A stretch of DNA of 64,000 nucleotides from a virus. The stretch's first letter is position 1. Every line of letters starts with the position of its first letter. Below the pieces are notes generated by a model. The model was given only the letters and a program-made list of their open reading frames with translations, had not been told where the DNA came from and did no database searches. This document shows, piece by piece, positions 1 through 64,000 of the stretch. The position numbers and the translations under genes were made by a program. The DNA lies in IMG/VR virus record IMGVR_UViG_3300041409_000157, positions 1 to 64,000 of that record, one strand, 5' to 3'.

Positions 1-736
1 TGTCGCACGCAATAACCGGCTCCAGCTTGAGGCCCCGCGCTGCGCAGAACTCATCCCACGCCTTGCGCGAACCCGGCAGTGGGTAATCATCCAGCAGCAA
101 GCACCCTCCCGGCACAATCTTGTCGAACAGATGCTCAAGGCAGACCTTGGTGGACTCGTAGAGGTCGCCGTCAAGGCGAAGCATGGCGATGGGTCCGATA
201 GGCGTCACCGGAAGCGTGTCCTGAAACCAGCCCTTATGGAACTGGAACCCGCCGGAGAAGCCATGCTTGGCGAGGTTCTTCAACACGTTGCTCACCGAGG
301 ATGCGCTGATGCCGCTCGACCGGAGGCGGTCCCTCAGGGGGAGATTCTGGTCCACGACGAACGCGCCAATGCCCGGCTGGTCGTGGTCGTTTGGGCCAGC
401 CATTGGGATTCCCTCAAAGGAATCGAACAGGTGAAACTCGTGGGAGTTAAAGCCCGGAGGAATGCCTTCACGCGCCGCCTCCGCCATCGCGCAGATCATC
501 GCCCCGTAGGCCACACCGCACTCAACGAACGCTCCCGGGATGCCGCGCTGAACGATATCGTGCGCCGCCAGATACGTGTGCTGGACGCCTTGCTTGGTGG
601 AGCAGGCCATGGCTGCGAATGCGTCGAGGCGAGCAAGTCGCTCGGGAGGGATGGATTTGTAATCGAATGTCATCGTCCCGAACCGGTCCCGGTCGGTGTT
701 GATGCTCACGTCATCAATGCGGAAGAACTTGCTCAT
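1..736 (-). CDS. TylF/macrocin O-methyltransferase-like protein, C-terminus cut by window edge
   Basis: The minus strand reads from an ATG at 736 without a stop to base 1, so the C-terminus lies outside the window. Visible residues (about 245) contain GAFVECGVAYGA, a glycine-containing SAM-binding loop, then HLFDSFEGIP, then RLDGDLYESTKVCLEHL and GGCLLLDDY. This order of motifs is that of the TylF (macrocin O-methyltransferase) family of SAM-dependent methyltransferases, which often methylate sugars. It overlaps the stop of the upstream glycosyltransferase-like gene by ATGA, so the two are probably co-translated. With the neighbouring glycosyltransferases it suggests modification of a glycan on the virion or the host surface; the substrate is inferred, not seen. 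Confidence 0.85.
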   Translation of the reverse strand, partial: MSKFFRIDDVSINTDRDRFGTMTFDYKSIPPERLARLDAFAAMACSTKQGVQHTYLAAHDIVQRGIPGAFVECGVAYGAMICAMAEAAREGIPPGFNSHEFHLFDSFEGIPMAGPNDHDQPGIGAFVVDQNLPLRDRLRSSGISASSVSNVLKNLAKHGFSGGFQFHKGWFQDTLPVTPIGPIAMLRLDGDLYESTKVCLEHLFDKIVPGGCLLLDDYPLPGSRKAWDEFCAARGLKLEPVIACD

Positions 737-1527
737 GCCTCAGCCCTCTGAATCCTGTCAATCACCGCTGCCGGAGCGTTCGCATTGTAGAACTCCTCGG
801 CCACCGTGTAGTCGAATCCAGGAACGCCCATGAAAGGAATCAGTTTGTCGCCACCGTTGAGCACATCTGTCGGCACCCACGGAAGGTCCAGCACAGCGGG
901 CTTCGTGTAGGACTTCACCGAGCGCGGCGACGGGTCAAATCCTCCAAAGCGATGCTCGCACAGACTGTTCTGCATTACCGGCCACACCTTGCGCATCAGC
1001 ATGAGCTGGTCGTCACCGTGCCGATCCAACCCCTCACCGGAAGTTAGCGCAGCAAAGCTTCTCAGGCCGGTCTGATTGCGCAGGATCGCGCCACGAAATC
1101 CGCACAGGCCGCCCATGATGGGAGCGCCGTGCTGGGGATGGTCGCTCATGCAGTGCATCCCGGCACCGCTCTCCACGAATTGCCGCACTGCCATCGCTTC
1201 CTTGGGAGTGGGCAGCGAGTCGAGATCGCGGCAGAGGGTGATTTCCACGCTCTCCTCAAAGACTGGCTGCAAGCGCCACGCCATGGCCCGGCAGATGCGA
1301 TGCTCGGCACCCATGTTCACGAGGGTTACTAGCCCGGCGGATTCGTAGGCGAACAGGATTTTAGCCTTGGGGCATTGGTGGAGCGTGCCGTCATGGTAGA
1401 TGCGCCACTCCCAGTCCGGGAACAGCGTGTGGTGGGCGCGGCAGATGGCTCTCGCGCCGTTCACGTATAACAAAGCGTGATCGTCGCGTCCGCACCAGAA
1501 CAGACTGTAGGAGGCGACGCGCTTCAT
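733..1527 (-). CDS. Glycosyltransferase-like protein
   Basis: A 264-residue protein. It has a DxD-like segment (LCRDLDSLPTPKE, about residues 98-110), followed by a conserved-looking stretch MSDHPQHGAPIMGGLCGFRG. These are features of small GT-A type glycosyltransferases acting with a nucleotide sugar and a metal. Its start ATG at 1527 overlaps the stop of the upstream small gene, and its stop overlaps the methyltransferase start. Assignment rests on the motif and on the neighbouring sugar-related genes. No donor or acceptor can be named. Confidence 0.6.
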   Translation of the reverse strand: MKRVASYSLFWCGRDDHALLYVNGARAICRAHHTLFPDWEWRIYHDGTLHQCPKAKILFAYESAGLVTLVNMGAEHRICRAMAWRLQPVFEESVEITLCRDLDSLPTPKEAMAVRQFVESGAGMHCMSDHPQHGAPIMGGLCGFRGAILRNQTGLRSFAALTSGEGLDRHGDDQLMLMRKVWPVMQNSLCEHRFGGFDPSPRSVKSYTKPAVLDLPWVPTDVLNGGDKLIPFMGVPGFDYTVAEEFYNANAPAAVIDRIQRAEA

Positions 1528-1694
1528 GCCACCTTCTCCGACTTCGGCTTGAACTTCCGGTCGAGGAGCCTGCCGGGGGTGAACGGCTTGCCGGTGCGGG
1601 AGCGCACCGCCTGAACCTGGCGCCGCATCTCGGCATCCGTTTCAGGTTTCACGTAAAGGGTCAGCTTTTCACGGCCTTCAAATAGTCTGCTCAC
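1524..1694 (-). CDS. Small basic protein of unknown function (56 aa)
   Basis: A GTG start at 1694 opens a 56-residue frame that ends in an ATGA overlap with the glycosyltransferase-like gene. The protein is charged (about a quarter Lys/Arg), has a segment TLYVKPETDAEMRRQVQAVR that could form strand then helix, and resembles small ribbon-helix-helix-like proteins only in size. No family is recognised. There is no good ribosome site before the GTG, so the exact start is uncertain; the tight coupling downstream supports the frame. Confidence 0.5.
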   Translation of the reverse strand: MSRLFEGREKLTLYVKPETDAEMRRQVQAVRSRTGKPFTPGRLLDRKFKPKSEKVA

Positions 1695-1720
1695 AGGAGG
1701 AGTGTGGTTGAGAAAGAATC

Positions 1721-1731
1721 TGACGTCAACT
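1721..1731 (-). promoter_or_regulatory. TGACGTCA box upstream of the 1694 gene
   Basis: On the minus strand this reads AGTTGACGTCA, with the eight-base palindrome TGACGTCA. It lies about 30 bases before the start of the first gene of the 1-1694 group. The TTGACG part could serve as a -35 hexamer, but a clear -10 is not visible. The same box recurs at other operon starts in this window, which is the main reason for listing it. Confidence 0.45.
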
Positions 1732-2275
1732 ATTTCTTGGAACGAAAGAGGTAGTGGTAGATAACCGTCGGGACGCTGCCTTGGGTCTTCAGCAGCGGAT
1801 GAAGACGGCGGGAATAGTCCGCGTCCTCTCCAAAGGAGTTGTCCGGGAATCCGACTTGCAAGGCCAGTTCTCGACGCACTGCATTCAGATGATTTGGCAT
1901 TCGCAAATACACGCCATCCTTCTCATGCCAGTGCGTGCAGGTGATCGTGTGATGAAACGGCTTCGGGTTCTTCCCGTTGGTGGTGATGATGCCGCGCAGC
2001 TCTGCGCAGTCTGGGTTGTCCTTCAGCGCGTGCAGGACTCGCTGGAGGTAATCCTTCGATACGAGGTCGTCATCATCGCAAAACGCCACGTAGTCGCCCT
2101 TGGCAGCGCGCAGCAGGGCATTCCGCTTGGCACCGATGGAGGCTATTCCTTTGGCGCGGTCGTCGAGGAGTATCTCCACGGACTGCCCGATGCACTGCCC
2201 GTCGAGGACGCGAGAGAGGCGGGAGAGAAAGGCGCGCCGCTCGGGAAGGGTGCAGATAAGGATGGAAAGGCGCAT
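1730..2275 (-). CDS. Family 2-type glycosyltransferase
   Basis: A 181-residue protein starting MRLSILICTLPERR, the typical first strand of GT-A/GT2 glycosyltransferases. It continues with ILLDDRAKGIASIGAKRN, a nucleotide-binding region, and GDYVAFCDDDDLVSKDYL (about residues 60-78), which is the metal/nucleotide-sugar binding DxD. The length fits a minimal GT2 catalytic domain without membrane anchors, so it probably acts in the cytoplasm. It abuts the HAD phosphatase gene directly (2275/2276). A role in modifying a phage or host glycan is inferred from the neighbours. Confidence 0.8.
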   Translation of the reverse strand: MRLSILICTLPERRAFLSRLSRVLDGQCIGQSVEILLDDRAKGIASIGAKRNALLRAAKGDYVAFCDDDDLVSKDYLQRVLHALKDNPDCAELRGIITTNGKNPKPFHHTITCTHWHEKDGVYLRMPNHLNAVRRELALQVGFPDNSFGEDADYSRRLHPLLKTQGSVPTVIYHYLFRSKK

Positions 2276-2632
2276 TCAGGTTTTACCGTCGGCCCGCCGA
2301 CCAGTGTTCGGAATTATTTGCACAGCCCGATCATCCCAAAGCTCAACCATTCCAAAATCCTTCACGTTCGTAACTACCAACTCCACCCCAATATGAATCT
2401 TGCACCAAGCCTTGATTGGGCCGATGACATCCACTTTTTGTCCTCCAATCGAAAGCCCTTGACCGGCAACCCTCGCCGTAAAAATCCTCACATCAACCCC
2501 GTCCTTCAGCCACGCCTTAACGCGGAGAAGCATTTCTGGAATCGGCTCTCCAATATGGTCAACGCCTCTCCACCCATCGTAGCGTGCGAGTGTTCCGTCC
2601 AAATCGACACCTATCCATCCTGATCTGCTCAT
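2276..2632 (-). CDS. HAD-superfamily phosphatase-like protein
   Basis: A 118-residue protein with the HAD nucleophile motif VDLDGTLA (about residues 9-16), the second motif IFTARV (Thr) near residue 51, and the acidic motif ELWDDRAV near residue 98. This is the compact form of HAD hydrolase often seen in phages, acting on phosphate esters such as nucleotides or sugar phosphates. The start overlaps the stop of the upstream gene by ATGA. Because it sits among glycosyltransferases, a sugar phosphate is a reasonable substrate guess, but nucleotides cannot be excluded. Confidence 0.8.
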   Translation of the reverse strand: MSRSGWIGVDLDGTLARYDGWRGVDHIGEPIPEMLLRVKAWLKDGVDVRIFTARVAGQGLSIGGQKVDVIGPIKAWCKIHIGVELVVTNVKDFGMVELWDDRAVQIIPNTGRRADGKT

Positions 2633-3285
2633 GGAAATCCAGCCGCCTTTCTGCGCTCAAACGTCGCCTTATCGATTGCGTAGAACCCGCCATTCCGCTT
2701 GTAGGTTTCGTCCTTCCCGGTGCGCTGTAACCACGCGTGCTTGAACAGGCACCGGTTGATCTTAACGCTTTTGCCATCCCGCTCAGTCACCTCTTGCCAC
2801 TCATTGTCGCACCACTCGGCGATGTATTCAGGCTGATAGATGTATCCAAACGAGTCGATCAACTTCTTGCCCGCAATCGGCATCGTATTGAGGCCATGCT
2901 TGTTCAACCCGTCATCGAAGTGTAGGCACCCATCCAGATTTGGAAAGTGCTGGAGCATGAGCCTTTCGATGGTCTGGTCATACCTGCGCTCCATCGCTTG
3001 CATATCGTCTGACACCAGCACCAGCACATCGTAGCTGCCAAGCTTGTCGAAGTCCGCGTTGATGGCTTGGATTTTGTTCTGCGACTTCCCAACGAACACC
3101 TCCATGTCGCGCCTGCGCTTGATGAACCCCTTGATCTCGGCCGACTGCATCGACCGGTCATCCTCATCAATGGAAACCACCCAGCGCACTGGATTCACCC
3201 GCGAGAGGAGCGACGTGTAGAGGTTCACCATCCGCACAAACAGCGCGGGCCTGCCTCGGGTGGGATACTTGAAGACAAACCTCAT
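2629..3285 (-). CDS. Glycosyltransferase-like protein
   Basis: A 218-residue protein starting MRFVFKYPTRGRPALFVRMV, like the first strand and helix of GT-A enzymes. It also has WVVSIDEDDRSM near residues 35-46 and VLVLVSDDMQAMERRYD near 88-104, where SDDM takes the place of the usual DxD. It is followed by aromatic-rich sequence. The closest idea is a GT2-like transferase that acts with its two neighbours. The family assignment is by motif order only. Confidence 0.6.
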   Translation of the reverse strand: MRFVFKYPTRGRPALFVRMVNLYTSLLSRVNPVRWVVSIDEDDRSMQSAEIKGFIKRRRDMEVFVGKSQNKIQAINADFDKLGSYDVLVLVSDDMQAMERRYDQTIERLMLQHFPNLDGCLHFDDGLNKHGLNTMPIAGKKLIDSFGYIYQPEYIAEWCDNEWQEVTERDGKSVKINRCLFKHAWLQRTGKDETYKRNGGFYAIDKATFERRKAAGFP

Positions 3286-3533
3286 TGCTGATCAATTGAA
3301 ACCAACTGCGCCACCCCACAGGCCGGAATTTTTCCAGCACAGTCGTGCCGCGCATTGATGAGAACCTTGAAACGACTCGTGACGATGTTGTCTGAACAGA
3401 TTAACACCTTGTCCCCCTCAAGAACCGCTGCGCAAAAATCAGGGAAGTGCATGTCGGTAACCATGCTCACGGTGAACTCTTCACCGCAAGACGCGCATTT
3501 GTATTTTACTCCAATGCTCTTTCGCTGTGCCAT
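3282..3533 (-). CDS. Small zinc-ribbon-like protein
   Basis: An 83-residue protein with an N-terminal CASCGEEF pair and later cysteines (FCAAV, LICSD, HDCAGKIPAC). The first pair could form half of a zinc ribbon. No family is recognised. It is the first gene of the group reading leftward from the box at 3559-3569 and couples by ATGA to the glycosyltransferase-like gene. Confidence 0.6.
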   Translation of the reverse strand: MAQRKSIGVKYKCASCGEEFTVSMVTDMHFPDFCAAVLEGDKVLICSDNIVTSRFKVLINARHDCAGKIPACGVAQLVSIDQQ

Positions 3534-3558
3534 GTAAGCAGCATGGCACGATGAAATG

Positions 3559-3569
3559 TGACGTCAACT
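3559..3569 (-). promoter_or_regulatory. TGACGTCA box upstream of the 3533 gene
   Basis: The minus strand carries AGTTGACGTCA, identical over 11 bases to the box at 1721-1731. It lies 26 bases before the ATG at 3533, in a short gap after the end of the head module. A -10-like hexamer is weak (CATGCT, 16 bases downstream of TTGACG). Candidate promoter or operator. Confidence 0.45.
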
Positions 3570-3574
3570 ACTTT

Positions 3575-3706
3575 TCACGCCGGGGTCGTGGTGGTAGTTG
3601 TCGTGGAGTGATCCGTGGTGGTGGTCACCTCAGAGCCGGTCGTGGTGGTGACGCTCCCGCCGGAGGGCGTCTCGCAGGGCGTGTTGATGATGAGGTCGAA
3701 TCTCAT
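3575..3706 (-). CDS. Short Thr-rich protein (43 aa) coupled to the connector-like gene
   Basis: An ATG at 3706 overlaps the TGA of the 820-residue gene (ATGA) and opens a 43-residue frame. It begins MRFDLIINTPCETP and ends in two threonine runs. The threonine runs look like the Thr/Ser linker inside the upstream protein (near residues 690-710), so it may be a leftover or an exchangeable tip of a longer surface protein. No domain is recognised. Confidence 0.5.
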   Translation of the reverse strand: MRFDLIINTPCETPSGGSVTTTTGSEVTTTTDHSTTTTTTTPA

Positions 3707-6165
3707 GCGATGATCTGGAACAGGATTCGGAATCCGCCGGGAGCATCGGGGCCGCCATTGATGTCGTCATACATCACAAGGGAGCAGCAGTTGTCATCGA
3801 AAGTGACATGGCTGAACCTTCCGGTGTAGCTGAACAGGAATCCGCACTGGCCGTCCGGGTTGGTGTTGCTCACCTCATACTCGTAACGTCCTCCACCGAA
3901 GCAGGTCACGCGCGCGTAAGTTCCCTCACTGTCTATCTCCCATGTCCATGGGTCCATTGAGATGTTGGCCATGTTTGCGGAGATGGTGCATGGCCCGGGA
4001 GGATATTCCCCGTCCTCGGTATTCGAGAATATAGACAGCAGCCAGTCTCCCGCGCTGCACGCTCCCGGTGCCGGGCAATCACACGGAGACGGAGTTGTGC
4101 TGGTGGTTGTTGTGCTGGTGGTTGTGGTCGTAGTGGTAGTCGTCGGGTCAGGTGGTGTGAGTGGAGGAATAGCCACGCACCCGCCAACCGAAATACCATG
4201 CCATGAAGCCCCGCTCAAAATCGCCGTCTCGCCCGGCGCGTAGCCAGTCCCCACCGTCAACCCGCTGAGGGTGACATTGGTTGTGCTTCCGTCAGCGGTA
4301 ACCGCCTCAATCTTCCCGAGCACCCACACACCGTCATCCTCAACCAGCGCCCACGTAGCGGTGATCGTGACAGCAGGAACCTCCACTCCGTCTTGAATCA
4401 CCGTAGCCACTTCAAATGACGAGGTGAACCGGTCACCATCAGCCACCGGCTCCTGGCAGGGGTGTCCCACCTGATCCGAGCACTGGGTCCCAATGAAGAA
4501 ATACACCCGCTCGTTGTTTCCAAACTTGACGATGCACTTGTAGTAGGTGTCAGGATCGTAGCCAAGTGTCTCCCCGTAGCAGGTGAATGCGTGCGCCCCG
4601 GCCGCAAACTCACCCACGCTGGTGACGTATTCACCGTGCAGCTTGGAACCGTTCTCGAACATCACCAACGGGAAGGATGCGAAGGTGCCGCCGCCTTGCT
4701 CGACTGGATTAATAAGGTATTGCGTCGCCCAGCACTTTCCGGTGTTCCATATCCCGCTCGTGTCTGTCCGATACACTTCGACGTCAAGAATCTGGCGATT
4801 GGTCGCCATGGACAAATTGAGGTCGAAGATGTGATCCGAGCTTCCGTTGGGAGTAAACACGAACCATGGACCCGCTTGATCCCCAGTGCTGCATCTCCGC
4901 GAAAATGACGATGTATGAACCCCGTCACCCACGTATGGGCTGTAATCCGCATCCGACACCCCGTAAGTCGCCACACTGGTGCATTCCCCACGCACCGCAA
5001 TAGCCCGGATGACCGCATCGGAGGAGAATTGCACCGGACCCGTGTAGCGGAAGCTTGCCCGGGTAGGGATTGAGCCGTCCGTCGTGAAGTAGATGTCGTC
5101 CCCAGCCGTCGCCGTCATCACCACGTAGATGGGGAATGCCACAGTAGATCCCGCCGGAGGATCAAACGTGACACTCGGCACGTCGGGGCACTCCGTGGCA
5201 AGCTGGTCCGCGTTCTGGAGAGTCGCTGCCACAGGGTCCACCTGATCAGCGGGTCCGCCTTGGATGGCCGACGGGATGACCGCCTGCCGGGCATTGCTGC
5301 CTTCACAGCCACGCACGCGAGTTTCCTCACGGCAATCCCGCATCATGCCGCGCCGAGCCTCAATGAAGGAGGCTTGAGCCTGCGCTGCCCCTACATCGTC
5401 CCGGTCGTAATCCTTGAGATGCTGCCACGACACGTAGTAGCGCACAGCACGCTTCAACTGAGGATTGTCCTCCACTAGGTCGTTGTCATCCCACAGACCT
5501 TTGATGCCATCCCACTCAAGGATCACCGTCTCGGTTCTCTGGAGGTATGGCGCAATGTAGAAACGGCCCCGCTCCTGCGCCCACACGCCCCGCTGGGCGC
5601 GTCCGAAGCGGGAATCCGTAGAAACCTGCGGCTGATAGTGATGGCCCAGCGGGAGGGCCGGAAAAGCGAGATACTCCTCGTCGGTCGGAACCGGGTAATC
5701 CGCCCGACGGCAGCCGCAGCCAAACCCGAAGATGCCGCTGAAGTTGGCAAATCCTCCCCCGCAAGTGGAGCAGCTCTTCACCTGCTGCTGGTATTCCAGC
5801 ATCTTGCAGTAGGGCACCTGCTCGTAATACACGCGGGAGCACCAGTTGGTCCACGCGCTGGCAGATTCGAGATGCTTGTCCGGCGTGAGCTGGTCCACTA
5901 CCGACACCCGAACGATCTTGTTCGACATGCTCCCCCAGCCCTGCTGCTGGGGCATGTCCATCACGTTCAACCCGCAGACGTAGAACCTGGAGCAGGCCCG
6001 ATAAAGCTGCGTGTTGTTGTATTGGTAGCAGTCCACCCACCGCTGAATATCCACGAGGGCCTCGACAAAAAACTTGTCGTGGATCGGGACAAGCTCCTCT
6101 GCCTCACCCTCGGGCCAGATGAGGCGGCGAATCTCGTCCTTCAGGTCTGCGAATGTGTAAGGCAT
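3703..6165 (-). CDS. Head-tail connector-like protein with chitobiase-type and Thr-linked C-terminal domains
   Basis: An 820-residue protein. About residues 1-290 have the look of a podoviral tail-tubular/adaptor protein: many aromatic residues, an N-terminal helical part (FADLKDEIRRLIWPEGEA) and a helical end around 250-285. A segment near 325-395 (VTFDPPAGSTV, IYFTTDGSIPTRAS, YTGPVQFSSDAVIRAIAV) matches the chitobiase/hexosaminidase C-terminal type fold, a sugar- or surface-binding module. A Cys-containing beta-rich region follows, then a Thr/Ser linker near 690-710 and a final Cys-rich domain. It lies two genes downstream of the capsid gene. Appended binding domains on a connector suggest a part exposed on the virion; the connector role is inferred from position and N-terminus. 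Confidence 0.6.
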   Translation of the reverse strand: MPYTFADLKDEIRRLIWPEGEAEELVPIHDKFFVEALVDIQRWVDCYQYNNTQLYRACSRFYVCGLNVMDMPQQQGWGSMSNKIVRVSVVDQLTPDKHLESASAWTNWCSRVYYEQVPYCKMLEYQQQVKSCSTCGGGFANFSGIFGFGCGCRRADYPVPTDEEYLAFPALPLGHHYQPQVSTDSRFGRAQRGVWAQERGRFYIAPYLQRTETVILEWDGIKGLWDDNDLVEDNPQLKRAVRYYVSWQHLKDYDRDDVGAAQAQASFIEARRGMMRDCREETRVRGCEGSNARQAVIPSAIQGGPADQVDPVAATLQNADQLATECPDVPSVTFDPPAGSTVAFPIYVVMTATAGDDIYFTTDGSIPTRASFRYTGPVQFSSDAVIRAIAVRGECTSVATYGVSDADYSPYVGDGVHTSSFSRRCSTGDQAGPWFVFTPNGSSDHIFDLNLSMATNRQILDVEVYRTDTSGIWNTGKCWATQYLINPVEQGGGTFASFPLVMFENGSKLHGEYVTSVGEFAAGAHAFTCYGETLGYDPDTYYKCIVKFGNNERVYFFIGTQCSDQVGHPCQEPVADGDRFTSSFEVATVIQDGVEVPAVTITATWALVEDDGVWVLGKIEAVTADGSTTNVTLSGLTVGTGYAPGETAILSGASWHGISVGGCVAIPPLTPPDPTTTTTTTTTSTTTTSTTPSPCDCPAPGACSAGDWLLSIFSNTEDGEYPPGPCTISANMANISMDPWTWEIDSEGTYARVTCFGGGRYEYEVSNTNPDGQCGFLFSYTGRFSHVTFDDNCCSLVMYDDINGGPDAPGGFRILFQIIA

Positions 6166-6172
6166 CTGTCAC

Positions 6173-6703
6173 TCATGCTGCTGCGGCTTGACCGCCACCG
6201 ATCACGACCAGCTCCGACCGTTGGTGCTGGTCAGTCTGCTGTGCCTTGCGCGGACGCCCCACCTTGCGCGGCGGGGGCACCATGGCTTTGGCGAGGCTCT
6301 GGTCGCCACCTTCCGGCTTGGTGTCCGGCTGGGGCGGAGCATCACTGAGCTGGGGCGGCGCGGCGGCGTCCGCCACAGACGGAGCAACCACCCGTTTTTG
6401 GAGCTTGAGGTCGCGGCTGACGATTCGGACTGGCCCGCCGGACGCGCTCAATTTGGGCGCGAATCGTCTCCCCTGACGGTTTTTTTTTAACGTCTGGTAT
6501 CCCAGCTCGTTGGTTTCGGAGACACCGAGGCGACCGGCGACCTTCTTCAGGTCTTCGATGAGCAGCGCCTGATCCGGCACCTCTTCGTCGAGCGCGATGA
6601 CGCCCGTGTTTCCACCCAGCTTCTCCCAGTTGATGGGCCGTCCGTTGCGGTCCTTGAAGACGTTCTGGGAGAGGAGGGCCTTTTTGAAGTAGCGTTTTGC
6701 CAT
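6173..6703 (-). CDS. Head-module protein of unknown function with AT-hook-like tail
   Basis: A 176-residue protein between the capsid gene and the connector-like gene. The first 110 residues are mixed alpha/beta (MAKRYFKKALLSQNVF, NTGVIALDEEVPDQALLIED), the rest is Pro/Ala-rich with PPRKVGRPRKA near 150-160, which resembles an AT-hook DNA-binding motif. Position suggests a small virion or assembly protein. No family is recognised. Confidence 0.6.
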   Translation of the reverse strand: MAKRYFKKALLSQNVFKDRNGRPINWEKLGGNTGVIALDEEVPDQALLIEDLKKVAGRLGVSETNELGYQTLKKNRQGRRFAPKLSASGGPVRIVSRDLKLQKRVVAPSVADAAAPPQLSDAPPQPDTKPEGGDQSLAKAMVPPPRKVGRPRKAQQTDQHQRSELVVIGGGQAAAA

Positions 6704-6718
6704 GGCAGGACTGTTCCC

Positions 6719-6758
6719 AAAAAAAGCCGGGCCGTCCAGTGAAACCAGACGGCCCGGC
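6719..6758 (-). terminator. Rho-independent terminator after the capsid gene
   Basis: An 11-base perfect inverted repeat (6726-6736 with 6748-6758) encloses an 11-base loop. On the minus strand the stem is followed by seven T residues (A run at 6719-6725 on plus). It lies immediately downstream of the major capsid gene stop and upstream of the 6703 gene, where it would reduce transcription after the highly expressed capsid gene. Confidence 0.9.
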
Positions 6759-6772
6759 GTGAATCGTTCCGC

Positions 6773-8509
6773 TTAATCCTGCGGAGTGGTGGTCACCCCG
6801 GAGCCGTCCGCCGGATACACTGAGGTGCCGTCGTCCTCAGTCGAGTTCGGGACTTCGTCGGAGACGTTCTCCAGCACGATGCTCGCCCGGGGGCACTCGA
6901 CGTGCATACCCCAAGTGAAGCTGTTCATGGTGGTCTGCTCGGTGAGGATCTTCGGCGTGCAGGCGTAGGTGGCGTCGATGCCCTGCAAAGCCGCCGGGTT
7001 GGTGCGGGTGACCGTCCGGTCAGTGGCGACCGTGAACGGGTAGATGCCGGAGAAATCCAGAATCCAGATGTTGCGGCCGAGACTGGTGTTGCCGATGGCC
7101 TGCGCCTGCGTCACGAGGTCGTCGAAGAAGAAGTGCGTGACCACGTTGATGACCAGACCCTGCGGCCATTCCAACGGATAGGTGCGGTAGCTGAACCCGA
7201 AGTTGGCCTTCTTGATGGAGTAAGGGTTTGTGACCTTGTAGTCGCCGCCCATGTCCATGTTCACGCGCAGAAGGCCGCTGTTCTGCGAGTTGTAGTAGTT
7301 CACCATCGCCAGATGGAACCGGCTGGCGGTCGTGGTGTCCATGAACAGGTCGATCATGTTGCTCGTGTCGCCGTTGGACTGGCGGGAGCGGAGGATGAGA
7401 TACAGCGTGCGCCAGAGCGTGGAGAGCACGAGCTGGCCGCCTTGGAGGTCCGCCACCCGGTCGCACTCCGCGAGCTGTTCGAGGATGCCCACCACGTTGG
7501 CGCGGCGGCCACGGCAGCGGCCGGAGGTCGGCACGTCGAGGTAGTTCGAGGCGGCGGTGGTGATCTCCTCAAGCTGGTCGTAGCTGGTGAGGCCCTGATT
7601 TACGAGGCCTTTGGAGTAGAACGCATCGTAGGCCATGCGCTCCTGAAACTCCTGACCGACCTGCCGGTTGACTTCCGCCTCGGGAAGATCCTGAAACTCA
7701 GCGAAGTAGGTGTTGCCCTTGAGGAGCATGGCCCGATACTCGTCGTAGAAGTCCGACTTGCAGGTCGTGATGCGGGAGGTGCCGAACCACGCCGGATACT
7801 TCGACGTGGTGATGTAGGCCGGGGGCTCATTGCAGAAGCTCTCGGTCACATCCTTGTTGTTCGTGCCGCGAATCAGCCAGCCGGTGACCGGGTTGGACAG
7901 CTTGTCGGGGTCGAGGAAGGAACCAGCATTGAGCGGGGAGAGGACGAGGCGCCCGGAGGTCGCGCTCAGGGCCGTCGAGCTGACGATCTTCCACATCGTC
8001 TCGGAGAGTGTGCCACCATCACCCTCGGAGTTGATGTAAACATACTCGTCGGCGATGAAGGAGCGCACGTCGAACGGGATGCCGGTGGGGCTGGTCACGT
8101 CCACGCGCCAGTTCTCGCCGCTGGCCTGGCCGCCGGACACGTTCCAATATTTGTTGTTGATCGGCCACTTGCGGCGGGCGAGGACGAAGGGCCGGATGTG
8201 GATGAGGCCGTCAGCACCATCCCAGCGGATCCTCTTGTTCCAGTTGACCCGATTCGACATCAGGAAGTCGAACATGCCGATCTGGGCGGCACCGCACGCC
8301 TTGACTTCCATCTGGAAGCCACCGAGGGAGTCCATCACCCGGAAATTTCCGTTGCCGTCCGTAAACACCGACTCGATGTTGTCGGCGGTGATGACCTCCG
8401 TGTTACAGACGGTGACGCTGCCGCACGCCCGGATGTTGGTGCCAATGGCGGGGGCGCACTTGGTGAAGATGTTGGGAGAGATGTTGTCGGGCATGTTGGT
8501 GGTGCTCAA
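6773..8509 (-). CDS. Probable major capsid protein
   Basis: A 578-residue protein placed between a scaffold-like gene and a strong terminator, the classical place of the major capsid gene. It lacks transmembrane segments, has an N-terminal region with scattered Cys, and many strand-forming segments with aromatic residues, e.g. VRFHL-like and FGFSYRTYPLEWPQGL near 440. The length is above the usual 300-400 residues for HK97-fold capsids, so an extra domain is likely. The role is inferred from gene order, size and the terminator; the sequence itself gives no diagnostic motif that can be read by eye. Confidence 0.75.
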   Translation of the reverse strand: MSTTNMPDNISPNIFTKCAPAIGTNIRACGSVTVCNTEVITADNIESVFTDGNGNFRVMDSLGGFQMEVKACGAAQIGMFDFLMSNRVNWNKRIRWDGADGLIHIRPFVLARRKWPINNKYWNVSGGQASGENWRVDVTSPTGIPFDVRSFIADEYVYINSEGDGGTLSETMWKIVSSTALSATSGRLVLSPLNAGSFLDPDKLSNPVTGWLIRGTNNKDVTESFCNEPPAYITTSKYPAWFGTSRITTCKSDFYDEYRAMLLKGNTYFAEFQDLPEAEVNRQVGQEFQERMAYDAFYSKGLVNQGLTSYDQLEEITTAASNYLDVPTSGRCRGRRANVVGILEQLAECDRVADLQGGQLVLSTLWRTLYLILRSRQSNGDTSNMIDLFMDTTTASRFHLAMVNYYNSQNSGLLRVNMDMGGDYKVTNPYSIKKANFGFSYRTYPLEWPQGLVINVVTHFFFDDLVTQAQAIGNTSLGRNIWILDFSGIYPFTVATDRTVTRTNPAALQGIDATYACTPKILTEQTTMNSFTWGMHVECPRASIVLENVSDEVPNSTEDDGTSVYPADGSGVTTTPQD

Positions 8510-8535
8510 CCGGATTCATTCCGGTGATGCAACCA

Positions 8536-9906
8536 CTATTTGCCCATCCAGCTCGCCGCCCAAGCGTTTTGCAGTTTTCCCGCGTTGCTCTGGTCGGCAG
8601 GTTTCGCACCCGCCACTTTTGGATCATTCGAGGCCGACGGAGAACGCGGCTTATCGACGTGCTCATGGCCATTCTGTGACGGTTTGATGGGAGCCGTCGC
8701 GTCCGGTTTTCCGACCGCAGCTTTTGTGAAACCGCGCTTGGCAGCGAGTGAATCGATGCGATTTTCCTCATCCGTGATGATTTTTTTGCTGTCCTTGACG
8801 AGTTCCTGCTCGATGGCTTCGATCATGTCGACATCGTCGAAGGTCCACTTCCCGCGCCGTTGAGACGGTGTCAGGCTGTAAAATTCCACGTTCGGAATCC
8901 AGTCTTCCCGGCGACGGCCGCGAGCGTCCTTAGAGTTCCACTCACTTGGTCGAACCCCTTGCATGATTGAGTCCTTTTCAACTCCGAACTTGGCAAGTTG
9001 AAAATGGAGCGGATTGCTCTCAATGTCCATCCGGGTGGCTCCGTGGGCGATCTTCTTCACCTCGGAGGTGAGCTGGGCGGCCTGCGCCATGGTAGCGGCC
9101 ACAATGGGTGCCCGCAGGGGGTCCGCAGCGGTGAGTTCCGCAAGCTGTGCCTGATTCACGGTGCCGTCCTCGTTGAGGAGATTCGTGAGGGGCTTCCCAA
9201 TCAGCTCGTTGGCGACGTTCCGGGCACGCACCTGCCCCTCCCGCTGGGCAGCGGGGATGACGGAGGTGCGGGTTTCGACCTCCTTGAGCCGCTGCTCCAT
9301 GCGATTGCGCTCCACCGCGACGCGTTGCTCGATGCGAGCCTCTTCCAGATGCTCCTGCTCGATGGCGGCGGAGGGATCACTCTCGAAGAACTCGTTGTGC
9401 TCCTCATCCTCCGGGTTAAAGGTCTTGCCGGGGTGTTCCGCCTTCCAGTTCTGCTCGTATTGCACCTGCTGCTCGACGAACTTCTCCCACTCCTTCGATT
9501 TCCCGGCATACTTGTCCGGGAAGAGCCGTTCCAGCGTCTCGAACTGCTGCTGGCGGCGCAGGGCCTCGGGCGGAAGCTTGAAGGACGCTTGTGTTTGGGG
9601 CCTCTCCTCGCTGGCTCGAGACTTCACTGCCTCACTGACGACCCGTCCGACATCCCGGACAGCGTTCCCCAGCGTGGTAGCTAGGTCGGAAGGCTGTTCC
9701 GTGGGCTTCGACTCTTCGATCCCGGCTTCCGGCTCCTTCTTCTCCTCGACTTTCGGTTCAGGAGCCTTCTCCTCTGGGGGTTTCTCCTCTTTGGGAGCCT
9801 CCGGCTCGGCCTTAGCAGGCTTCTGGAGCCAGTCGGCGGCATACTTCGCCATCAGGCTCTTGGTTTCTTCGGCGGGTGTAGCGGGGGGTTCGAGTGTGGC
9901 TGGCAT
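8536..9906 (-). CDS. Scaffold-like acidic coiled-coil protein
   Basis: Start taken at the ATG at 9906 (MPATLEPPATPAEE), two bases after the upstream stop; a longer frame to 9954 would intrude into that gene. About 456 residues: a Pro/Glu/Lys-rich disordered N-terminus (roughly 20-75), a central charged helical region (EEARIEQRVAVERNRMEQRL and similar), and a C-terminal half with WTFDDVDMIEAIEQEL. High charge, helix content and position directly upstream of the capsid gene fit a capsid scaffolding protein. The function is inferred. Confidence 0.65.
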   Translation of the reverse strand: MPATLEPPATPAEETKSLMAKYAADWLQKPAKAEPEAPKEEKPPEEKAPEPKVEEKKEPEAGIEESKPTEQPSDLATTLGNAVRDVGRVVSEAVKSRASEERPQTQASFKLPPEALRRQQQFETLERLFPDKYAGKSKEWEKFVEQQVQYEQNWKAEHPGKTFNPEDEEHNEFFESDPSAAIEQEHLEEARIEQRVAVERNRMEQRLKEVETRTSVIPAAQREGQVRARNVANELIGKPLTNLLNEDGTVNQAQLAELTAADPLRAPIVAATMAQAAQLTSEVKKIAHGATRMDIESNPLHFQLAKFGVEKDSIMQGVRPSEWNSKDARGRRREDWIPNVEFYSLTPSQRRGKWTFDDVDMIEAIEQELVKDSKKIITDEENRIDSLAAKRGFTKAAVGKPDATAPIKPSQNGHEHVDKPRSPSASNDPKVAGAKPADQSNAGKLQNAWAASWMGK

Positions 9907-9907
9907 A

Positions 9908-10207
9908 TCAGTTGATGACGCGCACAACGTCGAGGTTTTCGACGTCACTTTCAAGCTCTTTCAGCACATCCAGCACGTTGAGGTAGCGGGATGCCACTTG
10001 GAATTCCCCCGCTGCGGCCTGCTGCTTGGCTGCCATTGGCTGAACGGCCTTGTGAGCACCGTTCGCCACAGCCTCGATGCCCCGGCCCCGCACGACGGAC
10101 TCAAACAGGAGGCGCTCCGGCTGGGAGAGCCACTTGAGGAGGGATGTTCGCTGGGATTCCGTCAGGGGGGATTTCTCCAGACGGAGGAGTTGGGAGAGTT
10201 CGCTCAT
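9908..10207 (-). CDS. Small head-module protein of unknown function
   Basis: A 99-residue helical protein (MSELSQLLRLEKSPLTESQR at the start) whose first 107 bases overlap the 3' end of the portal gene in another frame. It lies between portal and scaffold-like genes and so may be a minor head or assembly protein. No family recognised. Confidence 0.6.
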   Translation of the reverse strand: MSELSQLLRLEKSPLTESQRTSLLKWLSQPERLLFESVVRGRGIEAVANGAHKAVQPMAAKQQAAAGEFQVASRYLNVLDVLKELESDVENLDVVRVIN

Positions 10208-12638
10208 CGTAGGTCATTGGGGACGGCGCAGGAGGGGCCTGCGTGGCTGCCTGAAGGATTTGCGCAAGCTGCATCACGGCTTGCTTCGTCTCAGCGGTGA
10301 CCTGCGCCACCTGCTGGACCTGATGCTCAAGCTGCGTGATCTCGGCCTGCTGCTTGGCGATCTGCTCGGCCGCAGGCTTGACCACCTGCTCCGCCATCAG
10401 GTCGCTGGCCTGCTTCACGGCTTCCTGCACCGTGGCTTCCTGCATCTGCTTAGCCTGCTGCGCTTCATCTGCGCCGGTAACCCCAGTGCCAGTAGGCTCG
10501 ATCTTAAAATCGCTGCCAGCGCCGCCAAGGATGGCTGCCTGCTCGATGCCTTTGACGATGGTGCGGGCACCCACCTGCTGCGCCAGCTCTGGATTGGAGG
10601 CAATCGCCTGCCACGTCTTCATCTGGACGGTGGCTGCCTGAGAGTCGGTGCCCCGGTCGGGACCGTCCCGGGTGGAAGCGAGGCCCTCCAGCAGCATCGG
10701 CATGATGCTCTGCTTCTTCACCTTCACACGGGTCTTCACGTTGCCACCGCCACGGGTGACCACCTCGAATCCAAGCTTCTTGGCGTGCTCTTCAAGGTTC
10801 GGGATGTCGGGGGAAATCAAGGCGATGAAACCGGTGTCCATGTAGGCCACGGAAGCATCCGCGATCTGCTTCTTCCAAGCATCGATAGCGTCGTCGATGA
10901 AGGTGCCCGTGTAGGCCACGCGCACGCCCACGTTGCCACTGATGGTCTTGATCTCCTGCGCAGACTGCTGGTGGCTGGCCGCAGAGCCAATCTCCTGCGC
11001 GGACAGCACTAGCATCCGCTCGGCAATCCCGATGACGGTGTTCAGCGTGTTGGTGAGTTCCGCCACGCTCTGCTTCGGGAAGCTCACCTGATCGAAGGCA
11101 CGGCGCGTATCCAGCCCGGCGATGGCGTTCTTCTCATTGTCCATCTCCATCCATGTGATGGCCCGGGCCAGCATCTCGCTGGGGTTCTTGAGCTTCTGCA
11201 ACTGCGTGGCGTCGACCTGCCACTTGTCGTAGAACACCACGTTAATGAGGTTCTGCTTCGCCGTCAGGAGAATCTGACTGAGGATGTTACCGAGCTGGTC
11301 CTGAAACGGAATCAGCTCCAAGGCCATGCTCGGATTGCGCACCCGGCCGCCGTCAGCATCGTAGCCGAAGTAGGTGTTCGGGGTGTAGGACAGCGGCTCC
11401 GCAAAGATCACCGTGTCGTTAGATGCCACCACGAACCGGAACCAGACCGGGTATTCGTATTCGCCCAAGTCCCACTCCTTCGGAACCAGCTTGAAAAAGC
11501 ACTCCGTTAGGAAGATGGCCTTGTCTTCATCGGCCAGACAGTAGAACGCAGCTCGGTCCTCCCGATTGCTCTCACTGACAGGTCGGCACGACGGGAACTG
11601 CATCGTGCAGGGGTAGAAGTCGCTGAAGTAGGTGCCGGACAGCGTGTTCTCGAACCAGTTCGTGCCAAACGGGATGACCTCTTTGTTGAAGTAATCCGAG
11701 TTGTGATACACCGAGCCGTAACGCACCACGCGCCAGTGCCCGCTGAACTCGCAGCCTGAGTCCGAATTGAAGGAGCTGGTTGGCCACATCAAGTCGTAGA
11801 AGAACCGCGTGGGATGCGGTTGCAGGAAGCGTAGACCTTCCCGGATGGTGGTCTTCTTGAATCCGTCCCCGTCAGGCACCATCTGCTCTTCATGATACCA
11901 CGCCTCCGCTGGGAACATCATGCAGATGCCGTAGAGCAGGTCGTGGAGGATGGCATCCTTCAGTTGAGCGCGATACCCAAACTGGGTGACCATGGCTTCT
12001 GCCACGGAGGTAAGGATTTCACACAGGACGCGGTTTTCCTCGGTGGCGACAATCGGCTCATACTTGAAGAGCGGAATCTGGTCCCGGTCTGTGTAAAGTT
12101 TCGCGGCTCGGACAGTGACGTAGGCTTTGACGAGCGGGATGAGCGTGCGGACGAGGCTGGGCGCGTGGACGTCATAGAGGCAGTTTCCCTTGGTATCCCG
12201 CAGTTGCTTGCCATTCGCATCGCACCGCAGCGAGAAGATGTCCTCCCAGTTGAGGCCCCAACCCCTAATTACCTCCAGCGACTCTTCGTAGGTCATCTTC
12301 TTCTCGATGACGTGCTGGACGAGCGTTGGGGTGGTCTGCTGGTAGGCCGCATCGTAGGCATAGTCGATGGCGGCAAAGTAGCGGAAGTCGCGCAGGTTGA
12401 GGGTGCGCCCCTCCTGAATCCGACTGTAGATCAACCGACGCAGACGGCGCACGCCAGCTTTCTCGCCAGTGGCGGGATCATCAGGCAGCGGCATTGGACC
12501 GCCGCCAGTCTGCGTGGGGATTTCCGTCGGGGGAGGCGTCTTGCGAATCTTCTCGGAGACTTCCTTGGGAAGCTCGAAAAGCTTGCGGAGTGACTCCGTG
12601 TCACAGCCGTATTTAGAGAAGACCCGGGGAGATACCAT
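10101..12638 (-). CDS. Portal protein
   Basis: An 845-residue protein. The body has the mix expected of a large podoviral-type portal: an N-terminal helical part, a central region with long helices (QDQLGNILSQILLTAKQNLI near 455-474, and SVAELTNTLNTVIGIAERML near 525-545) and a C-terminal coiled coil rich in Gln/Ala/Glu (about 720-800) that would form the portal barrel. A Pro-rich tail follows. It lies upstream of scaffold and capsid genes and near the terminase. The portal would form the DNA entry ring at one capsid vertex. The assignment combines size, composition and gene order. Confidence 0.75.
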   Translation of the reverse strand: MVSPRVFSKYGCDTESLRKLFELPKEVSEKIRKTPPPTEIPTQTGGGPMPLPDDPATGEKAGVRRLRRLIYSRIQEGRTLNLRDFRYFAAIDYAYDAAYQQTTPTLVQHVIEKKMTYEESLEVIRGWGLNWEDIFSLRCDANGKQLRDTKGNCLYDVHAPSLVRTLIPLVKAYVTVRAAKLYTDRDQIPLFKYEPIVATEENRVLCEILTSVAEAMVTQFGYRAQLKDAILHDLLYGICMMFPAEAWYHEEQMVPDGDGFKKTTIREGLRFLQPHPTRFFYDLMWPTSSFNSDSGCEFSGHWRVVRYGSVYHNSDYFNKEVIPFGTNWFENTLSGTYFSDFYPCTMQFPSCRPVSESNREDRAAFYCLADEDKAIFLTECFFKLVPKEWDLGEYEYPVWFRFVVASNDTVIFAEPLSYTPNTYFGYDADGGRVRNPSMALELIPFQDQLGNILSQILLTAKQNLINVVFYDKWQVDATQLQKLKNPSEMLARAITWMEMDNEKNAIAGLDTRRAFDQVSFPKQSVAELTNTLNTVIGIAERMLVLSAQEIGSAASHQQSAQEIKTISGNVGVRVAYTGTFIDDAIDAWKKQIADASVAYMDTGFIALISPDIPNLEEHAKKLGFEVVTRGGGNVKTRVKVKKQSIMPMLLEGLASTRDGPDRGTDSQAATVQMKTWQAIASNPELAQQVGARTIVKGIEQAAILGGAGSDFKIEPTGTGVTGADEAQQAKQMQEATVQEAVKQASDLMAEQVVKPAAEQIAKQQAEITQLEHQVQQVAQVTAETKQAVMQLAQILQAATQAPPAPSPMTYDERTLPTPPSGEIPPDGIPANIPPQVALPAGAPPV

Positions 12639-12641
12639 GGG

Positions 12642-12797
12642 TTACTTTCCGGTCATCGACAATCGCTGGAAACGCTTTTTGCCGTATTTGGCGCGACCAG
12701 CCGCGGCGGCGATGGATTCGGCAGCCTTCGCGCTCTTGCCCCGCGACATGATCTCGCGCTTCAACTTCTTGAAGCGGCCGCCGCCGCCGAGTTTCAT
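12642..12797 (-). CDS. Small basic head-module protein (51 aa)
   Basis: An ATG at 12797 opens a 51-residue Gly/Lys/Ala-rich frame (MKLGGGGRFKKLKREIMSRG at the start, AGRAKYGKKRFQRL near the end) ending four bases before the portal start. It is strongly basic and helical. Comparable tiny Lys-rich proteins occur next to portals in podovirus-like genomes. Function unknown. Confidence 0.65.
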   Translation of the reverse strand: MKLGGGGRFKKLKREIMSRGKSAKAAESIAAAAGRAKYGKKRFQRLSMTGK

Positions 12798-12801
12798 TGA
12801 A

Positions 12802-13230
12802 TCACCCATAAATCGAACTGTATTCGCAGAGCACGTTTCCGTTTTTATCCTTCACTCTGCAAAATGAAAGACCGTCAATCTTCGGAGCGCATTTCGAGAT
12901 GTCGAAGTCCGGGCTTTGGCGGTGGGTAATAACAATCTGAATAGGCTTTGGAATGAGATTTTTCCTTGAAAGAAGCGATGCTGTCTTCCAGAAAGCTTTT
13001 CGACTTAGTCCGTTCATCGTATTCGGCAGATGCGGATAGCGAAGCGCGTCCATCGGTTCAATCAGCCATAGAAGGAGCCGTGGCCAAACCGGAAACCCGT
13101 CTCTTTTGTAGGTGACCCGGTGAGCATCCGAGAAAATCCCACGAACCCACGTCCTAAACAGCATGATTCGATACGATGTTTGGAGCGAGAGTATCGCTTT
13201 ATCCCAAAGGATATGGAGTGATTCCTTCAC
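12802..13230 (-). CDS. Protein of unknown function (142 aa)
   Basis: A 142-residue, aromatic- and Arg-rich protein with lower GC at third codon positions than its neighbours. It begins MKESLHILWDKAILSLQTSY and overlaps the upstream acidic gene by ATGA. No motif was recognised. The different composition may point to later acquisition within the head module. Confidence 0.5.
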   Translation of the reverse strand: MKESLHILWDKAILSLQTSYRIMLFRTWVRGIFSDAHRVTYKRDGFPVWPRLLLWLIEPMDALRYPHLPNTMNGLSRKAFWKTASLLSRKNLIPKPIQIVITHRQSPDFDISKCAPKIDGLSFCRVKDKNGNVLCEYSSIYG

Positions 13231-13508
13231 TTCATCCCCTTCCCGCCGCCAATCACGAGCATCATGGCGGGGTTCTTCTTGCTCTTCATCGGCATCTCCT
13301 CTTCCCCCATGCCGCCCTCCTCCTTCGTCTCCGCCTCACCTTCACCCTCCGGTTCCGCGTATTCCACCGAGGCAACGTCGAGGACGAACTTGCCGTCGGT
13401 CTGCCGCACGGTGCCCTTCACCTTGAAGGATTCCTCGTCGCCGACCGCGCAGCCGGAGACTTCGCTCATCACGCTCTTGTCGTTCGGGTCCAAGATCAAC
13501 TGGTTCAT
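13227..13508 (-). CDS. Small acidic protein with basic tail
   Basis: Start chosen at the ATG at 13508 (MNQLILDPNDKSVMSEVSGC); a longer frame lacks support. The 93-residue product has a short beta-rich N-terminal half (SFKVKGTVRQTDGKFVLDVA), a run of Glu/Gly around residues 55-75 and a Lys/Gly/Met tail. It is the first gene of the leftward head module and is divergent from the terminase pair. Function unknown. Confidence 0.6.
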   Translation of the reverse strand: MNQLILDPNDKSVMSEVSGCAVGDEESFKVKGTVRQTDGKFVLDVASVEYAEPEGEGEAETKEEGGMGEEEMPMKSKKNPAMMLVIGGGKGMK

Positions 13509-13555
13509 TGTGGTTGAATGCTGCTCCAGCTTTGTGCATTGTTCAAGGAGCAAAT

Positions 13556-13825
13556 ATGAAACCTACATTGATGACGCCGCCGCTCAGATTACAAGCAATC
13601 CGTAACCGATTGAGCGCGTTGCTCCAGCGCCGGGTCACACCAATGGCTCCAGCATCCGTTAATGAAAAGGAAGGATGGTTCATCAACAGTCTTCAGAATC
13701 AGTTCTTCCGCCAGCAAAAGCCAGTCACAGTCCTCCTTAAAGATGGCTCTGAGAAAATCCTGAAGTGCCCCTCTTGCAGCAGGATGATGAACCAATTCGT
13801 AACCCACTGGAAACACCATGTCTGA
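13556..13825 (+). CDS. Small C2H2-type zinc-finger-like protein before the terminase
   Basis: An ATG at 13556 with an AAGGAG ribosome site (13545-13550) opens an 89-residue frame. The C-terminus has CPSCSRMMNQFVTHWKHHV, with spacing of a CxxC...HxxxH zinc finger; the centre has NEKEGWFINSLQNQFFRQQK. It overlaps the terminase start by eight bases. Position would suit a small terminase subunit, but the size and zinc finger are atypical, so the role is left open. Confidence 0.65.
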   Translation: MKPTLMTPPLRLQAIRNRLSALLQRRVTPMAPASVNEKEGWFINSLQNQFFRQQKPVTVLLKDGSEKILKCPSCSRMMNQFVTHWKHHV

Positions 13826-15392
13826 GGCGCTTGACTGGGCACCATCCACCTCCCCCAAGCAGGATCTCCTGCGCTGGCTCGTCCACCCAGACAATCCCGA
13901 CCGGAAACCCTACACCTGCGTCAGCGGTCCCCGCATGTCGAGCAAGACCATCGGGTGCCTCCACGCCGTGGTCGAGAACGCATGGCTCGTGAACCGTGCC
14001 AGATGGTCCATGCTCTCCCCCACCGTCACCAACGCCACGGACGGCGGCTTCTGGAACGACCTCACCGAGGTGGTCATCCCGAAGTGGATCGAAGCTGACA
14101 TCGGCATGAAGTGGCACAAGGAGCCTTACGTGGAAGCCGTCTCCAAGCGGCACAAGTGCTCGATCATCAACTCGCACGGCACCGTGAGTGTCTTCCAGCT
14201 GGAGTCCTTCCGGGAGGGGGCCAACATTGACGACCTGAAGACGCGCTTCAAGGGCAAGCGGTTCAACGGCATCTACTGGTCGGAGGCGGGCACCTGGGTC
14301 AAGACGCGCGAGGCGTTCGACATCCTCATGGGCTGCTTTCGCAGTGACGCTGACATGACATGGAAGAAGGACGACTACACCATGCTCATCGACACGAATC
14401 CTGAGCCCCCCGGTGAGGCGCACTGGATTTACGAGATGTTCTACAAGTTCCGCACCCTGGATTCCTCGGTGCTCATGGACTTGGTGAACGGCAAGGATGT
14501 CTCCATTGAGGACATGCTTCGCAAGCAGAACCAGCTCGGTCTCATTGAGTTCTTCGTCAAGGATAACCCGTTCCTAACGCCCGACCAGCTCGCAGAGCTG
14601 AAGACCCGCTACGCTCACTCTCCTGAGCTGTGGGACCGCTACTACCTCGGGAAGTGGACCTCCGCCGCTTCCGACGGCCTGTTCTTCGACGTGTTCCGGC
14701 CAGTCATCCACACGGCGGGTGAGAGCGAGACACCCATCAACAAGGAGCCGCTCCTGCTCCTGCCATCCGATGACTGCCACGAGTTATTTTGCGGAGTGGA
14801 CCCCGGCATCAGCAACTACGCGGCGGTGATTGCAGAGGAGTTCCTCTGGCCCGACAAGCACGGCAAAGAGCAGGTGAACTTCAACGTGGTCGACGAGCTG
14901 GTGTGGTTGGCTGAGGACGCCAGTATTGGAGAATTCACTGGAGAACTCATGGCCAAGATGGACTTCTGGGAGAACCTGCTCAACCGGAAAGTACGCTGGC
15001 ATCACTTCTCCGACCGCTCCGCCTTCGACATGCGCGAGAGCATCAGCAACCGACGTCAGCATGTGGAGGTGGCGCTGGTGTCCAACAAACGGATCATGCT
15101 CACAGCGGTGATGAAGGGTGACGGATCAGTGCGCCAGCGCATCGACATCCTGCGGAAGCTCCTGCATCAGGACCGCATCACGTTCTCCAAGGCGCGCTGC
15201 CCGCACACGATTCGCGCAGTGGAGTCGCTGAGGAAGGGCAAGAACTACCCGCTGGACAAGCAGAGCGAGCACAAGCACGCCTTCGACGCGCTCACCTACA
15301 TGCTCTCTACGCGGTGCTATCAGGAGCTGTTCCGCCAGAGCAAGACGCGGGTGGAGCGGGTTGCTCCGGTGATGACGCAGATTGTGCTGTAG
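13818..15392 (+). CDS. Terminase large subunit
   Basis: A 524-residue DNA packaging motor. Residues 36-44 (SGPRMSSKT) form a variant Walker A loop, 151-157 (GIYWSEA) a Walker B with catalytic Glu, and FCGVDPGISNYA around 324-335 the first acidic motif of the C-terminal RNase H-fold nuclease. HAFDALTYML near 490-500 gives a late nuclease-domain Asp. The gene is transcribed opposite to the head module and converges with the next minus-strand gene. Length is slightly above the family average. This is the firmest phage hallmark in the window. Confidence 0.93.
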   Translation: MSEALDWAPSTSPKQDLLRWLVHPDNPDRKPYTCVSGPRMSSKTIGCLHAVVENAWLVNRARWSMLSPTVTNATDGGFWNDLTEVVIPKWIEADIGMKWHKEPYVEAVSKRHKCSIINSHGTVSVFQLESFREGANIDDLKTRFKGKRFNGIYWSEAGTWVKTREAFDILMGCFRSDADMTWKKDDYTMLIDTNPEPPGEAHWIYEMFYKFRTLDSSVLMDLVNGKDVSIEDMLRKQNQLGLIEFFVKDNPFLTPDQLAELKTRYAHSPELWDRYYLGKWTSAASDGLFFDVFRPVIHTAGESETPINKEPLLLLPSDDCHELFCGVDPGISNYAAVIAEEFLWPDKHGKEQVNFNVVDELVWLAEDASIGEFTGELMAKMDFWENLLNRKVRWHHFSDRSAFDMRESISNRRQHVEVALVSNKRIMLTAVMKGDGSVRQRIDILRKLLHQDRITFSKARCPHTIRAVESLRKGKNYPLDKQSEHKHAFDALTYMLSTRCYQELFRQSKTRVERVAPVMTQIVL

Positions 15393-15648
15393 GCCAGTGC
15401 TTCGCCAGCTCCTGCTCCGCCGCATCCAGCGCCGCCTTGAGTTTTCCAGTCGCCGGGGAATCTCCGAGGTGGTTCAGCGTGGCGCAGAAGAGGTTGTCGA
15501 GGATGGTGGCGCGATGGTCTAGCTGCGCATAGCAACTGGAGAGTTCCGCTTGCAGGGCCGCGACGCGGGCCTCTGCAAGCGAAGCGCGCTCACTCCACGC
15601 ATCTCTCTCGTAAGCCAGTTCAGCACACCGCTGCAATGGTCCCCTCAT
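15307..15648 (-). CDS. Small coiled-coil protein, 3' end overlapping the terminase gene
   Basis: Start taken at the ATG at 15648, which overlaps the upstream TGA. The product of about 113 residues is a helical coiled coil (ASLAEARVAALQAELSSCYA) with a Ser/Pro/Gly-rich tail. The last 86 bases overlap the 3' end of the terminase gene on the other strand. Small coiled-coil proteins of this kind are common in phage early operons. Function unknown. Confidence 0.55.
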   Translation of the reverse strand: MRGPLQRCAELAYERDAWSERASLAEARVAALQAELSSCYAQLDHRATILDNLFCATLNHLGDSPATGKLKAALDAAEQELAKHWPTAQSASSPEQPAPPASCSGGTAPDSTA

Positions 15649-16148
15649 GGCCTCCATGGGTTTTTCAGAAGGTTGAACTGTCGGAGAAACTCGAACGCGG
15701 AGGCGTGTTTCTTGGGTGGGGCAAAGTATGCGGTTCCGCACTGAAGAGGCTTGAACAGCTCCGTCCGCTCCATGTCAAGTGCGCGACGATCTGCGGCGAG
15801 GACCGCAGATGAAAGCTCCACCGGAACACCGAACTTCCTCGCAATCACACCCCACAGCATGTCCTCAATCCGCTGAAACTCCGGCATGAGATTCTTCAGC
15901 GGTGTTACGACGTCTCCACAAAATGCTTCCGGCGCGTCGTGCAGAAGCGCCTGCAACTTGTGCTTCGGCTCCACCAGCTCCATCACAAGCAGCGAGTGGG
16001 AGGCCACCGAGTAGTGCCTGCGGGTGTGACCCCCAAAGCGGCAGATGTTGGCGAGCGCGTGGGCGATGTCCTCGATGAGGATGGTGTCCGGGTCCGGCGC
16101 GATGAGGTTCACGCGCTGTCCGCTGTGGGTGGTCATGATGCCGGTCAT
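15645..16148 (-). CDS. HD-domain phosphohydrolase (YfbR-like)
   Basis: Start at the ATG at 16148 (MTGIMTTHSGQRVNL), eight bases after the upstream stop. The 167-residue protein has the HD metal-binding series: HYSVASHSLLVMEL, ALLHDAPEAFCGDVVTPLKN, then YfbR-like sequence QRIEDMLWGVIARKFG and a later ADRRALDMERTEL. These enzymes remove phosphate from nucleoside monophosphates. In a phage it would adjust nucleotide pools. The match in motif order is close. Confidence 0.85.
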   Translation of the reverse strand: MTGIMTTHSGQRVNLIAPDPDTILIEDIAHALANICRFGGHTRRHYSVASHSLLVMELVEPKHKLQALLHDAPEAFCGDVVTPLKNLMPEFQRIEDMLWGVIARKFGVPVELSSAVLAADRRALDMERTELFKPLQCGTAYFAPPKKHASAFEFLRQFNLLKNPWRP

Positions 16149-16153
16149 GGGGA

Positions 16154-16402
16154 TCAGGATTCGAGGACTCCGCAGGGGAGCCATGTGCGGTAGGCGTCGT
16201 TCAGTCCGGCTGGGTCGGTGGAGTGGAGGGCACCTGATTTTGGCAGGTTTGAAAGTCCGTGCCACCGGCTACCACACAGGACGAGTCCGTCAGTATCGGA
16301 GGCCGAAATGACCGACCGGTAACCATCTGTGAACTTGATGACGGCACCAACCGGAACCTCGTCCTGTTTCCACGCCCGAATCTTCACGCGCTTCTTTTTC
16401 AT
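16154..16402 (-). CDS. Protein of unknown function (82 aa)
   Basis: An 82-residue beta-rich protein starting MKKKRVKIRAWKQDEVPVGA, with GAVIKFTDGYRSVI and WLPCGVLES. It is preceded by the recurrent box at 16412-16437, so it may be first in a transcript that runs into the HD hydrolase. No family recognised. Confidence 0.6.
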   Translation of the reverse strand: MKKKRVKIRAWKQDEVPVGAVIKFTDGYRSVISASDTDGLVLCGSRWHGLSNLPKSGALHSTDPAGLNDAYRTWLPCGVLES

Positions 16403-16411
16403 GCCCTCAAT

Positions 16412-16437
16412 CTGCCGTCACTTTGAGAAACTGTCAA
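16412..16437. promoter_or_regulatory. Paired GTCA box between the RNase H-like gene and the 82-aa gene
   Basis: Plus-strand CTGCCGTCACTTTG, then eleven bases on CTGTCAA. The minus strand reads TTGACA followed 17 bases later by CAGATT, a usable promoter for the 16402 gene. The arrangement CACTTTG...CTGTCAA is repeated at 17971-17999. Confidence 0.45.
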
Positions 16438-16844
16438 CGACCAAAATTCTGCACGCTGCCATCTTTCCCGCACCACTTCGCGGAGTGGCCGCCAAAGAGC
16501 CGCAGCAGACGCCATGCGTTATGCGCCAGCACCCAGAGCTTGCAGGCGGTGCCGGTCTGCGGCCGGATGCTCGAAGGCTCCTTCAGCAGGCGGGTGGCCA
16601 CGAGGGTTGAATCCGTGAGGATCTCCAGCCGGATGGCCGCGAGGGCGCGTTTCCTGGCCGTGCATTCGGCGATGATTCTGGCCAGACCGGAGATGCAGGC
16701 CAGCCACTCCGCCTCATTCGCTGTGCCGTGGCCAAGCTCGATGTGATTCTCCCGGGAGATTTCCTTCTCGCCGTGCAGGATGATGAATGAGCCGAAGCGT
16801 TCGCCAGTGCAGCCACCGGAGAATTTGAGGGTGAGGGTGGTCAC
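16434..16844 (-). CDS. RNase H-like protein lacking the first catalytic Asp
   Basis: A 136-residue protein of RNase H type I size. It has LTLKFSGGCTGERFGSF at the first strand, GTANEAEWLACISGL with the catalytic Glu, and EILTDSTLVATRL with the second Asp. The first strand normally carries Asp (TDGGC-like); here Ser takes its place. It may thus be inactive as a nuclease, bind RNA-DNA hybrids only, or use another residue. It couples by ATGA to the upstream small gene. RNA primer removal would be the family role. Confidence 0.7.
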   Translation of the reverse strand: MTTLTLKFSGGCTGERFGSFIILHGEKEISRENHIELGHGTANEAEWLACISGLARIIAECTARKRALAAIRLEILTDSTLVATRLLKEPSSIRPQTGTACKLWVLAHNAWRLLRLFGGHSAKWCGKDGSVQNFGR

Positions 16845-17038
16845 TTGGAAACATCCATGACAGCCGCCTCAAGAACTCTGGATCGAAGGGCGGCGCGCCT
16901 TCGGTTAGCCATGTCCAGCTCATCACCGAGCCACTTGATGCACTCCAGCAAATCCTTCCGCCTCCACCTGCTAAGGTTCATTCCCTCAGCAAGGTCGTTG
17001 CAGGGCTGCTCCATTTCCTCACGGCGTTTGATGGTCAC
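16841..17038 (-). CDS. Small helical protein (65 aa)
   Basis: A 65-residue charged helical protein (LSRWRRKDLLECIKWLGDEL, then ANRRRAALRSRVLEAA). It overlaps both neighbours by four bases, which supports its frame. No family recognised. Confidence 0.6.
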   Translation of the reverse strand: MTIKRREEMEQPCNDLAEGMNLSRWRRKDLLECIKWLGDELDMANRRRAALRSRVLEAAVMDVSK

Positions 17039-17292
17039 AGTTCCACCTCAATCTTCGGCTTGCGCTTACCACCCATAACAAATTCCATGAGCAGTGACTT
17101 TGAAGGACGCCGTGCAGGGTTGGTGACCCGCGTATCCCAGTCGATCAGGTCATCCTCCACCTGATGCTCCAGGCACCGCTCTCCCGCCGCCAGTTCATCC
17201 GCCTGCTCGCGGGTGGCCTCGCCATCGAACTCGTGGATGGCGGCCCGCTCAAGCTGGATGTCGAGACAGTGGGGGCATTCGGATGGGGTCAC
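17035..17292 (-). CDS. Small Cys-containing protein of unknown function
   Basis: Start set at the GTG at 17292, which overlaps the upstream TGA (GTGA). The product of 85 residues has an N-terminal CPHC pair, an acidic centre (LAAGERCLEHQVEDDLIDWD) and a basic tail (GGKRKPKIEVEL). One zinc knuckle half is possible. Function unknown. Confidence 0.55.
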   Translation of the reverse strand: MTPSECPHCLDIQLERAAIHEFDGEATREQADELAAGERCLEHQVEDDLIDWDTRVTNPARRPSKSLLMEFVMGGKRKPKIEVEL

Positions 17293-17963
17293 TTGTTCGC
17301 CTCCTGCCATGCGGTGAGGGCAAGCTGCATCTTTGGAAGACTGGCATACTTACCGGTTCCACAGCATGTGTTACAGCACACCCATTCTCCCGTTCTGTCG
17401 TAAGTGGTGTCCATGAACCCCTTCTTTCCTTTGCATGTTGGACACACCTCGAAAACATTGGCCATCCCCTCCGCCGCCTTGACCTTGAGGCGGAGCTTTT
17501 CGATGATCTCTCCCTGCACCTTCAACAAATCGCCGTGAATGGATAGATTTGTCTCAACGCCACGCAACCGCTCCACCTCCGCACGGAGCGAGGCGAGTTT
17601 GGCTGACTGCGCGTGAGATTCGTTGATGGACTGTTGCGCATTGCTCAACAGATTTTCTGAAGTGCGCTCGTCAGCCAGTGCAACTGCAAGCTCGCTCCGC
17701 AACCGCTCCACTTCCGCCAGCATCTCGCGCCCGGCGTTTGTGGCGAGGGCGGATCTGCCGGTGTTAAAGGCGGCTGCCATAACAGAATGCTCTTTCGTTG
17801 GGAACGCAGACGCCAAGACAATTTCCAATCCCGTCCGCAACTTCGCCGCCCCGGATTCCGATTTACGGAGTTCGCGTTCGAGTTCTCTTGCCATTTCGAT
17901 TGGAACATGATGCCATCCATGGCAGTTCTTCAACACACGATCAGTTCTTGGTGTATCACTCAT
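17289..17963 (-). CDS. Coiled-coil protein with DnaJ-type zinc-binding C-terminus
   Basis: A 224-residue protein beginning MSDTPRTDRVLKNCHGWHHV, a start often seen in phage 'early' coiled-coil proteins. Residues about 20-165 are helical with heptad-like patterns (LRAEVERLRGVE). The C-terminus has CPTCKGKKGF and CCNTCCGTGKY, two CxxCxGxG repeats as in DnaJ zinc centres. Possible role: protein-protein contacts or RNA/protein chaperoning; not established. It is preceded by the box at 17971-17999. Confidence 0.65.
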   Translation of the reverse strand: MSDTPRTDRVLKNCHGWHHVPIEMARELERELRKSESGAAKLRTGLEIVLASAFPTKEHSVMAAAFNTGRSALATNAGREMLAEVERLRSELAVALADERTSENLLSNAQQSINESHAQSAKLASLRAEVERLRGVETNLSIHGDLLKVQGEIIEKLRLKVKAAEGMANVFEVCPTCKGKKGFMDTTYDRTGEWVCCNTCCGTGKYASLPKMQLALTAWQEANK

Positions 17964-17970
17964 GCCGCGA

Positions 17971-17999
17971 AGTTGACGTCACTTTGGGGATTCTGTCAA
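17971..17999. promoter_or_regulatory. AGTTGACGTCA box paired with a CTGTCAA half-site
   Basis: Plus-strand AGTTGACGTCACTTTG followed by CTGTCAA, so that TTGAC and GTCAA bound the site as an inverted repeat. On the minus strand TTGACA (17993-17998) stands 17 bases from TCAACT before the ATG at 17963. It overlaps the last codons of the gene ending at 17979. Candidate promoter with operator symmetry. Confidence 0.5.
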
Positions 18000-18302
18000 G
18001 GCGATTTCAACTGCCGTCGCCACCCGCTCCACCAGCGGAGGATCCACTGGCGCAAAGCGGTCGGCCGAGAACCCCATCTCCGCCCCATGCTTGTTCCGGG
18101 GGTCCGGCGGGTTGAGCAGCTCCTCCAGCAGGATGCTCGGGACCACCTTGCTGGTGTCACTGATGGGATGCAGGTAGGCGCGCCCAGGCTGCACCGCCCG
18201 GATCGTGTAGGTGTGGCCCCGCACGGGGAGTTCGCAGAGGACGCGCTTCAAGGGCGCGGGGAAGTCGTCCCGGATGCAGATGACGCGGAGGCCTTTCTTC
18301 AT
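17979..18302 (-). CDS. Protein of unknown function (107 aa)
   Basis: Start at the ATG at 18302 (MKKGLRVICIRDDFPAPLKR); the frame is open further upstream but would enter the next gene. The N-terminal half is beta-rich (ELPVRGHTYTIRAVQPG), then LLEELLNPPDPRNKH and DRFAPVDPP. The pattern resembles small conserved phage proteins of unknown role. No function assigned. Confidence 0.6.
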   Translation of the reverse strand: MKKGLRVICIRDDFPAPLKRVLCELPVRGHTYTIRAVQPGRAYLHPISDTSKVVPSILLEELLNPPDPRNKHGAEMGFSADRFAPVDPPLVERVATAVEIALTESPK

Positions 18303-18322
18303 AGGAGTGAAAGCTGAAGATT

Positions 18323-18595
18323 TTACCAACCTCCGGGAACCGGCTTGCCAGCATCCGGATGGGCGCAAAGTGGTGCGCGCTCCTTGCGGGGCAAGCCATC
18401 CTTCCGGGGTTTGAACACCGATTTCCCATCCAAAGCTCGCTTCCAATCATCGTCGGAGATCTCGCGCCCGGCAACCCGACGCGGCCAGCCTGAGTGTAGA
18501 TCGGACCATCGCATTCCGAAGGCTTCGATGGTGGCGCGAGTCCACCCTCCGTTGGCAGTGCGGCACTCGAAGATGCGGTCAATGGTAAGCTTCAC
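18323..18595 (-). CDS. Protein of unknown function (90 aa)
   Basis: A GTG at 18595 overlaps the upstream TGA (GTGA) and starts a 90-residue protein: LTIDRIFECRTANGGWTRAT, then EAFGMRWSDLHSGWPRRVAG and SDDDWKRALDGK. The short Trp-rich N-terminal part recalls phage proteins that end in SGW-x-x-x-hydrophobic motifs, but no family can be named. Confidence 0.55.
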   Translation of the reverse strand: MKLTIDRIFECRTANGGWTRATIEAFGMRWSDLHSGWPRRVAGREISDDDWKRALDGKSVFKPRKDGLPRKERAPLCAHPDAGKPVPGGW

Positions 18596-19341
18596 GACTG
18601 GGCATCCTCCATTTTCGCCGCCAAAGAGGAAACGTAGCTTCGCCAGTTGCGGATGCGCTCCCATCGGTTGCGAAGACTGCTCCAGTGACACCACTTGTTC
18701 CGCAGCAGCTCATCGTAAAGCTCGATCCGGTGCGCCGCAACAAGGGGAGCTTCGGAGTCCAAGAAGTCATCGAATTCAGTCTGACTTGGAACCTCGGACG
18801 ACTTCGGCAATTTGATGCCCCAAAGCCTTCGCTGCTTTTCCTCCTCCGATGGCTTCGCCACCGGCTTGAAAGAACCACCTGTAGATCGAGAAATATCCAC
18901 ACCAACCCGAGTTGGTGTCTCTTTAGTCTCTTCAGTCACTGTGAAGTCTTCATTCTTATGGGAAGTCTTAGTGTCTGGCTTTTCCGTGGCGGGTTTTTTC
19001 CGCTGCGGTGAACTGTGGTTTTCGCGCACCGTCTTGCATGGATTCTGGAATACCGTGTAGACGGTGTGCGAGAACTTCCCATCCTCCCCCTTTTGCACAG
19101 CGGAGATCCACCCAGCCAGCTTCAGCTCGGTGAGGTATTTGTAGAAGGTGTCTCGGCTGATGCTCAGGCACTTGGAGATGTAAACCGCGCTCGGGAAAGC
19201 TGTTTCCCCGTTGGGGGAGCAGTGGGAGCGGATGGCTAGATACACCATCTTGGCACCCATGGACAGATCGGGGTCGAGGATGAAGCTCTTGCGGACTGAG
19301 AAGTCCCAGTCACCCTTGAATGCTACACGGTCTTGTTTCAT
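18592..19341 (-). CDS. Winged-helix DNA-binding protein, replication-initiator-like
   Basis: Start at the ATG at 19341 (MKQDRVAFKGDWDF). The 249-residue protein has an N-terminal helix-turn-helix region (LSMGAKMVYLAIRSHCSPNG, FPSAVYISKCLSISRDTFYK, YLTELKLAGWISAVQKGEDG) of the HTH_36 type seen in phage and plasmid replication proteins. A basic disordered linker and a helical C-terminus (ELLRNKWCHWSSLRNRWERI) follow. It is the first gene downstream of the structured RNA region. A role in replication initiation or transcription control is inferred. Confidence 0.75.
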   Translation of the reverse strand: MKQDRVAFKGDWDFSVRKSFILDPDLSMGAKMVYLAIRSHCSPNGETAFPSAVYISKCLSISRDTFYKYLTELKLAGWISAVQKGEDGKFSHTVYTVFQNPCKTVRENHSSPQRKKPATEKPDTKTSHKNEDFTVTEETKETPTRVGVDISRSTGGSFKPVAKPSEEEKQRRLWGIKLPKSSEVPSQTEFDDFLDSEAPLVAAHRIELYDELLRNKWCHWSSLRNRWERIRNWRSYVSSLAAKMEDAQS

Positions 19342-19489
19342 GGCAGTTTTGGAGTTCTGCCAGGACGGATCGAAATGCCCCCGACCGAAGTCGTCCCAGC
19401 AGGCGTGACTCAGCGTAGGAAACACCGGGGCGGGGGGCGTCGCTTGTCCGGCGGGTCAAATTGATTGTTCCACACTGAGTCACGGAGTC

Positions 19490-19517
19490 AGCGTAGAGGA
19501 TTATTTCAGGCTGTCAA
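19490..19517 (-). promoter_or_regulatory. Promoter-like site before the winged-helix gene
   Basis: On the minus strand, TTGACA (19512-19517, inside CAGTTGACAGCC) is followed after 16 bases by TACGCT (19490-19495). The distance to the ATG at 19341 is about 150 bases, leaving a long leader. The TTGACA lies in a context shared with the recurrent AGTTGAC box. It lies just downstream of the structured RNA. Confidence 0.5.
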
Positions 19518-19544
19518 CTGGCTAAATTCGTCGCGCTTTTCTAC

Positions 19545-20050
19545 TCTCTTACGGCCAGTGCTAGCAGTTACACCACTAGAGCGCGCCAACTAGGCGGGAT
19601 TCCAACCCGCACCTGCCGTCTAAATCTTCTCTCCCCACCAGGACCCCGGGAACCGCTCCAGCAGACAAGCTGGATACATTTGTACGACCAGCAGTCCCCG
19701 AGGCCGGGGTGGGGAGAGTTCGCTGAAGTGAGCAGCGGAAGTCCGGGCGATTTCACCACGGGCCTAGGATGGTGGATCTTTTCGTAGACCGGGCGGAACC
19801 GCTGCTCAACTCAACGAACTCTCAAAGAGCGCCTCGCTGCACGCAGGCAGGGAGGCTTTAGCGGCACGCCGTCTTACGGAGCGACCTGCGAACGTGCCTG
19901 AAAGATTGCCCAGACCACCGTCACCCGTCAGCTTAGGGTGTGAAGCGGAGCCGACAGAAGCACTGGCCAGTGGGCATCTGGTGTTCCAGTGGGACAAGTT
20001 GTTCGTCCGCTTCACAGGGGTGAGACTACACCTCCCCGCACCACCGTCAA
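19545..20050 (-). ncRNA. Large structured noncoding RNA candidate
   Basis: About 500 bases without a credible gene but with many helices. Main ones (plus coordinates): 19629-19636 with 19711-19718 plus 19643-19649 with 19704-19710; 19714-19738 with 19799-19823 (22 of 25 pairs; read as minus-strand RNA two of the three mismatches become G-U); 19831-19835 with 19852-19856; 19863-19868 with 19893-19898 enclosing 19069-free hairpin 19869-19872/19876-19879; 19922-19926 with 19936-19940; 19939-19948 with 20007-20016 (10 of 10) enclosing 19961-19966/19986-19991. The G-U pattern indicates transcription on the minus strand, from about 20050. The 25-base helix and the first helix share 19714-19718, so they may be alternatives. 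Size and setting recall large phage RNAs such as GOLLD and ROOL, but no match was or could be tested. Confidence 0.7.
19551..19619 (-). other. tRNA-like, circularly permuted four-way fold at the end of the structured RNA
   Basis: On the minus strand a 5-base stem with a 7-base loop (19594-19598/19606-19610) copies a tRNA T arm except for one loop base. It is followed, not preceded, by a D-arm-like hairpin containing GTGTAACTGCTAGCAC. Outer bases 19551-19555 and 19615-19619 pair perfectly, where an anticodon stem would close a permuted tRNA. The acceptor-like contact is only CTAG with CTAG. So this is not a normal tRNA gene; it may be a T-loop junction in the larger RNA. Confidence 0.35.
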
Positions 20051-20059
20051 GGATGTTTC

Positions 20060-20452
20060 TCAAGAATTCTTCAAGCTCTCCACCCTCAGCCTGAATTTCC
20101 TCCGCTTCAGCTCCAGCACCACCCGCTCCACGAGCTTCCCTGTATCCCCCGCCACCCACTCCTCAAAGTCGTCCGACCCGGCAATCGCCCCAAGGATCTT
20201 CGCCCGCCATACGGCCGCGTGCGCGCACTCATGGGCAATGCTGTCCAGCGTCAGCCGGTCCCCCGGCAGGTGCAGCTCCGCAAACAAGCCCCTCTCCGCC
20301 ACCCGATGACACTGCCAGCAGCACGCCAGACAGGACCGCGCTCCCGGAGTGACCTTCCTGCGCCACCTCTGCAACGCCTTCAGGCTACCATGCACCCAGA
20401 CTTCGATGTGATGAGTGCTTCGAGAATGTAGGTAGATGGGGAAGTGGGTCAT
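20060..20452 (-). CDS. Putative HExxH metalloprotease-like protein
   Basis: Start at the ATG at 20452 (MTHFPIYLHSRSTHHIEVW). In the 130-residue protein LDSIAHECAHAAVWRAKIL (about residues 70-88) contains HECAH, an HExxH zinc-metalloprotease signature, and SDDFEEWVAGDTGKLVERV supplies a downstream Glu that could be the third ligand. Small phage proteins with this arrangement are known as peptidase-like proteins of unknown substrate. The gene directly precedes the structured RNA. Confidence 0.6.
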   Translation of the reverse strand: MTHFPIYLHSRSTHHIEVWVHGSLKALQRWRRKVTPGARSCLACCWQCHRVAERGLFAELHLPGDRLTLDSIAHECAHAAVWRAKILGAIAGSDDFEEWVAGDTGKLVERVVLELKRRKFRLRVESLKNS

Positions 20453-20453
20453 A

Positions 20454-20663
20454 TCAGATCGTTGAACTGGACGCCTCACGCTGCGCTGCCTTCAAGGCTT
20501 CCCTGCGCCGCTTCATGTAGAGCAACCTCCGACTGCGGTTCCTGCGGTGATACCGCTCTGCCTGGGCCTTTCGATTACCCTTACCCCCACGCGCCCCACG
20601 GCGAGGCTTGGAAGACGCCCCTTGCGCGTCTTCAGGCGCATCTGGTTGAGCGTATTCATCCAC
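20454..20663 (-). CDS. Small Arg/Lys-rich protein
   Basis: From a GTG at 20663 the frame gives 69 residues, very basic (SKPRRGARGGKGNRKAQAER, then YHRRNRSRRLLYMKRRREAL). The frame is open for another 88 codons upstream, but that part reads like non-coding sequence, so the short form is preferred. It would bind nucleic acid by charge. It ends two bases before the next start, which supports it a little. Confidence 0.4.
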   Translation of the reverse strand: MDEYAQPDAPEDAQGASSKPRRGARGGKGNRKAQAERYHRRNRSRRLLYMKRRREALKAAQREASSSTI

Positions 20664-21129
20664 AGCCCAAGACGAACAGGGTGGGTGTAAGAGCACAAGC
20701 CTGAAAGTGGCCGAAAGACGGGTTTCTGACAGGATGGCCAAGAACAGGGTGGGTGGAAGCGGTGCCGCAGCAGGATCAGCCTGAGCGGATACTCCAAAGG
20801 TGGCGTGAGGATTTTTTTGAAGGAGTGAGCCTGTAGAGGGGTGTAGAAGGAGGTGGGTGGGGAAGATTACGGCCAAGGGAATCCCCACCCGGCACTGGCT
20901 GAGGAATACCGCTAAGGATGGGTCCACGGGAATTCCCGCAGAGGGAGTGCTGCAAGCGAAAGCGTAAAGGGGTGATGCTTTGACGGGGTGTATAGGGAGT
21001 GGTGTCGCAAAGGAGGGATATCGATTTAATAGAACCCCATGCCAGTATCTCTCGACCAGATACTCTTAGGAAACGAGGCCGGGGGAGGCCCCCAAAAGGG
21101 CGGTGCCAGGGCCTGCCCGCCCAGCCGCG
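20664..21129. other. Intergenic stretch with inverted and direct repeats, no supported gene
   Basis: No frame here is convincing. Seen: a 14-base direct repeat GAACAGGGTGGGTG at 20674-20687 and 20742-20755; an 8-base perfect inverted repeat, 20855-20862 with 20883-20890; a 7-base perfect hairpin 21044-21050/21058-21064 with a 7-base loop. It may carry a leader, an untranslated RNA or binding sites. Nothing decisive is visible. Confidence 0.4.
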
Positions 21130-21678
21130 TCACCCGACCAACATCGGCACGCCGCTCCCCGGCAGGAGGTAGCCCTTCCATGGCCTACCCTTCATGCGAC
21201 GCTTCTTAGCGGCCATGCTAGCAGACGCAAACCTATAAGCGTCAATGGGTTGCGTCTTCTCTGGCGCACAATAGTGGTTATGTTTAATGGCTGGGCCTGT
21301 GCGCCTATGTAAAGTCTTGAGCATCAACTCTTTACGGTCCTGCTCCGAAGGCTCTTCGACGAATCGCCCCCAAGTTGCAATGTGAAACAGGCTCGAAAGG
21401 TTGCTGGGCCGAAAGGTCATGCTCCATAGCTGCCAGATCAGGCGGGCTGTGCAGGCGCGCACCGTTGGTGTCTGCTCGCCTCTACGTTGCGTCCAGACGG
21501 GAATGCCCAACGAAGCTAGCAAGTCTGCCCGATAATGCGCCTGAAGGGCAGCCAGCCAGCGGGAAACCTCTGCCGGAGAAGGATCGCAGGAGCGGGAAAG
21601 GGCGAGCAGTTCGCTTTGCAGCACAGGCAGCACTTTAGAGCAAAGCACTTTGTCCCGCAATGCGCGATTGAGAGACAC
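21130..21678 (-). CDS. Protein of unknown function (182 aa)
   Basis: A 182-residue protein starting MSLNRALRDKVLCSKVLPVL. The N-terminal two thirds are helical with regular hydrophobic spacing (SPAEVSRWLAALQAHYRADL), the end is basic (ASMAAKKRRMKGRPWKGYLL). It diverges from the plus-strand block starting at 21913. No family recognised. The frame is plausible by composition but has no coupled neighbour. Confidence 0.45.
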   Translation of the reverse strand: MSLNRALRDKVLCSKVLPVLQSELLALSRSCDPSPAEVSRWLAALQAHYRADLLASLGIPVWTQRRGEQTPTVRACTARLIWQLWSMTFRPSNLSSLFHIATWGRFVEEPSEQDRKELMLKTLHRRTGPAIKHNHYCAPEKTQPIDAYRFASASMAAKKRRMKGRPWKGYLLPGSGVPMLVG

Positions 21679-21820
21679 GCTTCACTTGCCCCATTGGTTG
21701 GAGGCTTGCCGGGCGTGCGGGCGGGCGTGATTTCCGCCCCCTCTCCCCTGCATTCCCCAAAAAATAAACCTGCATAAAACCCCCGTAAACATTGCCTCGC
21801 CACACCTTTCGCAAAATAAT

Positions 21821-21850
21821 AGTTGCCGTCAGTTTACTTTTCGATATTCT
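21821..21850 (+). promoter_or_regulatory. Promoter-like site for the plus-strand small-gene block
   Basis: TTGCCG (21823-21828) is followed after 16 bases by TATTCT (21845-21850). The -35 part lies in AGTTGCCGTCAG, a variant of the recurrent AGTTGACGTCA box. It stands about 60 bases before the first gene of the block and before the hairpin at 21872-21894. Confidence 0.5.
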
Positions 21851-21871
21851 GAGCAGCGTAACGGTTTTAGC

Positions 21872-21894
21872 GGCTCCCCCCAGTAAGGGGAGCC
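21872..21894 (+). repeat. Intergenic hairpin 1 of the small-gene block
   Basis: Eight perfect base pairs (GGCTCCCC with GGGGAGCC) around a 7-base loop, directly before the GTG start region of the 21913 gene. It is followed by the purine-rich GCGAAAGG that also precedes other genes of the block. Confidence 0.7.
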
Positions 21895-21912
21895 AAAGCG
21901 AAAGGTTCAACG

Positions 21913-22497
21913 GTGAAAAAGCAAAATCCTCAAATAGCAATCTGTCACGGTATTAATCAGCTTCACCCTCGCGAATCATCCTTCACGAGTGGCCGCGATG
22001 AAATCCGGGTGACGATTGGGCGCCTTGACGACACGGATGGAAAGCCCCGCAATTTCAGCTTGTCCAGCATTTCCCCGGGCTCACCGGAATCGCGGATTTC
22101 AACGGGCGGCTGCTTTGCCCGCATTTGGAGCGCCCAGCCTGCGAGCTATCATGTTCCGGGCTCGACTGAGTGCAATTACTTTGTGGCGCACGGCATGGAG
22201 ATTTCACATGGCGACTTGCCTGAATACGAGCACGCCATCCGCGCCTTGAAGCTGATTGCCAAGCGGCAGGCTGGGCAATACGAAACGCGAGGCAATGCTA
22301 CCGATGCAGCGGACGCCATGGGGCGCTGGCTTGAAGCGTGCGGCGTCACGCAGGTTTACTTGCGGCCGGAGAGTGGACGCAACCGGCAATGGCTGACGGA
22401 TGGCGAGTGGCAATGCCTGACGCTGGGGGTGTTCGTCGTGCAGGTGCGGAAGGCTCTGGCGGTTGTGCCGGGTGTTCCCATTGAAGCTTCCCTCTAA
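21913..22497 (+). CDS. Protein of unknown function (194 aa), first of the plus-strand block
   Basis: GTG start at 21913 behind GCGAAAGG. The 194-residue product has an N-terminal region without clear structure and a better-ordered second half with HAIRALKLIAKRQAGQYETR and CLTLGVFVVQVRKAL. Composition (many Ala, Arg, Gly, moderate charge) fits real coding. No family recognised. Similar small unknown genes are frequent on plasmids and in environmental phages. Confidence 0.6.
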   Translation: MKKQNPQIAICHGINQLHPRESSFTSGRDEIRVTIGRLDDTDGKPRNFSLSSISPGSPESRISTGGCFARIWSAQPASYHVPGSTECNYFVAHGMEISHGDLPEYEHAIRALKLIAKRQAGQYETRGNATDAADAMGRWLEACGVTQVYLRPESGRNRQWLTDGEWQCLTLGVFVVQVRKALAVVPGVPIEASL

Positions 22498-22509
22498 CCA
22501 TCCCCCTCC

Positions 22510-22746
22510 ATGCAAATCATCCGCCATTCCCTCACCGGCCATCTTATCGCGTGCGACGACGAATCCGCCACGGCCGCCACTCTCAGTGCTGCCCGCTGGG
22601 CGGGATCCGACTGTGAGGACGTTTCTGAACATCCTGTTTTCACCCGGCAGCTTGCCACTCTGCGCCGTAACGACGGCAATGGATTTTGCGATCTGACGGA
22701 CAAGCCGTTCACTCCCGCGCAGCTCGCTAAAGCTTCCAACTCCTAA
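22510..22746 (+). CDS. Protein of unknown function (78 aa)
   Basis: A 78-residue protein beginning MQIIRHSLTGHLIACDDESA with an acidic N-terminal half and CEDVSEHPVFTRQLATLRRN. It follows the previous gene by 12 bases and precedes the next by five, which indicates one transcript. Function unknown. Confidence 0.6.
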   Translation: MQIIRHSLTGHLIACDDESATAATLSAARWAGSDCEDVSEHPVFTRQLATLRRNDGNGFCDLTDKPFTPAQLAKASNS

Positions 22747-22751
22747 ACCCC

Positions 22752-23186
22752 ATGCAAATCCCCATTACAGACGAGCAAACCCTTGTGGGCGCCGCTGGCC
22801 GCTTTGGCCGTGCCATCCGCGTCTATGATGATGGTTGCGGTCCCCTCTGGATACACCGCGATTCGATGGGCATTACCGGCATTGTCCGGGCCCGCACTTG
22901 GGAGGACGCTTACGCGATCTGTGAGGATGAATTATTTCCCGCTGGTGACGACGACGCGGCAGAGGAGATGCAGCGGATCAAAGCCCTGCCGGAAGGCGAG
23001 GAGCGGAATCATGCGCAGGCGTGCTTTGATGAAGCTTTCGGTTATCGGGGAAGCACCCGCCGGGAAGCGGACGGGAGCGGGAGCAGCATTTACGCCAAGG
23101 ACTTGAACGGGGATCACTTGGAACCGCTGACGGAGGAACTCGTTAAGGATCTGGAAATTACCCTCACGATTGAAACGCAGGCTTAA
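22752..23186 (+). CDS. Acidic protein of unknown function (144 aa)
   Basis: A 144-residue acidic protein starting MQIPITDEQTLVGAAGRFGR, with WEDAYAICEDELFPAGDDDA and a C-terminal LEPLTEELVKDLEITL. The DAYAICEDE stretch resembles parts of conserved plasmid/phage proteins of unknown role that track viral DNA-modifying genes. No function assigned. Confidence 0.65.
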   Translation: MQIPITDEQTLVGAAGRFGRAIRVYDDGCGPLWIHRDSMGITGIVRARTWEDAYAICEDELFPAGDDDAAEEMQRIKALPEGEERNHAQACFDEAFGYRGSTRREADGSGSSIYAKDLNGDHLEPLTEELVKDLEITLTIETQA

Positions 23187-23196
23187 CCTCCGCATT

Positions 23197-23228
23197 CCAG
23201 CCTTCCCCCTTCCCGGGCGGGAGGCTGG
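23197..23228 (+). repeat. Intergenic hairpin 2 of the small-gene block
   Basis: CCAGCCT (23197-23203) pairs with AGGCTGG (23222-23228). A second inverted repeat, CCCCTCGC with GCGACGGGG around AATTAA, follows before the GCGAAACGAAAGGC leader of the 23290 gene. Confidence 0.6.
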
Positions 23229-23289
23229 CAGCGGGTGCTAAATCCGGCCCCTCGCAATTAAGCGACGGGGCGAAACGAAAGGCAATGCA

Positions 23290-23799
23290 GTGAAAACTCT
23301 TGGCGAATTCTTTAAGCGTGACTCGGCATACTGGGGAGAAAGCTCCGAATGGCTTGTGGCGCGAGCGACCACCCGCGACGCATCCACATTGGACCGGTCC
23401 AACTGGAAATGCTTTTTGCAGCTTCTTGGCGGGACGGGGGCGGAGGGCGCAAATGGCAGTCAAGGGGTGGTTGATGGTGTCCGCATTGAAGAAGCCTCCC
23501 ACTGGGCGTGCGGCTGGATTCAATACCTGATTATTGACCCATCCCGGAAAGACTTGGTTGCCATTGCCGAATCCACGATTGAAAAGCTTGAAGGTTACCC
23601 CGTCCTAAATGAAGAGGATTGGAGCGCGCTTGAAGATGAGGAGGCGCAACAGGTTTGGCGCGACTGCTACCGGCCAAAGGAGCGGGTGAACTATGTCCGG
23701 GAGCATCGTAATCAATTCGAGTTTCAGAGCTTGGCCGATATGATCGGTTGCATTCGCGGGAAATACTTCTGCGGATACGCTTCTGAACTGGTTTCCTAG
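23290..23799 (+). CDS. Protein of unknown function (169 aa)
   Basis: GTG start at 23290 behind CGAAAGGCAATGCA. The 169-residue protein is Trp-rich (ASHWACGWIQYLIIDPSRKD, EEDWSALEDEEAQQVWRDCY). The segment 'SHWACGWIEW(I)...A' resembles a recurrent unnamed protein of plasmids and phages, from memory only. Function unknown. Confidence 0.65.
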   Translation: MKTLGEFFKRDSAYWGESSEWLVARATTRDASTLDRSNWKCFLQLLGGTGAEGANGSQGVVDGVRIEEASHWACGWIQYLIIDPSRKDLVAIAESTIEKLEGYPVLNEEDWSALEDEEAQQVWRDCYRPKERVNYVREHRNQFEFQSLADMIGCIRGKYFCGYASELVS

Positions 23800-23809
23800 C
23801 GCTCCCGCC

Positions 23810-23835
23810 CTGCGCCTTCCCTCAGGAGGGCGCAG
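23810..23835 (+). repeat. Intergenic hairpin 3 of the small-gene block
   Basis: CTGCGCC (23810-23816) pairs with GGCGCAG (23829-23835); TCC and GGA extend the stem after one mismatch, leaving a CTCA loop. It lies between the 23799 stop and the 23899 start. Confidence 0.65.
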
Positions 23836-23898
23836 CATCGGGCGCACTACGCGCCAGCCGACGCCGGACGGGATTCCGGCAAAGAGAAAGGTCAAATT

Positions 23899-24183
23899 GT
23901 GAACGCAAAACTAATCAGTGTGACGGTTGCGGCGGAAGTCTTCGGCCAATTGTGGATGGGAGGTGAAGCTTCCAAGGATGTTTCCCGGATCATCCCCGTC
24001 CAAGCTTGGGACGGTAGCCTCCGCCGTGCCTTTATCGGGCTTAAGCAGGTGAATGACGGGGGCGATTTTCAGCGCGGGAGCGTGCGCCTTGAATGTCCCC
24101 GCGTGCGGCTCTGTTACCGGCGCGGGAAGGTGCAACACGCCGTTTGGGTTTCCGCTCCCGATTCCGTCACCTTCAACGCCTGA
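23899..24183 (+). CDS. Protein of unknown function (94 aa)
   Basis: GTG start at 23899 behind AGAAAGGTC. A 94-residue, beta-rich protein (MNAKLISVTVAAEVFGQLWM, RVRLCYRRGKVQHAVWVSAP). No motif recognised. Confidence 0.55.
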   Translation: MNAKLISVTVAAEVFGQLWMGGEASKDVSRIIPVQAWDGSLRRAFIGLKQVNDGGDFQRGSVRLECPRVRLCYRRGKVQHAVWVSAPDSVTFNA

Positions 24184-24205
24184 TACGGCCTAGCCTCCCG
24201 CCCCT

Positions 24206-24232
24206 CTCCCTCCGTCATGCCAGCGGAGGGAG
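24206..24232 (+). repeat. Intergenic hairpin 4 of the small-gene block
   Basis: CTCCCTCCG (24206-24214) pairs perfectly with CGGAGGGAG (24224-24232) around a 9-base loop, followed by TCGGCGG. Stem and flank are near-identical to hairpin 5 at 25207-25233. Confidence 0.75.
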
Positions 24233-24295
24233 TCGGCGGCAGACAACTGCCCGCCGCTCGCCAATCAAGGCGGGCGCAGAGAGAAAGAGAAACCT

Positions 24296-24493
24296 ATGGA
24301 AGCGTTTACGCTCAGTATTAAAACGGTCAACGCAGCGTTTCACGACGGGAGCGACGATAGTGAGCAGGCAGCCCGGCAGGAGGTTGCGCGCATCCTGCGC
24401 GACGTGGCAAAGCATGTTGAGAATGGAAGCGACGGGCGCAGGCTTTGCGACTCGAACGGAAACAGCGTCGGAGAATTCAACTTCCAAGACTAA
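24296..24493 (+). CDS. Small plasmid-type protein of unknown function (65 aa)
   Basis: A 65-residue protein, MEAFTLSIKTVNAAFHDGSD, then ARQEVARILRDVAKHVENGS and DSNGNSVGEFNF. This order (beta strand with NAAF, amphipathic helix, DxNGNxVG) is familiar from small proteins on plasmids and in phage accessory regions. No biochemical role is known to me. ATG behind GAGAGAAAGAG. Confidence 0.7.
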   Translation: MEAFTLSIKTVNAAFHDGSDDSEQAARQEVARILRDVAKHVENGSDGRRLCDSNGNSVGEFNFQD

Positions 24494-24498
24494 CCCCC

Positions 24499-24993
24499 AT
24501 GAGTAACCACTTTTACGACATCGAAGACCGCGCCGACGCCCAGGACGGCAACCTCGCGCTGCTCCCCGTGGCATTCTCCCCCGCGAAACGTGAGACGGTG
24601 GCGATCCGCCGTCAGAGCAAGCGGGAGGTTAACCGCCTCAAGGCATTGCTGCCGGGAGGGGTGCCGCGCTGGGTCCGGTGCTATCAGGGCGAACCTACTT
24701 ACATTGTCTGCTTTACGGGCAAGGCAGGCACGGCCCGCGCTCCCGGACACCGCCCAGAATACAGCTACATTGAAATATCAAAATACCCGTTTTCCTGTCA
24801 GGATATTGGTGTTTCGGCCAGCAGCATCGGCAAACCATTGGACGTTGACCGCTGGGGCTTCCCTCCCGCGATGGGGCGGAAGAACCACCTTGGCCGGAGA
24901 ATCCCCTTCACGGCGCTCCCGGAGGATTGCCGCAAGCTTGTCTTGCGGGATTATTGCGAGCTGTGGGGGTTGAAGGCTGGGGGTGTAGTGTGA
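24499..24993 (+). CDS. Protein of unknown function (164 aa)
   Basis: ATG at 24499, five bases after the previous stop. The 164-residue protein has ALLPGGVPRWVRCYQGEPTY, YSYIEISKYPFSCQDIGVSA and ITALPEDCRKLVLRDY-like sequence near the end (FTALPEDCRKLVLRDYCELW). The final helix recalls a conserved unnamed plasmid family. It overlaps the next GTG by four bases. Confidence 0.6.
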   Translation: MSNHFYDIEDRADAQDGNLALLPVAFSPAKRETVAIRRQSKREVNRLKALLPGGVPRWVRCYQGEPTYIVCFTGKAGTARAPGHRPEYSYIEISKYPFSCQDIGVSASSIGKPLDVDRWGFPPAMGRKNHLGRRIPFTALPEDCRKLVLRDYCELWGLKAGGVV

Positions 24994-25196
24994 ACCGCTA
25001 CATGGTAAGCTGGACTCCGAAGCGTAAAAAGTGGACGGAAGCGCAACAGGCTGGTCCGTTTACCTCATTTGACCGTGCCTTTGACTTTGCCCGAAGTGAT
25101 CCAGGGCCGGTCAATGCAAAGTCGTGCACCATCCTGAAAGAGGATGATCACGCAATCAACGCGGGGAAGTTCTTTCTCTGTAATATTGTGAAGTGA
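24990..25196 (+). CDS. Protein of unknown function (68 aa)
   Basis: GTG at 24990 overlaps the previous TGA (GTGTGA). The 68-residue product begins NRYMVSWTPKRKKWTEAQQA after the start residue and has TSFDRAFDFARSDPGPVNAK. Compact alpha/beta; no family recognised. Confidence 0.55.
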   Translation: MNRYMVSWTPKRKKWTEAQQAGPFTSFDRAFDFARSDPGPVNAKSCTILKEDDHAINAGKFFLCNIVK

Positions 25197-25206
25197 TTCC
25201 GCCTCT

Positions 25207-25233
25207 CTCCCTCCGGCGCACTGCCGGAGGGAG
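25207..25233 (+). repeat. Intergenic hairpin 5 of the small-gene block
   Basis: CTCCCTCCGGC (25207-25217) pairs perfectly over 11 bases with GCCGGAGGGAG (25223-25233) around GCACT, followed by TCGGCGC. It is a close copy of hairpin 4. No T run follows, so it is not a standard terminator. Confidence 0.75.
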
Positions 25234-25279
25234 TCGGCGCAACCAAGCGCACACAAACCACCAAACGAAAGGCAATCCT

Positions 25280-25720
25280 ATGACCGCAACCGCATTGAAC
25301 ACCCTTGCAGGCTTCTGCAACGCGTCACACCTGAACGGCCGCCTTGTGCGCGCCACTGTCCGCCAGTTCGGCGGCTGGGAATCCTTCAAGGAGCTTGCCG
25401 CTGACGTATGCCGGGGAGGCATTGATGGAGGCTTCCACGGCTTCATTTACAACGCTGACACGGAGGCTTTCGCCAAGCGCAATCGCTCCCTTATTTCTGA
25501 GATGGCGAGCCAGCAGGCGGAAGACTTGGGGACTTCCGTAGTGAAGATGATTCAAGGCTTCGGGTGCTTCCGCTATGGCACCAAGCCCACCGATGAGGAG
25601 ATCGGGATGGCGCTCTATGCTGGGAAGGACAAGGACGGAGGGCTTAGCGTCCTGAATGCGCTGGCGTGGTATGCCGGAGAAGAGGTTTGCCGGTCCTACT
25701 GCGATATTTTGGAGCGGTAA
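25280..25720 (+). CDS. DUF7222-like protein of unknown function (146 aa)
   Basis: ATG at 25280 behind CGAAAGGC. The 146-residue protein has GRLVRATVRQFGGWESFKEL, then GGIDGGFHGFIYNADTEAFA and AEDLGTSVVKMIQGFGCFR. This series matches a conserved domain of unknown function that I recall as DUF7222, frequent on plasmids and in phages. The name is from memory. Function unknown. Confidence 0.7.
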   Translation: MTATALNTLAGFCNASHLNGRLVRATVRQFGGWESFKELAADVCRGGIDGGFHGFIYNADTEAFAKRNRSLISEMASQQAEDLGTSVVKMIQGFGCFRYGTKPTDEEIGMALYAGKDKDGGLSVLNALAWYAGEEVCRSYCDILER

Positions 25721-25800
25721 TCCCTCCCGCCGAGCCGGGCGCAGGTTGCGCTGCGGTTCTGCGGGCTGGATAAACTGGCCTGGAATAACCATCAAAAACT

Positions 25801-26532
25801 ATGACCACGCAGATATTCGCAAGCCTCGCTGAATTCATGAAGCGCGAGGACAAAACCATCAACGGCATAACGCGGGAATTCGCAGACGAAAATCCCGGAT
25901 GGGATTCAGAGCGCGAAAATGAGGGGTGCTGGAACTGCTACGACTGCTCCGGCTGCTCCCGCTGCTCCGACTGCTCCCGCTGCTCCGGCTGCTCCGGCTG
26001 CTCCCGCTGCTCCGACTGCTCCCGCTGCTCCGGCTGCTCCGGCTGCTCCCGCTGCTCCGGCTGCTCCGGCTGCTACGGCTGCTACCGCTGCTACCGCTGC
26101 TCCGACTGCTCCGGCTGCTCCGGCTGCTACGGCTGCTCCGGCTGCTCCGGCTGCTCCGGCTGCTCCGGCTGCTACGGCTGCTACGGCTGCTACCGCTGCT
26201 CCGGTGAGAACAAGAGCCCGCTGCCAAAGGTTCCGGTTCTGGAAAACATCCACCAAGCTATCCTTCAAGCGTCCTCCAAGCCTGACGCGCTCAACATGAG
26301 CAATTGGCACACGTGCGAGACGACCCACTGCCGGGCTGGGTGGGTGGTGCATCTTGCCGGAGAGCCGGGGAAGGCGCTGGAGCGGGAAACCTCCACGCTG
26401 TTCGCCGCAATGATGATTTACGGCGCGTCTTCCAAGATAGGCGTTTCACCGGTGCGACTCTACGAAAATAACGAGAAAGCCATGGCCGACATGCAACGCT
26501 GCGCGGAACTTGAAGCGAAAGGAGCCGCGTGA
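25801..26532 (+). CDS. Protein with 31 tandem Cys-x-x repeats
   Basis: A 243-residue protein in three parts. Residues 1-42: MTTQIFASLAEFMKREDKTI and following, a short alpha/beta start. Residues 43-135: 31 consecutive triplets Cys-(Ser/Tyr)-(Gly/Arg/Asp), except the first two (CWN, CYD). Residues 136-243: a C-terminal domain with SNWHTCETTHCRAGWVVHLA, which I recall from other phage and plasmid proteins with variable N-terminal repeats. Repeats with Cys every third residue could bind metal densely or build a beta-helix or fibrous rod; neither is shown. Overlaps the next gene by four bases. Confidence 0.8.
   Translation: MTTQIFASLAEFMKREDKTINGITREFADENPGWDSERENEGCWNCYDCSGCSRCSDCSRCSGCSGCSRCSDCSRCSGCSGCSRCSGCSGCYGCYRCYRCSDCSGCSGCYGCSGCSGCSGCSGCYGCYGCYRCSGENKSPLPKVPVLENIHQAILQASSKPDALNMSNWHTCETTHCRAGWVVHLAGEPGKALERETSTLFAAMMIYGASSKIGVSPVRLYENNEKAMADMQRCAELEAKGAA
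25927..26205 (+). repeat. Tandem 9-base repeat array coding Cys-x-x
   Basis: Thirty-one units of the form TGC-(TCC or TAC)-(GGC, CGC or GAC). Nearly all variation is at two positions, the middle base of codon 2 and the first or second base of codon 3. Four-of-six or more frames are open through the array because of its composition, so only the frame continuous with both flanking domains is taken as coding. Confidence 0.9.
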
Positions 26533-26867
26533 AACACAATCCCCACACCGCAAGCCTCGCCGTCCGCGCCCTCCTTGAACGCACCTCCCGCATAGCCAAG
26601 ACGTTGGCGGATGGCCGGGAGCGGGACGCCCACCTGCACAGCCTCAAGCCTGCCCAGCGCCCTTGGGACTCCACCTGGGCGAATGCATGGCAGGCTTACC
26701 GGCTGACGGCCGAGCAGGTCCACGGGCCGACGCATATCCTGACGGGGGCGGAAGCGCAGGCCATCCATGAGGCGGTGCAAGTGGCCATGCCGGAGCTGTT
26801 CGCGGATTATTGGGAGGAGCTTTACCACAAGGCTCTGACGGGTAAATTGGATGAGGTTGCCAAGTGA
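26529..26867 (+). CDS. Helical protein of unknown function (112 aa)
   Basis: GTG at 26529 overlapping the previous stop. A 112-residue helical protein (TASLAVRALLERTSRIAKTL, AIHEAVQVAMPELFADYWEE). No family recognised. It couples by four bases to the next gene. Confidence 0.55.
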   Translation: MKHNPHTASLAVRALLERTSRIAKTLADGRERDAHLHSLKPAQRPWDSTWANAWQAYRLTAEQVHGPTHILTGAEAQAIHEAVQVAMPELFADYWEELYHKALTGKLDEVAK

Positions 26868-27064
26868 AACCCAACGTGGACACAATCGTAATAACCCACA
26901 CTGGAGCACCCCTCGTGATCTTCCCTGAAGTGGCTGAAAAGCTGGGGCTTAAGCATGGCCAGAATTTGTCGGAAGAACAGTTCTGGACTACGCTAGCAGC
27001 CAACTCTTTGCGCGGGATCGAGAAATGCCATCAAGAAATTCAGGAACAAAGCTTTCCCGCATGA
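26864..27064 (+). CDS. Protein of unknown function (66 aa)
   Basis: GTG at 26864 overlapping the previous stop. A 66-residue protein with MKPNVDTIVITHTGAPLVIF and VAEKLGLKHGQNLSEEQFWT. Probably a small alpha/beta fold. Couples to the next gene by ATGA. Confidence 0.55.
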   Translation: MKPNVDTIVITHTGAPLVIFPEVAEKLGLKHGQNLSEEQFWTTLAANSLRGIEKCHQEIQEQSFPA

Positions 27065-27219
27065 CCACCACCCAGGAACTCGCCGCCCTGAAAGCCAAGT
27101 CTGACGCATGGCTTCAGGGATTCCTCCACAGTGCCAACCCCTTCTGGAGCGAGTTGCCCGAGGTGGATCTCGCCACGCAGAAGCCCGAGACGGAGCCGGA
27201 GGCTAAATCGCCACTGTAA
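27061..27219 (+). CDS. Small acidic protein (52 aa), last of the plus-strand block
   Basis: ATG at 27061 overlapping the previous TGA. MTTTQELAALKAKSDAWLQG, then PFWSELPEVDLATQKPETEP. Helix then acidic tail. The 3' end overlaps the next minus-strand gene by 17 bases, so the two blocks converge here. Confidence 0.55.
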   Translation: MTTTQELAALKAKSDAWLQGFLHSANPFWSELPEVDLATQKPETEPEAKSPL

Positions 27220-27397
27220 TATCCTCGTGCCGCTCCGCCTGACGGCGATCCCGGCGGCCGATGCGCTCGCCCAGCTCCGCCCGCAGCGCACGCCCCCGGG
27301 CCGAGCAGTCATCCGTCAATGCCATCAGCGCCTCCCCCGTGAGCAGGGGCAGGTCGAATTCGTGACGGATACCGTGCCGGATGCGCAGCGTCTTCAT
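27203..27397 (-). CDS. Small Arg-rich protein (64 aa)
   Basis: A 64-residue protein, MKTLRIRHGIRHEFDLPLLT, then MALTDDCSARGRALRAELGE and a basic tail. It is the last gene of the long minus-strand series and converges with the plus-strand block. Function unknown; moderate support by composition. Confidence 0.45.
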   Translation of the reverse strand: MKTLRIRHGIRHEFDLPLLTGEALMALTDDCSARGRALRAELGERIGRRDRRQAERHEDITVAI

Positions 27398-27437
27398 AAC
27401 TTCACCAATGGCACACTATTAGAGGAACTGCAACAGC

Positions 27438-27647
27438 TTAATCCGAGACGGTCAGGCAGTAGGTTCGCTGGCCGTTCACTTTCCGCACCTCGACGTCCAT
27501 GGCGAACACCTTCCGGCCCTCTCGCTTGAGGCGTGCGACGGTGGCGGAAAACTGTGCGCCTGAAATCCTGAGACGGAGGTCCACCGGCTTGGGCTTGGGG
27601 GGAGCTTTGGGCGCGTCAATGTGTGGGATGGGGGCGCTTCGGCTCAT
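27438..27647 (-). CDS. Protein of unknown function (69 aa)
   Basis: Start at the ATG at 27647, which overlaps the methyltransferase stop (ATGA). The 69-residue product has a Pro/Lys-rich start (DAPKAPPKPKPVDLRLRISG) and QFSATVARLKREGRKVFAMD. A small alpha/beta protein; no family recognised. Confidence 0.55.
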   Translation of the reverse strand: MSRSAPIPHIDAPKAPPKPKPVDLRLRISGAQFSATVARLKREGRKVFAMDVEVRKVNGQRTYCLTVSD

Positions 27648-28393
27648 TGGCAGTCTAGGTAGGCTCCGATGAATTCCGCGGCGAGGGGTGGGACAATGGC
27701 GTTGCCGTAGCCCCGCAGGAGCCCCACTCTTCCGGGAACCCCATAAGACGGCGATAAAACGTCGGCGACACTGAGAGTTGACAAACTTCCTCGATTGCCA
27801 GGCCACGATTCAGTGCAAATATACGTGCTTGGTCTTCCAGGTTTTTGGCATTTCCAATCCTCCACCGAGATCCCCCTGAGTCCCCTCTCCTCCTCGGTGT
27901 CTGCCACCCAGAACAATCTTTGCCGGATGTGCGGAGCACCGATGCCAGCAGCGCACAGATCGGCTGCTGCCCGGCGATAGGCCACTCTTTCCAGGTCAGC
28001 GAATACTCCGGCGAGCCATGCCCGGCCAGCCGCGCTTGCAACCTGCTCGCCAAAGCACACTGGAGGGCGGCACTGCTTGATAAGCTCGAAGAAGACAGGC
28101 CAGAGGTGTCTTGGGTCGCTGGTTCCTCCACCCGCGCCAGCAACGGAGAAGGGCTGGCATGGACAGCTTCCGGTCCACACGGGGCGGTCTTCGGGCCATC
28201 CGGCGAGGCGCAAGGCGAGCGGCCAGCCTCCAATTCCTGCAAAGCAATGCACTTGAACAAACCCGGAAAGGTCGGATAGTCGAATTTTTTGGATGTCCTG
28301 CTCATCTACGATTCCGTTCGGTATCAGCTTTCGACGAATCAATTCACGCAGCCACGCAGCCGCGTTCGGGTCATGCTCGTTGTAGTAGTTCAC
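27644..28393 (-). CDS. DNA cytosine-5 methyltransferase (Dcm-type), compact
   Basis: GTG at 28393 overlaps the upstream stop (GTGA). The 249-residue protein has FAGIGG at 51-56 (motif I, SAM binding), PCQPFS at 78-83 (motif IV, catalytic Cys79), EQV at 116-118 (usually ENV, motif VI), GAPHIRQRLFWVA at 152-164 (motif VIII) and GYGNAIVPPLA at 228-238 (motif X). All are in one frame, so the enzyme looks intact though short; the target-recognition region between VIII and X is only about 60 residues. It would transfer methyl to C5 of cytosine, protecting phage DNA from restriction. A second long frame lies within it. Confidence 0.88.
   Translation of the reverse strand: MNYYNEHDPNAAAWLRELIRRKLIPNGIVDEQDIQKIRLSDLSGFVQVHCFAGIGGWPLALRLAGWPEDRPVWTGSCPCQPFSVAGAGGGTSDPRHLWPVFFELIKQCRPPVCFGEQVASAAGRAWLAGVFADLERVAYRRAAADLCAAGIGAPHIRQRLFWVADTEEERGLRGISVEDWKCQKPGRPSTYICTESWPGNRGSLSTLSVADVLSPSYGVPGRVGLLRGYGNAIVPPLAAEFIGAYLDCQ
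27655..28305 (-). CDS. Second reading frame inside the cytosine methyltransferase gene (216 aa)
   Basis: Shifted by one base relative to the methyltransferase, a 651-base frame runs ATG to stop. It is not just open: it contains PEYSLTWKEWPIAGQQPICA, TSGKDCSGWQTPRRRGDSGG and FYRRLMGFPEEWGSCG. I recall the pattern (Y-S-L-T-W-K, P-I-C-A-L, G-W-x-T-P, L-M-G-F-P) from proteins annotated beside or at the end of phage cytosine methyltransferases. If right, the same DNA encodes two conserved proteins. Translation would start at the ATG at 28305. Function unknown. Confidence 0.5.
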   Translation of the reverse strand: MSRTSKKFDYPTFPGLFKCIALQELEAGRSPCASPDGPKTAPCGPEAVHASPSPLLARVEEPATQDTSGLSSSSLSSSAALQCALASRLQARLAGHGSPEYSLTWKEWPIAGQQPICALLASVLRTSGKDCSGWQTPRRRGDSGGSRWRIGNAKNLEDQARIFALNRGLAIEEVCQLSVSPTFYRRLMGFPEEWGSCGATATPLSHPSPRNSSEPT

Positions 28394-28797
28394 CTTCCAA
28401 ACCTGCTCCCCTCCGCGCCACCCGCCGCCGCCATCCTCCGCTGGAACACCTCCACGGGCACCGTCAGTGGAAGATGCCGCACTTCCCATGTCCTCGGAGC
28501 CTCCCCCATGGCAGTCTTGTAGCGGTCAGACACTGCGGCAAGTCGATTGGGGAGCCTCTTCAGGTCATGGCCAAAGGCACCCACTGAGCAGAGCCAGTCA
28601 TCGAGCTGCTGGCCCAGGGTTTTCGCCTGCGGCCGGGTGAGATGGTCCAGGCAGTCGGGGATGCCGTAGCCAGTGCCGTCACGAGTAATCACGTCGAGGT
28701 GTGCTGCTTCGGCGGTCTGGTAGCTGACCACGCCCCGGAACATGCCGACGCGGAGCGCGAAGGCGGTGCCGGAAGGGATGATGTGGACGTGGGTCAC
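28390..28797 (-). CDS. Protein of unknown function (135 aa)
   Basis: A 135-residue protein starting MTHVHIIPSGTAFALRVGMF, with QAKTLGQQLDDWLCSVGAFG and a Gly/Ala/Arg tail. It overlaps the methyltransferase start (GTGA) and the upstream gene (ATGA-type). No family recognised. Confidence 0.55.
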   Translation of the reverse strand: MTHVHIIPSGTAFALRVGMFRGVVSYQTAEAAHLDVITRDGTGYGIPDCLDHLTRPQAKTLGQQLDDWLCSVGAFGHDLKRLPNRLAAVSDRYKTAMGEAPRTWEVRHLPLTVPVEVFQRRMAAAGGAEGSRFGR

Positions 28798-29051
28798 GTG
28801 CGCATTCCCGTCATCTTTTTACACCACTCAAGGTCACTCTTAGCAAGCTGCTGCTCACGAAACGAGGTTGCTTCCTTGATGATAATTTTTAGCAGTCTCA
28901 CCTGCCGGTCCTTGTTGCGGTATTGCTCGCACCGCTCATCGCTTGGGGGAACTTCCCTGTCGCAATGCGGGCAGATGGTCTTCGGAGCGGCCTTCACCGC
29001 CTCTACATCCTTCAGCCATTGCTCAATCTCTTTAATTTCAAGTGCTGTCAT
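28794..29051 (-). CDS. Small protein with CPHC zinc-ribbon half (85 aa)
   Basis: An 85-residue helical protein with one CPHCDREVPPSDERC segment (Cys28, Cys31 and a later Cys) and a helical rest (NKDRQVRLLKIIIKEATSFR). Probably a single zinc knuckle. Coupled at both ends by four-base overlaps. Confidence 0.6.
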   Translation of the reverse strand: MTALEIKEIEQWLKDVEAVKAAPKTICPHCDREVPPSDERCEQYRNKDRQVRLLKIIIKEATSFREQQLAKSDLEWCKKMTGMRT

Positions 29052-29683
29052 GGGGTGTTTCGTTTGAGGTTTTTTGCGATTCCGATAAGCAGTTCACGGA
29101 ATGCTGCCGGGGTGTGAATGCGTGGAGTGCTGTCTGTGCCTCCACCGCGTGCGCCGACCTCCCCAAGACGCTTTGCACGTTTCAGTCCCATTCGAGCTAC
29201 CACAACCGGGTCGTATTGAGCTTCGGTGTGCCCCCAAGTCAGTTCCTGCAGTTCCACTCCGCAAACATAAAGCATGGTCGGCTTTCTAGCGTAATGCCCA
29301 TAGCGACCCTGTTCCACACAACATGTCCACCCGCCGAGCGTATCAGCGGAAATCCATCCACCAGAACGCGGTGGAACCTTCAGCCAAAAGTGCGGCCATG
29401 CGTGGCTCTGCCATGGGTGCTCCAGCACGCCGCCCCATTGACGCACGGCCTCCAGCGCAGCCTTGAAGCATCCCCCGTCATCACCCTTCACCTTTCGCAC
29501 GCCGGTCAGCTTCACGGCGAGCGGTTGTCCGAACCACATTTTCCCCCAGCGTTGGCATGGTGGATGAGCAACCACTGGATGCGGCCCAGCGTATAGCCTG
29601 GCGTCACGACTTTCCGGCCATGCGTCCACGTCGGGAAGTCCGACGTAGCAACCACCTTCTTGGACGAATAAGGCAGCGATCAT
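29048..29683 (-). CDS. Conserved phage protein with HPPC motif (methyltransferase-related?)
   Basis: A 211-residue protein with AALFVQEGGCYVGLPDVDAW, VVAHPPCQRWGKMWFGQPL, GGVLEHPWQSHAWPHF and GGWTCCVEQGRYGHYARKPT. I recall this series as a conserved family in phages near DNA-modification genes; the HPPC segment is reminiscent of the catalytic Pro-Cys of cytosine methyltransferases, but no SAM-binding FxGxG motif is visible. A DNA- or nucleotide-modifying role is inferred from that and from neighbours. Confidence 0.65.
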   Translation of the reverse strand: MIAALFVQEGGCYVGLPDVDAWPESRDARLYAGPHPVVAHPPCQRWGKMWFGQPLAVKLTGVRKVKGDDGGCFKAALEAVRQWGGVLEHPWQSHAWPHFWLKVPPRSGGWISADTLGGWTCCVEQGRYGHYARKPTMLYVCGVELQELTWGHTEAQYDPVVVARMGLKRAKRLGEVGARGGGTDSTPRIHTPAAFRELLIGIAKNLKRNTP

Positions 29684-30045
29684 ATCGCCATCTCCATCTG
29701 CCCGCGCATGGGCGTCAGGTCATGCGCCTTTAGGAACGCCCGCGCCAGCGCAGCACTGCCAAGGGTCCATGCGAAAACGATGCGGCCCTTCTGCGCAGCG
29801 ACCTTGGAGTTGCGCCAGATGGTCGTCTTCCTGATGACGCCCGCTCGGGCGAGCACCTTAAAAGAATTTCCAACCGCGTTTCTCGCGTCTGCTGGAACCT
29901 TGGAGAAGTCCGTCTCGTCGGGCCACAGGAGCGGCTTCCGCTCGTCCAATGCGGCGCGGGCGATGGCTTCCATGGCGGAGCGAAGGTCGGCTGGCTTGAA
30001 GCAGAGCATTAGGGCAATGGCGTCATCCTGGGTGGGTGTGCTCAT
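29680..30045 (-). CDS. Small helical, possibly DNA-binding protein (121 aa)
   Basis: A 121-residue protein: SAMEAIARAALDERKPLLWP, then AVGNSFKVLARAGVIRKTTI, which looks like a winged-helix recognition region, then a strand-forming RIVFAWTLG. Fits a small winged-helix regulator. Its stop overlaps the next gene's start. Confidence 0.55.
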   Translation of the reverse strand: MSTPTQDDAIALMLCFKPADLRSAMEAIARAALDERKPLLWPDETDFSKVPADARNAVGNSFKVLARAGVIRKTTIWRNSKVAAQKGRIVFAWTLGSAALARAFLKAHDLTPMRGQMEMAI

Positions 30046-30047
30046 GG

Positions 30048-30404
30048 TCAGAACTGTTTCCCGCCAGCGATCAATCTGGCCTCATGCTTGTGGTCCTCGC
30101 GCTGGGCATTGAATGCCATCTTGGCGTCGAACACCTCCTGCACGTTGATGTTCGGGTGGATGCCTGCCAAGTAATCCAGCTCCCGGATGATGGCGTCCAC
30201 GATTTCCACCGCAGCCATGGGATACTGCGGCAGCTTGTCGTCCATCAGGTTCTTGCGCTCCCCCTCCAACGCTTCTGACACCTCAGAGTGAATCAGGGCC
30301 AGCAGTTCGCCACGATTGCGCTTGATGGGTTGGCCGGTGGACGGGTCTTGCCACCACTTGATGTTGGCAGCGTGGACGGTCTTGGATAGTTCGTTAAGGT
30401 TCAT
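30048..30404 (-). CDS. MazG-like nucleotide pyrophosphohydrolase
   Basis: A 118-residue all-helical protein. LLALIHSEVSEALEGERKN and AAVEIVDAIIRELDYLAG give the ExxE...ExxD pattern of the MazG/dUTPase-like superfamily, which hydrolyses nucleoside triphosphates to monophosphates using Mg. In phages it may adjust the dNTP pool or lower alarmone levels. The short form with one domain is usual in phages. Confidence 0.85.
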   Translation of the reverse strand: MNLNELSKTVHAANIKWWQDPSTGQPIKRNRGELLALIHSEVSEALEGERKNLMDDKLPQYPMAAVEIVDAIIRELDYLAGIHPNINVQEVFDAKMAFNAQREDHKHEARLIAGGKQF

Positions 30405-30883
30405 GGTTTGATGATGCTGTTGAAAAACTCCACCGCCTCCTCCTTGGAAAATACCACGGCGGTCCTCGCTCCAGCCTTGCGCATCCAGGCTAGCTCGCCT
30501 AGCTGGTCGGTGGTCGGTTTCTCGCCACTACGCTTTACCTCAAGGCCAAACGGCACTCCGTAGGTGCGCTTGCTAATCATATCGCTGACCATAATGCAGC
30601 CGACAAAATCCGGCACGCCCTTGCGAGAGGTTGTAGCCATGTCCATCCTCTTACGATCCCACCAAGCAATGTGGCAGATAGATCGAAGATAGCTCTCGAT
30701 CTCCTCCTGAATTACGCTCTCAAGTTTCCGGTTGGCCTTCACCAGTGTAGAGGCCTTCTTCTGCGTCACCCTCTCCCGAGATTCCGCCAGCAGACTTGCG
30801 GCGGTATCGATCTTGGGGAGCTTGCCGAGGGCGACGCGCCGGTTGTGCGCCTCGACGTCGGCCATGGTGCGGGGGATGCTCAC
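30401..30883 (-). CDS. VRR-NUC domain nuclease
   Basis: GTG at 30883 overlapping the upstream TGA. About 160 residues: an N-terminal charged helix region and a C-terminal VRR-NUC domain: LESVIQEEIESYLRS (first acidic residues), RKGVPDFVGCI (catalytic PD), FGLEVKRSGEKPTTDQL (E-x-K), AGARTAVVFSKEEAVEFF. This is the family of small phage nucleases related to Holliday-junction resolvases and FAN1-type nucleases, acting on branched DNA during replication, recombination or packaging. Confidence 0.88.
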   Translation of the reverse strand: MSIPRTMADVEAHNRRVALGKLPKIDTAASLLAESRERVTQKKASTLVKANRKLESVIQEEIESYLRSICHIAWWDRKRMDMATTSRKGVPDFVGCIMVSDMISKRTYGVPFGLEVKRSGEKPTTDQLGELAWMRKAGARTAVVFSKEEAVEFFNSIIKP

Positions 30884-31170
30884 AAGCCCTCCTTCCGGGT
30901 CCACTTGTATTCGTCCTTCGCCTCGTCGTATTCCGAGGTCCAGGTCATTTTTCCGACCACGTTTCGATGCTCTCCAAATCCGATCTTCCGCTCACGCACT
31001 TCCATCACGCGAAAATCATCCAGCGAGCCGCCGCCGCGAATGCTGTCCGGGTCATCCACGGTGATAGCCTGCATGGCGGACTCCCGAGTGAGGAACATGC
31101 CCAGCGGCCAGTATATTTCCGGGTCGGTGGCATCCACAACCTCATAGACAGCTTCAATGAATTGGCTCAT
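30880..31170 (-). CDS. Protein of unknown function (96 aa)
   Basis: A 96-residue protein, MSQFIEAVYEVVDATDPEIY, then FRVMEVRERKIGFGEHRNVV and an acidic-aromatic end. Mostly beta strands. Coupled on both sides. No family recognised. Confidence 0.6.
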   Translation of the reverse strand: MSQFIEAVYEVVDATDPEIYWPLGMFLTRESAMQAITVDDPDSIRGGGSLDDFRVMEVRERKIGFGEHRNVVGKMTWTSEYDEAKDEYKWTRKEGL

Positions 31171-31352
31171 ACACTTTTCACTTTCGTCACCAGCTTCACC
31201 CTCACAATTTCATCCGTGGAGAACCGCTCCCTGCACTTCAGGCACTGGCGGCGGCGCAGGATGTATTCGCCCTTGTCCTGCTTGTCGATCACCCGGCTGC
31301 GGGGGTGCTGGCAGTGCGGACACCACATGGAGTTGAAGCCGGTGGGTTTCAT
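31167..31352 (-). CDS. Zinc-ribbon protein resembling the NrdR N-terminus (61 aa)
   Basis: Start at the ATG at 31352, overlapping the upstream TGA. The 61-residue protein has WCPHCQHPRSRVIDKQ and LRRRQCLKCRERFSTDEIV. This is the zinc ribbon of the ribonucleotide-reductase repressor NrdR, but without its ATP-cone domain. Alone it could bind DNA or act as a decoy; this is inference. Confidence 0.75.
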   Translation of the reverse strand: MKPTGFNSMWCPHCQHPRSRVIDKQDKGEYILRRRQCLKCRERFSTDEIVRVKLVTKVKSV

Positions 31353-31507
31353 CGAAACCCCTTTCCACCACAGCGCGAGCACTTGGAAAGCTCATATCCT
31401 CCAACCCAATCTTTTTGAGGATTCCAGAGCATGACCGTGCCTGTGCCTTTGCATTTCGGGCAGCGCGGACGCTTTCCAGGATTAGGTGGTAGCCATGGAG
31501 TTTTCAT
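31349..31507 (-). CDS. Small DnaJ-type zinc-finger protein (52 aa)
   Basis: ATG at 31507 and TGA at 31349 overlap both neighbours by four bases. The 52-residue protein has CPKCKGTGTVML and CSRCGGKGFR, two CxxCxGxG motifs, as in a DnaJ zinc centre. Too small to be a co-chaperone; zinc-stabilised adaptor likely. Function unknown. Confidence 0.75.
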   Translation of the reverse strand: MKTPWLPPNPGKRPRCPKCKGTGTVMLWNPQKDWVGGYELSKCSRCGGKGFR

Positions 31508-31917
31508 ACCATCGCAATAACCACATGCTTCCCATCACTCGAAAATTTGAACCGCGACACCAGCCTTGGGCGTTTCGCCACAGCGGCCACTGTGGAGGCG
31601 GTCCACGGCTTCTTCTGCTCGGGATTCCCGTTGATAATGGCCGCAAGGTCACCAGTCTTGAGCGGCCCATGAGCAGTCACGGCATCGAACAGCTTGCGTT
31701 CGGCTGGGGAGAATCCGTCAGGATCATTCCACTCAGGCACCGGCTCAAAGAGCTGCTCCGGGGAGCACCAGAAGCGGCGGCCGCAGGGCTGCTCCACGCG
31801 CACGAACTTGTGCGGTTGCTCAGAGTGCAGCTCCACGATCTTGACGTTCAGGATGCGTGCGTGCGGGGTTTCCTTGAGGGTGCACGGCTTGCCGGTGGTT
31901 AGGAGGGTGTGGTTCAT
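31504..31917 (-). CDS. Winged-helix-like protein (137 aa)
   Basis: A 137-residue protein. N-terminal half beta-rich (HARILNVKIVELHSEQPHKF); C-terminal half a likely winged helix, with SPAERKLFDAVTAHGPLKTG, DLAAIINGNPEQKKPWTAST and VAAVAKRPRLVSRFKF. A regulator of phage or host genes would fit. No family named. Confidence 0.55.
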   Translation of the reverse strand: MNHTLLTTGKPCTLKETPHARILNVKIVELHSEQPHKFVRVEQPCGRRFWCSPEQLFEPVPEWNDPDGFSPAERKLFDAVTAHGPLKTGDLAAIINGNPEQKKPWTASTVAAVAKRPRLVSRFKFSSDGKHVVIAMV

Positions 31918-32183
31918 GACTCAACCCACTTTCCAAAGGTGCGCAGGAATGCCTCGGCGCGTTGCGATGCGGTAGCGCACTTGCTAATCCTCTGAGCGTA
32001 GCAATCAAGCGCACTAGTCCCGCATCCGTCGTGATTATTGTCTCTCCTCAGCACCGTCTCCGCCTCGTGCATGGCGTCGAGTGAGGTGGTGTAGTCTGGA
32101 ATCCACTGAGGATGTTTATTCAAGGATGATTCAGTCCACCCACACACCTCCGCAATCGCAATTCTCTGAGCTTCCGGTGTCAT
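31914..32183 (-). CDS. Protein of unknown function, paralogue of the 62071 gene (89 aa)
   Basis: An 89-residue protein starting MTPEAQRIAIAEVCGW, with LDAMHEAETVL and a C-terminal AFLRTFGKW. The same elements occur in the same order in the 136-residue protein at 62071-62481 on the other strand. Proteins of this layout are common unnamed phage accessory proteins. Function unknown. Confidence 0.7.
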   Translation of the reverse strand: MTPEAQRIAIAEVCGWTESSLNKHPQWIPDYTTSLDAMHEAETVLRRDNNHDGCGTSALDCYAQRISKCATASQRAEAFLRTFGKWVES

Positions 32184-32602
32184 AGCAATCCCGCTTCCTT
32201 GGCAATCATCGGGTGGTCATGCGCGAAACGGTGGGCATTCCGGCAGACACCTGTCCACCCAGCTTCATCCAGCAAACGCTTCCCACTGCGGCCAAAGCGG
32301 TGGTGAATATCCACCGCCCGGTGATTCGCCCCATGCTTCACCGCGTCGGCAAATGCCATCGCGTTGTGGATCTGGAAGTCGGCCAGGCCGCTGGCCTTCA
32401 GGTCCAGCTTGAGGATGGCTCCGCGAATAGCCTTGCAGGCATAACAGTAAGGCCGCTTCGCAAGGAACTTCTCCTTCTGCTCCCGGTAGGTGGCCATCTT
32501 GGCGGTCATGCTGGCGGAACGCTGGCGGAGGGTGCGCTTGGGCTTAGGCGCAAGCTGGCGCGGCTTGAGGCCGCCGGGCATTGATACCCACGGGGCTTTC
32601 AT
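32180..32602 (-). CDS. HNH-type endonuclease-like protein
   Basis: A 140-residue protein. A basic N-terminus (LKPRQLAPKPKRTLRQRSAS), then RPYCYACKAIRG (zinc pair), then VDIHHRFGRSGKRLLDEAGW and VCRNAHRFAHDHPMIAKEAG. The His-His followed by Asn/His in this spacing fits an HNH (beta-beta-alpha metal) nuclease core. Could assist recombination or packaging, or be a free-standing mobile nuclease. Confidence 0.7.
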   Translation of the reverse strand: MKAPWVSMPGGLKPRQLAPKPKRTLRQRSASMTAKMATYREQKEKFLAKRPYCYACKAIRGAILKLDLKASGLADFQIHNAMAFADAVKHGANHRAVDIHHRFGRSGKRLLDEAGWTGVCRNAHRFAHDHPMIAKEAGLL

Positions 32603-32868
32603 TGAACTTTCAGGTTACGCAGCTTCTCCAACTTCTTCTCCATCGCGGCGATCTTTTGCAGGCGCATCTTCTCCACCCTAACCAGGGCCTCCTCCCTGGT
32701 TTGATGCCAGTCGTCGCCGTGGTAGTAACGATGAGAGAACTGGCCAACACATTCAACCACGCTTCTCCCCATCCTTCCAAGCTCGTCCACGGATTTTTCT
32801 CTGACCACTTCACCTGTCATTTCGAGAATGCCTTTGGTGAGGGCGTATTTGGTGATGAAGAATTTCAT
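32599..32868 (-). CDS. Protein of unknown function (89 aa)
   Basis: Start at the ATG at 32868, overlapping the upstream TGA. MKFFITKYALTKGILEMTGE followed by SHRYYHGDDWHQTREEALVR and a Lys-rich coiled-coil end (MRLQKIAAMEKKLEKLRNL). The 'FITKYALTKGI' start is one I recall in unnamed phage proteins. Function unknown. Confidence 0.65.
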   Translation of the reverse strand: MKFFITKYALTKGILEMTGEVVREKSVDELGRMGRSVVECVGQFSHRYYHGDDWHQTREEALVRVEKMRLQKIAAMEKKLEKLRNLKVQ

Positions 32869-33200
32869 AATTCCTGCGGGGCTTCCCCGCGCTTGATGGC
32901 TTGCTGGCAACCGAACAGATAGAACGCCGAAAACTGGTGCTTACAGGGCTTCGGCGTGAAGTCCTTCACCTCATAGAATGGCTGCACGCGGCACCGGTAA
33001 TCGGGGCACGAACAGCGGCCTCTTCCCCAAAATTCCACCACATCCACCAGATAGGTAGCCGCCGGAGCCACCACCATGCAGCGTTTGCACACGCCGGTAG
33101 CCGTGCGGCGAAACTCCCGGTGGCAGGTGCCGCAGCGGAGCGTGTTCACGGACTCGACCGTGAAGCGCGTCTCCTCGTGTGGTAGTGGGGTGATGTTCAC
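32865..33200 (-). CDS. SWIM-type zinc-finger protein
   Basis: A 111-residue protein with two zinc sites. CGTCHREFRRTATGVCKRC looks like a zinc ribbon; RGRCSCPDYRCR...KPCKH has the CxC-xn-CxH pattern of SWIM zinc fingers, followed by FSAFYLFGC. SWIM fingers bind DNA or proteins, often with recombination or helicase systems. Role here inferred from family only. Confidence 0.7.
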   Translation of the reverse strand: MNITPLPHEETRFTVESVNTLRCGTCHREFRRTATGVCKRCMVVAPAATYLVDVVEFWGRGRCSCPDYRCRVQPFYEVKDFTPKPCKHQFSAFYLFGCQQAIKRGEAPQEL

Positions 33201-33718
33201 GCCAAGTCCTCCACGTTGAAGATGGACTCGACGATTTCAAAGTTACCTTCATCCACGCCAGTCTCCCAGTCCACACTCCTGTGCCACTCGACCTTGTAAA
33301 GCACGCTGGCGTATGCCTCCACAATTGGTGACTTGGATGACATCTCCTTGGCGGCTTCCACAAGAAGGTCCCCGTCATCATCCAGTAATTCCCACTGTTC
33401 ACTCAGCCATGAGTAGTCAATAATCTGCCGCTCTTCTGTCCGGCGTGAGACTCCGACCACCAGATAACTGCGCGACTCGGTGCAGGCGAATGGGCAATCT
33501 CCGGGGCCGTCCACAAGCTCACCAAACTCCTCCTCGCCAACAACTTTCCAGGTCCCGTCCAGAAAGACCGCGATGTGAACTGAATCCCAGACTGGGTGTC
33601 CCTTACCGGTGAACTCATCCCCAATCTGAATCTCGCCGGGAGCTGGGTAATTCCTGTGGTCGCGCACCTCCGACAAGGATGGGAACAGTCGGTATTCCGA
33701 AGTGAGGAAAATGTTCAT
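33197..33718 (-). CDS. Acidic protein of unknown function (173 aa)
   Basis: Start at the ATG at 33718, overlapping the upstream stop. The 173-residue protein is acidic and rich in Trp (MNIFLTSEYRLFPSLSEVRD, FLDGTWKVVGEEEFGELVDG). Strongly acidic small phage proteins can mimic DNA or bind host proteins, but nothing specific is seen. Confidence 0.6.
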   Translation of the reverse strand: MNIFLTSEYRLFPSLSEVRDHRNYPAPGEIQIGDEFTGKGHPVWDSVHIAVFLDGTWKVVGEEEFGELVDGPGDCPFACTESRSYLVVGVSRRTEERQIIDYSWLSEQWELLDDDGDLLVEAAKEMSSKSPIVEAYASVLYKVEWHRSVDWETGVDEGNFEIVESIFNVEDLA

Positions 33719-34548
33719 ACCGGTGGAAGCTTGAGAATCTTCCGCAGGCCCATGCACCCCTCCTCCGGCCCCACGACACCATCCGACTCCAGCTCCTCAA
33801 TGATGGCGAATGCCTGTGCGTAGGACAGGCGCAGGCGGCGCTGGATGAGGCTGGGTGTGGCCTTTTGCTCGGAGCGGATGACTTCGATGGCTTGCTGTTT
33901 AAGTGAATCCCCCGCCGCAACAGGCTGAGTGCTTGTTTGGCACCGACTCAGCGCCGCTTGGTTTGACGCGGCTATGCCCTGTTGCGCTACCGGCACCGCC
34001 TGACCAGCATCAGGATGGGCGATCACTTTGTCGCGCTCGGTTACGGCTTGGGCCAGCACAGGCACGGGGGAAGTATCAGGTCGCGGCCTCAACGCCAAGC
34101 TACCGCAGTCTTTGGTCACGTTAACCCCGGACTGTTTCGCCGTGGGAATTATACCCACCGACCCTAAATCTGGTGCCGCAAACAACGGCAGCGGCAATTC
34201 GTAATCCTTCTTCGTCATCGGCACCTCGGCCAGAAGATGATGCTTCAGCGCATCATCCGCCGCGAAATACCGCTTGGTTCCCGCCGTAGGGTTGAACTCC
34301 ACAATGACCTCCACGGGCCGCAGCTCGGAACCCTTCACCAGCAGCTTCCGCGTGGCCTCCACGATGGACCGCTGCGCGCCAACCTTCTGCTGGAAGCCCT
34401 TGGCGATCTCCGCCAGCTCCGCATCCAGCCTGCCGATCTCCGTCAGGGCGGCGTTCTGCATGGAGGACAGGCCGTTACGCTCCTCTAAGGTGAACGTGTG
34501 TGGGAGGTCCACCACGGCGATGCCGTCAGGCTGGGGTTGGCGATTCAT
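33715..34548 (-). CDS. Protein with C-terminal FtsK-gamma DNA-binding domain
   Basis: A 277-residue protein. Residues 1-110 contain a coiled coil (ALTEIGRLDAELAEIAKGFQ) and a short beta region. Residues 110-220 are low-complexity linker. Residues about 222-277 match the FtsK gamma winged helix: QAIEVIRSEQKATPSLIQRR, LRLSYAQAFAIIEELESDGV, VGPEEG. In FtsK this domain reads KOPS sequences and contacts XerD; here the ATPase motor is absent. It may guide a partner to particular DNA sequences or interfere with host chromosome segregation (inference). Confidence 0.85.
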   Translation of the reverse strand: MNRQPQPDGIAVVDLPHTFTLEERNGLSSMQNAALTEIGRLDAELAEIAKGFQQKVGAQRSIVEATRKLLVKGSELRPVEVIVEFNPTAGTKRYFAADDALKHHLLAEVPMTKKDYELPLPLFAAPDLGSVGIIPTAKQSGVNVTKDCGSLALRPRPDTSPVPVLAQAVTERDKVIAHPDAGQAVPVAQQGIAASNQAALSRCQTSTQPVAAGDSLKQQAIEVIRSEQKATPSLIQRRLRLSYAQAFAIIEELESDGVVGPEEGCMGLRKILKLPPV

Positions 34549-34868
34549 TGCATGAAGAAGAGATCAACGCGGATGCCGTCAGCGTTGGTGCAGACGGCCA
34601 CGTTGCGGCCATAATTCTTGTCGGCGTAGTTCTCAAAGTTCTCCTTGGACTGGCCATCCATGGAAAGGTCCAGAGCCTTGATTAGCGCACGCTTGTCGAA
34701 CGGTTGTGCCGGATCATGCGGATAGGCGATGACATCAAAGTCTTTCCTGGATTCACCCTTGAAAAGGACTGATCCAGTGAGCCCGAGGTGGAAGTTCATG
34801 CCCGCAGCGATTGGCTCCTTGCTGCGAATCCATGCCACCGCAATTTTGGGAGTGATTGTGCCGTTCAT
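34545..34868 (-). CDS. Nucleotidyltransferase-fold-like protein (107 aa)
   Basis: A 107-residue protein with FHLGLTGSVLFKGESRKDFDVIAYP (shown in part: LTGSVLFKGESRKDFDVIAY), which resembles the GS...DxD signature of pol-beta type nucleotidyltransferases, here G-S-x9-D-x-D. A third carboxylate could be in GIRVDLFFMQ. Small minimal nucleotidyltransferases occur in toxin-antitoxin and antibiotic-modifying systems; no partner is evident. First gene after the box at 34892-34906. Confidence 0.6.
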   Translation of the reverse strand: MNGTITPKIAVAWIRSKEPIAAGMNFHLGLTGSVLFKGESRKDFDVIAYPHDPAQPFDKRALIKALDLSMDGQSKENFENYADKNYGRNVAVCTNADGIRVDLFFMQ

Positions 34869-34891
34869 TGGTGCTGACTATTGCTGGTTTC

Positions 34892-34906
34892 CAAAGTGAC
34901 GTCAAT
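34892..34906 (-). promoter_or_regulatory. TGACGTCA box before the 34868 gene
   Basis: Minus-strand ATTGACGTCACTTTGG, sharing the palindrome TGACGTCA and the CACTTTGG flank with the site at 17971. It is 24 bases upstream of the ATG at 34868, so it could drive the long series down to 27438. Confidence 0.5.
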
Positions 34907-34928
34907 ATGAAATCGTGTTTCAGGCGAA

Positions 34929-35036
34929 TTATTTGTCGCTGAACCCATCCGGCTTCTCCCCGCGCAAGGATGCGTAGGCGATGGCGATGGAGAGGTAGAC
35001 GGTCAGCAGGATGCCGATGGCGAGGAGGTAGTTCAT
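34929..35036 (-). CDS. Single-span membrane protein (35 aa)
   Basis: ATG at 35036 overlaps the stop of the upstream (frameshifted) gene. The product is 35 residues: MNYLLAIGILLTVYLSIAIA is one hydrophobic span, then a charged tail ending GFSDK. Candidate small membrane protein; a lysis or inner-membrane role cannot be told from sequence alone. Confidence 0.65.
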   Translation of the reverse strand: MNYLLAIGILLTVYLSIAIAYASLRGEKPDGFSDK

Positions 35037-35208
35037 TTGGAGTCTTGGATGCCAGCTTTGATGAGTGCTTTGACGTATGACTTGCTGAGTGTTCCGTCTG
35101 CGTATACATCGCGGCCAAGCAGTCAGTGATCTCCATCAGTGGAATCCCAGCCTTGCGACACGCCTTCCGCATCTTTTCGAGTTTTCGTTTTGATTCGGTT
35201 CTGCTCAT
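35033..35208 (-). pseudogene. Small gene interrupted by a one-base frameshift
   Basis: From the ATG at 35208, MSRTESKRKLEKMRKACRKA and following residues read well up to EITDCL. The natural continuation, GRDVYADGTLSKSYVKALIK and AGIQDSK, lies in the frame one base back and ends in an ATGA overlap with the next gene. A -1 shift at TGCTTGGCC restores a 58-residue protein. Either the gene is broken, the sequence has an indel, or the ribosome shifts. No strong slippery site is seen. Confidence 0.65.
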
Positions 35209-35315
35209 GGTTTGTCTTTCTTGAAAATAATCCACAGCGCGAACACGCAGCAGATAAGGCCGCAGGTGATGGCGATGGAGGGATACTGGCCGGGTGGGAG
35301 GAAGATGGCGGTCAT
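35205..35315 (-). CDS. Single-span membrane protein (36 aa)
   Basis: ATG at 35315, TGA at 35205, overlapping both neighbours by four bases. MTAIFLPPGQYPSIAITCGL, then a hydrophobic span ICCVFALWII and a basic end FKKDKP. The arrangement (short outside segment, one helix, positive inside end) fits a tiny membrane protein. Function unknown. Confidence 0.7.
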   Translation of the reverse strand: MTAIFLPPGQYPSIAITCGLICCVFALWIIFKKDKP

Positions 35316-35509
35316 CGCTTGTTCCTTCCGGTTATCAAGCCGTAGCAGACCAGTGGAACACACAGCCACCCGAGCCAGATCGAAACCAGCAGCGACCCCA
35401 TCCAGTTGTGGAACCCTTCGCGCCCGTATTGGGCTGGGATGTAAGTGGCCAAGAAGTAGGTGGACACTGGAATGGACACCAGATAGTAGATTTCAAGGAA
35501 GTCTCTCAT
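35312..35509 (-). CDS. Two-span membrane protein (65 aa)
   Basis: A 65-residue protein with one hydrophobic segment near residues 5-25 (LEIYYLVSIPVSTYFLATYI) and another near 40-60 (LLVSIWLGWLCVPLVCYGLI), ending GRNKR. Size and topology are holin-like, but it lies beside replication genes and not the obvious lysis region. Superinfection-exclusion proteins look similar. Unassigned. Confidence 0.7.
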   Translation of the reverse strand: MRDFLEIYYLVSIPVSTYFLATYIPAQYGREGFHNWMGSLLVSIWLGWLCVPLVCYGLITGRNKR

Positions 35510-36219
35510 GGGGTTTTCGCTTTAGGCTCCGGCTTCACGACATCACAGTAGTCCCGGATGCGCCGGAGGAATGCCTTGGCGCGATCCGTGGAGAGCCGCT
35601 CGATGAGGGTCGTCGAGGAGTCGTTGAACGAGAAGATCACCGGCTTGCGCCGGGAACCGCGCTCATCCAGCGCCACGAAGATCATCTCCTCGACGGTCGG
35701 CGTGAGCCTGGATTTGAACGGGTCGTCCATGTAGAGGATGTCCACCGAGGCGATCCGGCGCATCATCAGGTCGGCGCGCTGCGATTCGTTCATCACCAGC
35801 GCGGGCCACCGGGCCAGATCGTAGGCCGAGAGCGTCAAGAGGGTGCGCCCAGCGCAGAACTCCCGCCGCAGGAGATGCCAGCAGGCGCGGGTCTTGGCCA
35901 TGCCCGTCTCGCCAGCCACCACAAGGCCCCGCTGCTGGAACTGCCAGTCCTGCACCTTGTCGAAGAACGCCTTGTCGGGGAGCAATCGGCGGTCCACTGA
36001 GAGGAATTCCGATGGGCAGATAGCCAGCCATGCTGCCTCGCGCTGCCGCCGCTCAAGGTCCAATCGTTCCGCCTTGCGCTGCTCCTCCACGATAGAGTGG
36101 CAGGTGGGGCAGAAGGCTCGCCACGCCACGAACCGGTCGAAGAGCATGGCTCCGGGGGCTTGGAACTCATTGCCGCACTCAGCGCAAGCCTTGGAGTGGT
36201 AGATGGGGTCTTCGGTCAT
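35506..36219 (-). CDS. DnaC/IstB-type AAA+ helicase loader
   Basis: Start at the ATG at 36219, overlapping the upstream stop. The 237-residue protein has an N-terminal zinc site (CAECGNEF and CPTCHSI), then the AAA+ core: VVAGETGMAKT with Walker A at 103-110, LTLSAYDLARW, ILYMDDPFKS (Walker B 161-166), VIFSFNDSS (sensor I) and FLRRIRDYCDVV. This is the DnaC-type loader that places the replicative helicase on DNA. The N-terminal zinc ribbon is also seen in other phage loaders. It follows a replisome organiser-like gene directly. Confidence 0.85.
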   Translation of the reverse strand: MTEDPIYHSKACAECGNEFQAPGAMLFDRFVAWRAFCPTCHSIVEEQRKAERLDLERRQREAAWLAICPSEFLSVDRRLLPDKAFFDKVQDWQFQQRGLVVAGETGMAKTRACWHLLRREFCAGRTLLTLSAYDLARWPALVMNESQRADLMMRRIASVDILYMDDPFKSRLTPTVEEMIFVALDERGSRRKPVIFSFNDSSTTLIERLSTDRAKAFLRRIRDYCDVVKPEPKAKTP

Positions 36220-36788
36220 AGTCCGCTCCCTTCCCAAAAGTCTTTGGAGTGATCGGCTTCAGGTGCCTTCCGGGAAGTGCTGCCAACCTTCCACGTCTCG
36301 GGGTCATCGTTGTAACGCTGCTGGTTGAACCACGTTGCCGGGTGAGGGGTGAAGGCTGGGTCCTCCTTCGCTCGGGATGCTGCGTAGAGCTTCACCTTTC
36401 GCAACAGGCCATCGAACTCAATGGTGAGGAGAGCGCGCTTGATGGCCTTCAAGGCTGCCGGTCTACCGACCTTTTTGGGATACTCCGCATAGATCAGCGC
36501 GGCGTATTCCGATGCGCTATCAGTCTTCTTGTTCTGCCGTTTCAGATGCGCCGCCCATGCTCTTGCCGCCCATGGGCGTAATTGCTCCTCGGTTATCGTT
36601 TCACCTTCCGCGTTGTCGAGCAGCCAGCAAGCGAGCCACTCGATGCCGTTGTAGAGGTCGCCGCCCACGGCAGACCCGGCAGACCCAGATGGTGCAGTTA
36701 ATGAGGACATCGTGATCTCGCGGCATCTTCCACCGCAGTAGCCGTCATCTACGACCGACGTTTCATGGCATTTTTCACAATTTCTCAT
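36216..36788 (-). CDS. Replisome organiser-like protein
   Basis: A 190-residue protein. N-terminus with CEKCHETSVVDDGYCGGRC, a likely zinc site; C-terminal half YPKKVGRPAALKAIKRALLT, LYAASRAKEDPAFTPHPATW and FNQQRYNDDPETWKV. The end is the helical domain typical of phage replication proteins that act with a DnaC-like loader. The start overlaps nothing, and its stop overlaps the loader start (ATGA). It probably binds the phage origin or ssDNA (inference). Confidence 0.75.
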   Translation of the reverse strand: MRNCEKCHETSVVDDGYCGGRCREITMSSLTAPSGSAGSAVGGDLYNGIEWLACWLLDNAEGETITEEQLRPWAARAWAAHLKRQNKKTDSASEYAALIYAEYPKKVGRPAALKAIKRALLTIEFDGLLRKVKLYAASRAKEDPAFTPHPATWFNQQRYNDDPETWKVGSTSRKAPEADHSKDFWEGSGL

Positions 36789-36791
36789 AGC

Positions 36792-36998
36792 TTACAGTCC
36801 CTCCACTGCCTGTTGAATTGAAAAACACGGAAGCTCTCCATCGCCGCATTGCGGACACTGAAAGTTGTCCCAACACCCCGTCCACCGGACGTGGCACTTG
36901 TCGCAATACATGGAGCGAGAGTATGCCGGATCAACGGCTGAAAAATTGCCAAGATACTTGTAAGATTGATAAGTGGATATGTCATGTGATTCACTCAT
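36792..36998 (-). CDS. Small zinc-ribbon protein (68 aa)
   Basis: Start at the ATG at 36998. MSESHDISTYQSYKYLGNFS, then YCDKCHVRWTGCWDNFQCPQCGD (quoted in part: CDKCHVRWTGCWDNFQCPQC), a four-Cys ribbon. No family name. Start overlaps the upstream stop. Confidence 0.7.
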   Translation of the reverse strand: MSESHDISTYQSYKYLGNFSAVDPAYSRSMYCDKCHVRWTGCWDNFQCPQCGDGELPCFSIQQAVEGL

Positions 36999-37174
36999 GG
37001 CGTCTCCTTCTTCCCGCCCCACTGCCGCTTCGTCTTCTCCGAAATACTCGCGCACGTTGCCTCATCCAGCCCTTCCCGGCCCATCGGGAGCTTCCCGCAC
37101 AGGTTGCACCGGCCGGGGCGTTTCTTGAGGGCCTTGCACTGGGGGCACTTGAAGCGGGTGGAGCGGGGGATCAT
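36995..37174 (-). CDS. Small zinc-ribbon protein (59 aa)
   Basis: ATG at 37174, TGA at 36995 overlapping the next ATG. MIPRSTRFKCPQCKALKKRP, then GRCNLCGKLPMG, a CxxC...CxxC ribbon followed by a basic tail. One of several tiny zinc proteins in this series, perhaps host-directed. Function unknown. Confidence 0.75.
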   Translation of the reverse strand: MIPRSTRFKCPQCKALKKRPGRCNLCGKLPMGREGLDEATCASISEKTKRQWGGKKETP

Positions 37175-37179
37175 TTGGG

Positions 37180-37842
37180 TTAGGTTTTGAACTTTCTGAC
37201 CGGCGTTGATACGGCGCGCTCATCAGACCAACCGCTTTGAAGTCTTGCGTGAATGACAGCGTAACTGATACCGACGTGATCGGACCACTGAGACGCGGTT
37301 TTAGTAATCCCGGAAACGGTTACCATGCGATTATTCCGGCGATTGTTTTGCTGTGTCTTGCAGGTGGCCCATCTACAGTTTGAAGGCTCATAGTTGCCGT
37401 CCGAATTTACTCGATCTAGACTCATTCCGTCTGGACGTAGCCCCATGTCATCCCAAAAGTTCTGGAAATCTAACCACCTCTCACAAACTTTTATACCTCG
37501 ACCTCCATAAACATGGAATCGATTGTTCTTTTTTCTACGGCACCTTTCCAACATGTTTCTCCATGAGGTTAGCGATCCTCGCATCGCTTGAGACCCGTAG
37601 GCTCCGTGAGTCCTGTGGGACTCGGACTTTCGCTGTCTCTGGTAGCATCCGCATGACCCGCTCAAACCCCTAACCAAGCTTGATGAGTAAATGGATGCAG
37701 TTCCGCCGCAATCACAAACACAATTCCAGTGAACTCTTTCCCCATTTTTCCTGTTAAGATCACGACCAACGACTGTCAGTCGGTGAAATCTTTTCCCAGT
37801 TAAATCCAGGAAACTTGGTTGAGAGCTAAGTTTTTTGTTCAT
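37180..37842 (-). CDS. Homing-endonuclease-like HNH/AP2-type protein
   Basis: Start at the ATG at 37842 (MNKKLSSQPSFLDLTGKRFH). The 220-residue protein has GKRFHRLTVVGRD and WNCVCDCGGTASIYSS, SGSCGCYQ (zinc-like N-terminal module), then SWRNMLERCR, VYGGRGIKVCERWLDFQNFW, MSLDRVNSDGNYEPSNCRWA. This order is typical of phage mobile HNH-like nucleases with an N-terminal DNA-binding zinc module. Base composition is clearly AT-richer than its neighbours. It separates the helicase genes from the replication genes and overlaps a gene fragment, which suggests it inserted here. Confidence 0.85.
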   Translation of the reverse strand: MNKKLSSQPSFLDLTGKRFHRLTVVGRDLNRKNGERVHWNCVCDCGGTASIYSSSLVRGLSGSCGCYQRQRKSESHRTHGAYGSQAMRGSLTSWRNMLERCRRKKNNRFHVYGGRGIKVCERWLDFQNFWDDMGLRPDGMSLDRVNSDGNYEPSNCRWATCKTQQNNRRNNRMVTVSGITKTASQWSDHVGISYAVIHARLQSGWSDERAVSTPVRKFKT

Positions 37843-37948
37843 AAACGAAAAGCCGCCCCGCCCCTCGAAAGTGAACCCGGCGCACGTTGGAGCCGCAGTC
37901 GAAGGACAGGACGGTGAATTCGTTTTCATCGTGCTTTTTGAGGCTGGT
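37826..37948 (-). pseudogene. Fragment of a small gene overlapped by the homing-nuclease gene
   Basis: In a frame different from the nuclease gene, minus-strand codons read KKHDENEFTVLSFDCGSNVR, then RVHFRGAGRLFVYEQKT and a TAG. The sequence is protein-like but has no start codon; a preceding frame joins at an A5 run (37934-37938) after GSEPASK. It may be a small gene frameshifted or truncated when the nuclease gene entered. Confidence 0.4.
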
Positions 37949-37960
37949 TCAGAGCCGGGT

Positions 37961-38905
37961 TCAATTTACCGCTGTGGGACGACTTTGCAAGCCCGCTCTC
38001 TCAATGAACCGGCTTGGATGGTGAGACTCAATGGAATGGCTGTAATCGTTGGGCCGCTCTCCGCAGTGAGAAATGAAGAGCCGATTGCGGGCGCGAGTGA
38101 ACGCCACAAAGCAGATGCGGGTTTCTTCTTCCTCGCATCGTTTGGCTGGAAAAATCTCGTCCTCGAAGGCTGGGAGATACACGTCATTGGCTTCCAAACC
38201 CTTAAAAGAATGAATGGTGGACACCCTTACGCCACCACCCACCTGATCCTCCGGCTCCTCCTGAAGCATCGCGCAGGCGAGATCCGCAAGGTCGCTGCCT
38301 TCGGGCACGGTTGTGTGGAGCTTCTCCACGGCTTCGATGGTGGACTGGCTCATGGAAGCGCACGCCATGGCGTGTAAAGCCGCCTCCAGCGTGTTTCCCG
38401 GCAGCTTGACCACCTCGGATACGCTCCCCATCTGCGCTGCCGCTGCTGCCTTGGCCTTGCGTGCTGCCTCCGGTCCTGCCGCCATGGCCACGAAGGCCAG
38501 CGCCAGCCGGTCATTCTCAGGATTCGCGCACAGGCTCACCACGATCTGCGCCTTCTGCCATTCCTCCGGCTTGGCCTTCGCCTTGGGCTCCCGCACAGGA
38601 ATCCCCGCAGCGCGCAACCCCTCCACCCACACGTCCACCAGCTTGTTGGTGCGGAGCAGGACGGCGGCTTCTTCGTATGGGCACGAGCCACCATCTGCGT
38701 AGTGCGCTATACATAACGCTACAAGGGCAATCTCCTGCTGTTGGCTGAAGCATGTTCCCACCCTGACATCCCCTTCATGGCCCGTGAGGCTAACTGCCTG
38801 CATGTCCACCCGGTCGGGGGTGTGGCGGATGACTGCGTTGGCGGCATCCAGGATGCGCTGGCCGCAGCGGTAGCAGCCGGAGAGTTTGTAGAGGGTGGGT
38901 TTCAT
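37961..38905 (-). CDS. UvrD/PcrA-type helicase, C-terminal half
   Basis: ATG at 38905 overlaps the stop of the N-terminal half (ATGA). The 314-residue protein begins with KLSGCYRCGQRILDAANAVI (motif IV, where classic UvrD has N-Y-R-S), continues with VLLRTNKLVDVWVEGLRAAG and ends with VSTIHSFKGLEANDVYLPAF (motif V) and TRICFVAFTRARNRLFISHC (motif VI). With the N-terminal half it makes a complete superfamily 1A 3'-5' helicase. Together they would unwind DNA in repair, recombination or replication. Confidence 0.88.
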   Translation of the reverse strand: MKPTLYKLSGCYRCGQRILDAANAVIRHTPDRVDMQAVSLTGHEGDVRVGTCFSQQQEIALVALCIAHYADGGSCPYEEAAVLLRTNKLVDVWVEGLRAAGIPVREPKAKAKPEEWQKAQIVVSLCANPENDRLALAFVAMAAGPEAARKAKAAAAAQMGSVSEVVKLPGNTLEAALHAMACASMSQSTIEAVEKLHTTVPEGSDLADLACAMLQEEPEDQVGGGVRVSTIHSFKGLEANDVYLPAFEDEIFPAKRCEEEETRICFVAFTRARNRLFISHCGERPNDYSHSIESHHPSRFIERAGLQSRPTAVN

Positions 38906-39711
38906 ATAGCCTCCAAGCACATCTTTCCAAACCTCTCCGACGCACCCCTGAAGGACATGATGCGCTGGTCGGCATCCCCACAAAAGTAACGGTTCACCAC
39001 CGGCATCTCCTCGTAAATGCAGAAGTCCATGTCCGAGCTGTCCTGCGCTTCATCTACGACCAGATGCTCAAATTGGAACGGCCACTTCCCGGCACGAATC
39101 ATCATCAGTCCACAGCGGAGAATCCCGTCGTAGTCGATCACCCCGGCATCCACCATCTTCTGCTGGTAATAGGCCGCGATGATGTCCACCTTGTCAGCAG
39201 GCTCCAGCGCATCCATCACCCGCGCCGCCCTCTCCCGCACCTCCTTCAGCGAACCCTTGTAGCGAATCTCCGCCATCGACTCCTTGAGCAGCTCCTCCGC
39301 CCCAGCTTCGTTGAGCACGCTGGGAGGCGAGGAGTAGCCACAGACGGAGGGGGTCTTGCGGATGGCCTTCAGGAGAAGTTGGTGGAGCGTTCCAGCGTGC
39401 GCCAGCTTGAGTGGGCATCCTCGGCAGTTGGGACATTGGAACGAATACGCCTCGGGAGATACTCCTGGATCAACGCCCGTAACGACACCGCTTCCACCGC
39501 AGGTCTTGCACTGCAACCGCTCCTGAATCTCCTTCGCCGCAGCATGGGTGAAAGTCACCACACAGATGCGCTCTGGAGATACGCCGGACTGAATCAGGTG
39601 GTGGATGCGCTCGACGATGACGCGGGTCTTGCCGCTGCCGGGGCAACTTGACACCACCACGCATGGCTCGGTGGCGGTTACGGCGGCGAGCTGTTCGGGG
39701 GAGAGGGTCAT
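38902..39711 (-). CDS. UvrD/PcrA-type helicase, N-terminal half
   Basis: A 269-residue protein: LSPEQLAAVTATEPCVVVSS (Q motif), CPGSGKT at 23-29 (Walker A), VVTFTHAAAKE (Ia), HLVVDEAQDSSD (II) and FCGDADQRIMSFRGA (III), then stop. A zinc-finger-like insert, CKTCGGSGVV...CPNCRGC, lies after motif Ia at about 68-97 and is unusual for the family. The frame ends between motifs III and IV and the rest is in the next gene. The split is precise and coupled, so it may be functional. Confidence 0.88.
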   Translation of the reverse strand: MTLSPEQLAAVTATEPCVVVSSCPGSGKTRVIVERIHHLIQSGVSPERICVVTFTHAAAKEIQERLQCKTCGGSGVVTGVDPGVSPEAYSFQCPNCRGCPLKLAHAGTLHQLLLKAIRKTPSVCGYSSPPSVLNEAGAEELLKESMAEIRYKGSLKEVRERAARVMDALEPADKVDIIAAYYQQKMVDAGVIDYDGILRCGLMMIRAGKWPFQFEHLVVDEAQDSSDMDFCIYEEMPVVNRYFCGDADQRIMSFRGASERFGKMCLEAI

Positions 39712-39714
39712 TTG

Positions 39715-40491
39715 TTATGCCGCATCATCACGCCCTCGCAGTTTCGAGAGCCTTTGAGCAGCGATTGTGCAGTATTCATGGTTGATTTCGATGCCGATGG
39801 ATTTGCGTCCTTCCAGACGAGCGGCCACCAGTGTTGAGCCGACGTCGCAGAACGGGTCGAGCACGGTTTCCCCGATCACGGATGATGATTCGATGAGTTG
39901 TCGGAGCAGCATCACTGGCTTCTCGGTTGGATGCTTTGTCACCGCGCCGCCCTGAGTTCGCTGCACCCTTAACACGCTGCCCTTCCGCATTCTGGCGGAC
40001 AGGTTTCCATAGCCTTTGGCGCGGTTCGCGGCACTGAGTTCATACACACCGAAGGTTATCGGCTCGTGCTCCGTTCCCCACGGCGATTGCAGGTCCCCCA
40101 TGCCGATGATTCCTTTGTCCCAGATGAGTTCGGTTACTCCGCACAGTGGCAGGTTTCCAATTTCCAGCTTCCCGAAGATGTAGGCGTGTCGGCCTCTGCG
40201 GAGTTGGCGGATGGCCGTTTCCAGCACAGCGAGCACACCGCCCGCATCTACTGCCTTGTCGTTTGCGATGGCATCGAAGCGTTGTTTGCGATTGTTGCTC
40301 CGGTATTCCACGCCGTAGGGCGGGTCAGTCACCAGCACGTCAGCGGTCACGTTTGGCAGCACATCGGCAGCGTCGGCGCAGTAGAGCGTTGTCCATTCGT
40401 CCTCGTAGAATGCGGCATAACCCGACGCTGGAGCGAATGACTGCCCCGCCACGTTGTCCGCGAGTTCGAGAGTCTGTTGAGGAGTAGTCAT
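39715..40491 (-). CDS. DNA N6-adenine/N4-cytosine methyltransferase (beta-class order)
   Basis: A 258-residue protein. VLVTDPPYGVEY (DPPY at 56-59, motif IV) comes before TEKPVMLLRQLIE and ETVLDPFCDVGSTLVAARLE (motif I, with Asp in the usual Gly position of DPFxGxG), giving the beta-class order. It would methylate an exocyclic amine of A or C in a short target site. The target domain lies between (about 60-190). Probable role: protect phage DNA. Stop-start overlap with the SbcC-like gene. Confidence 0.85.
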   Translation of the reverse strand: MTTPQQTLELADNVAGQSFAPASGYAAFYEDEWTTLYCADAADVLPNVTADVLVTDPPYGVEYRSNNRKQRFDAIANDKAVDAGGVLAVLETAIRQLRRGRHAYIFGKLEIGNLPLCGVTELIWDKGIIGMGDLQSPWGTEHEPITFGVYELSAANRAKGYGNLSARMRKGSVLRVQRTQGGAVTKHPTEKPVMLLRQLIESSSVIGETVLDPFCDVGSTLVAARLEGRKSIGIEINHEYCTIAAQRLSKLRGRDDAA

Positions 40492-42374
40492 ACAGTCCTC
40501 ACATCCACCAGTTCCACGCCCTCCACCCCCTCAAGTTCCTTACCCCGCACAATGCACCCAAGGCATTGCGTGATGACACCCGACTCAATCGCCTTGCGGA
40601 TGTCCTGGAAGAGCGGCCCAAGGCGCTTGGCCTCCACGTTGTCCAGATTATCCAGCAGGAGCACCCGCAGCGGAGAACCGCTCGCACCAGCCAGCGCCGC
40701 GCACACCGCCGCTGAAGCAATCATGCGGTCGCTCTCGTTAAAGCTACGCAGGGCGATGAACTTGCGGCCCTTCCACCGGCCGATGCGCTGCTCGTGATAC
40801 GCCAGCGGGGTTTCGAGCACGGTCCCGGCGATGGCGTTTGCGCTGGCGAGGATTGGCCCGATGGCTTTGTCCACGGCTTCCGCCTGAAGCTCATCCACCA
40901 GCTTCTTCACCTCGCGCCACGCCTCGGACTCTTTCGCCACGCGGTCAGCCTCCTCCGCTGCCTTGAGCTTGGCGGCAATTTCACCCTTTGCGGCATTGGC
41001 TTGGCGGACTTCCAGGGTGAGGGGCTGGATGCGCTGCTGGAGAGCGACAATCTCGTTCTCGCATTCGTTCAGCCCGCTGTCTGGAGCCAGCTCAACGACG
41101 TCAGCCAAAGATTCCAGCTCCCCGCGCAGGCGTTCAGCCACCCGTTCATCGGCATCCAGTTGCTTCAGATGGTCCTGCAAGACCCGCAGGTCAGCCTTCA
41201 GAGCCTCAAACGTGCTGGCCGCACCGCGCCCAGAGGACTCAAGGTCCTTCACCAGTCGCACTCGTGAAGCATGAGCCTCAACGGAAACCTTCCGCTCCTG
41301 CTCCAGCTTCAGAAGCACGGCGTCGCTCCACCCCTCGGTGGCGGTGCCGCAGAGCGGGCAGGAAATCTTGTTGTCCAGATGGCTCTGCTTCTTCTCGTTG
41401 TCCAGCAGGGCCGCAGCCAGAGCGGCAATCGTTGCGCGCTCAGTGTGGATGGACAACTTGATCTCGGACACCCTATCTCCTGCGCTGCACACGCACTGCT
41501 CAAGTAACGCGATCCTGACCAGCAGTTCCTCCCGGCGTTCAGTGACTGCCGCACTCCCCGCCAGATGCGTCTCCAGCTCCACCTTCCGGGCATACCGGGT
41601 CCACGCCTGCTGGAGGGCCGATTCCACCGCCTGCTTCCGTGCGGCCAGCTCGGAGAGCTTCCGGTTCAACTCCGCCAGTTGCTTCTCCGCAGCGCTGTTC
41701 ACGAGCTGCTTGGCTTGGGCGCGAAGCTGGGTGAGTCCTTCCAGGGTTGCCGTCATGCGCTTGGCCGCAGCCTGCGTCTCGCTGCACCGCTTCTTGGCCA
41801 CCTCCGCGAAGGTATCCAGCCATTCAGGTGCCGTGACGCTGCCGCTGAGGGTCTTCCAGTGGTTGAGGATTTCATCCGTCACCTTGATGACGGCTTCCTG
41901 CGCGGCAGTGTCGTGCTCCTTCAACTCCAGCGTGCGCGCCTTGGCAGCCAGCACCGGCCCGAACTTCTCCTCGCAACCGCTCAGGCGGAAGGCCAGCTTC
42001 ACGCGCTCCCGGTCGGAGAGCTTGAAGTATTCGCTGGCGTCAATACAGAGGGGGATGACCTTGCCGGGGAGCTTGCCCTGCTCGATGCACTTCACCGTCT
42101 TGTCATCGCCACTCCAAGTGCGGGACATGGAGGTGCCATCGCTGAACACTGCGCTGACCCCCATCGTGGAGCCGCTCCCGTAGGCTTCCAGCAGGTCGCA
42201 GTTCATGCGCTTCACCTCAGCGTTGGGGTGATAGCCGAACAGCGCGAGCGGGACCGCGTCGAGTCGTGCCGACTTGCCGTGCCCGTTGGGGGCGTGGAAC
42301 ACGGTGATTGGCGACAGTTCGTGTGTGAAGGAAAGACCCTTCAGGCCGGTCGCGGAGATGTGGGTGATGTTCAT
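40488..42374 (-). CDS. SbcC/Rad50-like ATPase
   Basis: Start set at the ATG at 42374 (MNITHISATGLKGLSFTHEL), where the conserved domain begins; the frame is open to 42641 through a repeat. The 628-residue protein has APNGHGKS at 28-35 (Walker A), long coiled coils (about 170-300 and 370-480), a CPLCGTATEGW zinc-hook-like turn near 305, and LRVLLLDNLDNVEAKRL (Walker B) near 575. This is the Rad50/SbcC ABC-type ATPase plan. No SbcD nuclease is visible, but the nearby VRR-NUC could act in its place. Likely role in DNA ends and recombination. Confidence 0.82.
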   Translation of the reverse strand: MNITHISATGLKGLSFTHELSPITVFHAPNGHGKSARLDAVPLALFGYHPNAEVKRMNCDLLEAYGSGSTMGVSAVFSDGTSMSRTWSGDDKTVKCIEQGKLPGKVIPLCIDASEYFKLSDRERVKLAFRLSGCEEKFGPVLAAKARTLELKEHDTAAQEAVIKVTDEILNHWKTLSGSVTAPEWLDTFAEVAKKRCSETQAAAKRMTATLEGLTQLRAQAKQLVNSAAEKQLAELNRKLSELAARKQAVESALQQAWTRYARKVELETHLAGSAAVTERREELLVRIALLEQCVCSAGDRVSEIKLSIHTERATIAALAAALLDNEKKQSHLDNKISCPLCGTATEGWSDAVLLKLEQERKVSVEAHASRVRLVKDLESSGRGAASTFEALKADLRVLQDHLKQLDADERVAERLRGELESLADVVELAPDSGLNECENEIVALQQRIQPLTLEVRQANAAKGEIAAKLKAAEEADRVAKESEAWREVKKLVDELQAEAVDKAIGPILASANAIAGTVLETPLAYHEQRIGRWKGRKFIALRSFNESDRMIASAAVCAALAGASGSPLRVLLLDNLDNVEAKRLGPLFQDIRKAIESGVITQCLGCIVRGKELEGVEGVELVDVRTV

Positions 42375-42382
42375 AATTATTC

Positions 42383-42573
<191 letters not shown>

Positions 42574-42597
42574 AAGATTCGGAGAGAATTGCGGCGT

Positions 42598-42951
42598 TCA
42601 CTTCTGACTCCTTGGCATTGAGAATGCGACTTGGTGGGCATCCAGCACAGCGCCTCGCCCGATGATTACGCGTGCGGAATTCGGGTATGGCTCCACCTCG
42701 GAGAACTCGCCCTTTTCGATGGCTTGAGCGAAACGCCCATCGTCAGCGATCCACGCGGCGTCAGTGAGCACCAGCTCATGCTCATGCACTTCGACGAGCG
42801 TGCCGGTGTAGTGATGAGTCACGGTGCGGATGAAGTAATTCTTCCCGACAACGTATGGAGACGTGTCGGGTGTAACTGCCTGCTTAGAGATTGGGCCGAA
42901 CAGGGCCTGCACCTCCATGACTTGACCGATGGTGAGTTCAGAGATTTTCAT
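42598..42951 (-). CDS. Conserved phage protein of unknown function (117 aa)
   Basis: A 117-residue protein with SPYVVGKNYFIRTVTHHYTG, VHEHELVLTDAAWIADDGRF and YPNSARVIIGRGAVLDAHQV. I recall this protein (VGKxYxIRTVT, LVLxDAAWIADxGRF) as a frequent unnamed phage gene of early regions. Function unknown. Confidence 0.75.
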   Translation of the reverse strand: MKISELTIGQVMEVQALFGPISKQAVTPDTSPYVVGKNYFIRTVTHHYTGTLVEVHEHELVLTDAAWIADDGRFAQAIEKGEFSEVEPYPNSARVIIGRGAVLDAHQVAFSMPRSQK

Positions 42952-42981
42952 AAGGTTTCTGTATTACGCAAATCGTTCAGA

Positions 42982-43797
42982 TCAAAACGGAACTTCAGAA
43001 TCGGCTTCCCCGTTGTTCGCCTCAGCATCCGCCGCGGCGTGATCCGCGGGCGGCTCATCCTGCTCGGGCTCCGGCTGCGGCGTGCTGGCCGGAGCGGCAC
43101 CCGTCACAGCCTGCTCCGTCTTGGTGCGCGCGAAGTATTGCTTGAGGTAGTTCTGGAGGGTGACGTCGAGGGCTTTGGCCTGAGCTTCGGCTTCCTCAGA
43201 GGCTGGCGTGAGGGAGAACACCGGGGTGCGATACTTCACCGCCCCGGTCTTGCCCTCAGCGAAGGCCGTGATGCGGATGGCCTGAAGGTAATACTCCTTG
43301 ATGTCCGCTTCACCCACCCGCCGGGTGGCGCACTTGTAGCGGAACTCCGACCACGCATGGAGCGCGGCACCCTTGAAGCGGATGCTCCCAAGCTGGAGCG
43401 GCCCTTTCGGGTCTGGCCGGTAGGCGATGTAGAGGTTCGCGTTGAAGCGGCCATCCGCAGCGTTCACCACGTCCTTGATCTGGGAGTAGAGGCCGGAGGC
43501 GATGACGCCACCCTTGAAGGACTTCACGACCATCACATCGGCGCGCACGTCACGCACCTCGTTGGAGGTGATGCCACACTTGTGCTTGCCGTCGTAGCCG
43601 TCGATGCAGGAAAGCTCGTCGATGAGCAGGAAGGTGACCGGCAGCGGGACGCGGCGGCGTGCGCCGGGCTTGGCGTCGCCACTGTTCTGGACGGACTTGT
43701 CCCAGAAGGAAAGCATTCCGCCATCGGCCCCGCCTTCCCACTCGAACCAGCGGGTGCAGGGGTGAATTACTTGTGACTGTGGAGCTGAACGACTCAT
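42982..43797 (-). CDS. Single-stranded DNA-binding protein candidate
   Basis: A 271-residue protein: beta-rich N-terminal two thirds (VPLPVTFLLIDELSCIDGYD, SGLYSQIKDVVNAADGRFNA, VKYRTPVFSLTPASEEAEAQ) and an acidic, Pro/Ala-rich tail ending SEVPF. An acidic tail with a terminal hydrophobic dipeptide is the mark of phage and bacterial SSB proteins. It sits between recombination-type genes. The assignment rests on tail, size and context. Confidence 0.65.
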   Translation of the reverse strand: MSRSAPQSQVIHPCTRWFEWEGGADGGMLSFWDKSVQNSGDAKPGARRRVPLPVTFLLIDELSCIDGYDGKHKCGITSNEVRDVRADVMVVKSFKGGVIASGLYSQIKDVVNAADGRFNANLYIAYRPDPKGPLQLGSIRFKGAALHAWSEFRYKCATRRVGEADIKEYYLQAIRITAFAEGKTGAVKYRTPVFSLTPASEEAEAQAKALDVTLQNYLKQYFARTKTEQAVTGAAPASTPQPEPEQDEPPADHAAADAEANNGEADSEVPF

Positions 43798-43825
43798 GTG
43801 TTTTGTTTTTTAGGGTTGCTGAAAA

Positions 43826-44356
43826 CTAGGCCGCGACTTCGATGAGCTTCTTGCCGTTCATGTGGTCGAGCACAAGCTGGAGTGCGGTGCGGGAGGACTT
43901 GTCCGAAAGGAGTGCGTTGACCCGCTGCATAGAGTCGCCGCGCTGCTCCAGCTTTTCGCGGATTTCCTTCACGAGGTCGGCCCGCTCGTAGCGGACCATC
44001 TGCTTCTCCAACTTCAGGCGCTCAATCAGCGCGGCCTTCACATCGCCCGGCAACAGGTTGAAGATTTCGTCGAATTTGACACTCACGTAGCTGACGCCGG
44101 AGGTTGAGTGCTGATAGCCGAGATTGTAAACGATGCTGGCTTCCGGCACAGCGCCACGCTTGAGAACAAACTTCAGCAACGCCTTCTTGATGGAAACGGA
44201 GAGCTTTTCGATCTTCACCTTCAGGTCAGCGTTTTTTTTGTTGATCTCCTGAATGCGAAGCTGAACAAGCGCCTCGACAATTTCAGACTTGGTGGGCTTG
44301 GGTTGGACCGCCTGCTGGACAGCGGGCGGAATGAATGGTGTGATTGCGGTAGTCAT
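43826..44356 (-). CDS. Coiled-coil protein of unknown function (176 aa)
   Basis: A 176-residue protein with a Pro-rich start, then LRIQEINKKNADLKVKIEKL (coiled coil) and FDEIFNLLPGDVKAALIERL, EKQMVRYERADLVKEIREKL. It is next to the SSB-like gene and might be part of the recombination set, but no family is recognised. Overlaps the upstream small gene by ATGA. Confidence 0.6.
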   Translation of the reverse strand: MTTAITPFIPPAVQQAVQPKPTKSEIVEALVQLRIQEINKKNADLKVKIEKLSVSIKKALLKFVLKRGAVPEASIVYNLGYQHSTSGVSYVSVKFDEIFNLLPGDVKAALIERLKLEKQMVRYERADLVKEIREKLEQRGDSMQRVNALLSDKSSRTALQLVLDHMNGKKLIEVAA

Positions 44357-44547
44357 TTGGGGGTTTGTTTCTGCGGTTTACGAACGAGAGCTTTCCTGAC
44401 CTCTGGGATGCCGATAAGCAGGGCCATGTTGGCGATCATGGAGGCGCTCAGCTTGCGACCGGTAGCGCGCTCCACATCGGAAATGATGGCCTTGACCTTC
44501 TCTGCCCCCTGCGGGTCGATCCTGATTTGGATGCTCTCTGCGTTCAT
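44353..44547 (-). CDS. Small basic protein, possible DNA-binding (64 aa)
   Basis: A 64-residue protein: ESIQIRIDPQGAEKVKAIIS (strand then helix), GRKLSASMIANMALLIGIPE, VRKALVRKPQKQTPK. The strand-helix-helix plan fits a ribbon-helix-helix repressor. It is the first gene after the box at 44573-44586, a sensible place for a self-regulating repressor. Confidence 0.6.
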   Translation of the reverse strand: MNAESIQIRIDPQGAEKVKAIISDVERATGRKLSASMIANMALLIGIPEVRKALVRKPQKQTPK

Positions 44548-44572
44548 CTGGGTGCAGAGTGGGGCAGAATGA

Positions 44573-44586
44573 TTCTGCCGTCAACA
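44573..44586 (-). promoter_or_regulatory. GTTGACGGCAG box before the 44547 gene
   Basis: Minus-strand TGTTGACGGCAGAA, a variant of the recurrent AGTTGACGTCA box, about 26 bases before the ATG. It overlaps an inverted repeat GGCAGAATGATTCTGCC (44564-44580), which could be an operator. Confidence 0.45.
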
Positions 44587-44615
44587 TCCTTTTTACGAAT
44601 TCTTGAAAAAGAATC

Positions 44616-45098
44616 CTACCGGCGTGCGCGGGCCGTCCAGTAGGAGTCCAATGCGCGGCGGATTTCACGGGCCAGAGCGTCCCCGGTAAGTTCGGATTTA
44701 TTGATGAATCCCGAGGCTCCCAGCGCACGCATCTCCTTCTCCACATCGTAGTAGCCGGAGACGCAGAGAAATGGCAGCTCGTAGGAATGCTCCCGCCACA
44801 TCCTCACTAAATCCGCTGCCGTGCCGCCATCCAGCCTGTAGTCCAGCACGGCCAGATCGTAACACCTGGTGGCAATCATCGCCATGGCCTGCCCCACCGA
44901 CTCCGCCATCTCCACTTGGCAGGAGCGCAGCGCCGGAAGCCGGAATAAATGCGTGAAGCACAGGCGCATGTCGTATTCGTCCTCCACCACGAGCACGCTG
45001 GCAGGCTCCACCTTTTCCGACGTGTCCCCAAACACTCTCCGCTCGCACTCATGGGCGGCGCGGGACAGGAAATGCGAATGCGACAGCGCGGTGGTCAC
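44616..45098 (-). CDS. Stand-alone response-regulator receiver protein
   Basis: GTG at 45098 overlaps the upstream TGA. The 160-residue protein has a 30-residue leader and a receiver domain: SVLVVEDEYDM (acid pair E39-D40), LAVLDYRLDGG (phospho-acceptor Asp86), LCVSGYYD (Ser114), FINKSELTG (Lys134). No output domain follows and no histidine kinase is in the window. A CheY-like protein in a phage lysis/virion region could intercept host signalling; that is inference. Downstream neighbour on the transcript is a gap before 44547. Confidence 0.88.
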   Translation of the reverse strand: MTTALSHSHFLSRAAHECERRVFGDTSEKVEPASVLVVEDEYDMRLCFTHLFRLPALRSCQVEMAESVGQAMAMIATRCYDLAVLDYRLDGGTAADLVRMWREHSYELPFLCVSGYYDVEKEMRALGASGFINKSELTGDALAREIRRALDSYWTARARR

Positions 45099-45394
45099 TT
45101 CCAAAAGTGGTTGAAGATGAAGCTTACCGCAACCCCTCCACCGGAACCAATCAGGCAGCACATCCAGTAGGCCCCCTTGGCCTGCTGCTTGGCTTCCTCG
45201 TGCTTGGCCACCACCGTCATCAGGCTGTTCACATTCTCCGTCAGGGCGTGAAGCTTAGTCGTCAGGACGCGCACGGATTCCTGCAAGCCCACCCGACCGC
45301 CATCAGCGGAGGATTCTAGGGCGTTGAGAATCTTGAGCAGCGTCTCCTGATGCTGGTGCTCCAAGGCGGTGATGCGGCGCTCTAAGTCGTTCAT
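45095..45394 (-). CDS. Coiled-coil protein with C-terminal membrane span (XhlA-like)
   Basis: A 99-residue protein. Residues 1-70 form a coiled coil (MNDLERRITALEHQHQETLL, TKLHALTENVNSLMTVVAKH); residues about 76-95 (AYWMCCLIGSGGGVAVSFIF) are one membrane span. This N-coil/C-span plan is that of hemolysin XhlA-type lysis accessory proteins; an i-spanin would be the reverse. It follows a lipoprotein gene with an ATGA overlap and belongs to the lysis cluster. Confidence 0.65.
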   Translation of the reverse strand: MNDLERRITALEHQHQETLLKILNALESSADGGRVGLQESVRVLTTKLHALTENVNSLMTVVAKHEEAKQQAKGAYWMCCLIGSGGGVAVSFIFNHFWK

Positions 45395-45525
45395 CGTGCA
45401 ACCGGGGTGCGCGGCAGCAGGATGTCGCCGTCGGGTTGGGTGGTCTTACAGCCACTGATCGCGCACGCGGATACCGCGAGCCACAGCATCAGCCAGCTTC
45501 GTGCGCTGACGGTTTTGAGATTCAT
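45391..45525 (-). CDS. Short lipoprotein, o-spanin (Rz1)-like
   Basis: An ATG at 45525 opens a 44-residue frame: SWLMLWLAVSACAISGCKTT has a hydrophobic h-region and a lipobox (AISGC), followed by a short Pro-containing mature part (LLPRTPVAR). Its first 80 bases lie out of frame inside the 3' end of the 45970 gene, and its stop overlaps the next start (ATGA). Small Pro-containing lipoproteins nested in a lysis gene are the hallmark of Rz1-type outer spanins, which fuse inner and outer membranes. Confidence 0.7.
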   Translation of the reverse strand: MNLKTVSARSWLMLWLAVSACAISGCKTTQPDGDILLPRTPVAR

Positions 45526-45970
45526 AGGCATGGAGGGTTACATCGTCGATGGTGAGCTTGGAAGGGTCCGCCACACGCTTGTGCGTGCCGACGGTGAGCA
45601 GTTGATGGCCGCCCGGTCCCGGAACGTCATTCAGCACGTAGCCGCCGGGAATAGTGATCTTCGTGTAGAGCGCCCCGGCCCGGCAGTCCACGTCGCCCAC
45701 CAGCTTGCGCATGGCGGTGGCGAACTGAATGCCGCAGTGCTCGGAGATTTCATCGCAGGTGCCCCGCACGGCGGAGTTCTCCAAAGGCTGATTGCGTTCC
45801 TCACGATAGCGCACAACGTAATCCCACCAGAATGGGTTGAAGGTGTCGTCCAGCCACTCCTCCTCGAAGATGAACACCTGACCAGACGCCTTCATCTCCG
45901 GCCATGGGTCATCCAGATCACCGCAGGCGGTGGCCATGAGCATCTGCCACTCGAATGTGTTGATGAACAT
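45446..45970 (-). CDS. Protein of unknown function in the lysis cluster (174 aa)
   Basis: A 174-residue acidic protein: MFINTFEWQMLMATACGDLD, FIFEEEWLDDTFNPFWWDYV, GTCDEISEHCGIQFATAMRK, GALYTKITIPGGYVLNDVPG. No muramidase, amidase or peptidase motif is obvious, though the position between holin and spanin genes is where an endolysin would be. Left without function. Confidence 0.6.
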   Translation of the reverse strand: MFINTFEWQMLMATACGDLDDPWPEMKASGQVFIFEEEWLDDTFNPFWWDYVVRYREERNQPLENSAVRGTCDEISEHCGIQFATAMRKLVGDVDCRAGALYTKITIPGGYVLNDVPGPGGHQLLTVGTHKRVADPSKLTIDDVTLHAYESQNRQRTKLADAVARGIRVRDQWL

Positions 45971-45973
45971 GTG

Positions 45974-46360
45974 TCAGAGGGATTTGGCCACGCGCTGGTT
46001 GAAGGACACGTTGCCGGGTGACGCTGCCGTGGTCTTCGCCCCGGTGAGACTGTCCTTAAAGCTGGCCAGCACCTTGGGTTGCAGCTCAGGTGGCACGATC
46101 TCAGCAACCCCCTTCTTCAGCGCGACTCCAGAAGCCTCTGCCGAGAGCGGCTTCGTGAAGGTCACCTCGATGAGGTTCTGGAGCTTGGATTGGTAGGGCT
46201 GAATCTCCTTCACGGACTGGCCCAGCTCCTGCACCCCGAAGGAGAGCGCGAGCTTGGCACCTGCTTTGAGCACATCCTGCGTGCCCGGCGAGAGGCTGTT
46301 CCACGTTTCGCAGCCGTTAAGGAGCAGGAGGAGCGGGAGGGCCAGGAGGAAGCGTTTCAT
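45974..46360 (-). CDS. Putative lipoprotein (128 aa)
   Basis: Start at the ATG at 46360. MKRFLLALPLLLLLNGCETW is a lipoprotein signal with lipobox LLNGC. The mature part is helical (VLKAGAKLALSFGVQELGQS). It starts within the 3' end of the holin-like gene. It may be a spanin-type or envelope protein; family not recognised. Confidence 0.75.
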   Translation of the reverse strand: MKRFLLALPLLLLLNGCETWNSLSPGTQDVLKAGAKLALSFGVQELGQSVKEIQPYQSKLQNLIEVTFTKPLSAEASGVALKKGVAEIVPPELQPKVLASFKDSLTGAKTTAASPGNVSFNQRVAKSL

Positions 46361-46679
46361 TGCGTGCGATGTAGGAGGTTTTACCGTCGGGATTAGTGGG
46401 GCGGTCAAGCCACTGGCGGATCTGCTGGTCGAGGCCGGTCGAGGAGTAGCCAATGACGGCTCCGATAATGGCGTTGAACACGACCGGGTTCTTCACGCTG
46501 TAGCTCACACTGGCTGTCTCAGCGATGAACGGGTAGAGGATGGCCCCGAAGATGGGGAGAGCGAAAGGGATGAGCCAGTTCTGCCATTGGGATTTCTTGA
46601 TGGCTTTGCCCGTGAACCATAGCAGCACGGCGAGTGCTACTGGAGGGGAGAGCTGGGTGAGGTTGTCGAGGAAGTCCAT
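46317..46679 (-). CDS. Holin-like membrane protein (120 aa)
   Basis: A 120-residue protein with a first span near residues 12-28 (PPVALAVLLWFTGKAIKKSQ), a second near 34-52 (LIPFALPIFGAILYPFIAET), and a third near 68-80 (VFNAIIGAVIGYSS), then a hydrophilic Pro-rich tail. The pattern W-x-x-P/F-x-L-P-I-x-G followed by NAIIxGxI recalls phi29/A118-type holins. It would form lesions in the inner membrane at lysis. Confidence 0.75.
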   Translation of the reverse strand: MDFLDNLTQLSPPVALAVLLWFTGKAIKKSQWQNWLIPFALPIFGAILYPFIAETASVSYSVKNPVVFNAIIGAVIGYSSTGLDQQIRQWLDRPTNPDGKTSYIARNETLPPGPPAPPAP

Positions 46680-46718
46680 TGTCGTTATTTAGGACTGTGT
46701 CGCTGTTGCCGTTGGACA

Positions 46719-47657
46719 TCAGGGGAAAATCACTTCTTCAAGTGATATATTGTAAATGTTCACATTTGTGCAATTTGCAGTTGTGGACAACCCCATATAG
46801 AAATTCCAAGGGACTGACGTATCAACCTTATTGTTTGGGACGTAATTATATCGTGCCGCGTCAGCCGCCGATAGTTGCACTTGATTTGTCCAATCCCCGT
46901 AGTTTTTCAAGATTACGTTCCCGGATAAAATTGACGGCCCAAAATTACCCGCCTGCATTGCACTTGTGGTGAATCCAAGATAGTTTGTATTAGAACCACC
47001 ATATAGCCACATAGTCGCAACCGTCAAATTCAAGTTTGTCGGTTGTGCGTGATAGAAAATCAACACGATGGAGTTGGAACTTTTAAGTGCGGGAATGGTT
47101 GCTTTGAAGGCTTGCGTAATAGTAGCATAGTCGCCGGAGTTGGTCCGGTCAGCGGCGGCATTGGTAGCAACGGAACTGAAAAACAACGCATTGGTGCCCC
47201 AAAGAAATCGTCGTGTAATTTGATTGTTTATTAATGAAAGATTCGTCAGCCCCGCGCCGTTGCCGGAAATGACGTTGGCCATGTTTGTTAGGTTCTGCGC
47301 GGCCTGAAACGTCTTGGTTCCGGTAATGGTCTGCGCCCCATTCGTCGTCACCACCGCCACCGTCGGCACCCCGCTGCCAAGAATCTTGTTCGCGTCATAC
47401 ACCGCAATGGTGCTGGCCGTGGCGGCACTGTTGGTGGTGTTGCCATTGAGGGTGGTGCCATACATCTGCCAGTTGGTGACGCTCTGGCCGTAATTCGTAA
47501 GGCCCGCGACGATGCCGAGGTAGGTGCGCGCCTGCGCCGCATTGTTCATGGTCGAAACCCACGTCTGGCTCCATGGGGTGGGGCGATAAACGAATGACTG
47601 CGCCTGCACCGAGAACAGCGACAGGCACAACAGGAGAATGGTGGGGATGATTTTCAT
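46719..47657 (-). CDS. Fibre-like protein with signal peptide (312 aa)
   Basis: Start at the ATG at 47657 because it begins a clear signal peptide, MKIIPTILLLCLSLFSVQAQ. The mature part is Asn/Thr/Ala-rich with a SGNGAGLTNLS motif and short strand repeats (TNGAQTITGTKTFQAAQNLT), then a jelly-roll-like beta domain. This looks like a tail fibre or receptor-binding protein. A signal peptide is unexpected for a virion part assembled in the cytoplasm. The GNGAGLTN motif is one I associate with Verrucomicrobia and their phages. Confidence 0.6.
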   Translation of the reverse strand: MKIIPTILLLCLSLFSVQAQSFVYRPTPWSQTWVSTMNNAAQARTYLGIVAGLTNYGQSVTNWQMYGTTLNGNTTNSAATASTIAVYDANKILGSGVPTVAVVTTNGAQTITGTKTFQAAQNLTNMANVISGNGAGLTNLSLINNQITRRFLWGTNALFFSSVATNAAADRTNSGDYATITQAFKATIPALKSSNSIVLIFYHAQPTNLNLTVATMWLYGGSNTNYLGFTTSAMQAGNFGPSILSGNVILKNYGDWTNQVQLSAADAARYNYVPNNKVDTSVPWNFYMGLSTTANCTNVNIYNISLEEVIFP

Positions 47658-47664
47658 AAAGGGT

Positions 47665-48081
47665 TCAGGCGGTGGGAGCGGGTAAAAACTGAATCGTAAG
47701 CTTCTGCCCAGCGGCAGCCGACTTCCAGAACCACTTATTGAGGTCAAACGCCACGCCATCCGGCGCGGGAATCTCGAAGCCGCCCTGCCCGGCACCAATC
47801 GTGTCGGCATTGGCGGATGAGTTCGGCCCGATGGTGATGTCGGCGGTGTTCGTGGAGGGCGCACTGAGCACAGCACGCAGCACAAGCGTCGTCGTGGACA
47901 CGAACGGCGTGGCGGCACCGCTACCGTTGGTTGCGTCGATCTGCTGGTATTGCAGCACCTCAAGGTCATCCGGCCCCGGCGGCGACAGCGCGCCACACAC
48001 CTTCTGCGGCGTGGTAACCGGGCAGGCCGCAGCCGCCGTGTTGGAGGGGTATCCGGGATTGGGGGTGTATCCGTAGGCCAT
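47665..48081 (-). CDS. Small virion-type protein (138 aa)
   Basis: A 138-residue protein: MAYGYTPNPGYPSNTAAAAC, LEVLQYQQIDATNGSGAATP, and a C-terminal beta domain (PAPDGVAFDLNKWFWKSAAA). The end resembles small phage decoration or structural proteins with a single beta-sandwich. Function inferred from neighbours. Confidence 0.55.
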   Translation of the reverse strand: MAYGYTPNPGYPSNTAAAACPVTTPQKVCGALSPPGPDDLEVLQYQQIDATNGSGAATPFVSTTTLVLRAVLSAPSTNTADITIGPNSSANADTIGAGQGGFEIPAPDGVAFDLNKWFWKSAAAGQKLTIQFLPAPTA

Positions 48082-48084
48082 AAA

Positions 48085-48558
48085 TCAGGAGGTTGGTGCA
48101 GTCACTACTTTGGGAGAGCGCAGCTTGCGGGGAGCCTTGGCGTTGAGCAGGGCAGGTTTCGCGTCACCGGCTGCCACGAGAGCGAGCCGCAGGAGCCGCT
48201 CCTCCACCATGAGCGCCCCGGTGAGAATCTTCGCGCCGACGCTGCCCATCTCCACGTCAATGACGCCTGCTCCACCCTCCATCTCGCCGGAGGCGTATTG
48301 CATCATCGTCTTGGCGTGCTTCTTGATGAGGTCCACCTCTTCAAGGCAGGTGACCGTCCGCGTCAGGGCCACTTCTGGGAAGCGGATCTTGTGGGACATG
48401 AACGACCCGACCACCTGCATGGCCTTGATGCTCTCGATGGTCGTTACCGCACCGATCTCAACGAGTGCCTTGCGGGCTTCCGCTTCAGAGGGTGTCCCCT
48501 GGATGACATCGAATTCGGTCAACGGTTGGACAATCTCAGTGGTGGGTTCAGGATTCAT
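48085..48558 (-). CDS. Protein of unknown function (157 aa)
   Basis: Start at the ATG at 48558. The 157-residue protein is helical in the centre: SIKAMQVVGSFMSHKIRFPE, EEVDLIKKHAKTMMQYASGE, VGAKILTGALMVEERLLRLA, and ends in a basic Ala/Pro/Lys tail. It overlaps the upstream gene by 11 bases. Possibly a virion-associated protein. Confidence 0.55.
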   Translation of the reverse strand: MNPEPTTEIVQPLTEFDVIQGTPSEAEARKALVEIGAVTTIESIKAMQVVGSFMSHKIRFPEVALTRTVTCLEEVDLIKKHAKTMMQYASGEMEGGAGVIDVEMGSVGAKILTGALMVEERLLRLALVAAGDAKPALLNAKAPRKLRSPKVVTAPTS

Positions 48559-48931
48559 ACGCCTCCTTGGGCCAACCCATTGCGCCCGGCTCGATGCCTT
48601 CACCCTTGAGCCAGCATTCCGAATCCTTGATGCGGGCTTTCACCGGCATGTAGCAGAAGCACCCCAGTGGCTTATCGTCATCCAGTCGAACATCCCCACA
48701 AGTGCGCAGCTCCGGGCAGTAAATCTCGCAGGACTCGCAGGCGTTGAGCCTCCGCTGAACCATCTCCTTGGATGGTTTCTTGGCGCGAATCCATCCCCAG
48801 ATCGCCTTAAGAAAACCCCACGCATGAAACCCCGCTACGCGCCATCCGCTGCGCCGGACATCGTAGCGGGCGGCGAGCCACAAGGCCCTTGCAAACCCGC
48901 TGTAGAATCGAACCCGGCGCATCTGTGCCAT
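48548..48931 (-). CDS. Cys-rich phage protein of unknown function (127 aa)
   Basis: Start at the ATG at 48931 (MAQMRRVRFYSGFARALWLA); a further ATG at 48988 would collide with the divergent start at 48987. The C-terminal half has NACESCEIYCPELRTCGDVR and LGCFCYMPVKARIKDSECWL. I recall this cluster (CxxCxIY...LxTCG...GCxCYMPVKA) as conserved near phage tail genes. It probably binds zinc or an iron-sulfur cluster. Function unknown. Confidence 0.7.
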   Translation of the reverse strand: MAQMRRVRFYSGFARALWLAARYDVRRSGWRVAGFHAWGFLKAIWGWIRAKKPSKEMVQRRLNACESCEIYCPELRTCGDVRLDDDKPLGCFCYMPVKARIKDSECWLKGEGIEPGAMGWPKEAYES

Positions 48932-48986
48932 ACGGTAGGCACAAACGACCTGTTGACAAGCAGTAAAATCGGTCCCTAATTCAGCC

Positions 48987-49196
48987 ATGGCAGTCGAACA
49001 GGACACTCTCGCGCGCATGGCTTCTGGCCCTCAATGGGCTGCCCGCGAGTTGGTCCCCGTGATGCCGAGCTTCAGAATCATCTGCCCACGCCTCGCAAAG
49101 ATTGCGCCGGATGAGGCCGTCGCCTACGATGCGGCCAATGAAAAATGGCGTCAGGAATTGATGGTGCGACTCACTGGCGGCTCCGCTCCTGCATAA
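48987..49196 (+). CDS. Small protein of unknown function (69 aa)
   Basis: ATG at 48987, in the CATG shared with a possible opposite-strand start. The 69-residue product is MAVEQDTLARMASGPQWAAR, then LAKIAPDEAVAYDAANEKWR. First gene of the rightward virion module, three bases before the next gene. Function unknown. Confidence 0.6.
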   Translation: MAVEQDTLARMASGPQWAARELVPVMPSFRIICPRLAKIAPDEAVAYDAANEKWRQELMVRLTGGSAPA

Positions 49197-49199
49197 TTT

Positions 49200-50567
49200 A
49201 TGGCCCTCCTCAACTACACTTCCCCCGGCGTCATCGCCCCCGACTTCGCCGCCAAGAATGCCCTTGCGCTGCGCGGCCCGGCGGCAGCCTCCGCCAACAC
49301 CGCCCCGGCGCGCACCGCTTGGTGGTATGATTCCTCGGGGCAGAAGCGGTCCATGCCGCTCACGGGGGAACTCGCCAATGCCACCTCCGTCACAAGCCGT
49401 AATGGCAGTCTCGTGGTGAATGGTCCCTTTGGGGAGAAGGTCTTTGGCGGTGGTGGTGCGGTGAACACCACCACAGCATCCGGCACCGAGGCTCCCCCCA
49501 AGTTCGATGTCCTGCGCAATGTCAAAGACCCGGAGATTGATGCGGCGGCTACCAGTGCGCTGCGTGGGGCACAGTCCACGGGTGCCCAGACGCAGAACCT
49601 TTTCCAGAACTACCTTGACCAGTTCAATGCCAAGTCCGGGGAGCAGGCGGCGCGGCTCGACAGGGAGACAGCCACCTACGACACCGCTGCGGCGGACCTC
49701 GACAAGTCGCTCCAGAAGAATCTCGAAACGCAGAAGGCCAATCTGGAACGCTCCAAGCAGGTGGACCTGAACACCCTGCTCGGGAACGATGAGCGGTATT
49801 CCCTCACACGGGGACCGCTCGGGACTGGCCGGAGCGGGGAGCAGGAGCGCACCTTTGCGGATTCCTACTACCGGGCCTCCCTGCCGTATCAAGAGCGGCT
49901 CGGCCTGCTGGACCGCCAGAACATCGGCGACGTGTATGCCTCCCGGCTGAACACTGCGCCGCTCGCCCGTCGCGCCACCAATGAGGCCCTCTCCGCGCTG
50001 CTCACCCCGGCGCAGGCTGCCTCGTCCATCCGCAGCGATGAACTGCGCAACCTCGGTGCCGCAGCGAATCTCGTGTCGAGCAATCGCTTCTACACGCCCT
50101 ACTCCAGCGACCCCCGCCTGATCCCCGACCTGCCGACGCCAAATGCCGGGTATCGCCTGCCGTCCATCCCGAACTATGGTGGGGTGGGTTCGCCGACGCG
50201 CTCCCCTGGGTATGCGTTCCCCGGCGGGTTGCCCAGCGCGAATGCGCCGCAGGCCACGACCCGCAGTTCCGCTGAGGAAGCCTACTTCCGACAGACCGGT
50301 CGTTACCCTCAGAACGACCCCTACTTCAACGAGGATGTTTACACGTCCCTCGGAGGTCGCGTGCAGCAACCGCAGAACGGTTTCGCGGTGGCTCCAACGA
50401 ATGTGGCCTACGCTGCTGGTCAAGATTCGGCGCAACGCTTGCAGACTGCCCGCGCCTACGCTGACTCCATGTATCAGCAGCAGACCGGCATGGACCCGAA
50501 CATGGACCGCAACTACAACGAGGAAGTCTGGCGCGCATTCTACAACGAAGCCCTCAACGGCCAATAA
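49200..50567 (+). CDS. Virion protein candidate, coiled coil (455 aa)
   Basis: A 455-residue protein: a Gly/Ala/Pro-rich start, a central coiled coil (SLQKNLETQKANLERSKQVD, about residues 165-190), and a Tyr/Asn/Gln-rich end (YPQNDPYFNEDVYTSLGGRV, DPNMDRNYNEEVWRAFYNEA). Gene order before two further virion-type proteins suggests an internal or tail-associated protein ejected with DNA. No family recognised. Confidence 0.6.
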   Translation: MALLNYTSPGVIAPDFAAKNALALRGPAAASANTAPARTAWWYDSSGQKRSMPLTGELANATSVTSRNGSLVVNGPFGEKVFGGGGAVNTTTASGTEAPPKFDVLRNVKDPEIDAAATSALRGAQSTGAQTQNLFQNYLDQFNAKSGEQAARLDRETATYDTAAADLDKSLQKNLETQKANLERSKQVDLNTLLGNDERYSLTRGPLGTGRSGEQERTFADSYYRASLPYQERLGLLDRQNIGDVYASRLNTAPLARRATNEALSALLTPAQAASSIRSDELRNLGAAANLVSSNRFYTPYSSDPRLIPDLPTPNAGYRLPSIPNYGGVGSPTRSPGYAFPGGLPSANAPQATTRSSAEEAYFRQTGRYPQNDPYFNEDVYTSLGGRVQQPQNGFAVAPTNVAYAAGQDSAQRLQTARAYADSMYQQQTGMDPNMDRNYNEEVWRAFYNEALNGQ

Positions 50568-50570
50568 CCT

Positions 50571-51857
50571 ATGCCATTCGTCTTTGGAGAAACCCCCGCT
50601 CAGGCAGCCCGCATGGGCTACGGCATGGCTTCCGCAAACCGTGCCGCACAGCAACGCACCAACGAGTTGCAGGCAGGCTACGACTTCCGCACGAACTCCG
50701 AGGAAAACGCCAATGCGCTGCGCTACGCGGCCATGCTCAACCAGCGACAGCAGGAGGAGAATGCCTTGGGCCGGGAATCCGAGAGCCTTGGGATGCAGCG
50801 ATATCAGCTTGGACAGCAGGCCGAGGCGGCAAAGCGTGCGGAGGACTGGCAGAAATATACGTTTGGCCAGCAGCTTGGACAGGCCAACAAGGAGTTTGAC
50901 TTCCGCAAGGCTCAGGTAGATGAGCAGAAGGGTCTGCGTGAGGACGAATTGTCAAATGCTGGTAACGCTCTGGCCGGGGCGCTGGCTGACCTGAAGCCAC
51001 AGCGTGACGCCGCGCTCTATCAGAAGCAGCAGGCGGAGGAAAAACTGGCCGCGCTCCACGCCAACGCGCAGAAGGAGGGATTGCTCCTTGATCCTCGTGG
51101 CCGGAAATACACCGGAACCAGTCCGCTCACCCAGAACTTCAACCAACGTCTCGAAGACTACAACTTCGACCGGGATGCCGCGAACAATGCACTGAAGCCA
51201 ATCCTTTCGGAGGCTAACGCGCTGGAACGGCAGGCGCGTGGCAGCGGCTTCGTGGTTGAGCAGGCGGGTGTCCGCCATCAGAAGCGCGGGACGTTCTTCC
51301 CGTATGCGCAGCCAGCGGCTCAGGCTCAAGAGCAAGCCGCGCCGTCCGCCCCGCAGATTCCCGGCGTGCCTCCTGTCGTGGCCACCTATAACCCTGCATC
51401 TGGAGATTACTCTCGCGGGGCAGCCCCGACCCGGATTGTTGCCAATACGAATTGGGGCGGTGCTGGCGGTGCTGGTGGTGCGCCTGCTGCTTCGGAAGAT
51501 GTCACGGATGAGCGCGGCCCGTCACTCAGTCCTCCAGCCCTTCCGCCTCCTGCGCGTCCACGAACGCTTCCACCGGTTACGCTTGCGCCTCCTCCGCAAC
51601 CAACCGGATTCGCTCCTTGGACTCAAAATGTCGGACGTGGTGCGCTGCGCCTCGTGAAAAACGTCGGTGTTGGAGCGGTGCGCAACATTCCTTCGTGGTC
51701 GGAAATTGTGCAGACCTACCACAACATCGACAACCAAGCCGCCGACTGGTGGAAGAAATATCCTCCCGGCACTCCCGAAGCCTTGGCGGAAGAAGAATAT
51801 CGCACAGAGCAAGAGCGAAACGTGCGTCCCTACCGCTTCAATCCGAGCTACTACTGA
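50571..51857 (+). CDS. Virion protein candidate with Pro-rich tail (428 aa)
   Basis: A 428-residue protein. The first 220 residues are a long Gln/Ala-rich helical region (RQQEENALGRESESLGMQRY and similar), then a Pro/Ala-rich linker (about 270-345) and a C-terminal region with VGAVRNIPSWSEIVQTYHNI. It stands between the 455-residue gene and the giant protein. Likely an internal virion protein; inference from order and composition. Confidence 0.6.
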   Translation: MPFVFGETPAQAARMGYGMASANRAAQQRTNELQAGYDFRTNSEENANALRYAAMLNQRQQEENALGRESESLGMQRYQLGQQAEAAKRAEDWQKYTFGQQLGQANKEFDFRKAQVDEQKGLREDELSNAGNALAGALADLKPQRDAALYQKQQAEEKLAALHANAQKEGLLLDPRGRKYTGTSPLTQNFNQRLEDYNFDRDAANNALKPILSEANALERQARGSGFVVEQAGVRHQKRGTFFPYAQPAAQAQEQAAPSAPQIPGVPPVVATYNPASGDYSRGAAPTRIVANTNWGGAGGAGGAPAASEDVTDERGPSLSPPALPPPARPRTLPPVTLAPPPQPTGFAPWTQNVGRGALRLVKNVGVGAVRNIPSWSEIVQTYHNIDNQAADWWKKYPPGTPEALAEEEYRTEQERNVRPYRFNPSYY

Positions 51858-51867
51858 GCCGGTAAAT

Positions 51868-51884
51868 AGTTGACGGCAGTTTGG
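51868..51884 (+). promoter_or_regulatory. AGTTGACGGCAG box before the giant-protein gene
   Basis: AGTTGACGGCAGTTTGG stands 24 bases before the ATG at 51908. It is the plus-strand version of the recurrent box; the CAGTTTGG flank is like CACTTTGG at other sites. No good -10 is visible. Confidence 0.45.
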
Positions 51885-51907
51885 TTCCGGTTCAACCTTC
51901 AATCACC

Positions 51908-54900
51908 ATGCCGCAAATCGTAGCAGTTACCGGGGTCGGGAACGTGGAGTTTCCTGACGACTATTCCCACGATCAGATCAAGGAAATCCTCGACCGCGAT
52001 TACGGCCTGCCGTATCAGCGCAAGGAGCGCATCGCCATTGGCCGCGAGGCCGCAGCGCAGCCGGAGATCAGCCCCACCCTCGAAGCCCTCAAGCAGACGC
52101 CCTACAGCGACACCGCACGCGACCTCACCAAGGGCTTGATCGGAGTGCCGGAAATGGCCGTCGGTCTGGCGGACCTCGTAAGCGGGGGTTACGCCGGGAA
52201 AGCCGCTGAAGCTGCGGGATTCACGCCGCGCAAGTGGAAGATGGACTTGGATGCGTCGCAGTCGCCAGAGCGTCAGGCAGCGCAGCAGAAGGTCTTTGAG
52301 GCGAAGGGCTTCGTGCCAACCGTTCAGGCGATGGTTGAGAACCCATCCACCATTCTGGGTTCCGCTGTGGAGTCTGCCCCCTCGATGGTCGCTGGCGGTC
52401 TGGTCGGCAAGCTTGGCCTTGCGGCCGTCTCCAAGCTCGGCCACAAGGCAGCAGCTTGGGCGGCGGGCGTTCCAGCAGCAGCAGTGGCCGGTGGCGTTGG
52501 TGAAGGTGTCGTGACTGCCGGGCAGCAGGCCGAGCAGATTCGTCAGGAGACTGAGGACAAGCTCCTCAACTGGCAGCAAGTTGCGCTAGCGCTTGGCAGT
52601 GGTGTCGCCACTGGCACCATTGGGGCCTTGAGCGGAAAGCTCGCTGCACGGCTCGGTATCCCCAAGTTCGAGACAGCTATTGCTCACGGCGGATGGACCA
52701 ATCCCGGCGTTAAGAAATCCCTCACCGAGCGCATCGCAAAGGGCATCGGTGGAATGGTCACGGAAGGCTTGCTTGAGGAGCTTCCGCAGTCCACGCAGGA
52801 GGCCATCGCTCAAAACATCGCCCTCGGGAAACCTTGGGATGAAGGTGTCGCTGAACAGGCCGCGCAAGGATTCGTCACTGGTGCTGCCATGGGTGGTGTC
52901 GCTGGCGGGTTCGGCGGTGGCCATGGCAGCGCCCCCGCCACGAACATCCAGCCCGCCCCCTCTCCACAGCCGACGCCCACCCCGGCACCGGCTCCCGCTG
53001 CTGCGCCGCAACCGGCACCTCCGGCTCTGCGGCCAGCAGCACCCGTTCCGGCACCACCGCTCCCGGCTCTCTCGGGACAGGTGCTCAACACGCCCATCCA
53101 GAACTGGCAGGCGTCTCCCGGTGCGCCGCACACGCTGGCGCAGTCCCCGGATGCGTTCGGCGTTGGCAATCAGGTGGTGAAGCTCTCGCAGGCCGGTGGC
53201 GGGTTCGGCTCCATTGGCACCGTTACGGCAGTCACGGGACCGCAGGTGGACGGCAATCCCAACCCGACCGTCACGGTAAAGTTCCCTGACGGCTCCACTC
53301 GGGTGAGTGGCTTCAAGGAATACGGCTTCGCGGAAAACTTCAACGAGGCGCAGCAGCAGGTTGCCGCCGCACAGGGCAAGCCTTTCGAGCCGGGCTGGCA
53401 GGCACCCGCTCCACGCATCACTCCTACGCCACTCCCTGAGAAGACTGGCTCCAAGCGGGTCGCCCCGCTGACCACCAGCGAGCAGCTTGTGGAGCGCATT
53501 TCCGCTGCGCGTGCGGCCGGTGACACCGAGACGGCCCGCAGGCTGGCGGCTGAACTGGACTTCCTTGGTAATCCTCCACGAAGCGTTAAGGACATAGAAT
53601 CCGACTTGAATAAAGCCGCCAAGCCGTCAGCAGCCATCACGAAAGCTAGGAATGTGTTTCTTGATCCGTCCTCGACTCCAGATCAGAAGGCTGCCGCAAG
53701 AGCAACGATGGAGAGCGAGAAGCTGGTTCAGGATCGAAAGATAGACGCTCTTAAAGAGGAGCTTAAGGCGCATTCGGATGAGGCTCTCTTTAACAGTCTG
53801 GATAGGTTTTTGCAGCTTGAACTATCTCCGAAATACAGAGAGGACGATGATAAGTGGTTTGCGGCTAATTATTCATCCAGGGATGATCGGGGCAATCGCA
53901 ATGCTGCCGCTGAAATCCTGGTTGAAAGGGGTTTTGTGGAGAGGGGTGTGGCGGAAGCTAATGCGCGCATTAAAGCTGAGACTGTCCGCCCTGAAGCCGC
54001 CATGGAAGCGCGCCCGCAGGCTCCGCTGGGCATCCAGCGTGAGGCGGTTGTATCGCCGGAGGTGGCGGCGGCAGCGCGTGCGGCGGTGGGCTACAACCCG
54101 AAGGTGCCGGTGGTGCAGCGCACGGAGGGGGCGAGGGAGGCGTTGAGCGGGGCGCGGAAAACAGATGTCTCGAACCCTGCACTGATGACTCCTGACGAAT
54201 ACAAGTATCACTTGATTCGGACGGAGGGACACCAATCCTTCCCTAAAGACTTGCGTGAGCAGAAAGCGCAAGGTGAGTTCCACAAGTATTATCTCGTGGA
54301 GGCATTCAAACAACATGCCCCCGTTTCAGCGCGTGCTGCTGACAGGTATTTCTGGAAGGGCACCTTCTCTGAAGGTGGACCACAACTCCCTCCCGGCTAC
54401 ATTCGCAGTGGAGAAACCTACGTTTATGCCCCTCAAAATGTCCCCCTCGAAAGCCGCCTTCCAGTTCAACCTGAAGGAAATGATGCGCTCGGGAAAACGC
54501 AGCCGGTCCCAAGCATTGGCAGCGGCCTACAGAATCCAGCGGGCGGAGCAGCGGAAGGTGCGCAGGGTGAAGCGGCTAAGGGTGACGTAATCCTCGCCCG
54601 CACAGCTCCAAAGGAACGTGCGGACATCAATAACGGCACCCGCGTCACCGAGTTCAGGGTCCGTAAGGTGACTCCGCAGGAGCAGAATGCTAACTGGGAA
54701 CTCTACGGGCAGAAGCCTTGGGTGGTTGAGCGTCGCACTGTCAGTGCTGACCTTGATACCGGCACCGTGGAGAATGGTGAGTGGTCGCCATTCGCTCAAG
54801 GGGAATCCCGAACGCAAGCCATTGATGATGGCATTGCTGACACGCAGTATCGCGGCGCGATTTCCGAGGACGCCACCTTCAAGAAGGTTGTCGAGAAGGC

Positions 54901-57900
54901 GAATGCCCGGCGCGACTGGCAGGCGGAACACGACAAGCGCCTCAAGGAGGCTGGTCAGGCGGTGCGCAATGCGGAGGAGAATCTCCTGAACGTCAAGGAG
55001 CAGGGCAATAAGAAATACGTCACGGCCCTAAAGCGAGCCAATCTCTACGAGGCGTCGAAACTGAATGCCGCCGACCCAGCCAAGCTGAAGCTGGTCCAGG
55101 AGAAGCTCAAGAAGGAGTGGCTTCCGAAGCGCGATGCTGCTCAAGTTGAGCTGGACAAGGCGAACGCCGATTACAAGGCGGTCGAGGCTGAGGTGATGCC
55201 GAAGACTCCTGCTCAGAGCGCGCCTGCCGTAACGCCTTCTGAACAGGGGCCGTCCCCCTCCAGTCCACTCTCCCTAGGCCAACCCGTCCATGCCGACACC
55301 CGCCCCGGCCTATCCCTGAAGCAGGCCACAGCGGCAATGAACCAGCTTGGCTTTGGCGGGCTGCCGCAGGGCGTGGAGCTAATCCATCGGGCGGACCTTG
55401 TGCGCAATGGCAACGAGGTGCGCGGTTGGTATAACCCGGCCACGCAGAAAATCTGGCTCAACGTCGCCTTCCTGCGCTCCCCGGAGGACATCCGCAGCGT
55501 GTTCACCGAGGAGGCGTGGCACGCTGTCCAGAATGACCCCAAGGTCGAAGCCATCGTGAAACGCCTGCTGGCGAGCCTCACGGAGGAGCAACTTGCCGTG
55601 GCGCGGGAGACGTATGGCCAGAGCGAATCCGATGAGACGGTGCGCTACGAAGCCCTTGCGGACATTCTGGAGCAGGAAACCTTCAGCGCGGAGCAGCGCG
55701 GCCTGTGGGCGCAGTTGTGGACCGCCATCAAGGATGCCGTGGCGAAGGTCTTCGGACTGGTGAACCCAAGCTGGATTCCCGTGGAGACGGATGCGCGGTC
55801 GGCGATTGCCCATGCCTTAAGGATGGCGGAGAGGGGGGTACGGACGAATGTGGGTGCTGGGCCAATCGCCTACTCGGTGGGTGCCCCCGCTGAATCCCTC
55901 GCCGTTGGTGCCGCTGGACAGAGCGTCGCCGCTCAAGGCGAGCAGCTTTACTCTGAACTGGAGCGCGGCACCGCCCCGCTCGCGGAAGCTGCCTACCAGC
56001 GGAAGCTGTTTCGGGATGCGCAGGCTGAACTCTCCCGACTGGCCCAGCTTGGGGACGGTCGTCTGCGCCAGATGCAAAACGCTCCTGCCTCCGCTCAACC
56101 GGTGCCGCTGGAAGGCGTCGGGGTGGTCGGCTCTCAGGTAGTGGCGGACAGCACGTTCTCCGACAAGCTCACCGCACTACAGGTCCAGCACAACCCGGAC
56201 AATGTGAAGGCCATGCAGGAGGCGCTGTTCTTTGAGCGTCACGCCAAGCAGGTCGCCACGGCGCGGGAGCAGCTTGCGCATCAGCGTCAGCAGATCGACC
56301 ACTACAAGGCCATCAGCGCACCGGCCAACGACATTGCACGCCTTGAAGCGACCGCCGCCGAGAACGCCCGCAAGCTGGCCGCAGCGGAATCGGTGACCGA
56401 TGAATCTGGCCAGACGTCCGGCTCCCGGGCTGACGCCATCCAAGCCGCTGAGGCTGTCCGCACGGACGCGCTGGCCAAGCGTGATGCGCTCCAGCTTGAC
56501 CCGGTGCAGGAGTTCTTTGGCACCGGCATCGCCAAACTGCGTGACTTGATGGCTCAGGCACAGGCCGCCGCCAAGCTTATCGACGCCCTGCGCACCAACG
56601 AGACTGACCCGGAGAAGCTGGCTGAACTCACCCGCCAGTTTGAGCGTTACGAGCAGCTTCCGGTCACCGTCCAGAATGCGCTCAAGGCTGGAGTGCTCAC
56701 CGAGGAACAGCGCGGCAATGTCATCACCGCCCTTCAGCACTCGTTCCTGCAATTCGATCAGGCGCGGGAGCAGATGAACAATCTCCGGGACAACGAGACG
56801 CCGGGTATCCTGAGGGAGATTGAAGCTGCGCAGCAGAAGTTCGATGCCGCCAAGAACGAACGCCTTGAGGCGGAGTCCGTGGTGGATGCTGCGCTGCGGG
56901 CCGTGAAGGGTGATCCCGCACTGGCCTCCTCCGTCACGACCGCTGCTGATGTGGACTCCCTGCTCGCCAGCACCGCAGCGATTGCAGGCATGGCCCAACG
57001 CCTGGGCGAGAACCTGGAGCAGAACCGCTGGCTCTACGACTACCTGAATGGGTGGAGAACCACGCCGGGACCGCTGGTGTTCTCCAACATGAACGCCTCC
57101 GCGCTGGGAATCAGCGAGGATGTCCTGCGGGAGGTGGCCCGTGTGGCTGGGCAGTCGCCGCAGTTCGGTTCAGCCATTGTGGCGCTGGCGGATTATGCCG
57201 CAGCGAAACGGGCGCAGAGCCTACCGATTCAACTTCAAAAAATCGCGGCCACAGCGCAGACGAATCCCCAGCAGGCCGCTGCCATGGCGCGCTCACTGTC
57301 GAATCAGGTGACGCAGCGTGTGGCAGGGGCCACCGGGACGCAGGGCCAGCAGTCGGCCAAGATCAATTCCCTGCTCCAACGCCTGCTGGCACTCAACTAC
57401 GGGGCGAACCTGTTCAACCAGACGGCCACCAATCCCCAGCTTGTCGCTCTCCAGCAGCAGCTCGCGCAGGCGAATGCCGGGGTGCGCGAGCAGATGTGGC
57501 TCCAGAGCGCCAACAGTCAGACGTATGTTGGCTTCGGAGAAGCTGGCAAGACGCCAACTCATGCGCAGGTGACGGTGGATACCGCTGCGGACCCGGCCAT
57601 GAAGGTGCAGACCCAGCAGAAGATCCAGCGATGGGTCAATGCCGGGCACGACTACATCCAGCAGTATCAGAAGCTCGCTGCCCTCCACACACTGGACCCG
57701 GCGAACAACCCGACGCCGGAATCGCTTGGATTCGACGGGAAGATTGCCCGTGGACTTGCCGTCGATCTTGGCCGCATTGAGGCTTCCGCGCTGGACCCGG
57801 CTCCCGAAGCCAGTCGGAACAAGACGCCTTGGGCAGTCCGCAAGGCGCTCATGTGGTCGTGGTTCCGGCAGCACGACATGGTGGCGCGCATGATCGGCGG

Positions 57901-60900
57901 AGCCTCTGGCACCGACCTGCGGGTGAAGTTGGGCGGATGGGTGAAGGGCTACCTGAACGCACGGCGCATCGCCGCCCGCTTTGAGGACATCACGGAACTG
58001 ACTGCTGCGGCGGTGAAGTCGCACTCCGCTCAAGGCATCGGCATGAGCCTCCCCAATTACCGGGAGCAGGTGTGGAACCCGATGGCTCATGCAGGCCGCG
58101 AATACGGATCACTCGTGAAGACCGGCTACACGCTGCCCATCTCTGGCCAGACGATCACGGCGGAGGACATCGCGCTGCTCAAGCGCAGCAATGCTTTCGA
58201 GGAGGCGCTGCGCCGGGAAGTCACCGAGGCGAATCAGGAGGGCGGCGTGCGGTTCGCGCTGGGTGGTCGAAACTTTGTGCGCCCCGGCGGATACGTCGGG
58301 GACTTCTCCACCCCCCGCCACCTCAACAACCAGTCGAAGCAGTTCATCTCCGCCATCGGCACCGCCTACGAAGGTGGCCAGAAGTTCGACGCCTCGACCG
58401 ACCTTTCGACTGCCAGCTCCAATCCGGTAGTCCAGTTCTGGAACAACCGGCCAGACATGCTGGTGCAGCACGTCTTGGACAGTGGCCGCACTGACCGGGT
58501 GATGAAGCTCGACCCACTGATGCAGCAGGCGGAAAAGGCGCTGGCTTCAATGTGGAACTCCGGGACTCCAGTGGCGGTAAACAGCTTGGAGGATCTCGTC
58601 GCCCAGCTTGCGCCGCACCTTCCTGCCAACACTGGTGTCTCGCCCTATACCTACGCGGCGAATCATCTGAATGGCGAGCTTGCTCAGTATGCCAAGAACG
58701 CGGCAGTCCTGAGCGATGAGCAGAAGCAGGACCGCACTAGCGGACTGACCATCGCCCTCTCGGCGGACAACGATTTCACCAAACCTGCGGCGGAACTGAA
58801 GCTTCCGACTGCGCTCTACGATTACGGGGCGCTCACCACCGGGGAGCGCATCTCCGCTCAATCCCGCGCCAACCATGAGCGACTGGTCGAGTATGCGAAC
58901 TCCCTGCGCCGGGCCATCGCTGACCTGAACAACCGGCTGAGCTCGTTCAACCGCCAGAAGATCACCGCTGCGGAGGCCGCTTCGGAATACGGTGGGGACA
59001 TCTCAGAGCTGAAGGACGCCATCCAAATCCTGACGTCCGTGCTGAAGGACTTTGAAGCTGGCTACTCAATGGGTGACCCCGCGCTCTCTCCTTCCCGCAT
59101 CGCCAGTGAAGTCGCTAAGTGGCCCGTGGCGGGAGTGCTCGCCCTTCCGACCGTCTCGCTGCGTAACCTCACGCAAGGTCAGCTCGTGGTGTATCTCATG
59201 GAACGGGCCATGGGCTACTCCGGGGCCAAGATGGCCATGTGGAATGCCTTGAGGAACATGCCTAAGGCGCTCGCCCGGACGGCCTATACGGTCGCCAACG
59301 GCATCGCTAAGCGCGTGGACTCAGACATCCTCCGCGCCCCCTCCAAGCCGCTGGAGAAGGTTGTGGACATCATGTCCGCGCTGGTGCTGTCTCCGCTTCA
59401 AGGAAGCGTGTTCAACCCGTCAGCGGTGCGGGCTGAACTGGCGGCCGTCAGCAACCTCGGCTACGACACCCGCTCGGGCTTCCGTGATGCCCTGCGCCAG
59501 ATTATCGCCGACACGTCCGTCTATAGCACCCGTGAAGAGGCCGAGTTCGCCCAGTCCAATCCCAAGCTGGCGGCACTGCGTCGGGCGGCTCTCGTTGGAG
59601 CGAAGACCGTCAACGCGCTGCTCGGCAAGATCGGCGTCGAGAACTCCGATCAGGTGCTCAACTCCCTGAACCTCTCCGCTGCGGCAGCCATGGAGGCGCG
59701 GCTTGGACAGGTGGCACAGAAGTTCGGTGCCCGGCTGGCAGCGGCAGGAATCACCTCGATTGACCCCTCCAATCCAGCCACGGCTCTGACCCCATCTGAA
59801 TGGGGAGCCTTCAAGAACGCCCAAGCTGCGGCCGATTCTCTCGGCCAGATTCGACTGTTCCTTGAGGGGGCCGCAGGAACGGAAGGTTTCCAGTTGGAGC
59901 GCGCCCTCCTGAAATACTATCAGGACACACAGGCCGGGCGTCCGGCGCGGGTGTTCACGCCTGACCAGTTCACCGCCGTGCAGCGCAGCTTGCTGGCACA
60001 GATGAACACGTCACTTCCGACCAACCGCTCCAGCGGTGCGCCGGGAAGCCGGGTGCTACGGCACATCCTCTCGCTCCAAGGCTACCCCTCAGACGCCTTC
60101 CTGAAGCTCCTGAGTGTTTCGCTGGGGGGAACTCGTGATCGCAAGCTGGCGGCCACGCTGGGGGCCAAGCTTCCGCTCATGGTGGGCATTGCCGTCATGG
60201 CGGTGCTGGCAGGAGCGGCGGCGGATGGAGCTTCCGAGCTGTGGAAGCGCAAGGCTCAAGGCGTCCAGTCCGCTCAGTCAGGTGTGCTGGACAGCGACTT
60301 CTGGACGAACTCGGACAAGCTGGTCGGTGGGGCGGGAAGGTTCCTTGCGAGCAACCTGTTCTACCTCGGGGATGCCATCCTCGGGATGCAGAACCAGATC
60401 CAAGGCAACCGGGGATTCGATCCAGCTGGGCGTGTGTTCTGGATTTCACTGGTGCAAGCCTTCTCGAATGCGCTCAACACATCATGGCAGACGTCCAAGA
60501 TCGGAACGCCATCCGACGTTGCGCAACCCTTCATCGACTTCGCCTCACGCATCACCCCGGGAGCGACCGAGCTTCGTCGCGTGTTCGGTGATGACCGACA
60601 GTTGACCGTCACGAAGCAGATCACCGCTGCCGAAGCCCGTGCCGCTGGCATTGAGGTTCCTCGCCATGGTGGCGTTCCGTCCTCTGGCCCAACCACCATT
60701 GTGCGCCGCAACCTCGCCTCCGCTGTTGGCGCAATGGCCGCTGCGCAGAAGTCTGGCGACACTGAGGCGTATGCAAAGGCTGAAGCGGATGCGCGGGCGC
60801 AGATCGCTAAGCTAGAGGGCTACTACACCAAGCAGCGCATGGATCTGGGTGACGATGAGGCCACCGCCAAGAAGAAGGCCCAGCAGGCCGTCTGGCGCGA

Positions 60901-61348
60901 CTACCAGGAGATCAATCCCGTCGTGGCGGCATTCGGCGGTCGCCGCCCCACCGCCGCCGAAGTGCAGCAGGTCACTACCAGCGCCACCGGCCAGCGCCTT
61001 GAAGCGCAGCAGGAAGGCATCGCCGCTTGGAAAGCAGGCGCGCAGGCTCTCTTCGGTCAGGTTGGAAGCATTTCCAAAGAAGACGTCGCCGCGAACCGCA
61101 GCGGAGGCGGTGGCCCCGCCGTCTCCAGCGGAGGCGCCCGCCTTGCGGCAACCGGCGGGGGAGGTGTCGGGCGCGTCTCCTCCGGCCGGAGCCTTGGCCG
61201 CATCTCCATGACAGGTGGGCGCGGGATTGCCCGGGCGAAAGGCCCGCGCCTGAGCCTCACCGGCACGCGCCTCCCGAAGTTCAGCTCTGGACTGCGTGCG
61301 CCAAGGGTGAAGACCGTGCGGCTAAAACGCATTGCGATTACGGCTTGA
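51908..61348 (+). CDS. Giant polyvalent virion protein (3,146 aa)
   Basis: Start at the ATG at 51908 (MPQIVAVTGVGNVEFPDDYS). Visible parts: an N-terminal region with hydrophobic stretches (about 140-215, TILGSAVESAPSMVAGGLVG); a Pro/Ala linker (about 345-395); a middle segment with GVELIHRADLVRNGNEVRGW, KIWLNVAFLRSPEDIRSVFT and EEAWHAVQND, like the metallopeptidase-type domain of phage polyvalent proteins but with the first His of HExxH replaced; long coiled coils (about 1370-1700); a large C-terminal helical region with SLRNLTQGQLVVYLMERAM and a membrane span near 2760 (PLMVGIAVMAVLAGAAADGA); a Gly/Arg-rich basic end. This is the layout of DNA-ejection polyvalent proteins that enter the cell with phage DNA. 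Confidence 0.8.
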   Translation: MPQIVAVTGVGNVEFPDDYSHDQIKEILDRDYGLPYQRKERIAIGREAAAQPEISPTLEALKQTPYSDTARDLTKGLIGVPEMAVGLADLVSGGYAGKAAEAAGFTPRKWKMDLDASQSPERQAAQQKVFEAKGFVPTVQAMVENPSTILGSAVESAPSMVAGGLVGKLGLAAVSKLGHKAAAWAAGVPAAAVAGGVGEGVVTAGQQAEQIRQETEDKLLNWQQVALALGSGVATGTIGALSGKLAARLGIPKFETAIAHGGWTNPGVKKSLTERIAKGIGGMVTEGLLEELPQSTQEAIAQNIALGKPWDEGVAEQAAQGFVTGAAMGGVAGGFGGGHGSAPATNIQPAPSPQPTPTPAPAPAAAPQPAPPALRPAAPVPAPPLPALSGQVLNTPIQNWQASPGAPHTLAQSPDAFGVGNQVVKLSQAGGGFGSIGTVTAVTGPQVDGNPNPTVTVKFPDGSTRVSGFKEYGFAENFNEAQQQVAAAQGKPFEPGWQAPAPRITPTPLPEKTGSKRVAPLTTSEQLVERISAARAAGDTETARRLAAELDFLGNPPRSVKDIESDLNKAAKPSAAITKARNVFLDPSSTPDQKAAARATMESEKLVQDRKIDALKEELKAHSDEALFNSLDRFLQLELSPKYREDDDKWFAANYSSRDDRGNRNAAAEILVERGFVERGVAEANARIKAETVRPEAAMEARPQAPLGIQREAVVSPEVAAAARAAVGYNPKVPVVQRTEGAREALSGARKTDVSNPALMTPDEYKYHLIRTEGHQSFPKDLREQKAQGEFHKYYLVEAFKQHAPVSARAADRYFWKGTFSEGGPQLPPGYIRSGETYVYAPQNVPLESRLPVQPEGNDALGKTQPVPSIGSGLQNPAGGAAEGAQGEAAKGDVILARTAPKERADINNGTRVTEFRVRKVTPQEQNANWELYGQKPWVVERRTVSADLDTGTVENGEWSPFAQGESRTQAIDDGIADTQYRGAISEDATFKKVVEKANARRDWQAEHDKRLKEAGQAVRNAEENLLNVKEQGNKKYVTALKRANLYEASKLNAADPAKLKLVQEKLKKEWLPKRDAAQVELDKANADYKAVEAEVMPKTPAQSAPAVTPSEQGPSPSSPLSLGQPVHADTRPGLSLKQATAAMNQLGFGGLPQGVELIHRADLVRNGNEVRGWYNPATQKIWLNVAFLRSPEDIRSVFTEEAWHAVQNDPKVEAIVKRLLASLTEEQLAVARETYGQSESDETVRYEALADILEQETFSAEQRGLWAQLWTAIKDAVAKVFGLVNPSWIPVETDARSAIAHALRMAERGVRTNVGAGPIAYSVGAPAESLAVGAAGQSVAAQGEQLYSELERGTAPLAEAAYQRKLFRDAQAELSRLAQLGDGRLRQMQNAPASAQPVPLEGVGVVGSQVVADSTFSDKLTALQVQHNPDNVKAMQEALFFERHAKQVATAREQLAHQRQQIDHYKAISAPANDIARLEATAAENARKLAAAESVTDESGQTSGSRADAIQAAEAVRTDALAKRDALQLDPVQEFFGTGIAKLRDLMAQAQAAAKLIDALRTNETDPEKLAELTRQFERYEQLPVTVQNALKAGVLTEEQRGNVITALQHSFLQFDQAREQMNNLRDNETPGILREIEAAQQKFDAAKNERLEAESVVDAALRAVKGDPALASSVTTAADVDSLLASTAAIAGMAQRLGENLEQNRWLYDYLNGWRTTPGPLVFSNMNASALGISEDVLREVARVAGQSPQFGSAIVALADYAAAKRAQSLPIQLQKIAATAQTNPQQAAAMARSLSNQVTQRVAGATGTQGQQSAKINSLLQRLLALNYGANLFNQTATNPQLVALQQQLAQANAGVREQMWLQSANSQTYVGFGEAGKTPTHAQVTVDTAADPAMKVQTQQKIQRWVNAGHDYIQQYQKLAALHTLDPANNPTPESLGFDGKIARGLAVDLGRIEASALDPAPEASRNKTPWAVRKALMWSWFRQHDMVARMIGGASGTDLRVKLGGWVKGYLNARRIAARFEDITELTAAAVKSHSAQGIGMSLPNYREQVWNPMAHAGREYGSLVKTGYTLPISGQTITAEDIALLKRSNAFEEALRREVTEANQEGGVRFALGGRNFVRPGGYVGDFSTPRHLNNQSKQFISAIGTAYEGGQKFDASTDLSTASSNPVVQFWNNRPDMLVQHVLDSGRTDRVMKLDPLMQQAEKALASMWNSGTPVAVNSLEDLVAQLAPHLPANTGVSPYTYAANHLNGELAQYAKNAAVLSDEQKQDRTSGLTIALSADNDFTKPAAELKLPTALYDYGALTTGERISAQSRANHERLVEYANSLRRAIADLNNRLSSFNRQKITAAEAASEYGGDISELKDAIQILTSVLKDFEAGYSMGDPALSPSRIASEVAKWPVAGVLALPTVSLRNLTQGQLVVYLMERAMGYSGAKMAMWNALRNMPKALARTAYTVANGIAKRVDSDILRAPSKPLEKVVDIMSALVLSPLQGSVFNPSAVRAELAAVSNLGYDTRSGFRDALRQIIADTSVYSTREEAEFAQSNPKLAALRRAALVGAKTVNALLGKIGVENSDQVLNSLNLSAAAAMEARLGQVAQKFGARLAAAGITSIDPSNPATALTPSEWGAFKNAQAAADSLGQIRLFLEGAAGTEGFQLERALLKYYQDTQAGRPARVFTPDQFTAVQRSLLAQMNTSLPTNRSSGAPGSRVLRHILSLQGYPSDAFLKLLSVSLGGTRDRKLAATLGAKLPLMVGIAVMAVLAGAAADGASELWKRKAQGVQSAQSGVLDSDFWTNSDKLVGGAGRFLASNLFYLGDAILGMQNQIQGNRGFDPAGRVFWISLVQAFSNALNTSWQTSKIGTPSDVAQPFIDFASRITPGATELRRVFGDDRQLTVTKQITAAEARAAGIEVPRHGGVPSSGPTTIVRRNLASAVGAMAAAQKSGDTEAYAKAEADARAQIAKLEGYYTKQRMDLGDDEATAKKKAQQAVWRDYQEINPVVAAFGGRRPTAAEVQQVTTSATGQRLEAQQEGIAAWKAGAQALFGQVGSISKEDVAANRSGGGGPAVSSGGARLAATGGGGVGRVSSGRSLGRISMTGGRGIARAKGPRLSLTGTRLPKFSSGLRAPRVKTVRLKRIAITA

Positions 61349-61379
61349 CTGTTCGCCAGATGTGGCGGATAGATAGCGC

Positions 61380-61703
61380 ATGAAATTTTCAGATACGCCA
61401 CCAACTAAGCCGGGTGCTTACTGGTGGAAATCTTCAGTTCGATCACTGCATCAGCTTGTCGAGTTGAATTCCAACGGTTGGTTTATGATGACTTTTGGAA
61501 TGGTTAGCCCGTCTGAAATCAAATCGAGATGTGGGGGATTTTGGTCCAATCGTCTCATTCCTGCTGAAGAAGTGGAAAATGCTTATCGAGAGGGCGAACA
61601 TATGGGGTGGGTGAAGTATTCTGAATCCAGCGATGGCCGGGAGCGTTCAAAAGATTATAGCGAAAGCCGAGCCATGCGAGTTATGGAAGGAACGGAATCA
61701 TGA
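61380..61703 (+). CDS. Protein of unknown function (107 aa)
   Basis: A 107-residue protein, MKFSDTPPTKPGAYWWKSSV, then IPAEEVENAYREGEHMGWVK. The start 'PPTKPGxYWW' with a following beta segment is common in small unnamed phage and bacterial proteins. Its C-terminus is basic and overlaps the next gene by ATGA. Function unknown. Confidence 0.65.
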   Translation: MKFSDTPPTKPGAYWWKSSVRSLHQLVELNSNGWFMMTFGMVSPSEIKSRCGGFWSNRLIPAEEVENAYREGEHMGWVKYSESSDGRERSKDYSESRAMRVMEGTES

Positions 61704-62074
61704 GCAGCTTCTTCGACCCAAACAACAAGAACGGCGAGAACCAGCTTCGCCGCATGGCGGAGTCCCTCCCGAGCATGGTGAAGGAGCAGGCCCGTGGCCG
61801 CTCCCATCGGAATGGCCATGAGAAACCCTTCACCCGCTTCTGCCCCATCTGCTCACTGGCCTATGCCCGCAGCAAGGTGTTCTCCACGGCAGAGGCCAAG
61901 GCGGGCGTCTGCGAGGGTTGCCGGAAGCGGTTGCTCGACGGCGAGACTGCGCTCGTGACCATCTCCAAGCGGTATGCCTTTGTGAAAGGCGGCGGGGCTC
62001 CGGCAGGAAAAATCATCAACATCACCGAGGAGGAAATGGATGCGGTGAAGAAACGCTTTGAGGGGGAGGCGTGA
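61700..62074 (+). CDS. Small zinc-ribbon protein (124 aa)
   Basis: A 124-residue protein with FCPICSLAYA and GVCEGCRKRLLDG (a four-Cys ribbon about residues 48-80) and an acidic C-terminal helix (EEEMDAVKKRFEGE). N-terminal region helical and polar. Function unknown; coupled at both ends. Confidence 0.65.
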   Translation: MSSFFDPNNKNGENQLRRMAESLPSMVKEQARGRSHRNGHEKPFTRFCPICSLAYARSKVFSTAEAKAGVCEGCRKRLLDGETALVTISKRYAFVKGGGAPAGKIINITEEEMDAVKKRFEGEA

Positions 62075-62481
62075 CACCGGAAGCTCAGAGGATTTCTTTA
62101 GCTGAAGCGTGCGGGTGGCAGCATCGCATGGCCACGCATGACGAGCCTGTGGAGCAAGGAGGATTCAGGCTTCCGAATTGGCAATCAAGGCCAATAGAAG
62201 CTTGGTGGATGGTGGGGCATCCGACATTTACGGGGGTTTACATCAGCCCTCCAGATTACCTGCGTGACCTCAATGCCGTGCATGAAGCCGAGAAGGTTCT
62301 AACTCCAAAGCAGGAGGGGCTTTACGTGCGTCTTCTCTCTGAGAAAATCATGGAAGAGGCTTACGAAGACGAGGAGCGCTATCAGAAAAGCCACTTATCA
62401 TCCGCCGATCAAATCTACAGGTGCTCATCAAAGCAGCGTCTTGAATCGTTGGTGCGCGCGCTTGGAAAGTGGACCAAATGA
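62071..62481 (+). CDS. Protein of unknown function, paralogue of the 31914 gene (136 aa)
   Basis: GTG at 62071 overlapping the previous stop. The 136-residue protein begins MTPEAQRISLAEACGW, has DYLRDLNAVHEAEKVL in the middle and LESLVRALGKW at the end. These match in order the shorter protein at 31914-32183; this copy carries an extra 30-residue segment after the start, with PIEAWWMVGHPTFTGVYISP. Duplicated accessory gene of unknown role. Confidence 0.7.
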   Translation: MTPEAQRISLAEACGWQHRMATHDEPVEQGGFRLPNWQSRPIEAWWMVGHPTFTGVYISPPDYLRDLNAVHEAEKVLTPKQEGLYVRLLSEKIMEEAYEDEERYQKSHLSSADQIYRCSSKQRLESLVRALGKWTK

Positions 62482-62915
62482 GCGAATCCCCATTCAATAA
62501 AATGGGCAGCGTTACGGACTGCAAACCATGCCTGATGACGCCTGAAGAGATTGAGCGGTGGGCATTTAAGTGTCCCCTCTTCAGCCATACCGAGAAGATT
62601 CCCCCCTTCATGTGCATGGCCATTGCGTATCGCCACAGCGACCGGCCGCAGATCCAGCAGCGGAGCGGCCTCTCCAAGCGCACCGTGGAACGGCTCTGCA
62701 ACCGCATCTCCTGGGCGGGTGTCAGCATGGACACCGCCAGCGCCTTTGCCAGCGGATGCTGCGTGGACCTCCTGAATCAGGAGGCTGCGCTGAGATACGT
62801 CAAGCGGACCATGCAGGCGAAGAATCCTTTTCCAGGCCTCAAGGGGAAGCGCCGCTGGTCGTTCAACCGGAACTTGAAGCGGTTTCTGGAGGGTAAGTCA
62901 CATGGAACAGTCTGA
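62478..62915 (+). CDS. Helix-turn-helix regulator candidate (145 aa)
   Basis: ATG at 62478 overlaps the previous stop. The 145-residue protein has MCMAIAYRHSDRPQIQQRSG, LSKRTVERLCNRISWAGVSM (a likely helix-turn-helix) and a basic C-terminus (KGKRRWSFNRNLKRFLEG). I recall similar proteins (LSxRTVERI...SWxxV) in phages of unknown host. DNA binding is likely; it may control late genes. Confidence 0.65.
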   Translation: MSESPFNKMGSVTDCKPCLMTPEEIERWAFKCPLFSHTEKIPPFMCMAIAYRHSDRPQIQQRSGLSKRTVERLCNRISWAGVSMDTASAFASGCCVDLLNQEAALRYVKRTMQAKNPFPGLKGKRRWSFNRNLKRFLEGKSHGTV

Positions 62916-63699
62916 AATTACAAAACGCAGGAAGCCAGTTGCACGAGAAATAATTATGGCTCGTGCGGCGAAATCATCTGCCACAAAGCTGGCTAAAAGA
63001 ATCACAAAAACCTGCCTTAAATGCGGTAAGGATTGGAAGGAGAAGCCGAGTCACTCGCAACGGAAATACTGCTCCTCAGAATGCGCTGGAAATAAGATTA
63101 AAAACCCATGCTCTGAAAGATCGTGCGTGCAGTGTGGATCAATGTTCATATCTACATGGAAAACTCGAAAGAAGATCACATGCTCGCCGAATTGTGCGCG
63201 CTTAAGGCAGGCGGAAACGATGAAGGAATTGGGTCATACACCAATAAAATGCAGAGATAAAGTGAAATGGCTAGCTGCTATTCAATCTGAGTCCCATCGC
63301 ATGGCGATGAGCAAAATCAATACCGGAAAGGTCAGAACCACTCCCAAGACTAAACGACATAGTCCGCAACATTTTCGCGCTGTTGAATGCTTCCTAAGAG
63401 ATTCTTTCAATGTGGTTCACCACGTTCGTAACATCAATAGATTCGTCCATAATAACCCGCACTTATTCCCATCTGAAACCCTTAATTGGCATCCGACAAA
63501 ACGGAGCAATTCTACGTTATGTTGCAATGCAGCAATGGGGCTGGCATCTGTTGCGAGCGGTCGAAGAATGACTTGGCGTGGATGGCAGGTGGTAAGTAAC
63601 CGTGAAGGTCGAGAGCGTTTTGACCTGATAGGCCGAAACCGAATTGAATTAGCTACGCCTGCAACACCCGCGCCGCCAGCTCAATCCGGCCCATCGTAA
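62902..63699 (+). CDS. Homing-endonuclease-like protein with two zinc modules
   Basis: A 265-residue protein. Two Cys clusters, TCLKCGKDWKEKPSHSQRKY with CSSEC and SCVQCGSMFISTWKTRKKIT with CSPNC, precede RMAMSKINTGKV and RAVECFLRDSFNVVHHVRNI, NRFVHNNPHLFPSETLNWHP. The last part is similar to specificity regions of phage HNH-type mobile nucleases, but the HNH core is not obvious. Composition is AT-richer than neighbours. It starts inside the previous gene and runs into a convergent minus-strand gene. Confidence 0.65.
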   Translation: MEQSEITKRRKPVAREIIMARAAKSSATKLAKRITKTCLKCGKDWKEKPSHSQRKYCSSECAGNKIKNPCSERSCVQCGSMFISTWKTRKKITCSPNCARLRQAETMKELGHTPIKCRDKVKWLAAIQSESHRMAMSKINTGKVRTTPKTKRHSPQHFRAVECFLRDSFNVVHHVRNINRFVHNNPHLFPSETLNWHPTKRSNSTLCCNAAMGLASVASGRRMTWRGWQVVSNREGRERFDLIGRNRIELATPATPAPPAQSGPS

Positions 63700-64000
63700 A
63701 GGCTGCCCCCACTGGCGGCACCGCCTGACCTGAATCGTTCCGGCCCACCACGGCAACCTCCCAGTAGAGGAACCTTCCACGTTGCAGGTAGAACCAGCGC
63801 GGAGCCACCGTCGGGCGGAGATTACGCGCCAGGTATTGCAAGGTTGTCATGTCGTCTGGGCACCGGATCTCCTTCTCCGTCATGGCCTTCCAGAGCACCT
63901 CGCACCGGCCTCCATTCGTGGCGAATTCCGCCTCCCACTCCGGCGCGATGGGGTCGATGTCGTAGAAGAACGCCAGCGGGTTCCCGTCAGGGTTGCAGTC
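63653..64000 (-). CDS. Protein of unknown function, N-terminus outside the window
   Basis: The minus frame is open from base 64000 to a TAG at 63653, 115 residues without the true start: NPLAFFYDIDPIAPEWEAEF, CEVLWKAMTEKEIRCPDDMT and LQYLARNLRPTVAPRWFYLQ. It converges with the plus-strand gene over 47 bases. No family recognised; it begins another leftward block. Confidence 0.55.
   Translation of the reverse strand, partial: DCNPDGNPLAFFYDIDPIAPEWEAEFATNGGRCEVLWKAMTEKEIRCPDDMTTLQYLARNLRPTVAPRWFYLQRGRFLYWEVAVVGRNDSGQAVPPVGAAFTMGRIELAARVLQA

What the first reader, a model, noticed from the sequence alone, without database searches (positions are those of the whole stretch)
19545..20050. A ~500-base structured RNA with no matching gene, probably transcribed leftward
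At least eight helices are present, several perfect: 10 of 10 pairs (19939-19948/20007-20016), 15 pairs with one bulge (19629-19649/19704-19718) and a 25-position helix (19714-19738/19799-19823). In the last, two of three mismatches become G-U pairs only when read as minus-strand RNA, which both supports selection on structure and gives the strand. The sequence lies between two minus-strand genes and no credible ORF covers it. Known phage RNAs of this scale are GOLLD and ROOL (established as large ornate RNAs in phages); whether this is one of them or new is open.
Basis: partly seen in the sequence, partly recalled or inferred. Interest (0 to 1): 0.85.

Follow-up and report, generated by a model that had tools for sequence, protein, structure and literature searches.

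The report
Phage RNA with a tRNA-mimic domain
A bacterial virus of unknown host appears to make a strongly folded, roughly 400-base RNA that carries a tRNA look-alike domain of the kind found in bacterial 'Y RNAs', but without the usual Y RNA partner protein, which suggests a new way for a phage to engage its host's tRNA-handling or RNA-decay machinery.

Summary
The helices described are real, and the minus strand is right. It folds far better than shuffles: z -6.4 for 19545-20050 and -9.8 for the core 19629-19856, against -3.2 and -5.6 on the plus strand. The 5' part, 19910-20050, is no better than chance, so the supported RNA is about 19504-19903. No Rfam family matches: not GOLLD, ROOL, OLE or HEARO.

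Bases 19619-19551 (minus) form a circularly permuted tRNA-like module (T-arm, capped acceptor-like stem, D-arm, closing stem) like that of bacterial YrlA Y RNAs. A covariance model built only from other phages' modules finds it at 31.5 bits, E 6e-6. It keeps the tRNA 15-48 contact as A-U and swaps the elbow pair 19-56 from G-C to C-G, a compensated double change.

Of 33 other phage records with such modules, 24 encode Ro60/TROVE; this 72-kb record does not. The large multi-arm body is absent from the other phage loci tested. Best reading: a Ro-less, enlarged Y-RNA-like scaffold or decoy. No homologue was found, so covariation of the body is untested.

The parts
19504..19903 (-). Supported extent of the structured RNA (about 400 nt)
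   Evidence: Minus-strand z -5.0 for 19504-19903, 0 of 60 shuffles as good; closed by the 8-bp helix 19903-19896/19511-19504 (UUUCAGGC/GCCUGAAA, mean pair probability 0.95)
19551..19619 (-). YrlA-like circularly permuted tRNA module: closing stem ACGGC 19619-19615 / GCCGU 19555-19551
   Evidence: Model R1 from other phages' Y RNA modules: 31.5 bits, E 6e-6; Rfam YrlA RF02553 16.1 bits, E 0.053 for the record, aligned helix for helix; descriptor: 1 hit in the window, 0 in 1200 simulated windows
19594..19610 (-). T-arm of the module, GCGGG-UUGGAAU-CCCGC; position 56 is G instead of C
   Evidence: Sequence; position 56 is C in 27 of 27 other phage modules
19576..19593 (-). Acceptor-like stem CUAG/CUAG closed by a 10-nt loop, so no free 3' end and no CCA
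   Evidence: Sequence; equivalent stem covaries in other phages
19558..19573 (-). D-arm of the module, GUGU-AACUGCUA-GCAC; position 19 is C (swapped elbow partner of G56), A15 pairs with U48
   Evidence: Sequence; pair 15-48 is C-G or U-A in 27 of 27 phage modules
19629..19718 (-). Arm D, long hairpin 19718-19708/19639-19629 and 19705-19690/19657-19642
   Evidence: Pair probabilities 0.96-0.98
19720..19817 (-). Arm C, long hairpin 19817-19810/19727-19720 and 19808-19799/19738-19729
   Evidence: Pair probabilities 0.95-0.99; the G-U pairs fix the strand
19818..19830 (-). Arm B, short hairpin GCUCU/AGAGU
   Evidence: Pair probability 0.78
19831..19856 (-). Arm A, hairpin GCCUC/GAGGC with inner CUGC/GCAG
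   Evidence: Pair probability about 1.0
19615..19624 (-). UUUAGACGGC: pairs with GCCGCUAAA (19865-19857) in the minimum-energy fold, which excludes the module's closing stem; a second UUUAGC at 19526-19521 can pair with GCUAAA instead. Possible two-state element.
   Evidence: -188.5 against about -179 kcal/mol, tertiary contacts not counted
19939..20016 (-).
   Evidence: 19910-20050 has z 0.02

Best explanation
A non-coding RNA of about 400 nt is read leftward between two minus-strand phage genes. Its 3' part is a Y-RNA-like (YrlA-type) tRNA mimic: T-arm, capped acceptor-like stem and D-arm in permuted order, folding into a tRNA elbow that cannot be charged or decode. Its 5' part is a rigid multi-arm body, standing where Y RNAs have the stem that holds the Ro60 protein. 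I think it works as a scaffold or decoy: the tRNA-like elbow docks a host tRNA-elbow-binding protein (by analogy with YrlA, PNPase or a tRNA-modifying enzyme), and the body holds or sequesters it, without Ro. Shown here: the predicted structure, the strand, the module with its compensated tertiary contacts, and the lack of TROVE in the record. Inferred: that body and module form one transcript, that it is expressed, and what it binds.
For: Folding z-scores and strand asymmetry. Module found at E 6e-6 by a model trained only on other phages, independently the best hit in the Rfam scan of that stretch, and absent from 1200 simulated windows. The elbow pair is swapped in a compensated way and the 15-48 pair is kept. 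Phage records with such modules usually encode Ro60/TROVE: 18 of 20 and 6 of 13 further, less strictly chosen records, which shows that the pattern finds genuine Y RNAs. Arm D ends 9 nt before the module, in the same orientation. YrlA's tRNA-like domain is a substrate of DusA and TruB and is described as binding PNPase (PMC8394870).
Against: No homologue, so no covariation for the body. Rfam YrlA score is far below the gathering cut-off (16.1 against 69). No Ro60 in the record. The free minimum-energy fold prefers GCCGCUAAA/UUUAGACGGC and breaks the module's closing stem, by about 9 kcal/mol. No sigma-70-like promoter was found nearby. The module's own folding energy is ordinary (z -0.6).
Confidence: 0.5

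Rival explanations
1. An ordinary Y RNA (YrlA-like) that uses a Ro60 protein of the host or one encoded in a missing part of the phage genome; the big hairpins are a lengthened Ro-binding and linker region.
For: Module matches YrlA and the phage Y RNAs; most such phages carry Ro60; the record may be an incomplete fragment.
Against: Here the neighbours are a replication initiator and small unknown genes. The flanking stem motifs of the other phage Y RNAs (GGUUAC... / ...ACCGA) are not seen. Their upstream flanks are not so structured (z -3.7 to +1.8 against -6.5).
Confidence: 0.2
2. Two things side by side: an independent set of strong hairpins (long leader, processing or terminator hairpins, or a DNA element for the adjacent replication initiator) and a separate small Y-like RNA.
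For: The body's energy signal is largely carried by arms C and D; the neighbour is a replication initiator (PHROG 270, E 9e-13); no homologue proves one unit.
Against: Zero to one unpaired base between arms A to D, a shared closing helix and minus-strand G-U pairs fit one RNA. The strand asymmetry argues against a purely DNA element.
Confidence: 0.2
3. Decayed remains of tandem tRNA genes or of a tRNA attachment site: a T-arm from one tRNA followed by the D-arm of the next.
For: Tandem tRNA junctions also score 31-50 bits with model R1.
Against: No tRNA by ARAGORN or Rfam; no tRNA halves outside the module; a 5-bp stem encloses it; the 19-56 elbow pair is swapped in a compensated way across the two loops, which makes no sense between different tRNAs; no tyrosine integrase in the record.
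Confidence: 0.06
4. A highly diverged GOLLD, ROOL, tmRNA or other known large RNA.
For: Size and phage setting; GOLLD and ROOL often lie near tRNA islands (PMC12286853).
Against: No Rfam match even at E 10 with lax filters; ARAGORN finds no tmRNA; the acceptor-like end is capped.
Confidence: 0.04

Closest known systems
YrlA Y RNAs (Rfam RF02553) with Rsr/Ro60
   Same: Permuted tRNA-like module: closing stem, T-arm GCGGG/CCCGC, capped acceptor-like stem and D-arm in the same order
   Different: No Ro60 in the record; Rfam score below cut-off; Ro-binding ends (model positions 1-21 and 90-114) not matched; swapped elbow pair; large multi-arm body; about 400 nt against the 90-150 nt given for YrlA (PMC8394870)
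Phage Y RNAs in records with TROVE genes (e.g. L131, L146, L177, L198, L219)
   Same: Same module, found by the model built from them
   Different: Those records carry Ro60 and often 2-3 tandem RNAs; C56 and GG in all 27 aligned; upstream flank not comparably structured
GOLLD / ROOL
   Same: Large, highly structured phage RNA of unknown function
   Different: No model match; no tRNA genes in the window; contains a tRNA mimic rather than neighbouring tRNAs

Membership tests
YrlA / bacterial Y RNA | Permuted tRNA-like effector module | tested here: met
YrlA / bacterial Y RNA | Score above Rfam RF02553 gathering cut-off | tested here: not met
   16.1 against 69 bits. 23 other phage loci with such modules, most with Ro60, also yield no YrlA match at the cut-off, so this test is strict
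YrlA / bacterial Y RNA | Ro60/Rsr (TROVE) gene associated | tested here: not met
   No PF05731 in the 72-kb record; the record may be incomplete and the host could supply Ro60
YrlA / bacterial Y RNA | Ro60-binding basal stem | tested here: inconclusive
   Rfam model ends not matched; no stem like that of the other phages seen by eye
GOLLD, ROOL, OLE, HEARO | Match to the Rfam covariance model | tested here: not met
   None at gathering or at E up to 10
tRNA / tmRNA | Recognised by ARAGORN or Rfam, with open acceptor end | tested here: not met
   acceptor-like stem is capped
Circularly permuted tRNA gene | 7-bp acceptor stem and an anticodon arm | tested here: not met
   Only 4 acceptor pairs; the closing stem stands in the anticodon-stem position and there is no anticodon loop (sequence)

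The most novel reading that the evidence does not exclude
A first example of a class of large phage RNAs that combine a Y-RNA-type tRNA mimic with a rigid multi-arm RNA body replacing the Ro60 protein, possibly switching between a closed state (GCCGCUAAA/UUUAGACGGC) and a tRNA-like state, to capture host tRNA-binding or RNA-decay proteins.
Probability: 0.3. Interest if true: 0.8.

Novelty: new variant of a known kind. Interest (0 to 1): 0.58.

Why it matters
Y RNAs are thought to work by tethering Ro60 to an effector. A phage Y-like module without Ro60 and fused to a large folded body would show that the tRNA-mimic module works on its own and is reused as a building block. The survey made on the way shows that YrlA-like RNAs with Ro60 genes are common in phage records and escape the Rfam cut-off, so the function of phage Ro60/Y RNA systems becomes testable on many examples.

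Tried and rejected
Homologues by neighbouring proteins: terminase, its Walker B region, the replication initiator and the 139-aa neighbour in IMG/VR, terminase in GTDB contigs and in 388 genomes of the phylum of an Opitutaceae centre, terminase and portal in GenBank phages: none. By RNA sequence: phages, plasmids, 388 genomes: only chance-length matches. By pattern: exact D-arm and swapped-elbow patterns found nothing; a wider one gave 5 loci that look like tRNA genes, tRNA-like pieces or chance and share at most about 25 nt with the query. The choice of phylum (Verrucomicrobiota) was only a guess from protein style. tmRNA: the stretch GCAAUC...UAA looked like a tag but ends in no usual tag sequence, and no tmRNA model matches. 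RNase P: a short CR-I-like word (GGAAGTCCGGGC) on the plus strand, no model match. Attachment site: no tyrosine integrase. RtcB repair operon: no RtcB. Coding: not supported by codon usage, although neighbouring small genes also score weakly.

Full report
Setting. The window is 64 kb of a 72,116-base viral record. It has no tRNA genes and no Rfam match at gathering score. The region lies between a minus-strand gene of unknown function (20060-20479) and a minus-strand replication initiator (18592 to 19344 or 19425; HTH_36, PHROG replication initiation). The gap is more than 600 bases. All six frames score negative on codon usage from the phage's clear genes. The phage is isolated: terminase and portal have no relatives in 50,697 phage records, and the terminase has none in IMG/VR by peptide patterns.

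Is it structured, and on which strand? Yes, on the minus strand. The 621-nt minus strand folds at z -5.0 and the plus strand at -2.3. With 60 shuffles: 19545-20050 minus -6.35, plus -3.2; 19504-19903 minus -5.0, plus -4.1; 19629-19856 minus -9.8, plus -5.6; but 19910-20050 minus 0.02. Flanking genes give between -1 and +0.8. In a scan of 510 250-base windows over both strands, 19501-19750 minus ranks third by energy gain. The supported RNA is therefore about 19504-19903.

Body. The minimum-energy fold has a closing helix UUUCAGGC/GCCUGAAA (19903-19896/19511-19504), then four arms with almost no unpaired base between them: A 19856-19831, B 19830-19818, C 19817-19720, D 19718-19629. The arms meet in a junction closed either by GCCGCUAAA/UUUAGACGGC or, if the tRNA-like module forms, by a rearranged set including GCUAAA/UUUAGC. 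The first is about 9 kcal/mol better without tertiary contacts. The two copies of UUUAG make a two-state RNA conceivable; this is inference.

Module. The only structured lead in Rfam that makes biological sense was YrlA, RF02553, at 19619-19548 minus: 16.1 bits, E 0.53 for the short stretch against all families and 0.053 for that family over the whole record. The alignment matches every helix: closing stem ACGGC/GCCGU, T-arm GCGGG-UUGGAAU-CCCGC, capped stem CUAG-10 nt-CUAG, D-arm GUGU-AACUGCUA-GCAC. A descriptor of this topology has one hit in the window and none in 1200 simulated 64-kb windows.

Independent test. Many are tandem tRNA genes, but 32 matches overlap no recognised tRNA, and most of these read as permuted modules. 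In 18 of 20 of the records first chosen a TROVE/Ro60 gene is present, and in 6 of 13 further records chosen less strictly (the fourteenth of that call was a repeat). These are therefore phage Y RNAs, several in tandem copies, and in the 23 loci scanned none reaches Rfam's YrlA cut-off. I aligned 27 of these modules (A1): 97% of cells paired, 12 of 16 pairs with changes on both sides, covariation score 0.55 against 0.17 in shuffles and at most 0.16 in slid controls. A covariance model from them (R1), which contains nothing from this window, finds the window element at 31.5 bits, E 6e-6; the next window hit has 6 bits. Caveat: tandem tRNA junctions in bacterial loci score 31-50 bits with the same model (that these are such junctions is my reading of their place in rRNA-operon loci), so the score alone does not separate the two.

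Tertiary contacts separate them. In the 27 phage modules, positions 48 and 15 are C-G 21 times and U-A 6 times without exception, and position 56 is always C with GG in the D-loop. The window has U48 and A15, keeping the first contact, and G56 with C19 in place of C56 with G19. Both sides of the elbow pair changed together. This is one sequence, so it is a single compensated event, but it is not expected between unrelated tRNA halves or in random DNA.

What is missing. No TROVE domain, RtcB or tyrosine integrase in the record. The upstream flanks of 17 other phage modules have z from -3.7 to +1.8, against -6.5 here, so the big body is not a general feature of phage Y RNAs. L121 and L179 show that other Ro-less module RNAs exist (84% identical over 170 nt), but their shared element is short and unlike this one.

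Mechanism. In published work YrlA's basal stem holds the Rsr ring and its tRNA-like domain is modified by DusA and TruB and described as binding PNPase (PMC8394870); Wolin and colleagues also suggested that the domain might inhibit an anticodon nuclease competitively (PMC7790460). The element here has no anticodon arm, so a decoy for anticodon nucleases is unlikely; a ligand for elbow-binding proteins is more likely. I commit to a Ro-independent scaffold or decoy with the tRNA elbow as the docking site. Structured RNA on the minus strand: about 0.93. YrlA-like module: about 0.9. One molecule with the body: about 0.7. The proposed function: about 0.3.

Known or new. It has a Y RNA module but fails two Y RNA tests (Rfam cut-off, Ro60 in the record), so I file it as a new variant of a known kind, not as a member of YrlA. 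Y RNAs in mycobacteriophages were reported before (Chen et al. 2014, as cited in PMC12282133), so phage Y RNAs as such are known. Whether this one founds a class depends on homologues, which I could not find.

Noticed in passing
L117, L124, L125, L126, L131, L133, L138, L146, L150, L165, L171, L177, L198, L212, L219, L229, L231 and others: Many IMG/VR phage records carry YrlA-like permuted tRNA modules, often in 2-3 tandem copies and usually with a Ro60/TROVE gene in the record; none of those scanned reaches the Rfam YrlA cut-off. Several have an anticodon-like hairpin (e.g. loops CUGUUAA, CUGCUAA) just before the T-arm.
   Followed up: partly
L121:3640-3704 and L179:13449-13513: Two phage contigs share a 170-nt element, 84% identical, containing the permuted tRNA module; no TROVE gene was found in either record: another Ro-less module RNA.
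   Followed up: partly
L127:5223-5275 and L160:11679-11731: Permuted module directly after tRNA-like sequence, no TROVE gene in either record.
   Followed up: no
window 25801-26532 (+): ORF with a long cysteine-rich CSGCSGCYGC repeat, no Pfam match.
   Followed up: no
window 40488-42641 (-): SbcC-like ATPase ORF whose N-terminal part holds a long Arg/Glu/Pro/Leu repeat (EPELEPEREPELE...).
   Followed up: no
window 42982-43797 (-): Protein with a PHROG 6706 match whose only phage relatives by tblastn are 52 mycobacteriophage records (38% identity to the best).
   Followed up: partly
window 51881-61348 (+): Single ORF of 3155 aa; the first 1840 residues have no Pfam match.
   Followed up: no
window 44616-45161 (-): ORF with a response regulator receiver domain, unusual in a phage.
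   Followed up: no
window 19001-19250 (+), 25001-25250 (+), 21751-22000 (+), 32251-32500 (+), 3501-3750 (-): Other 250-base windows with strongly better-than-shuffled folding; not examined.
   Followed up: no
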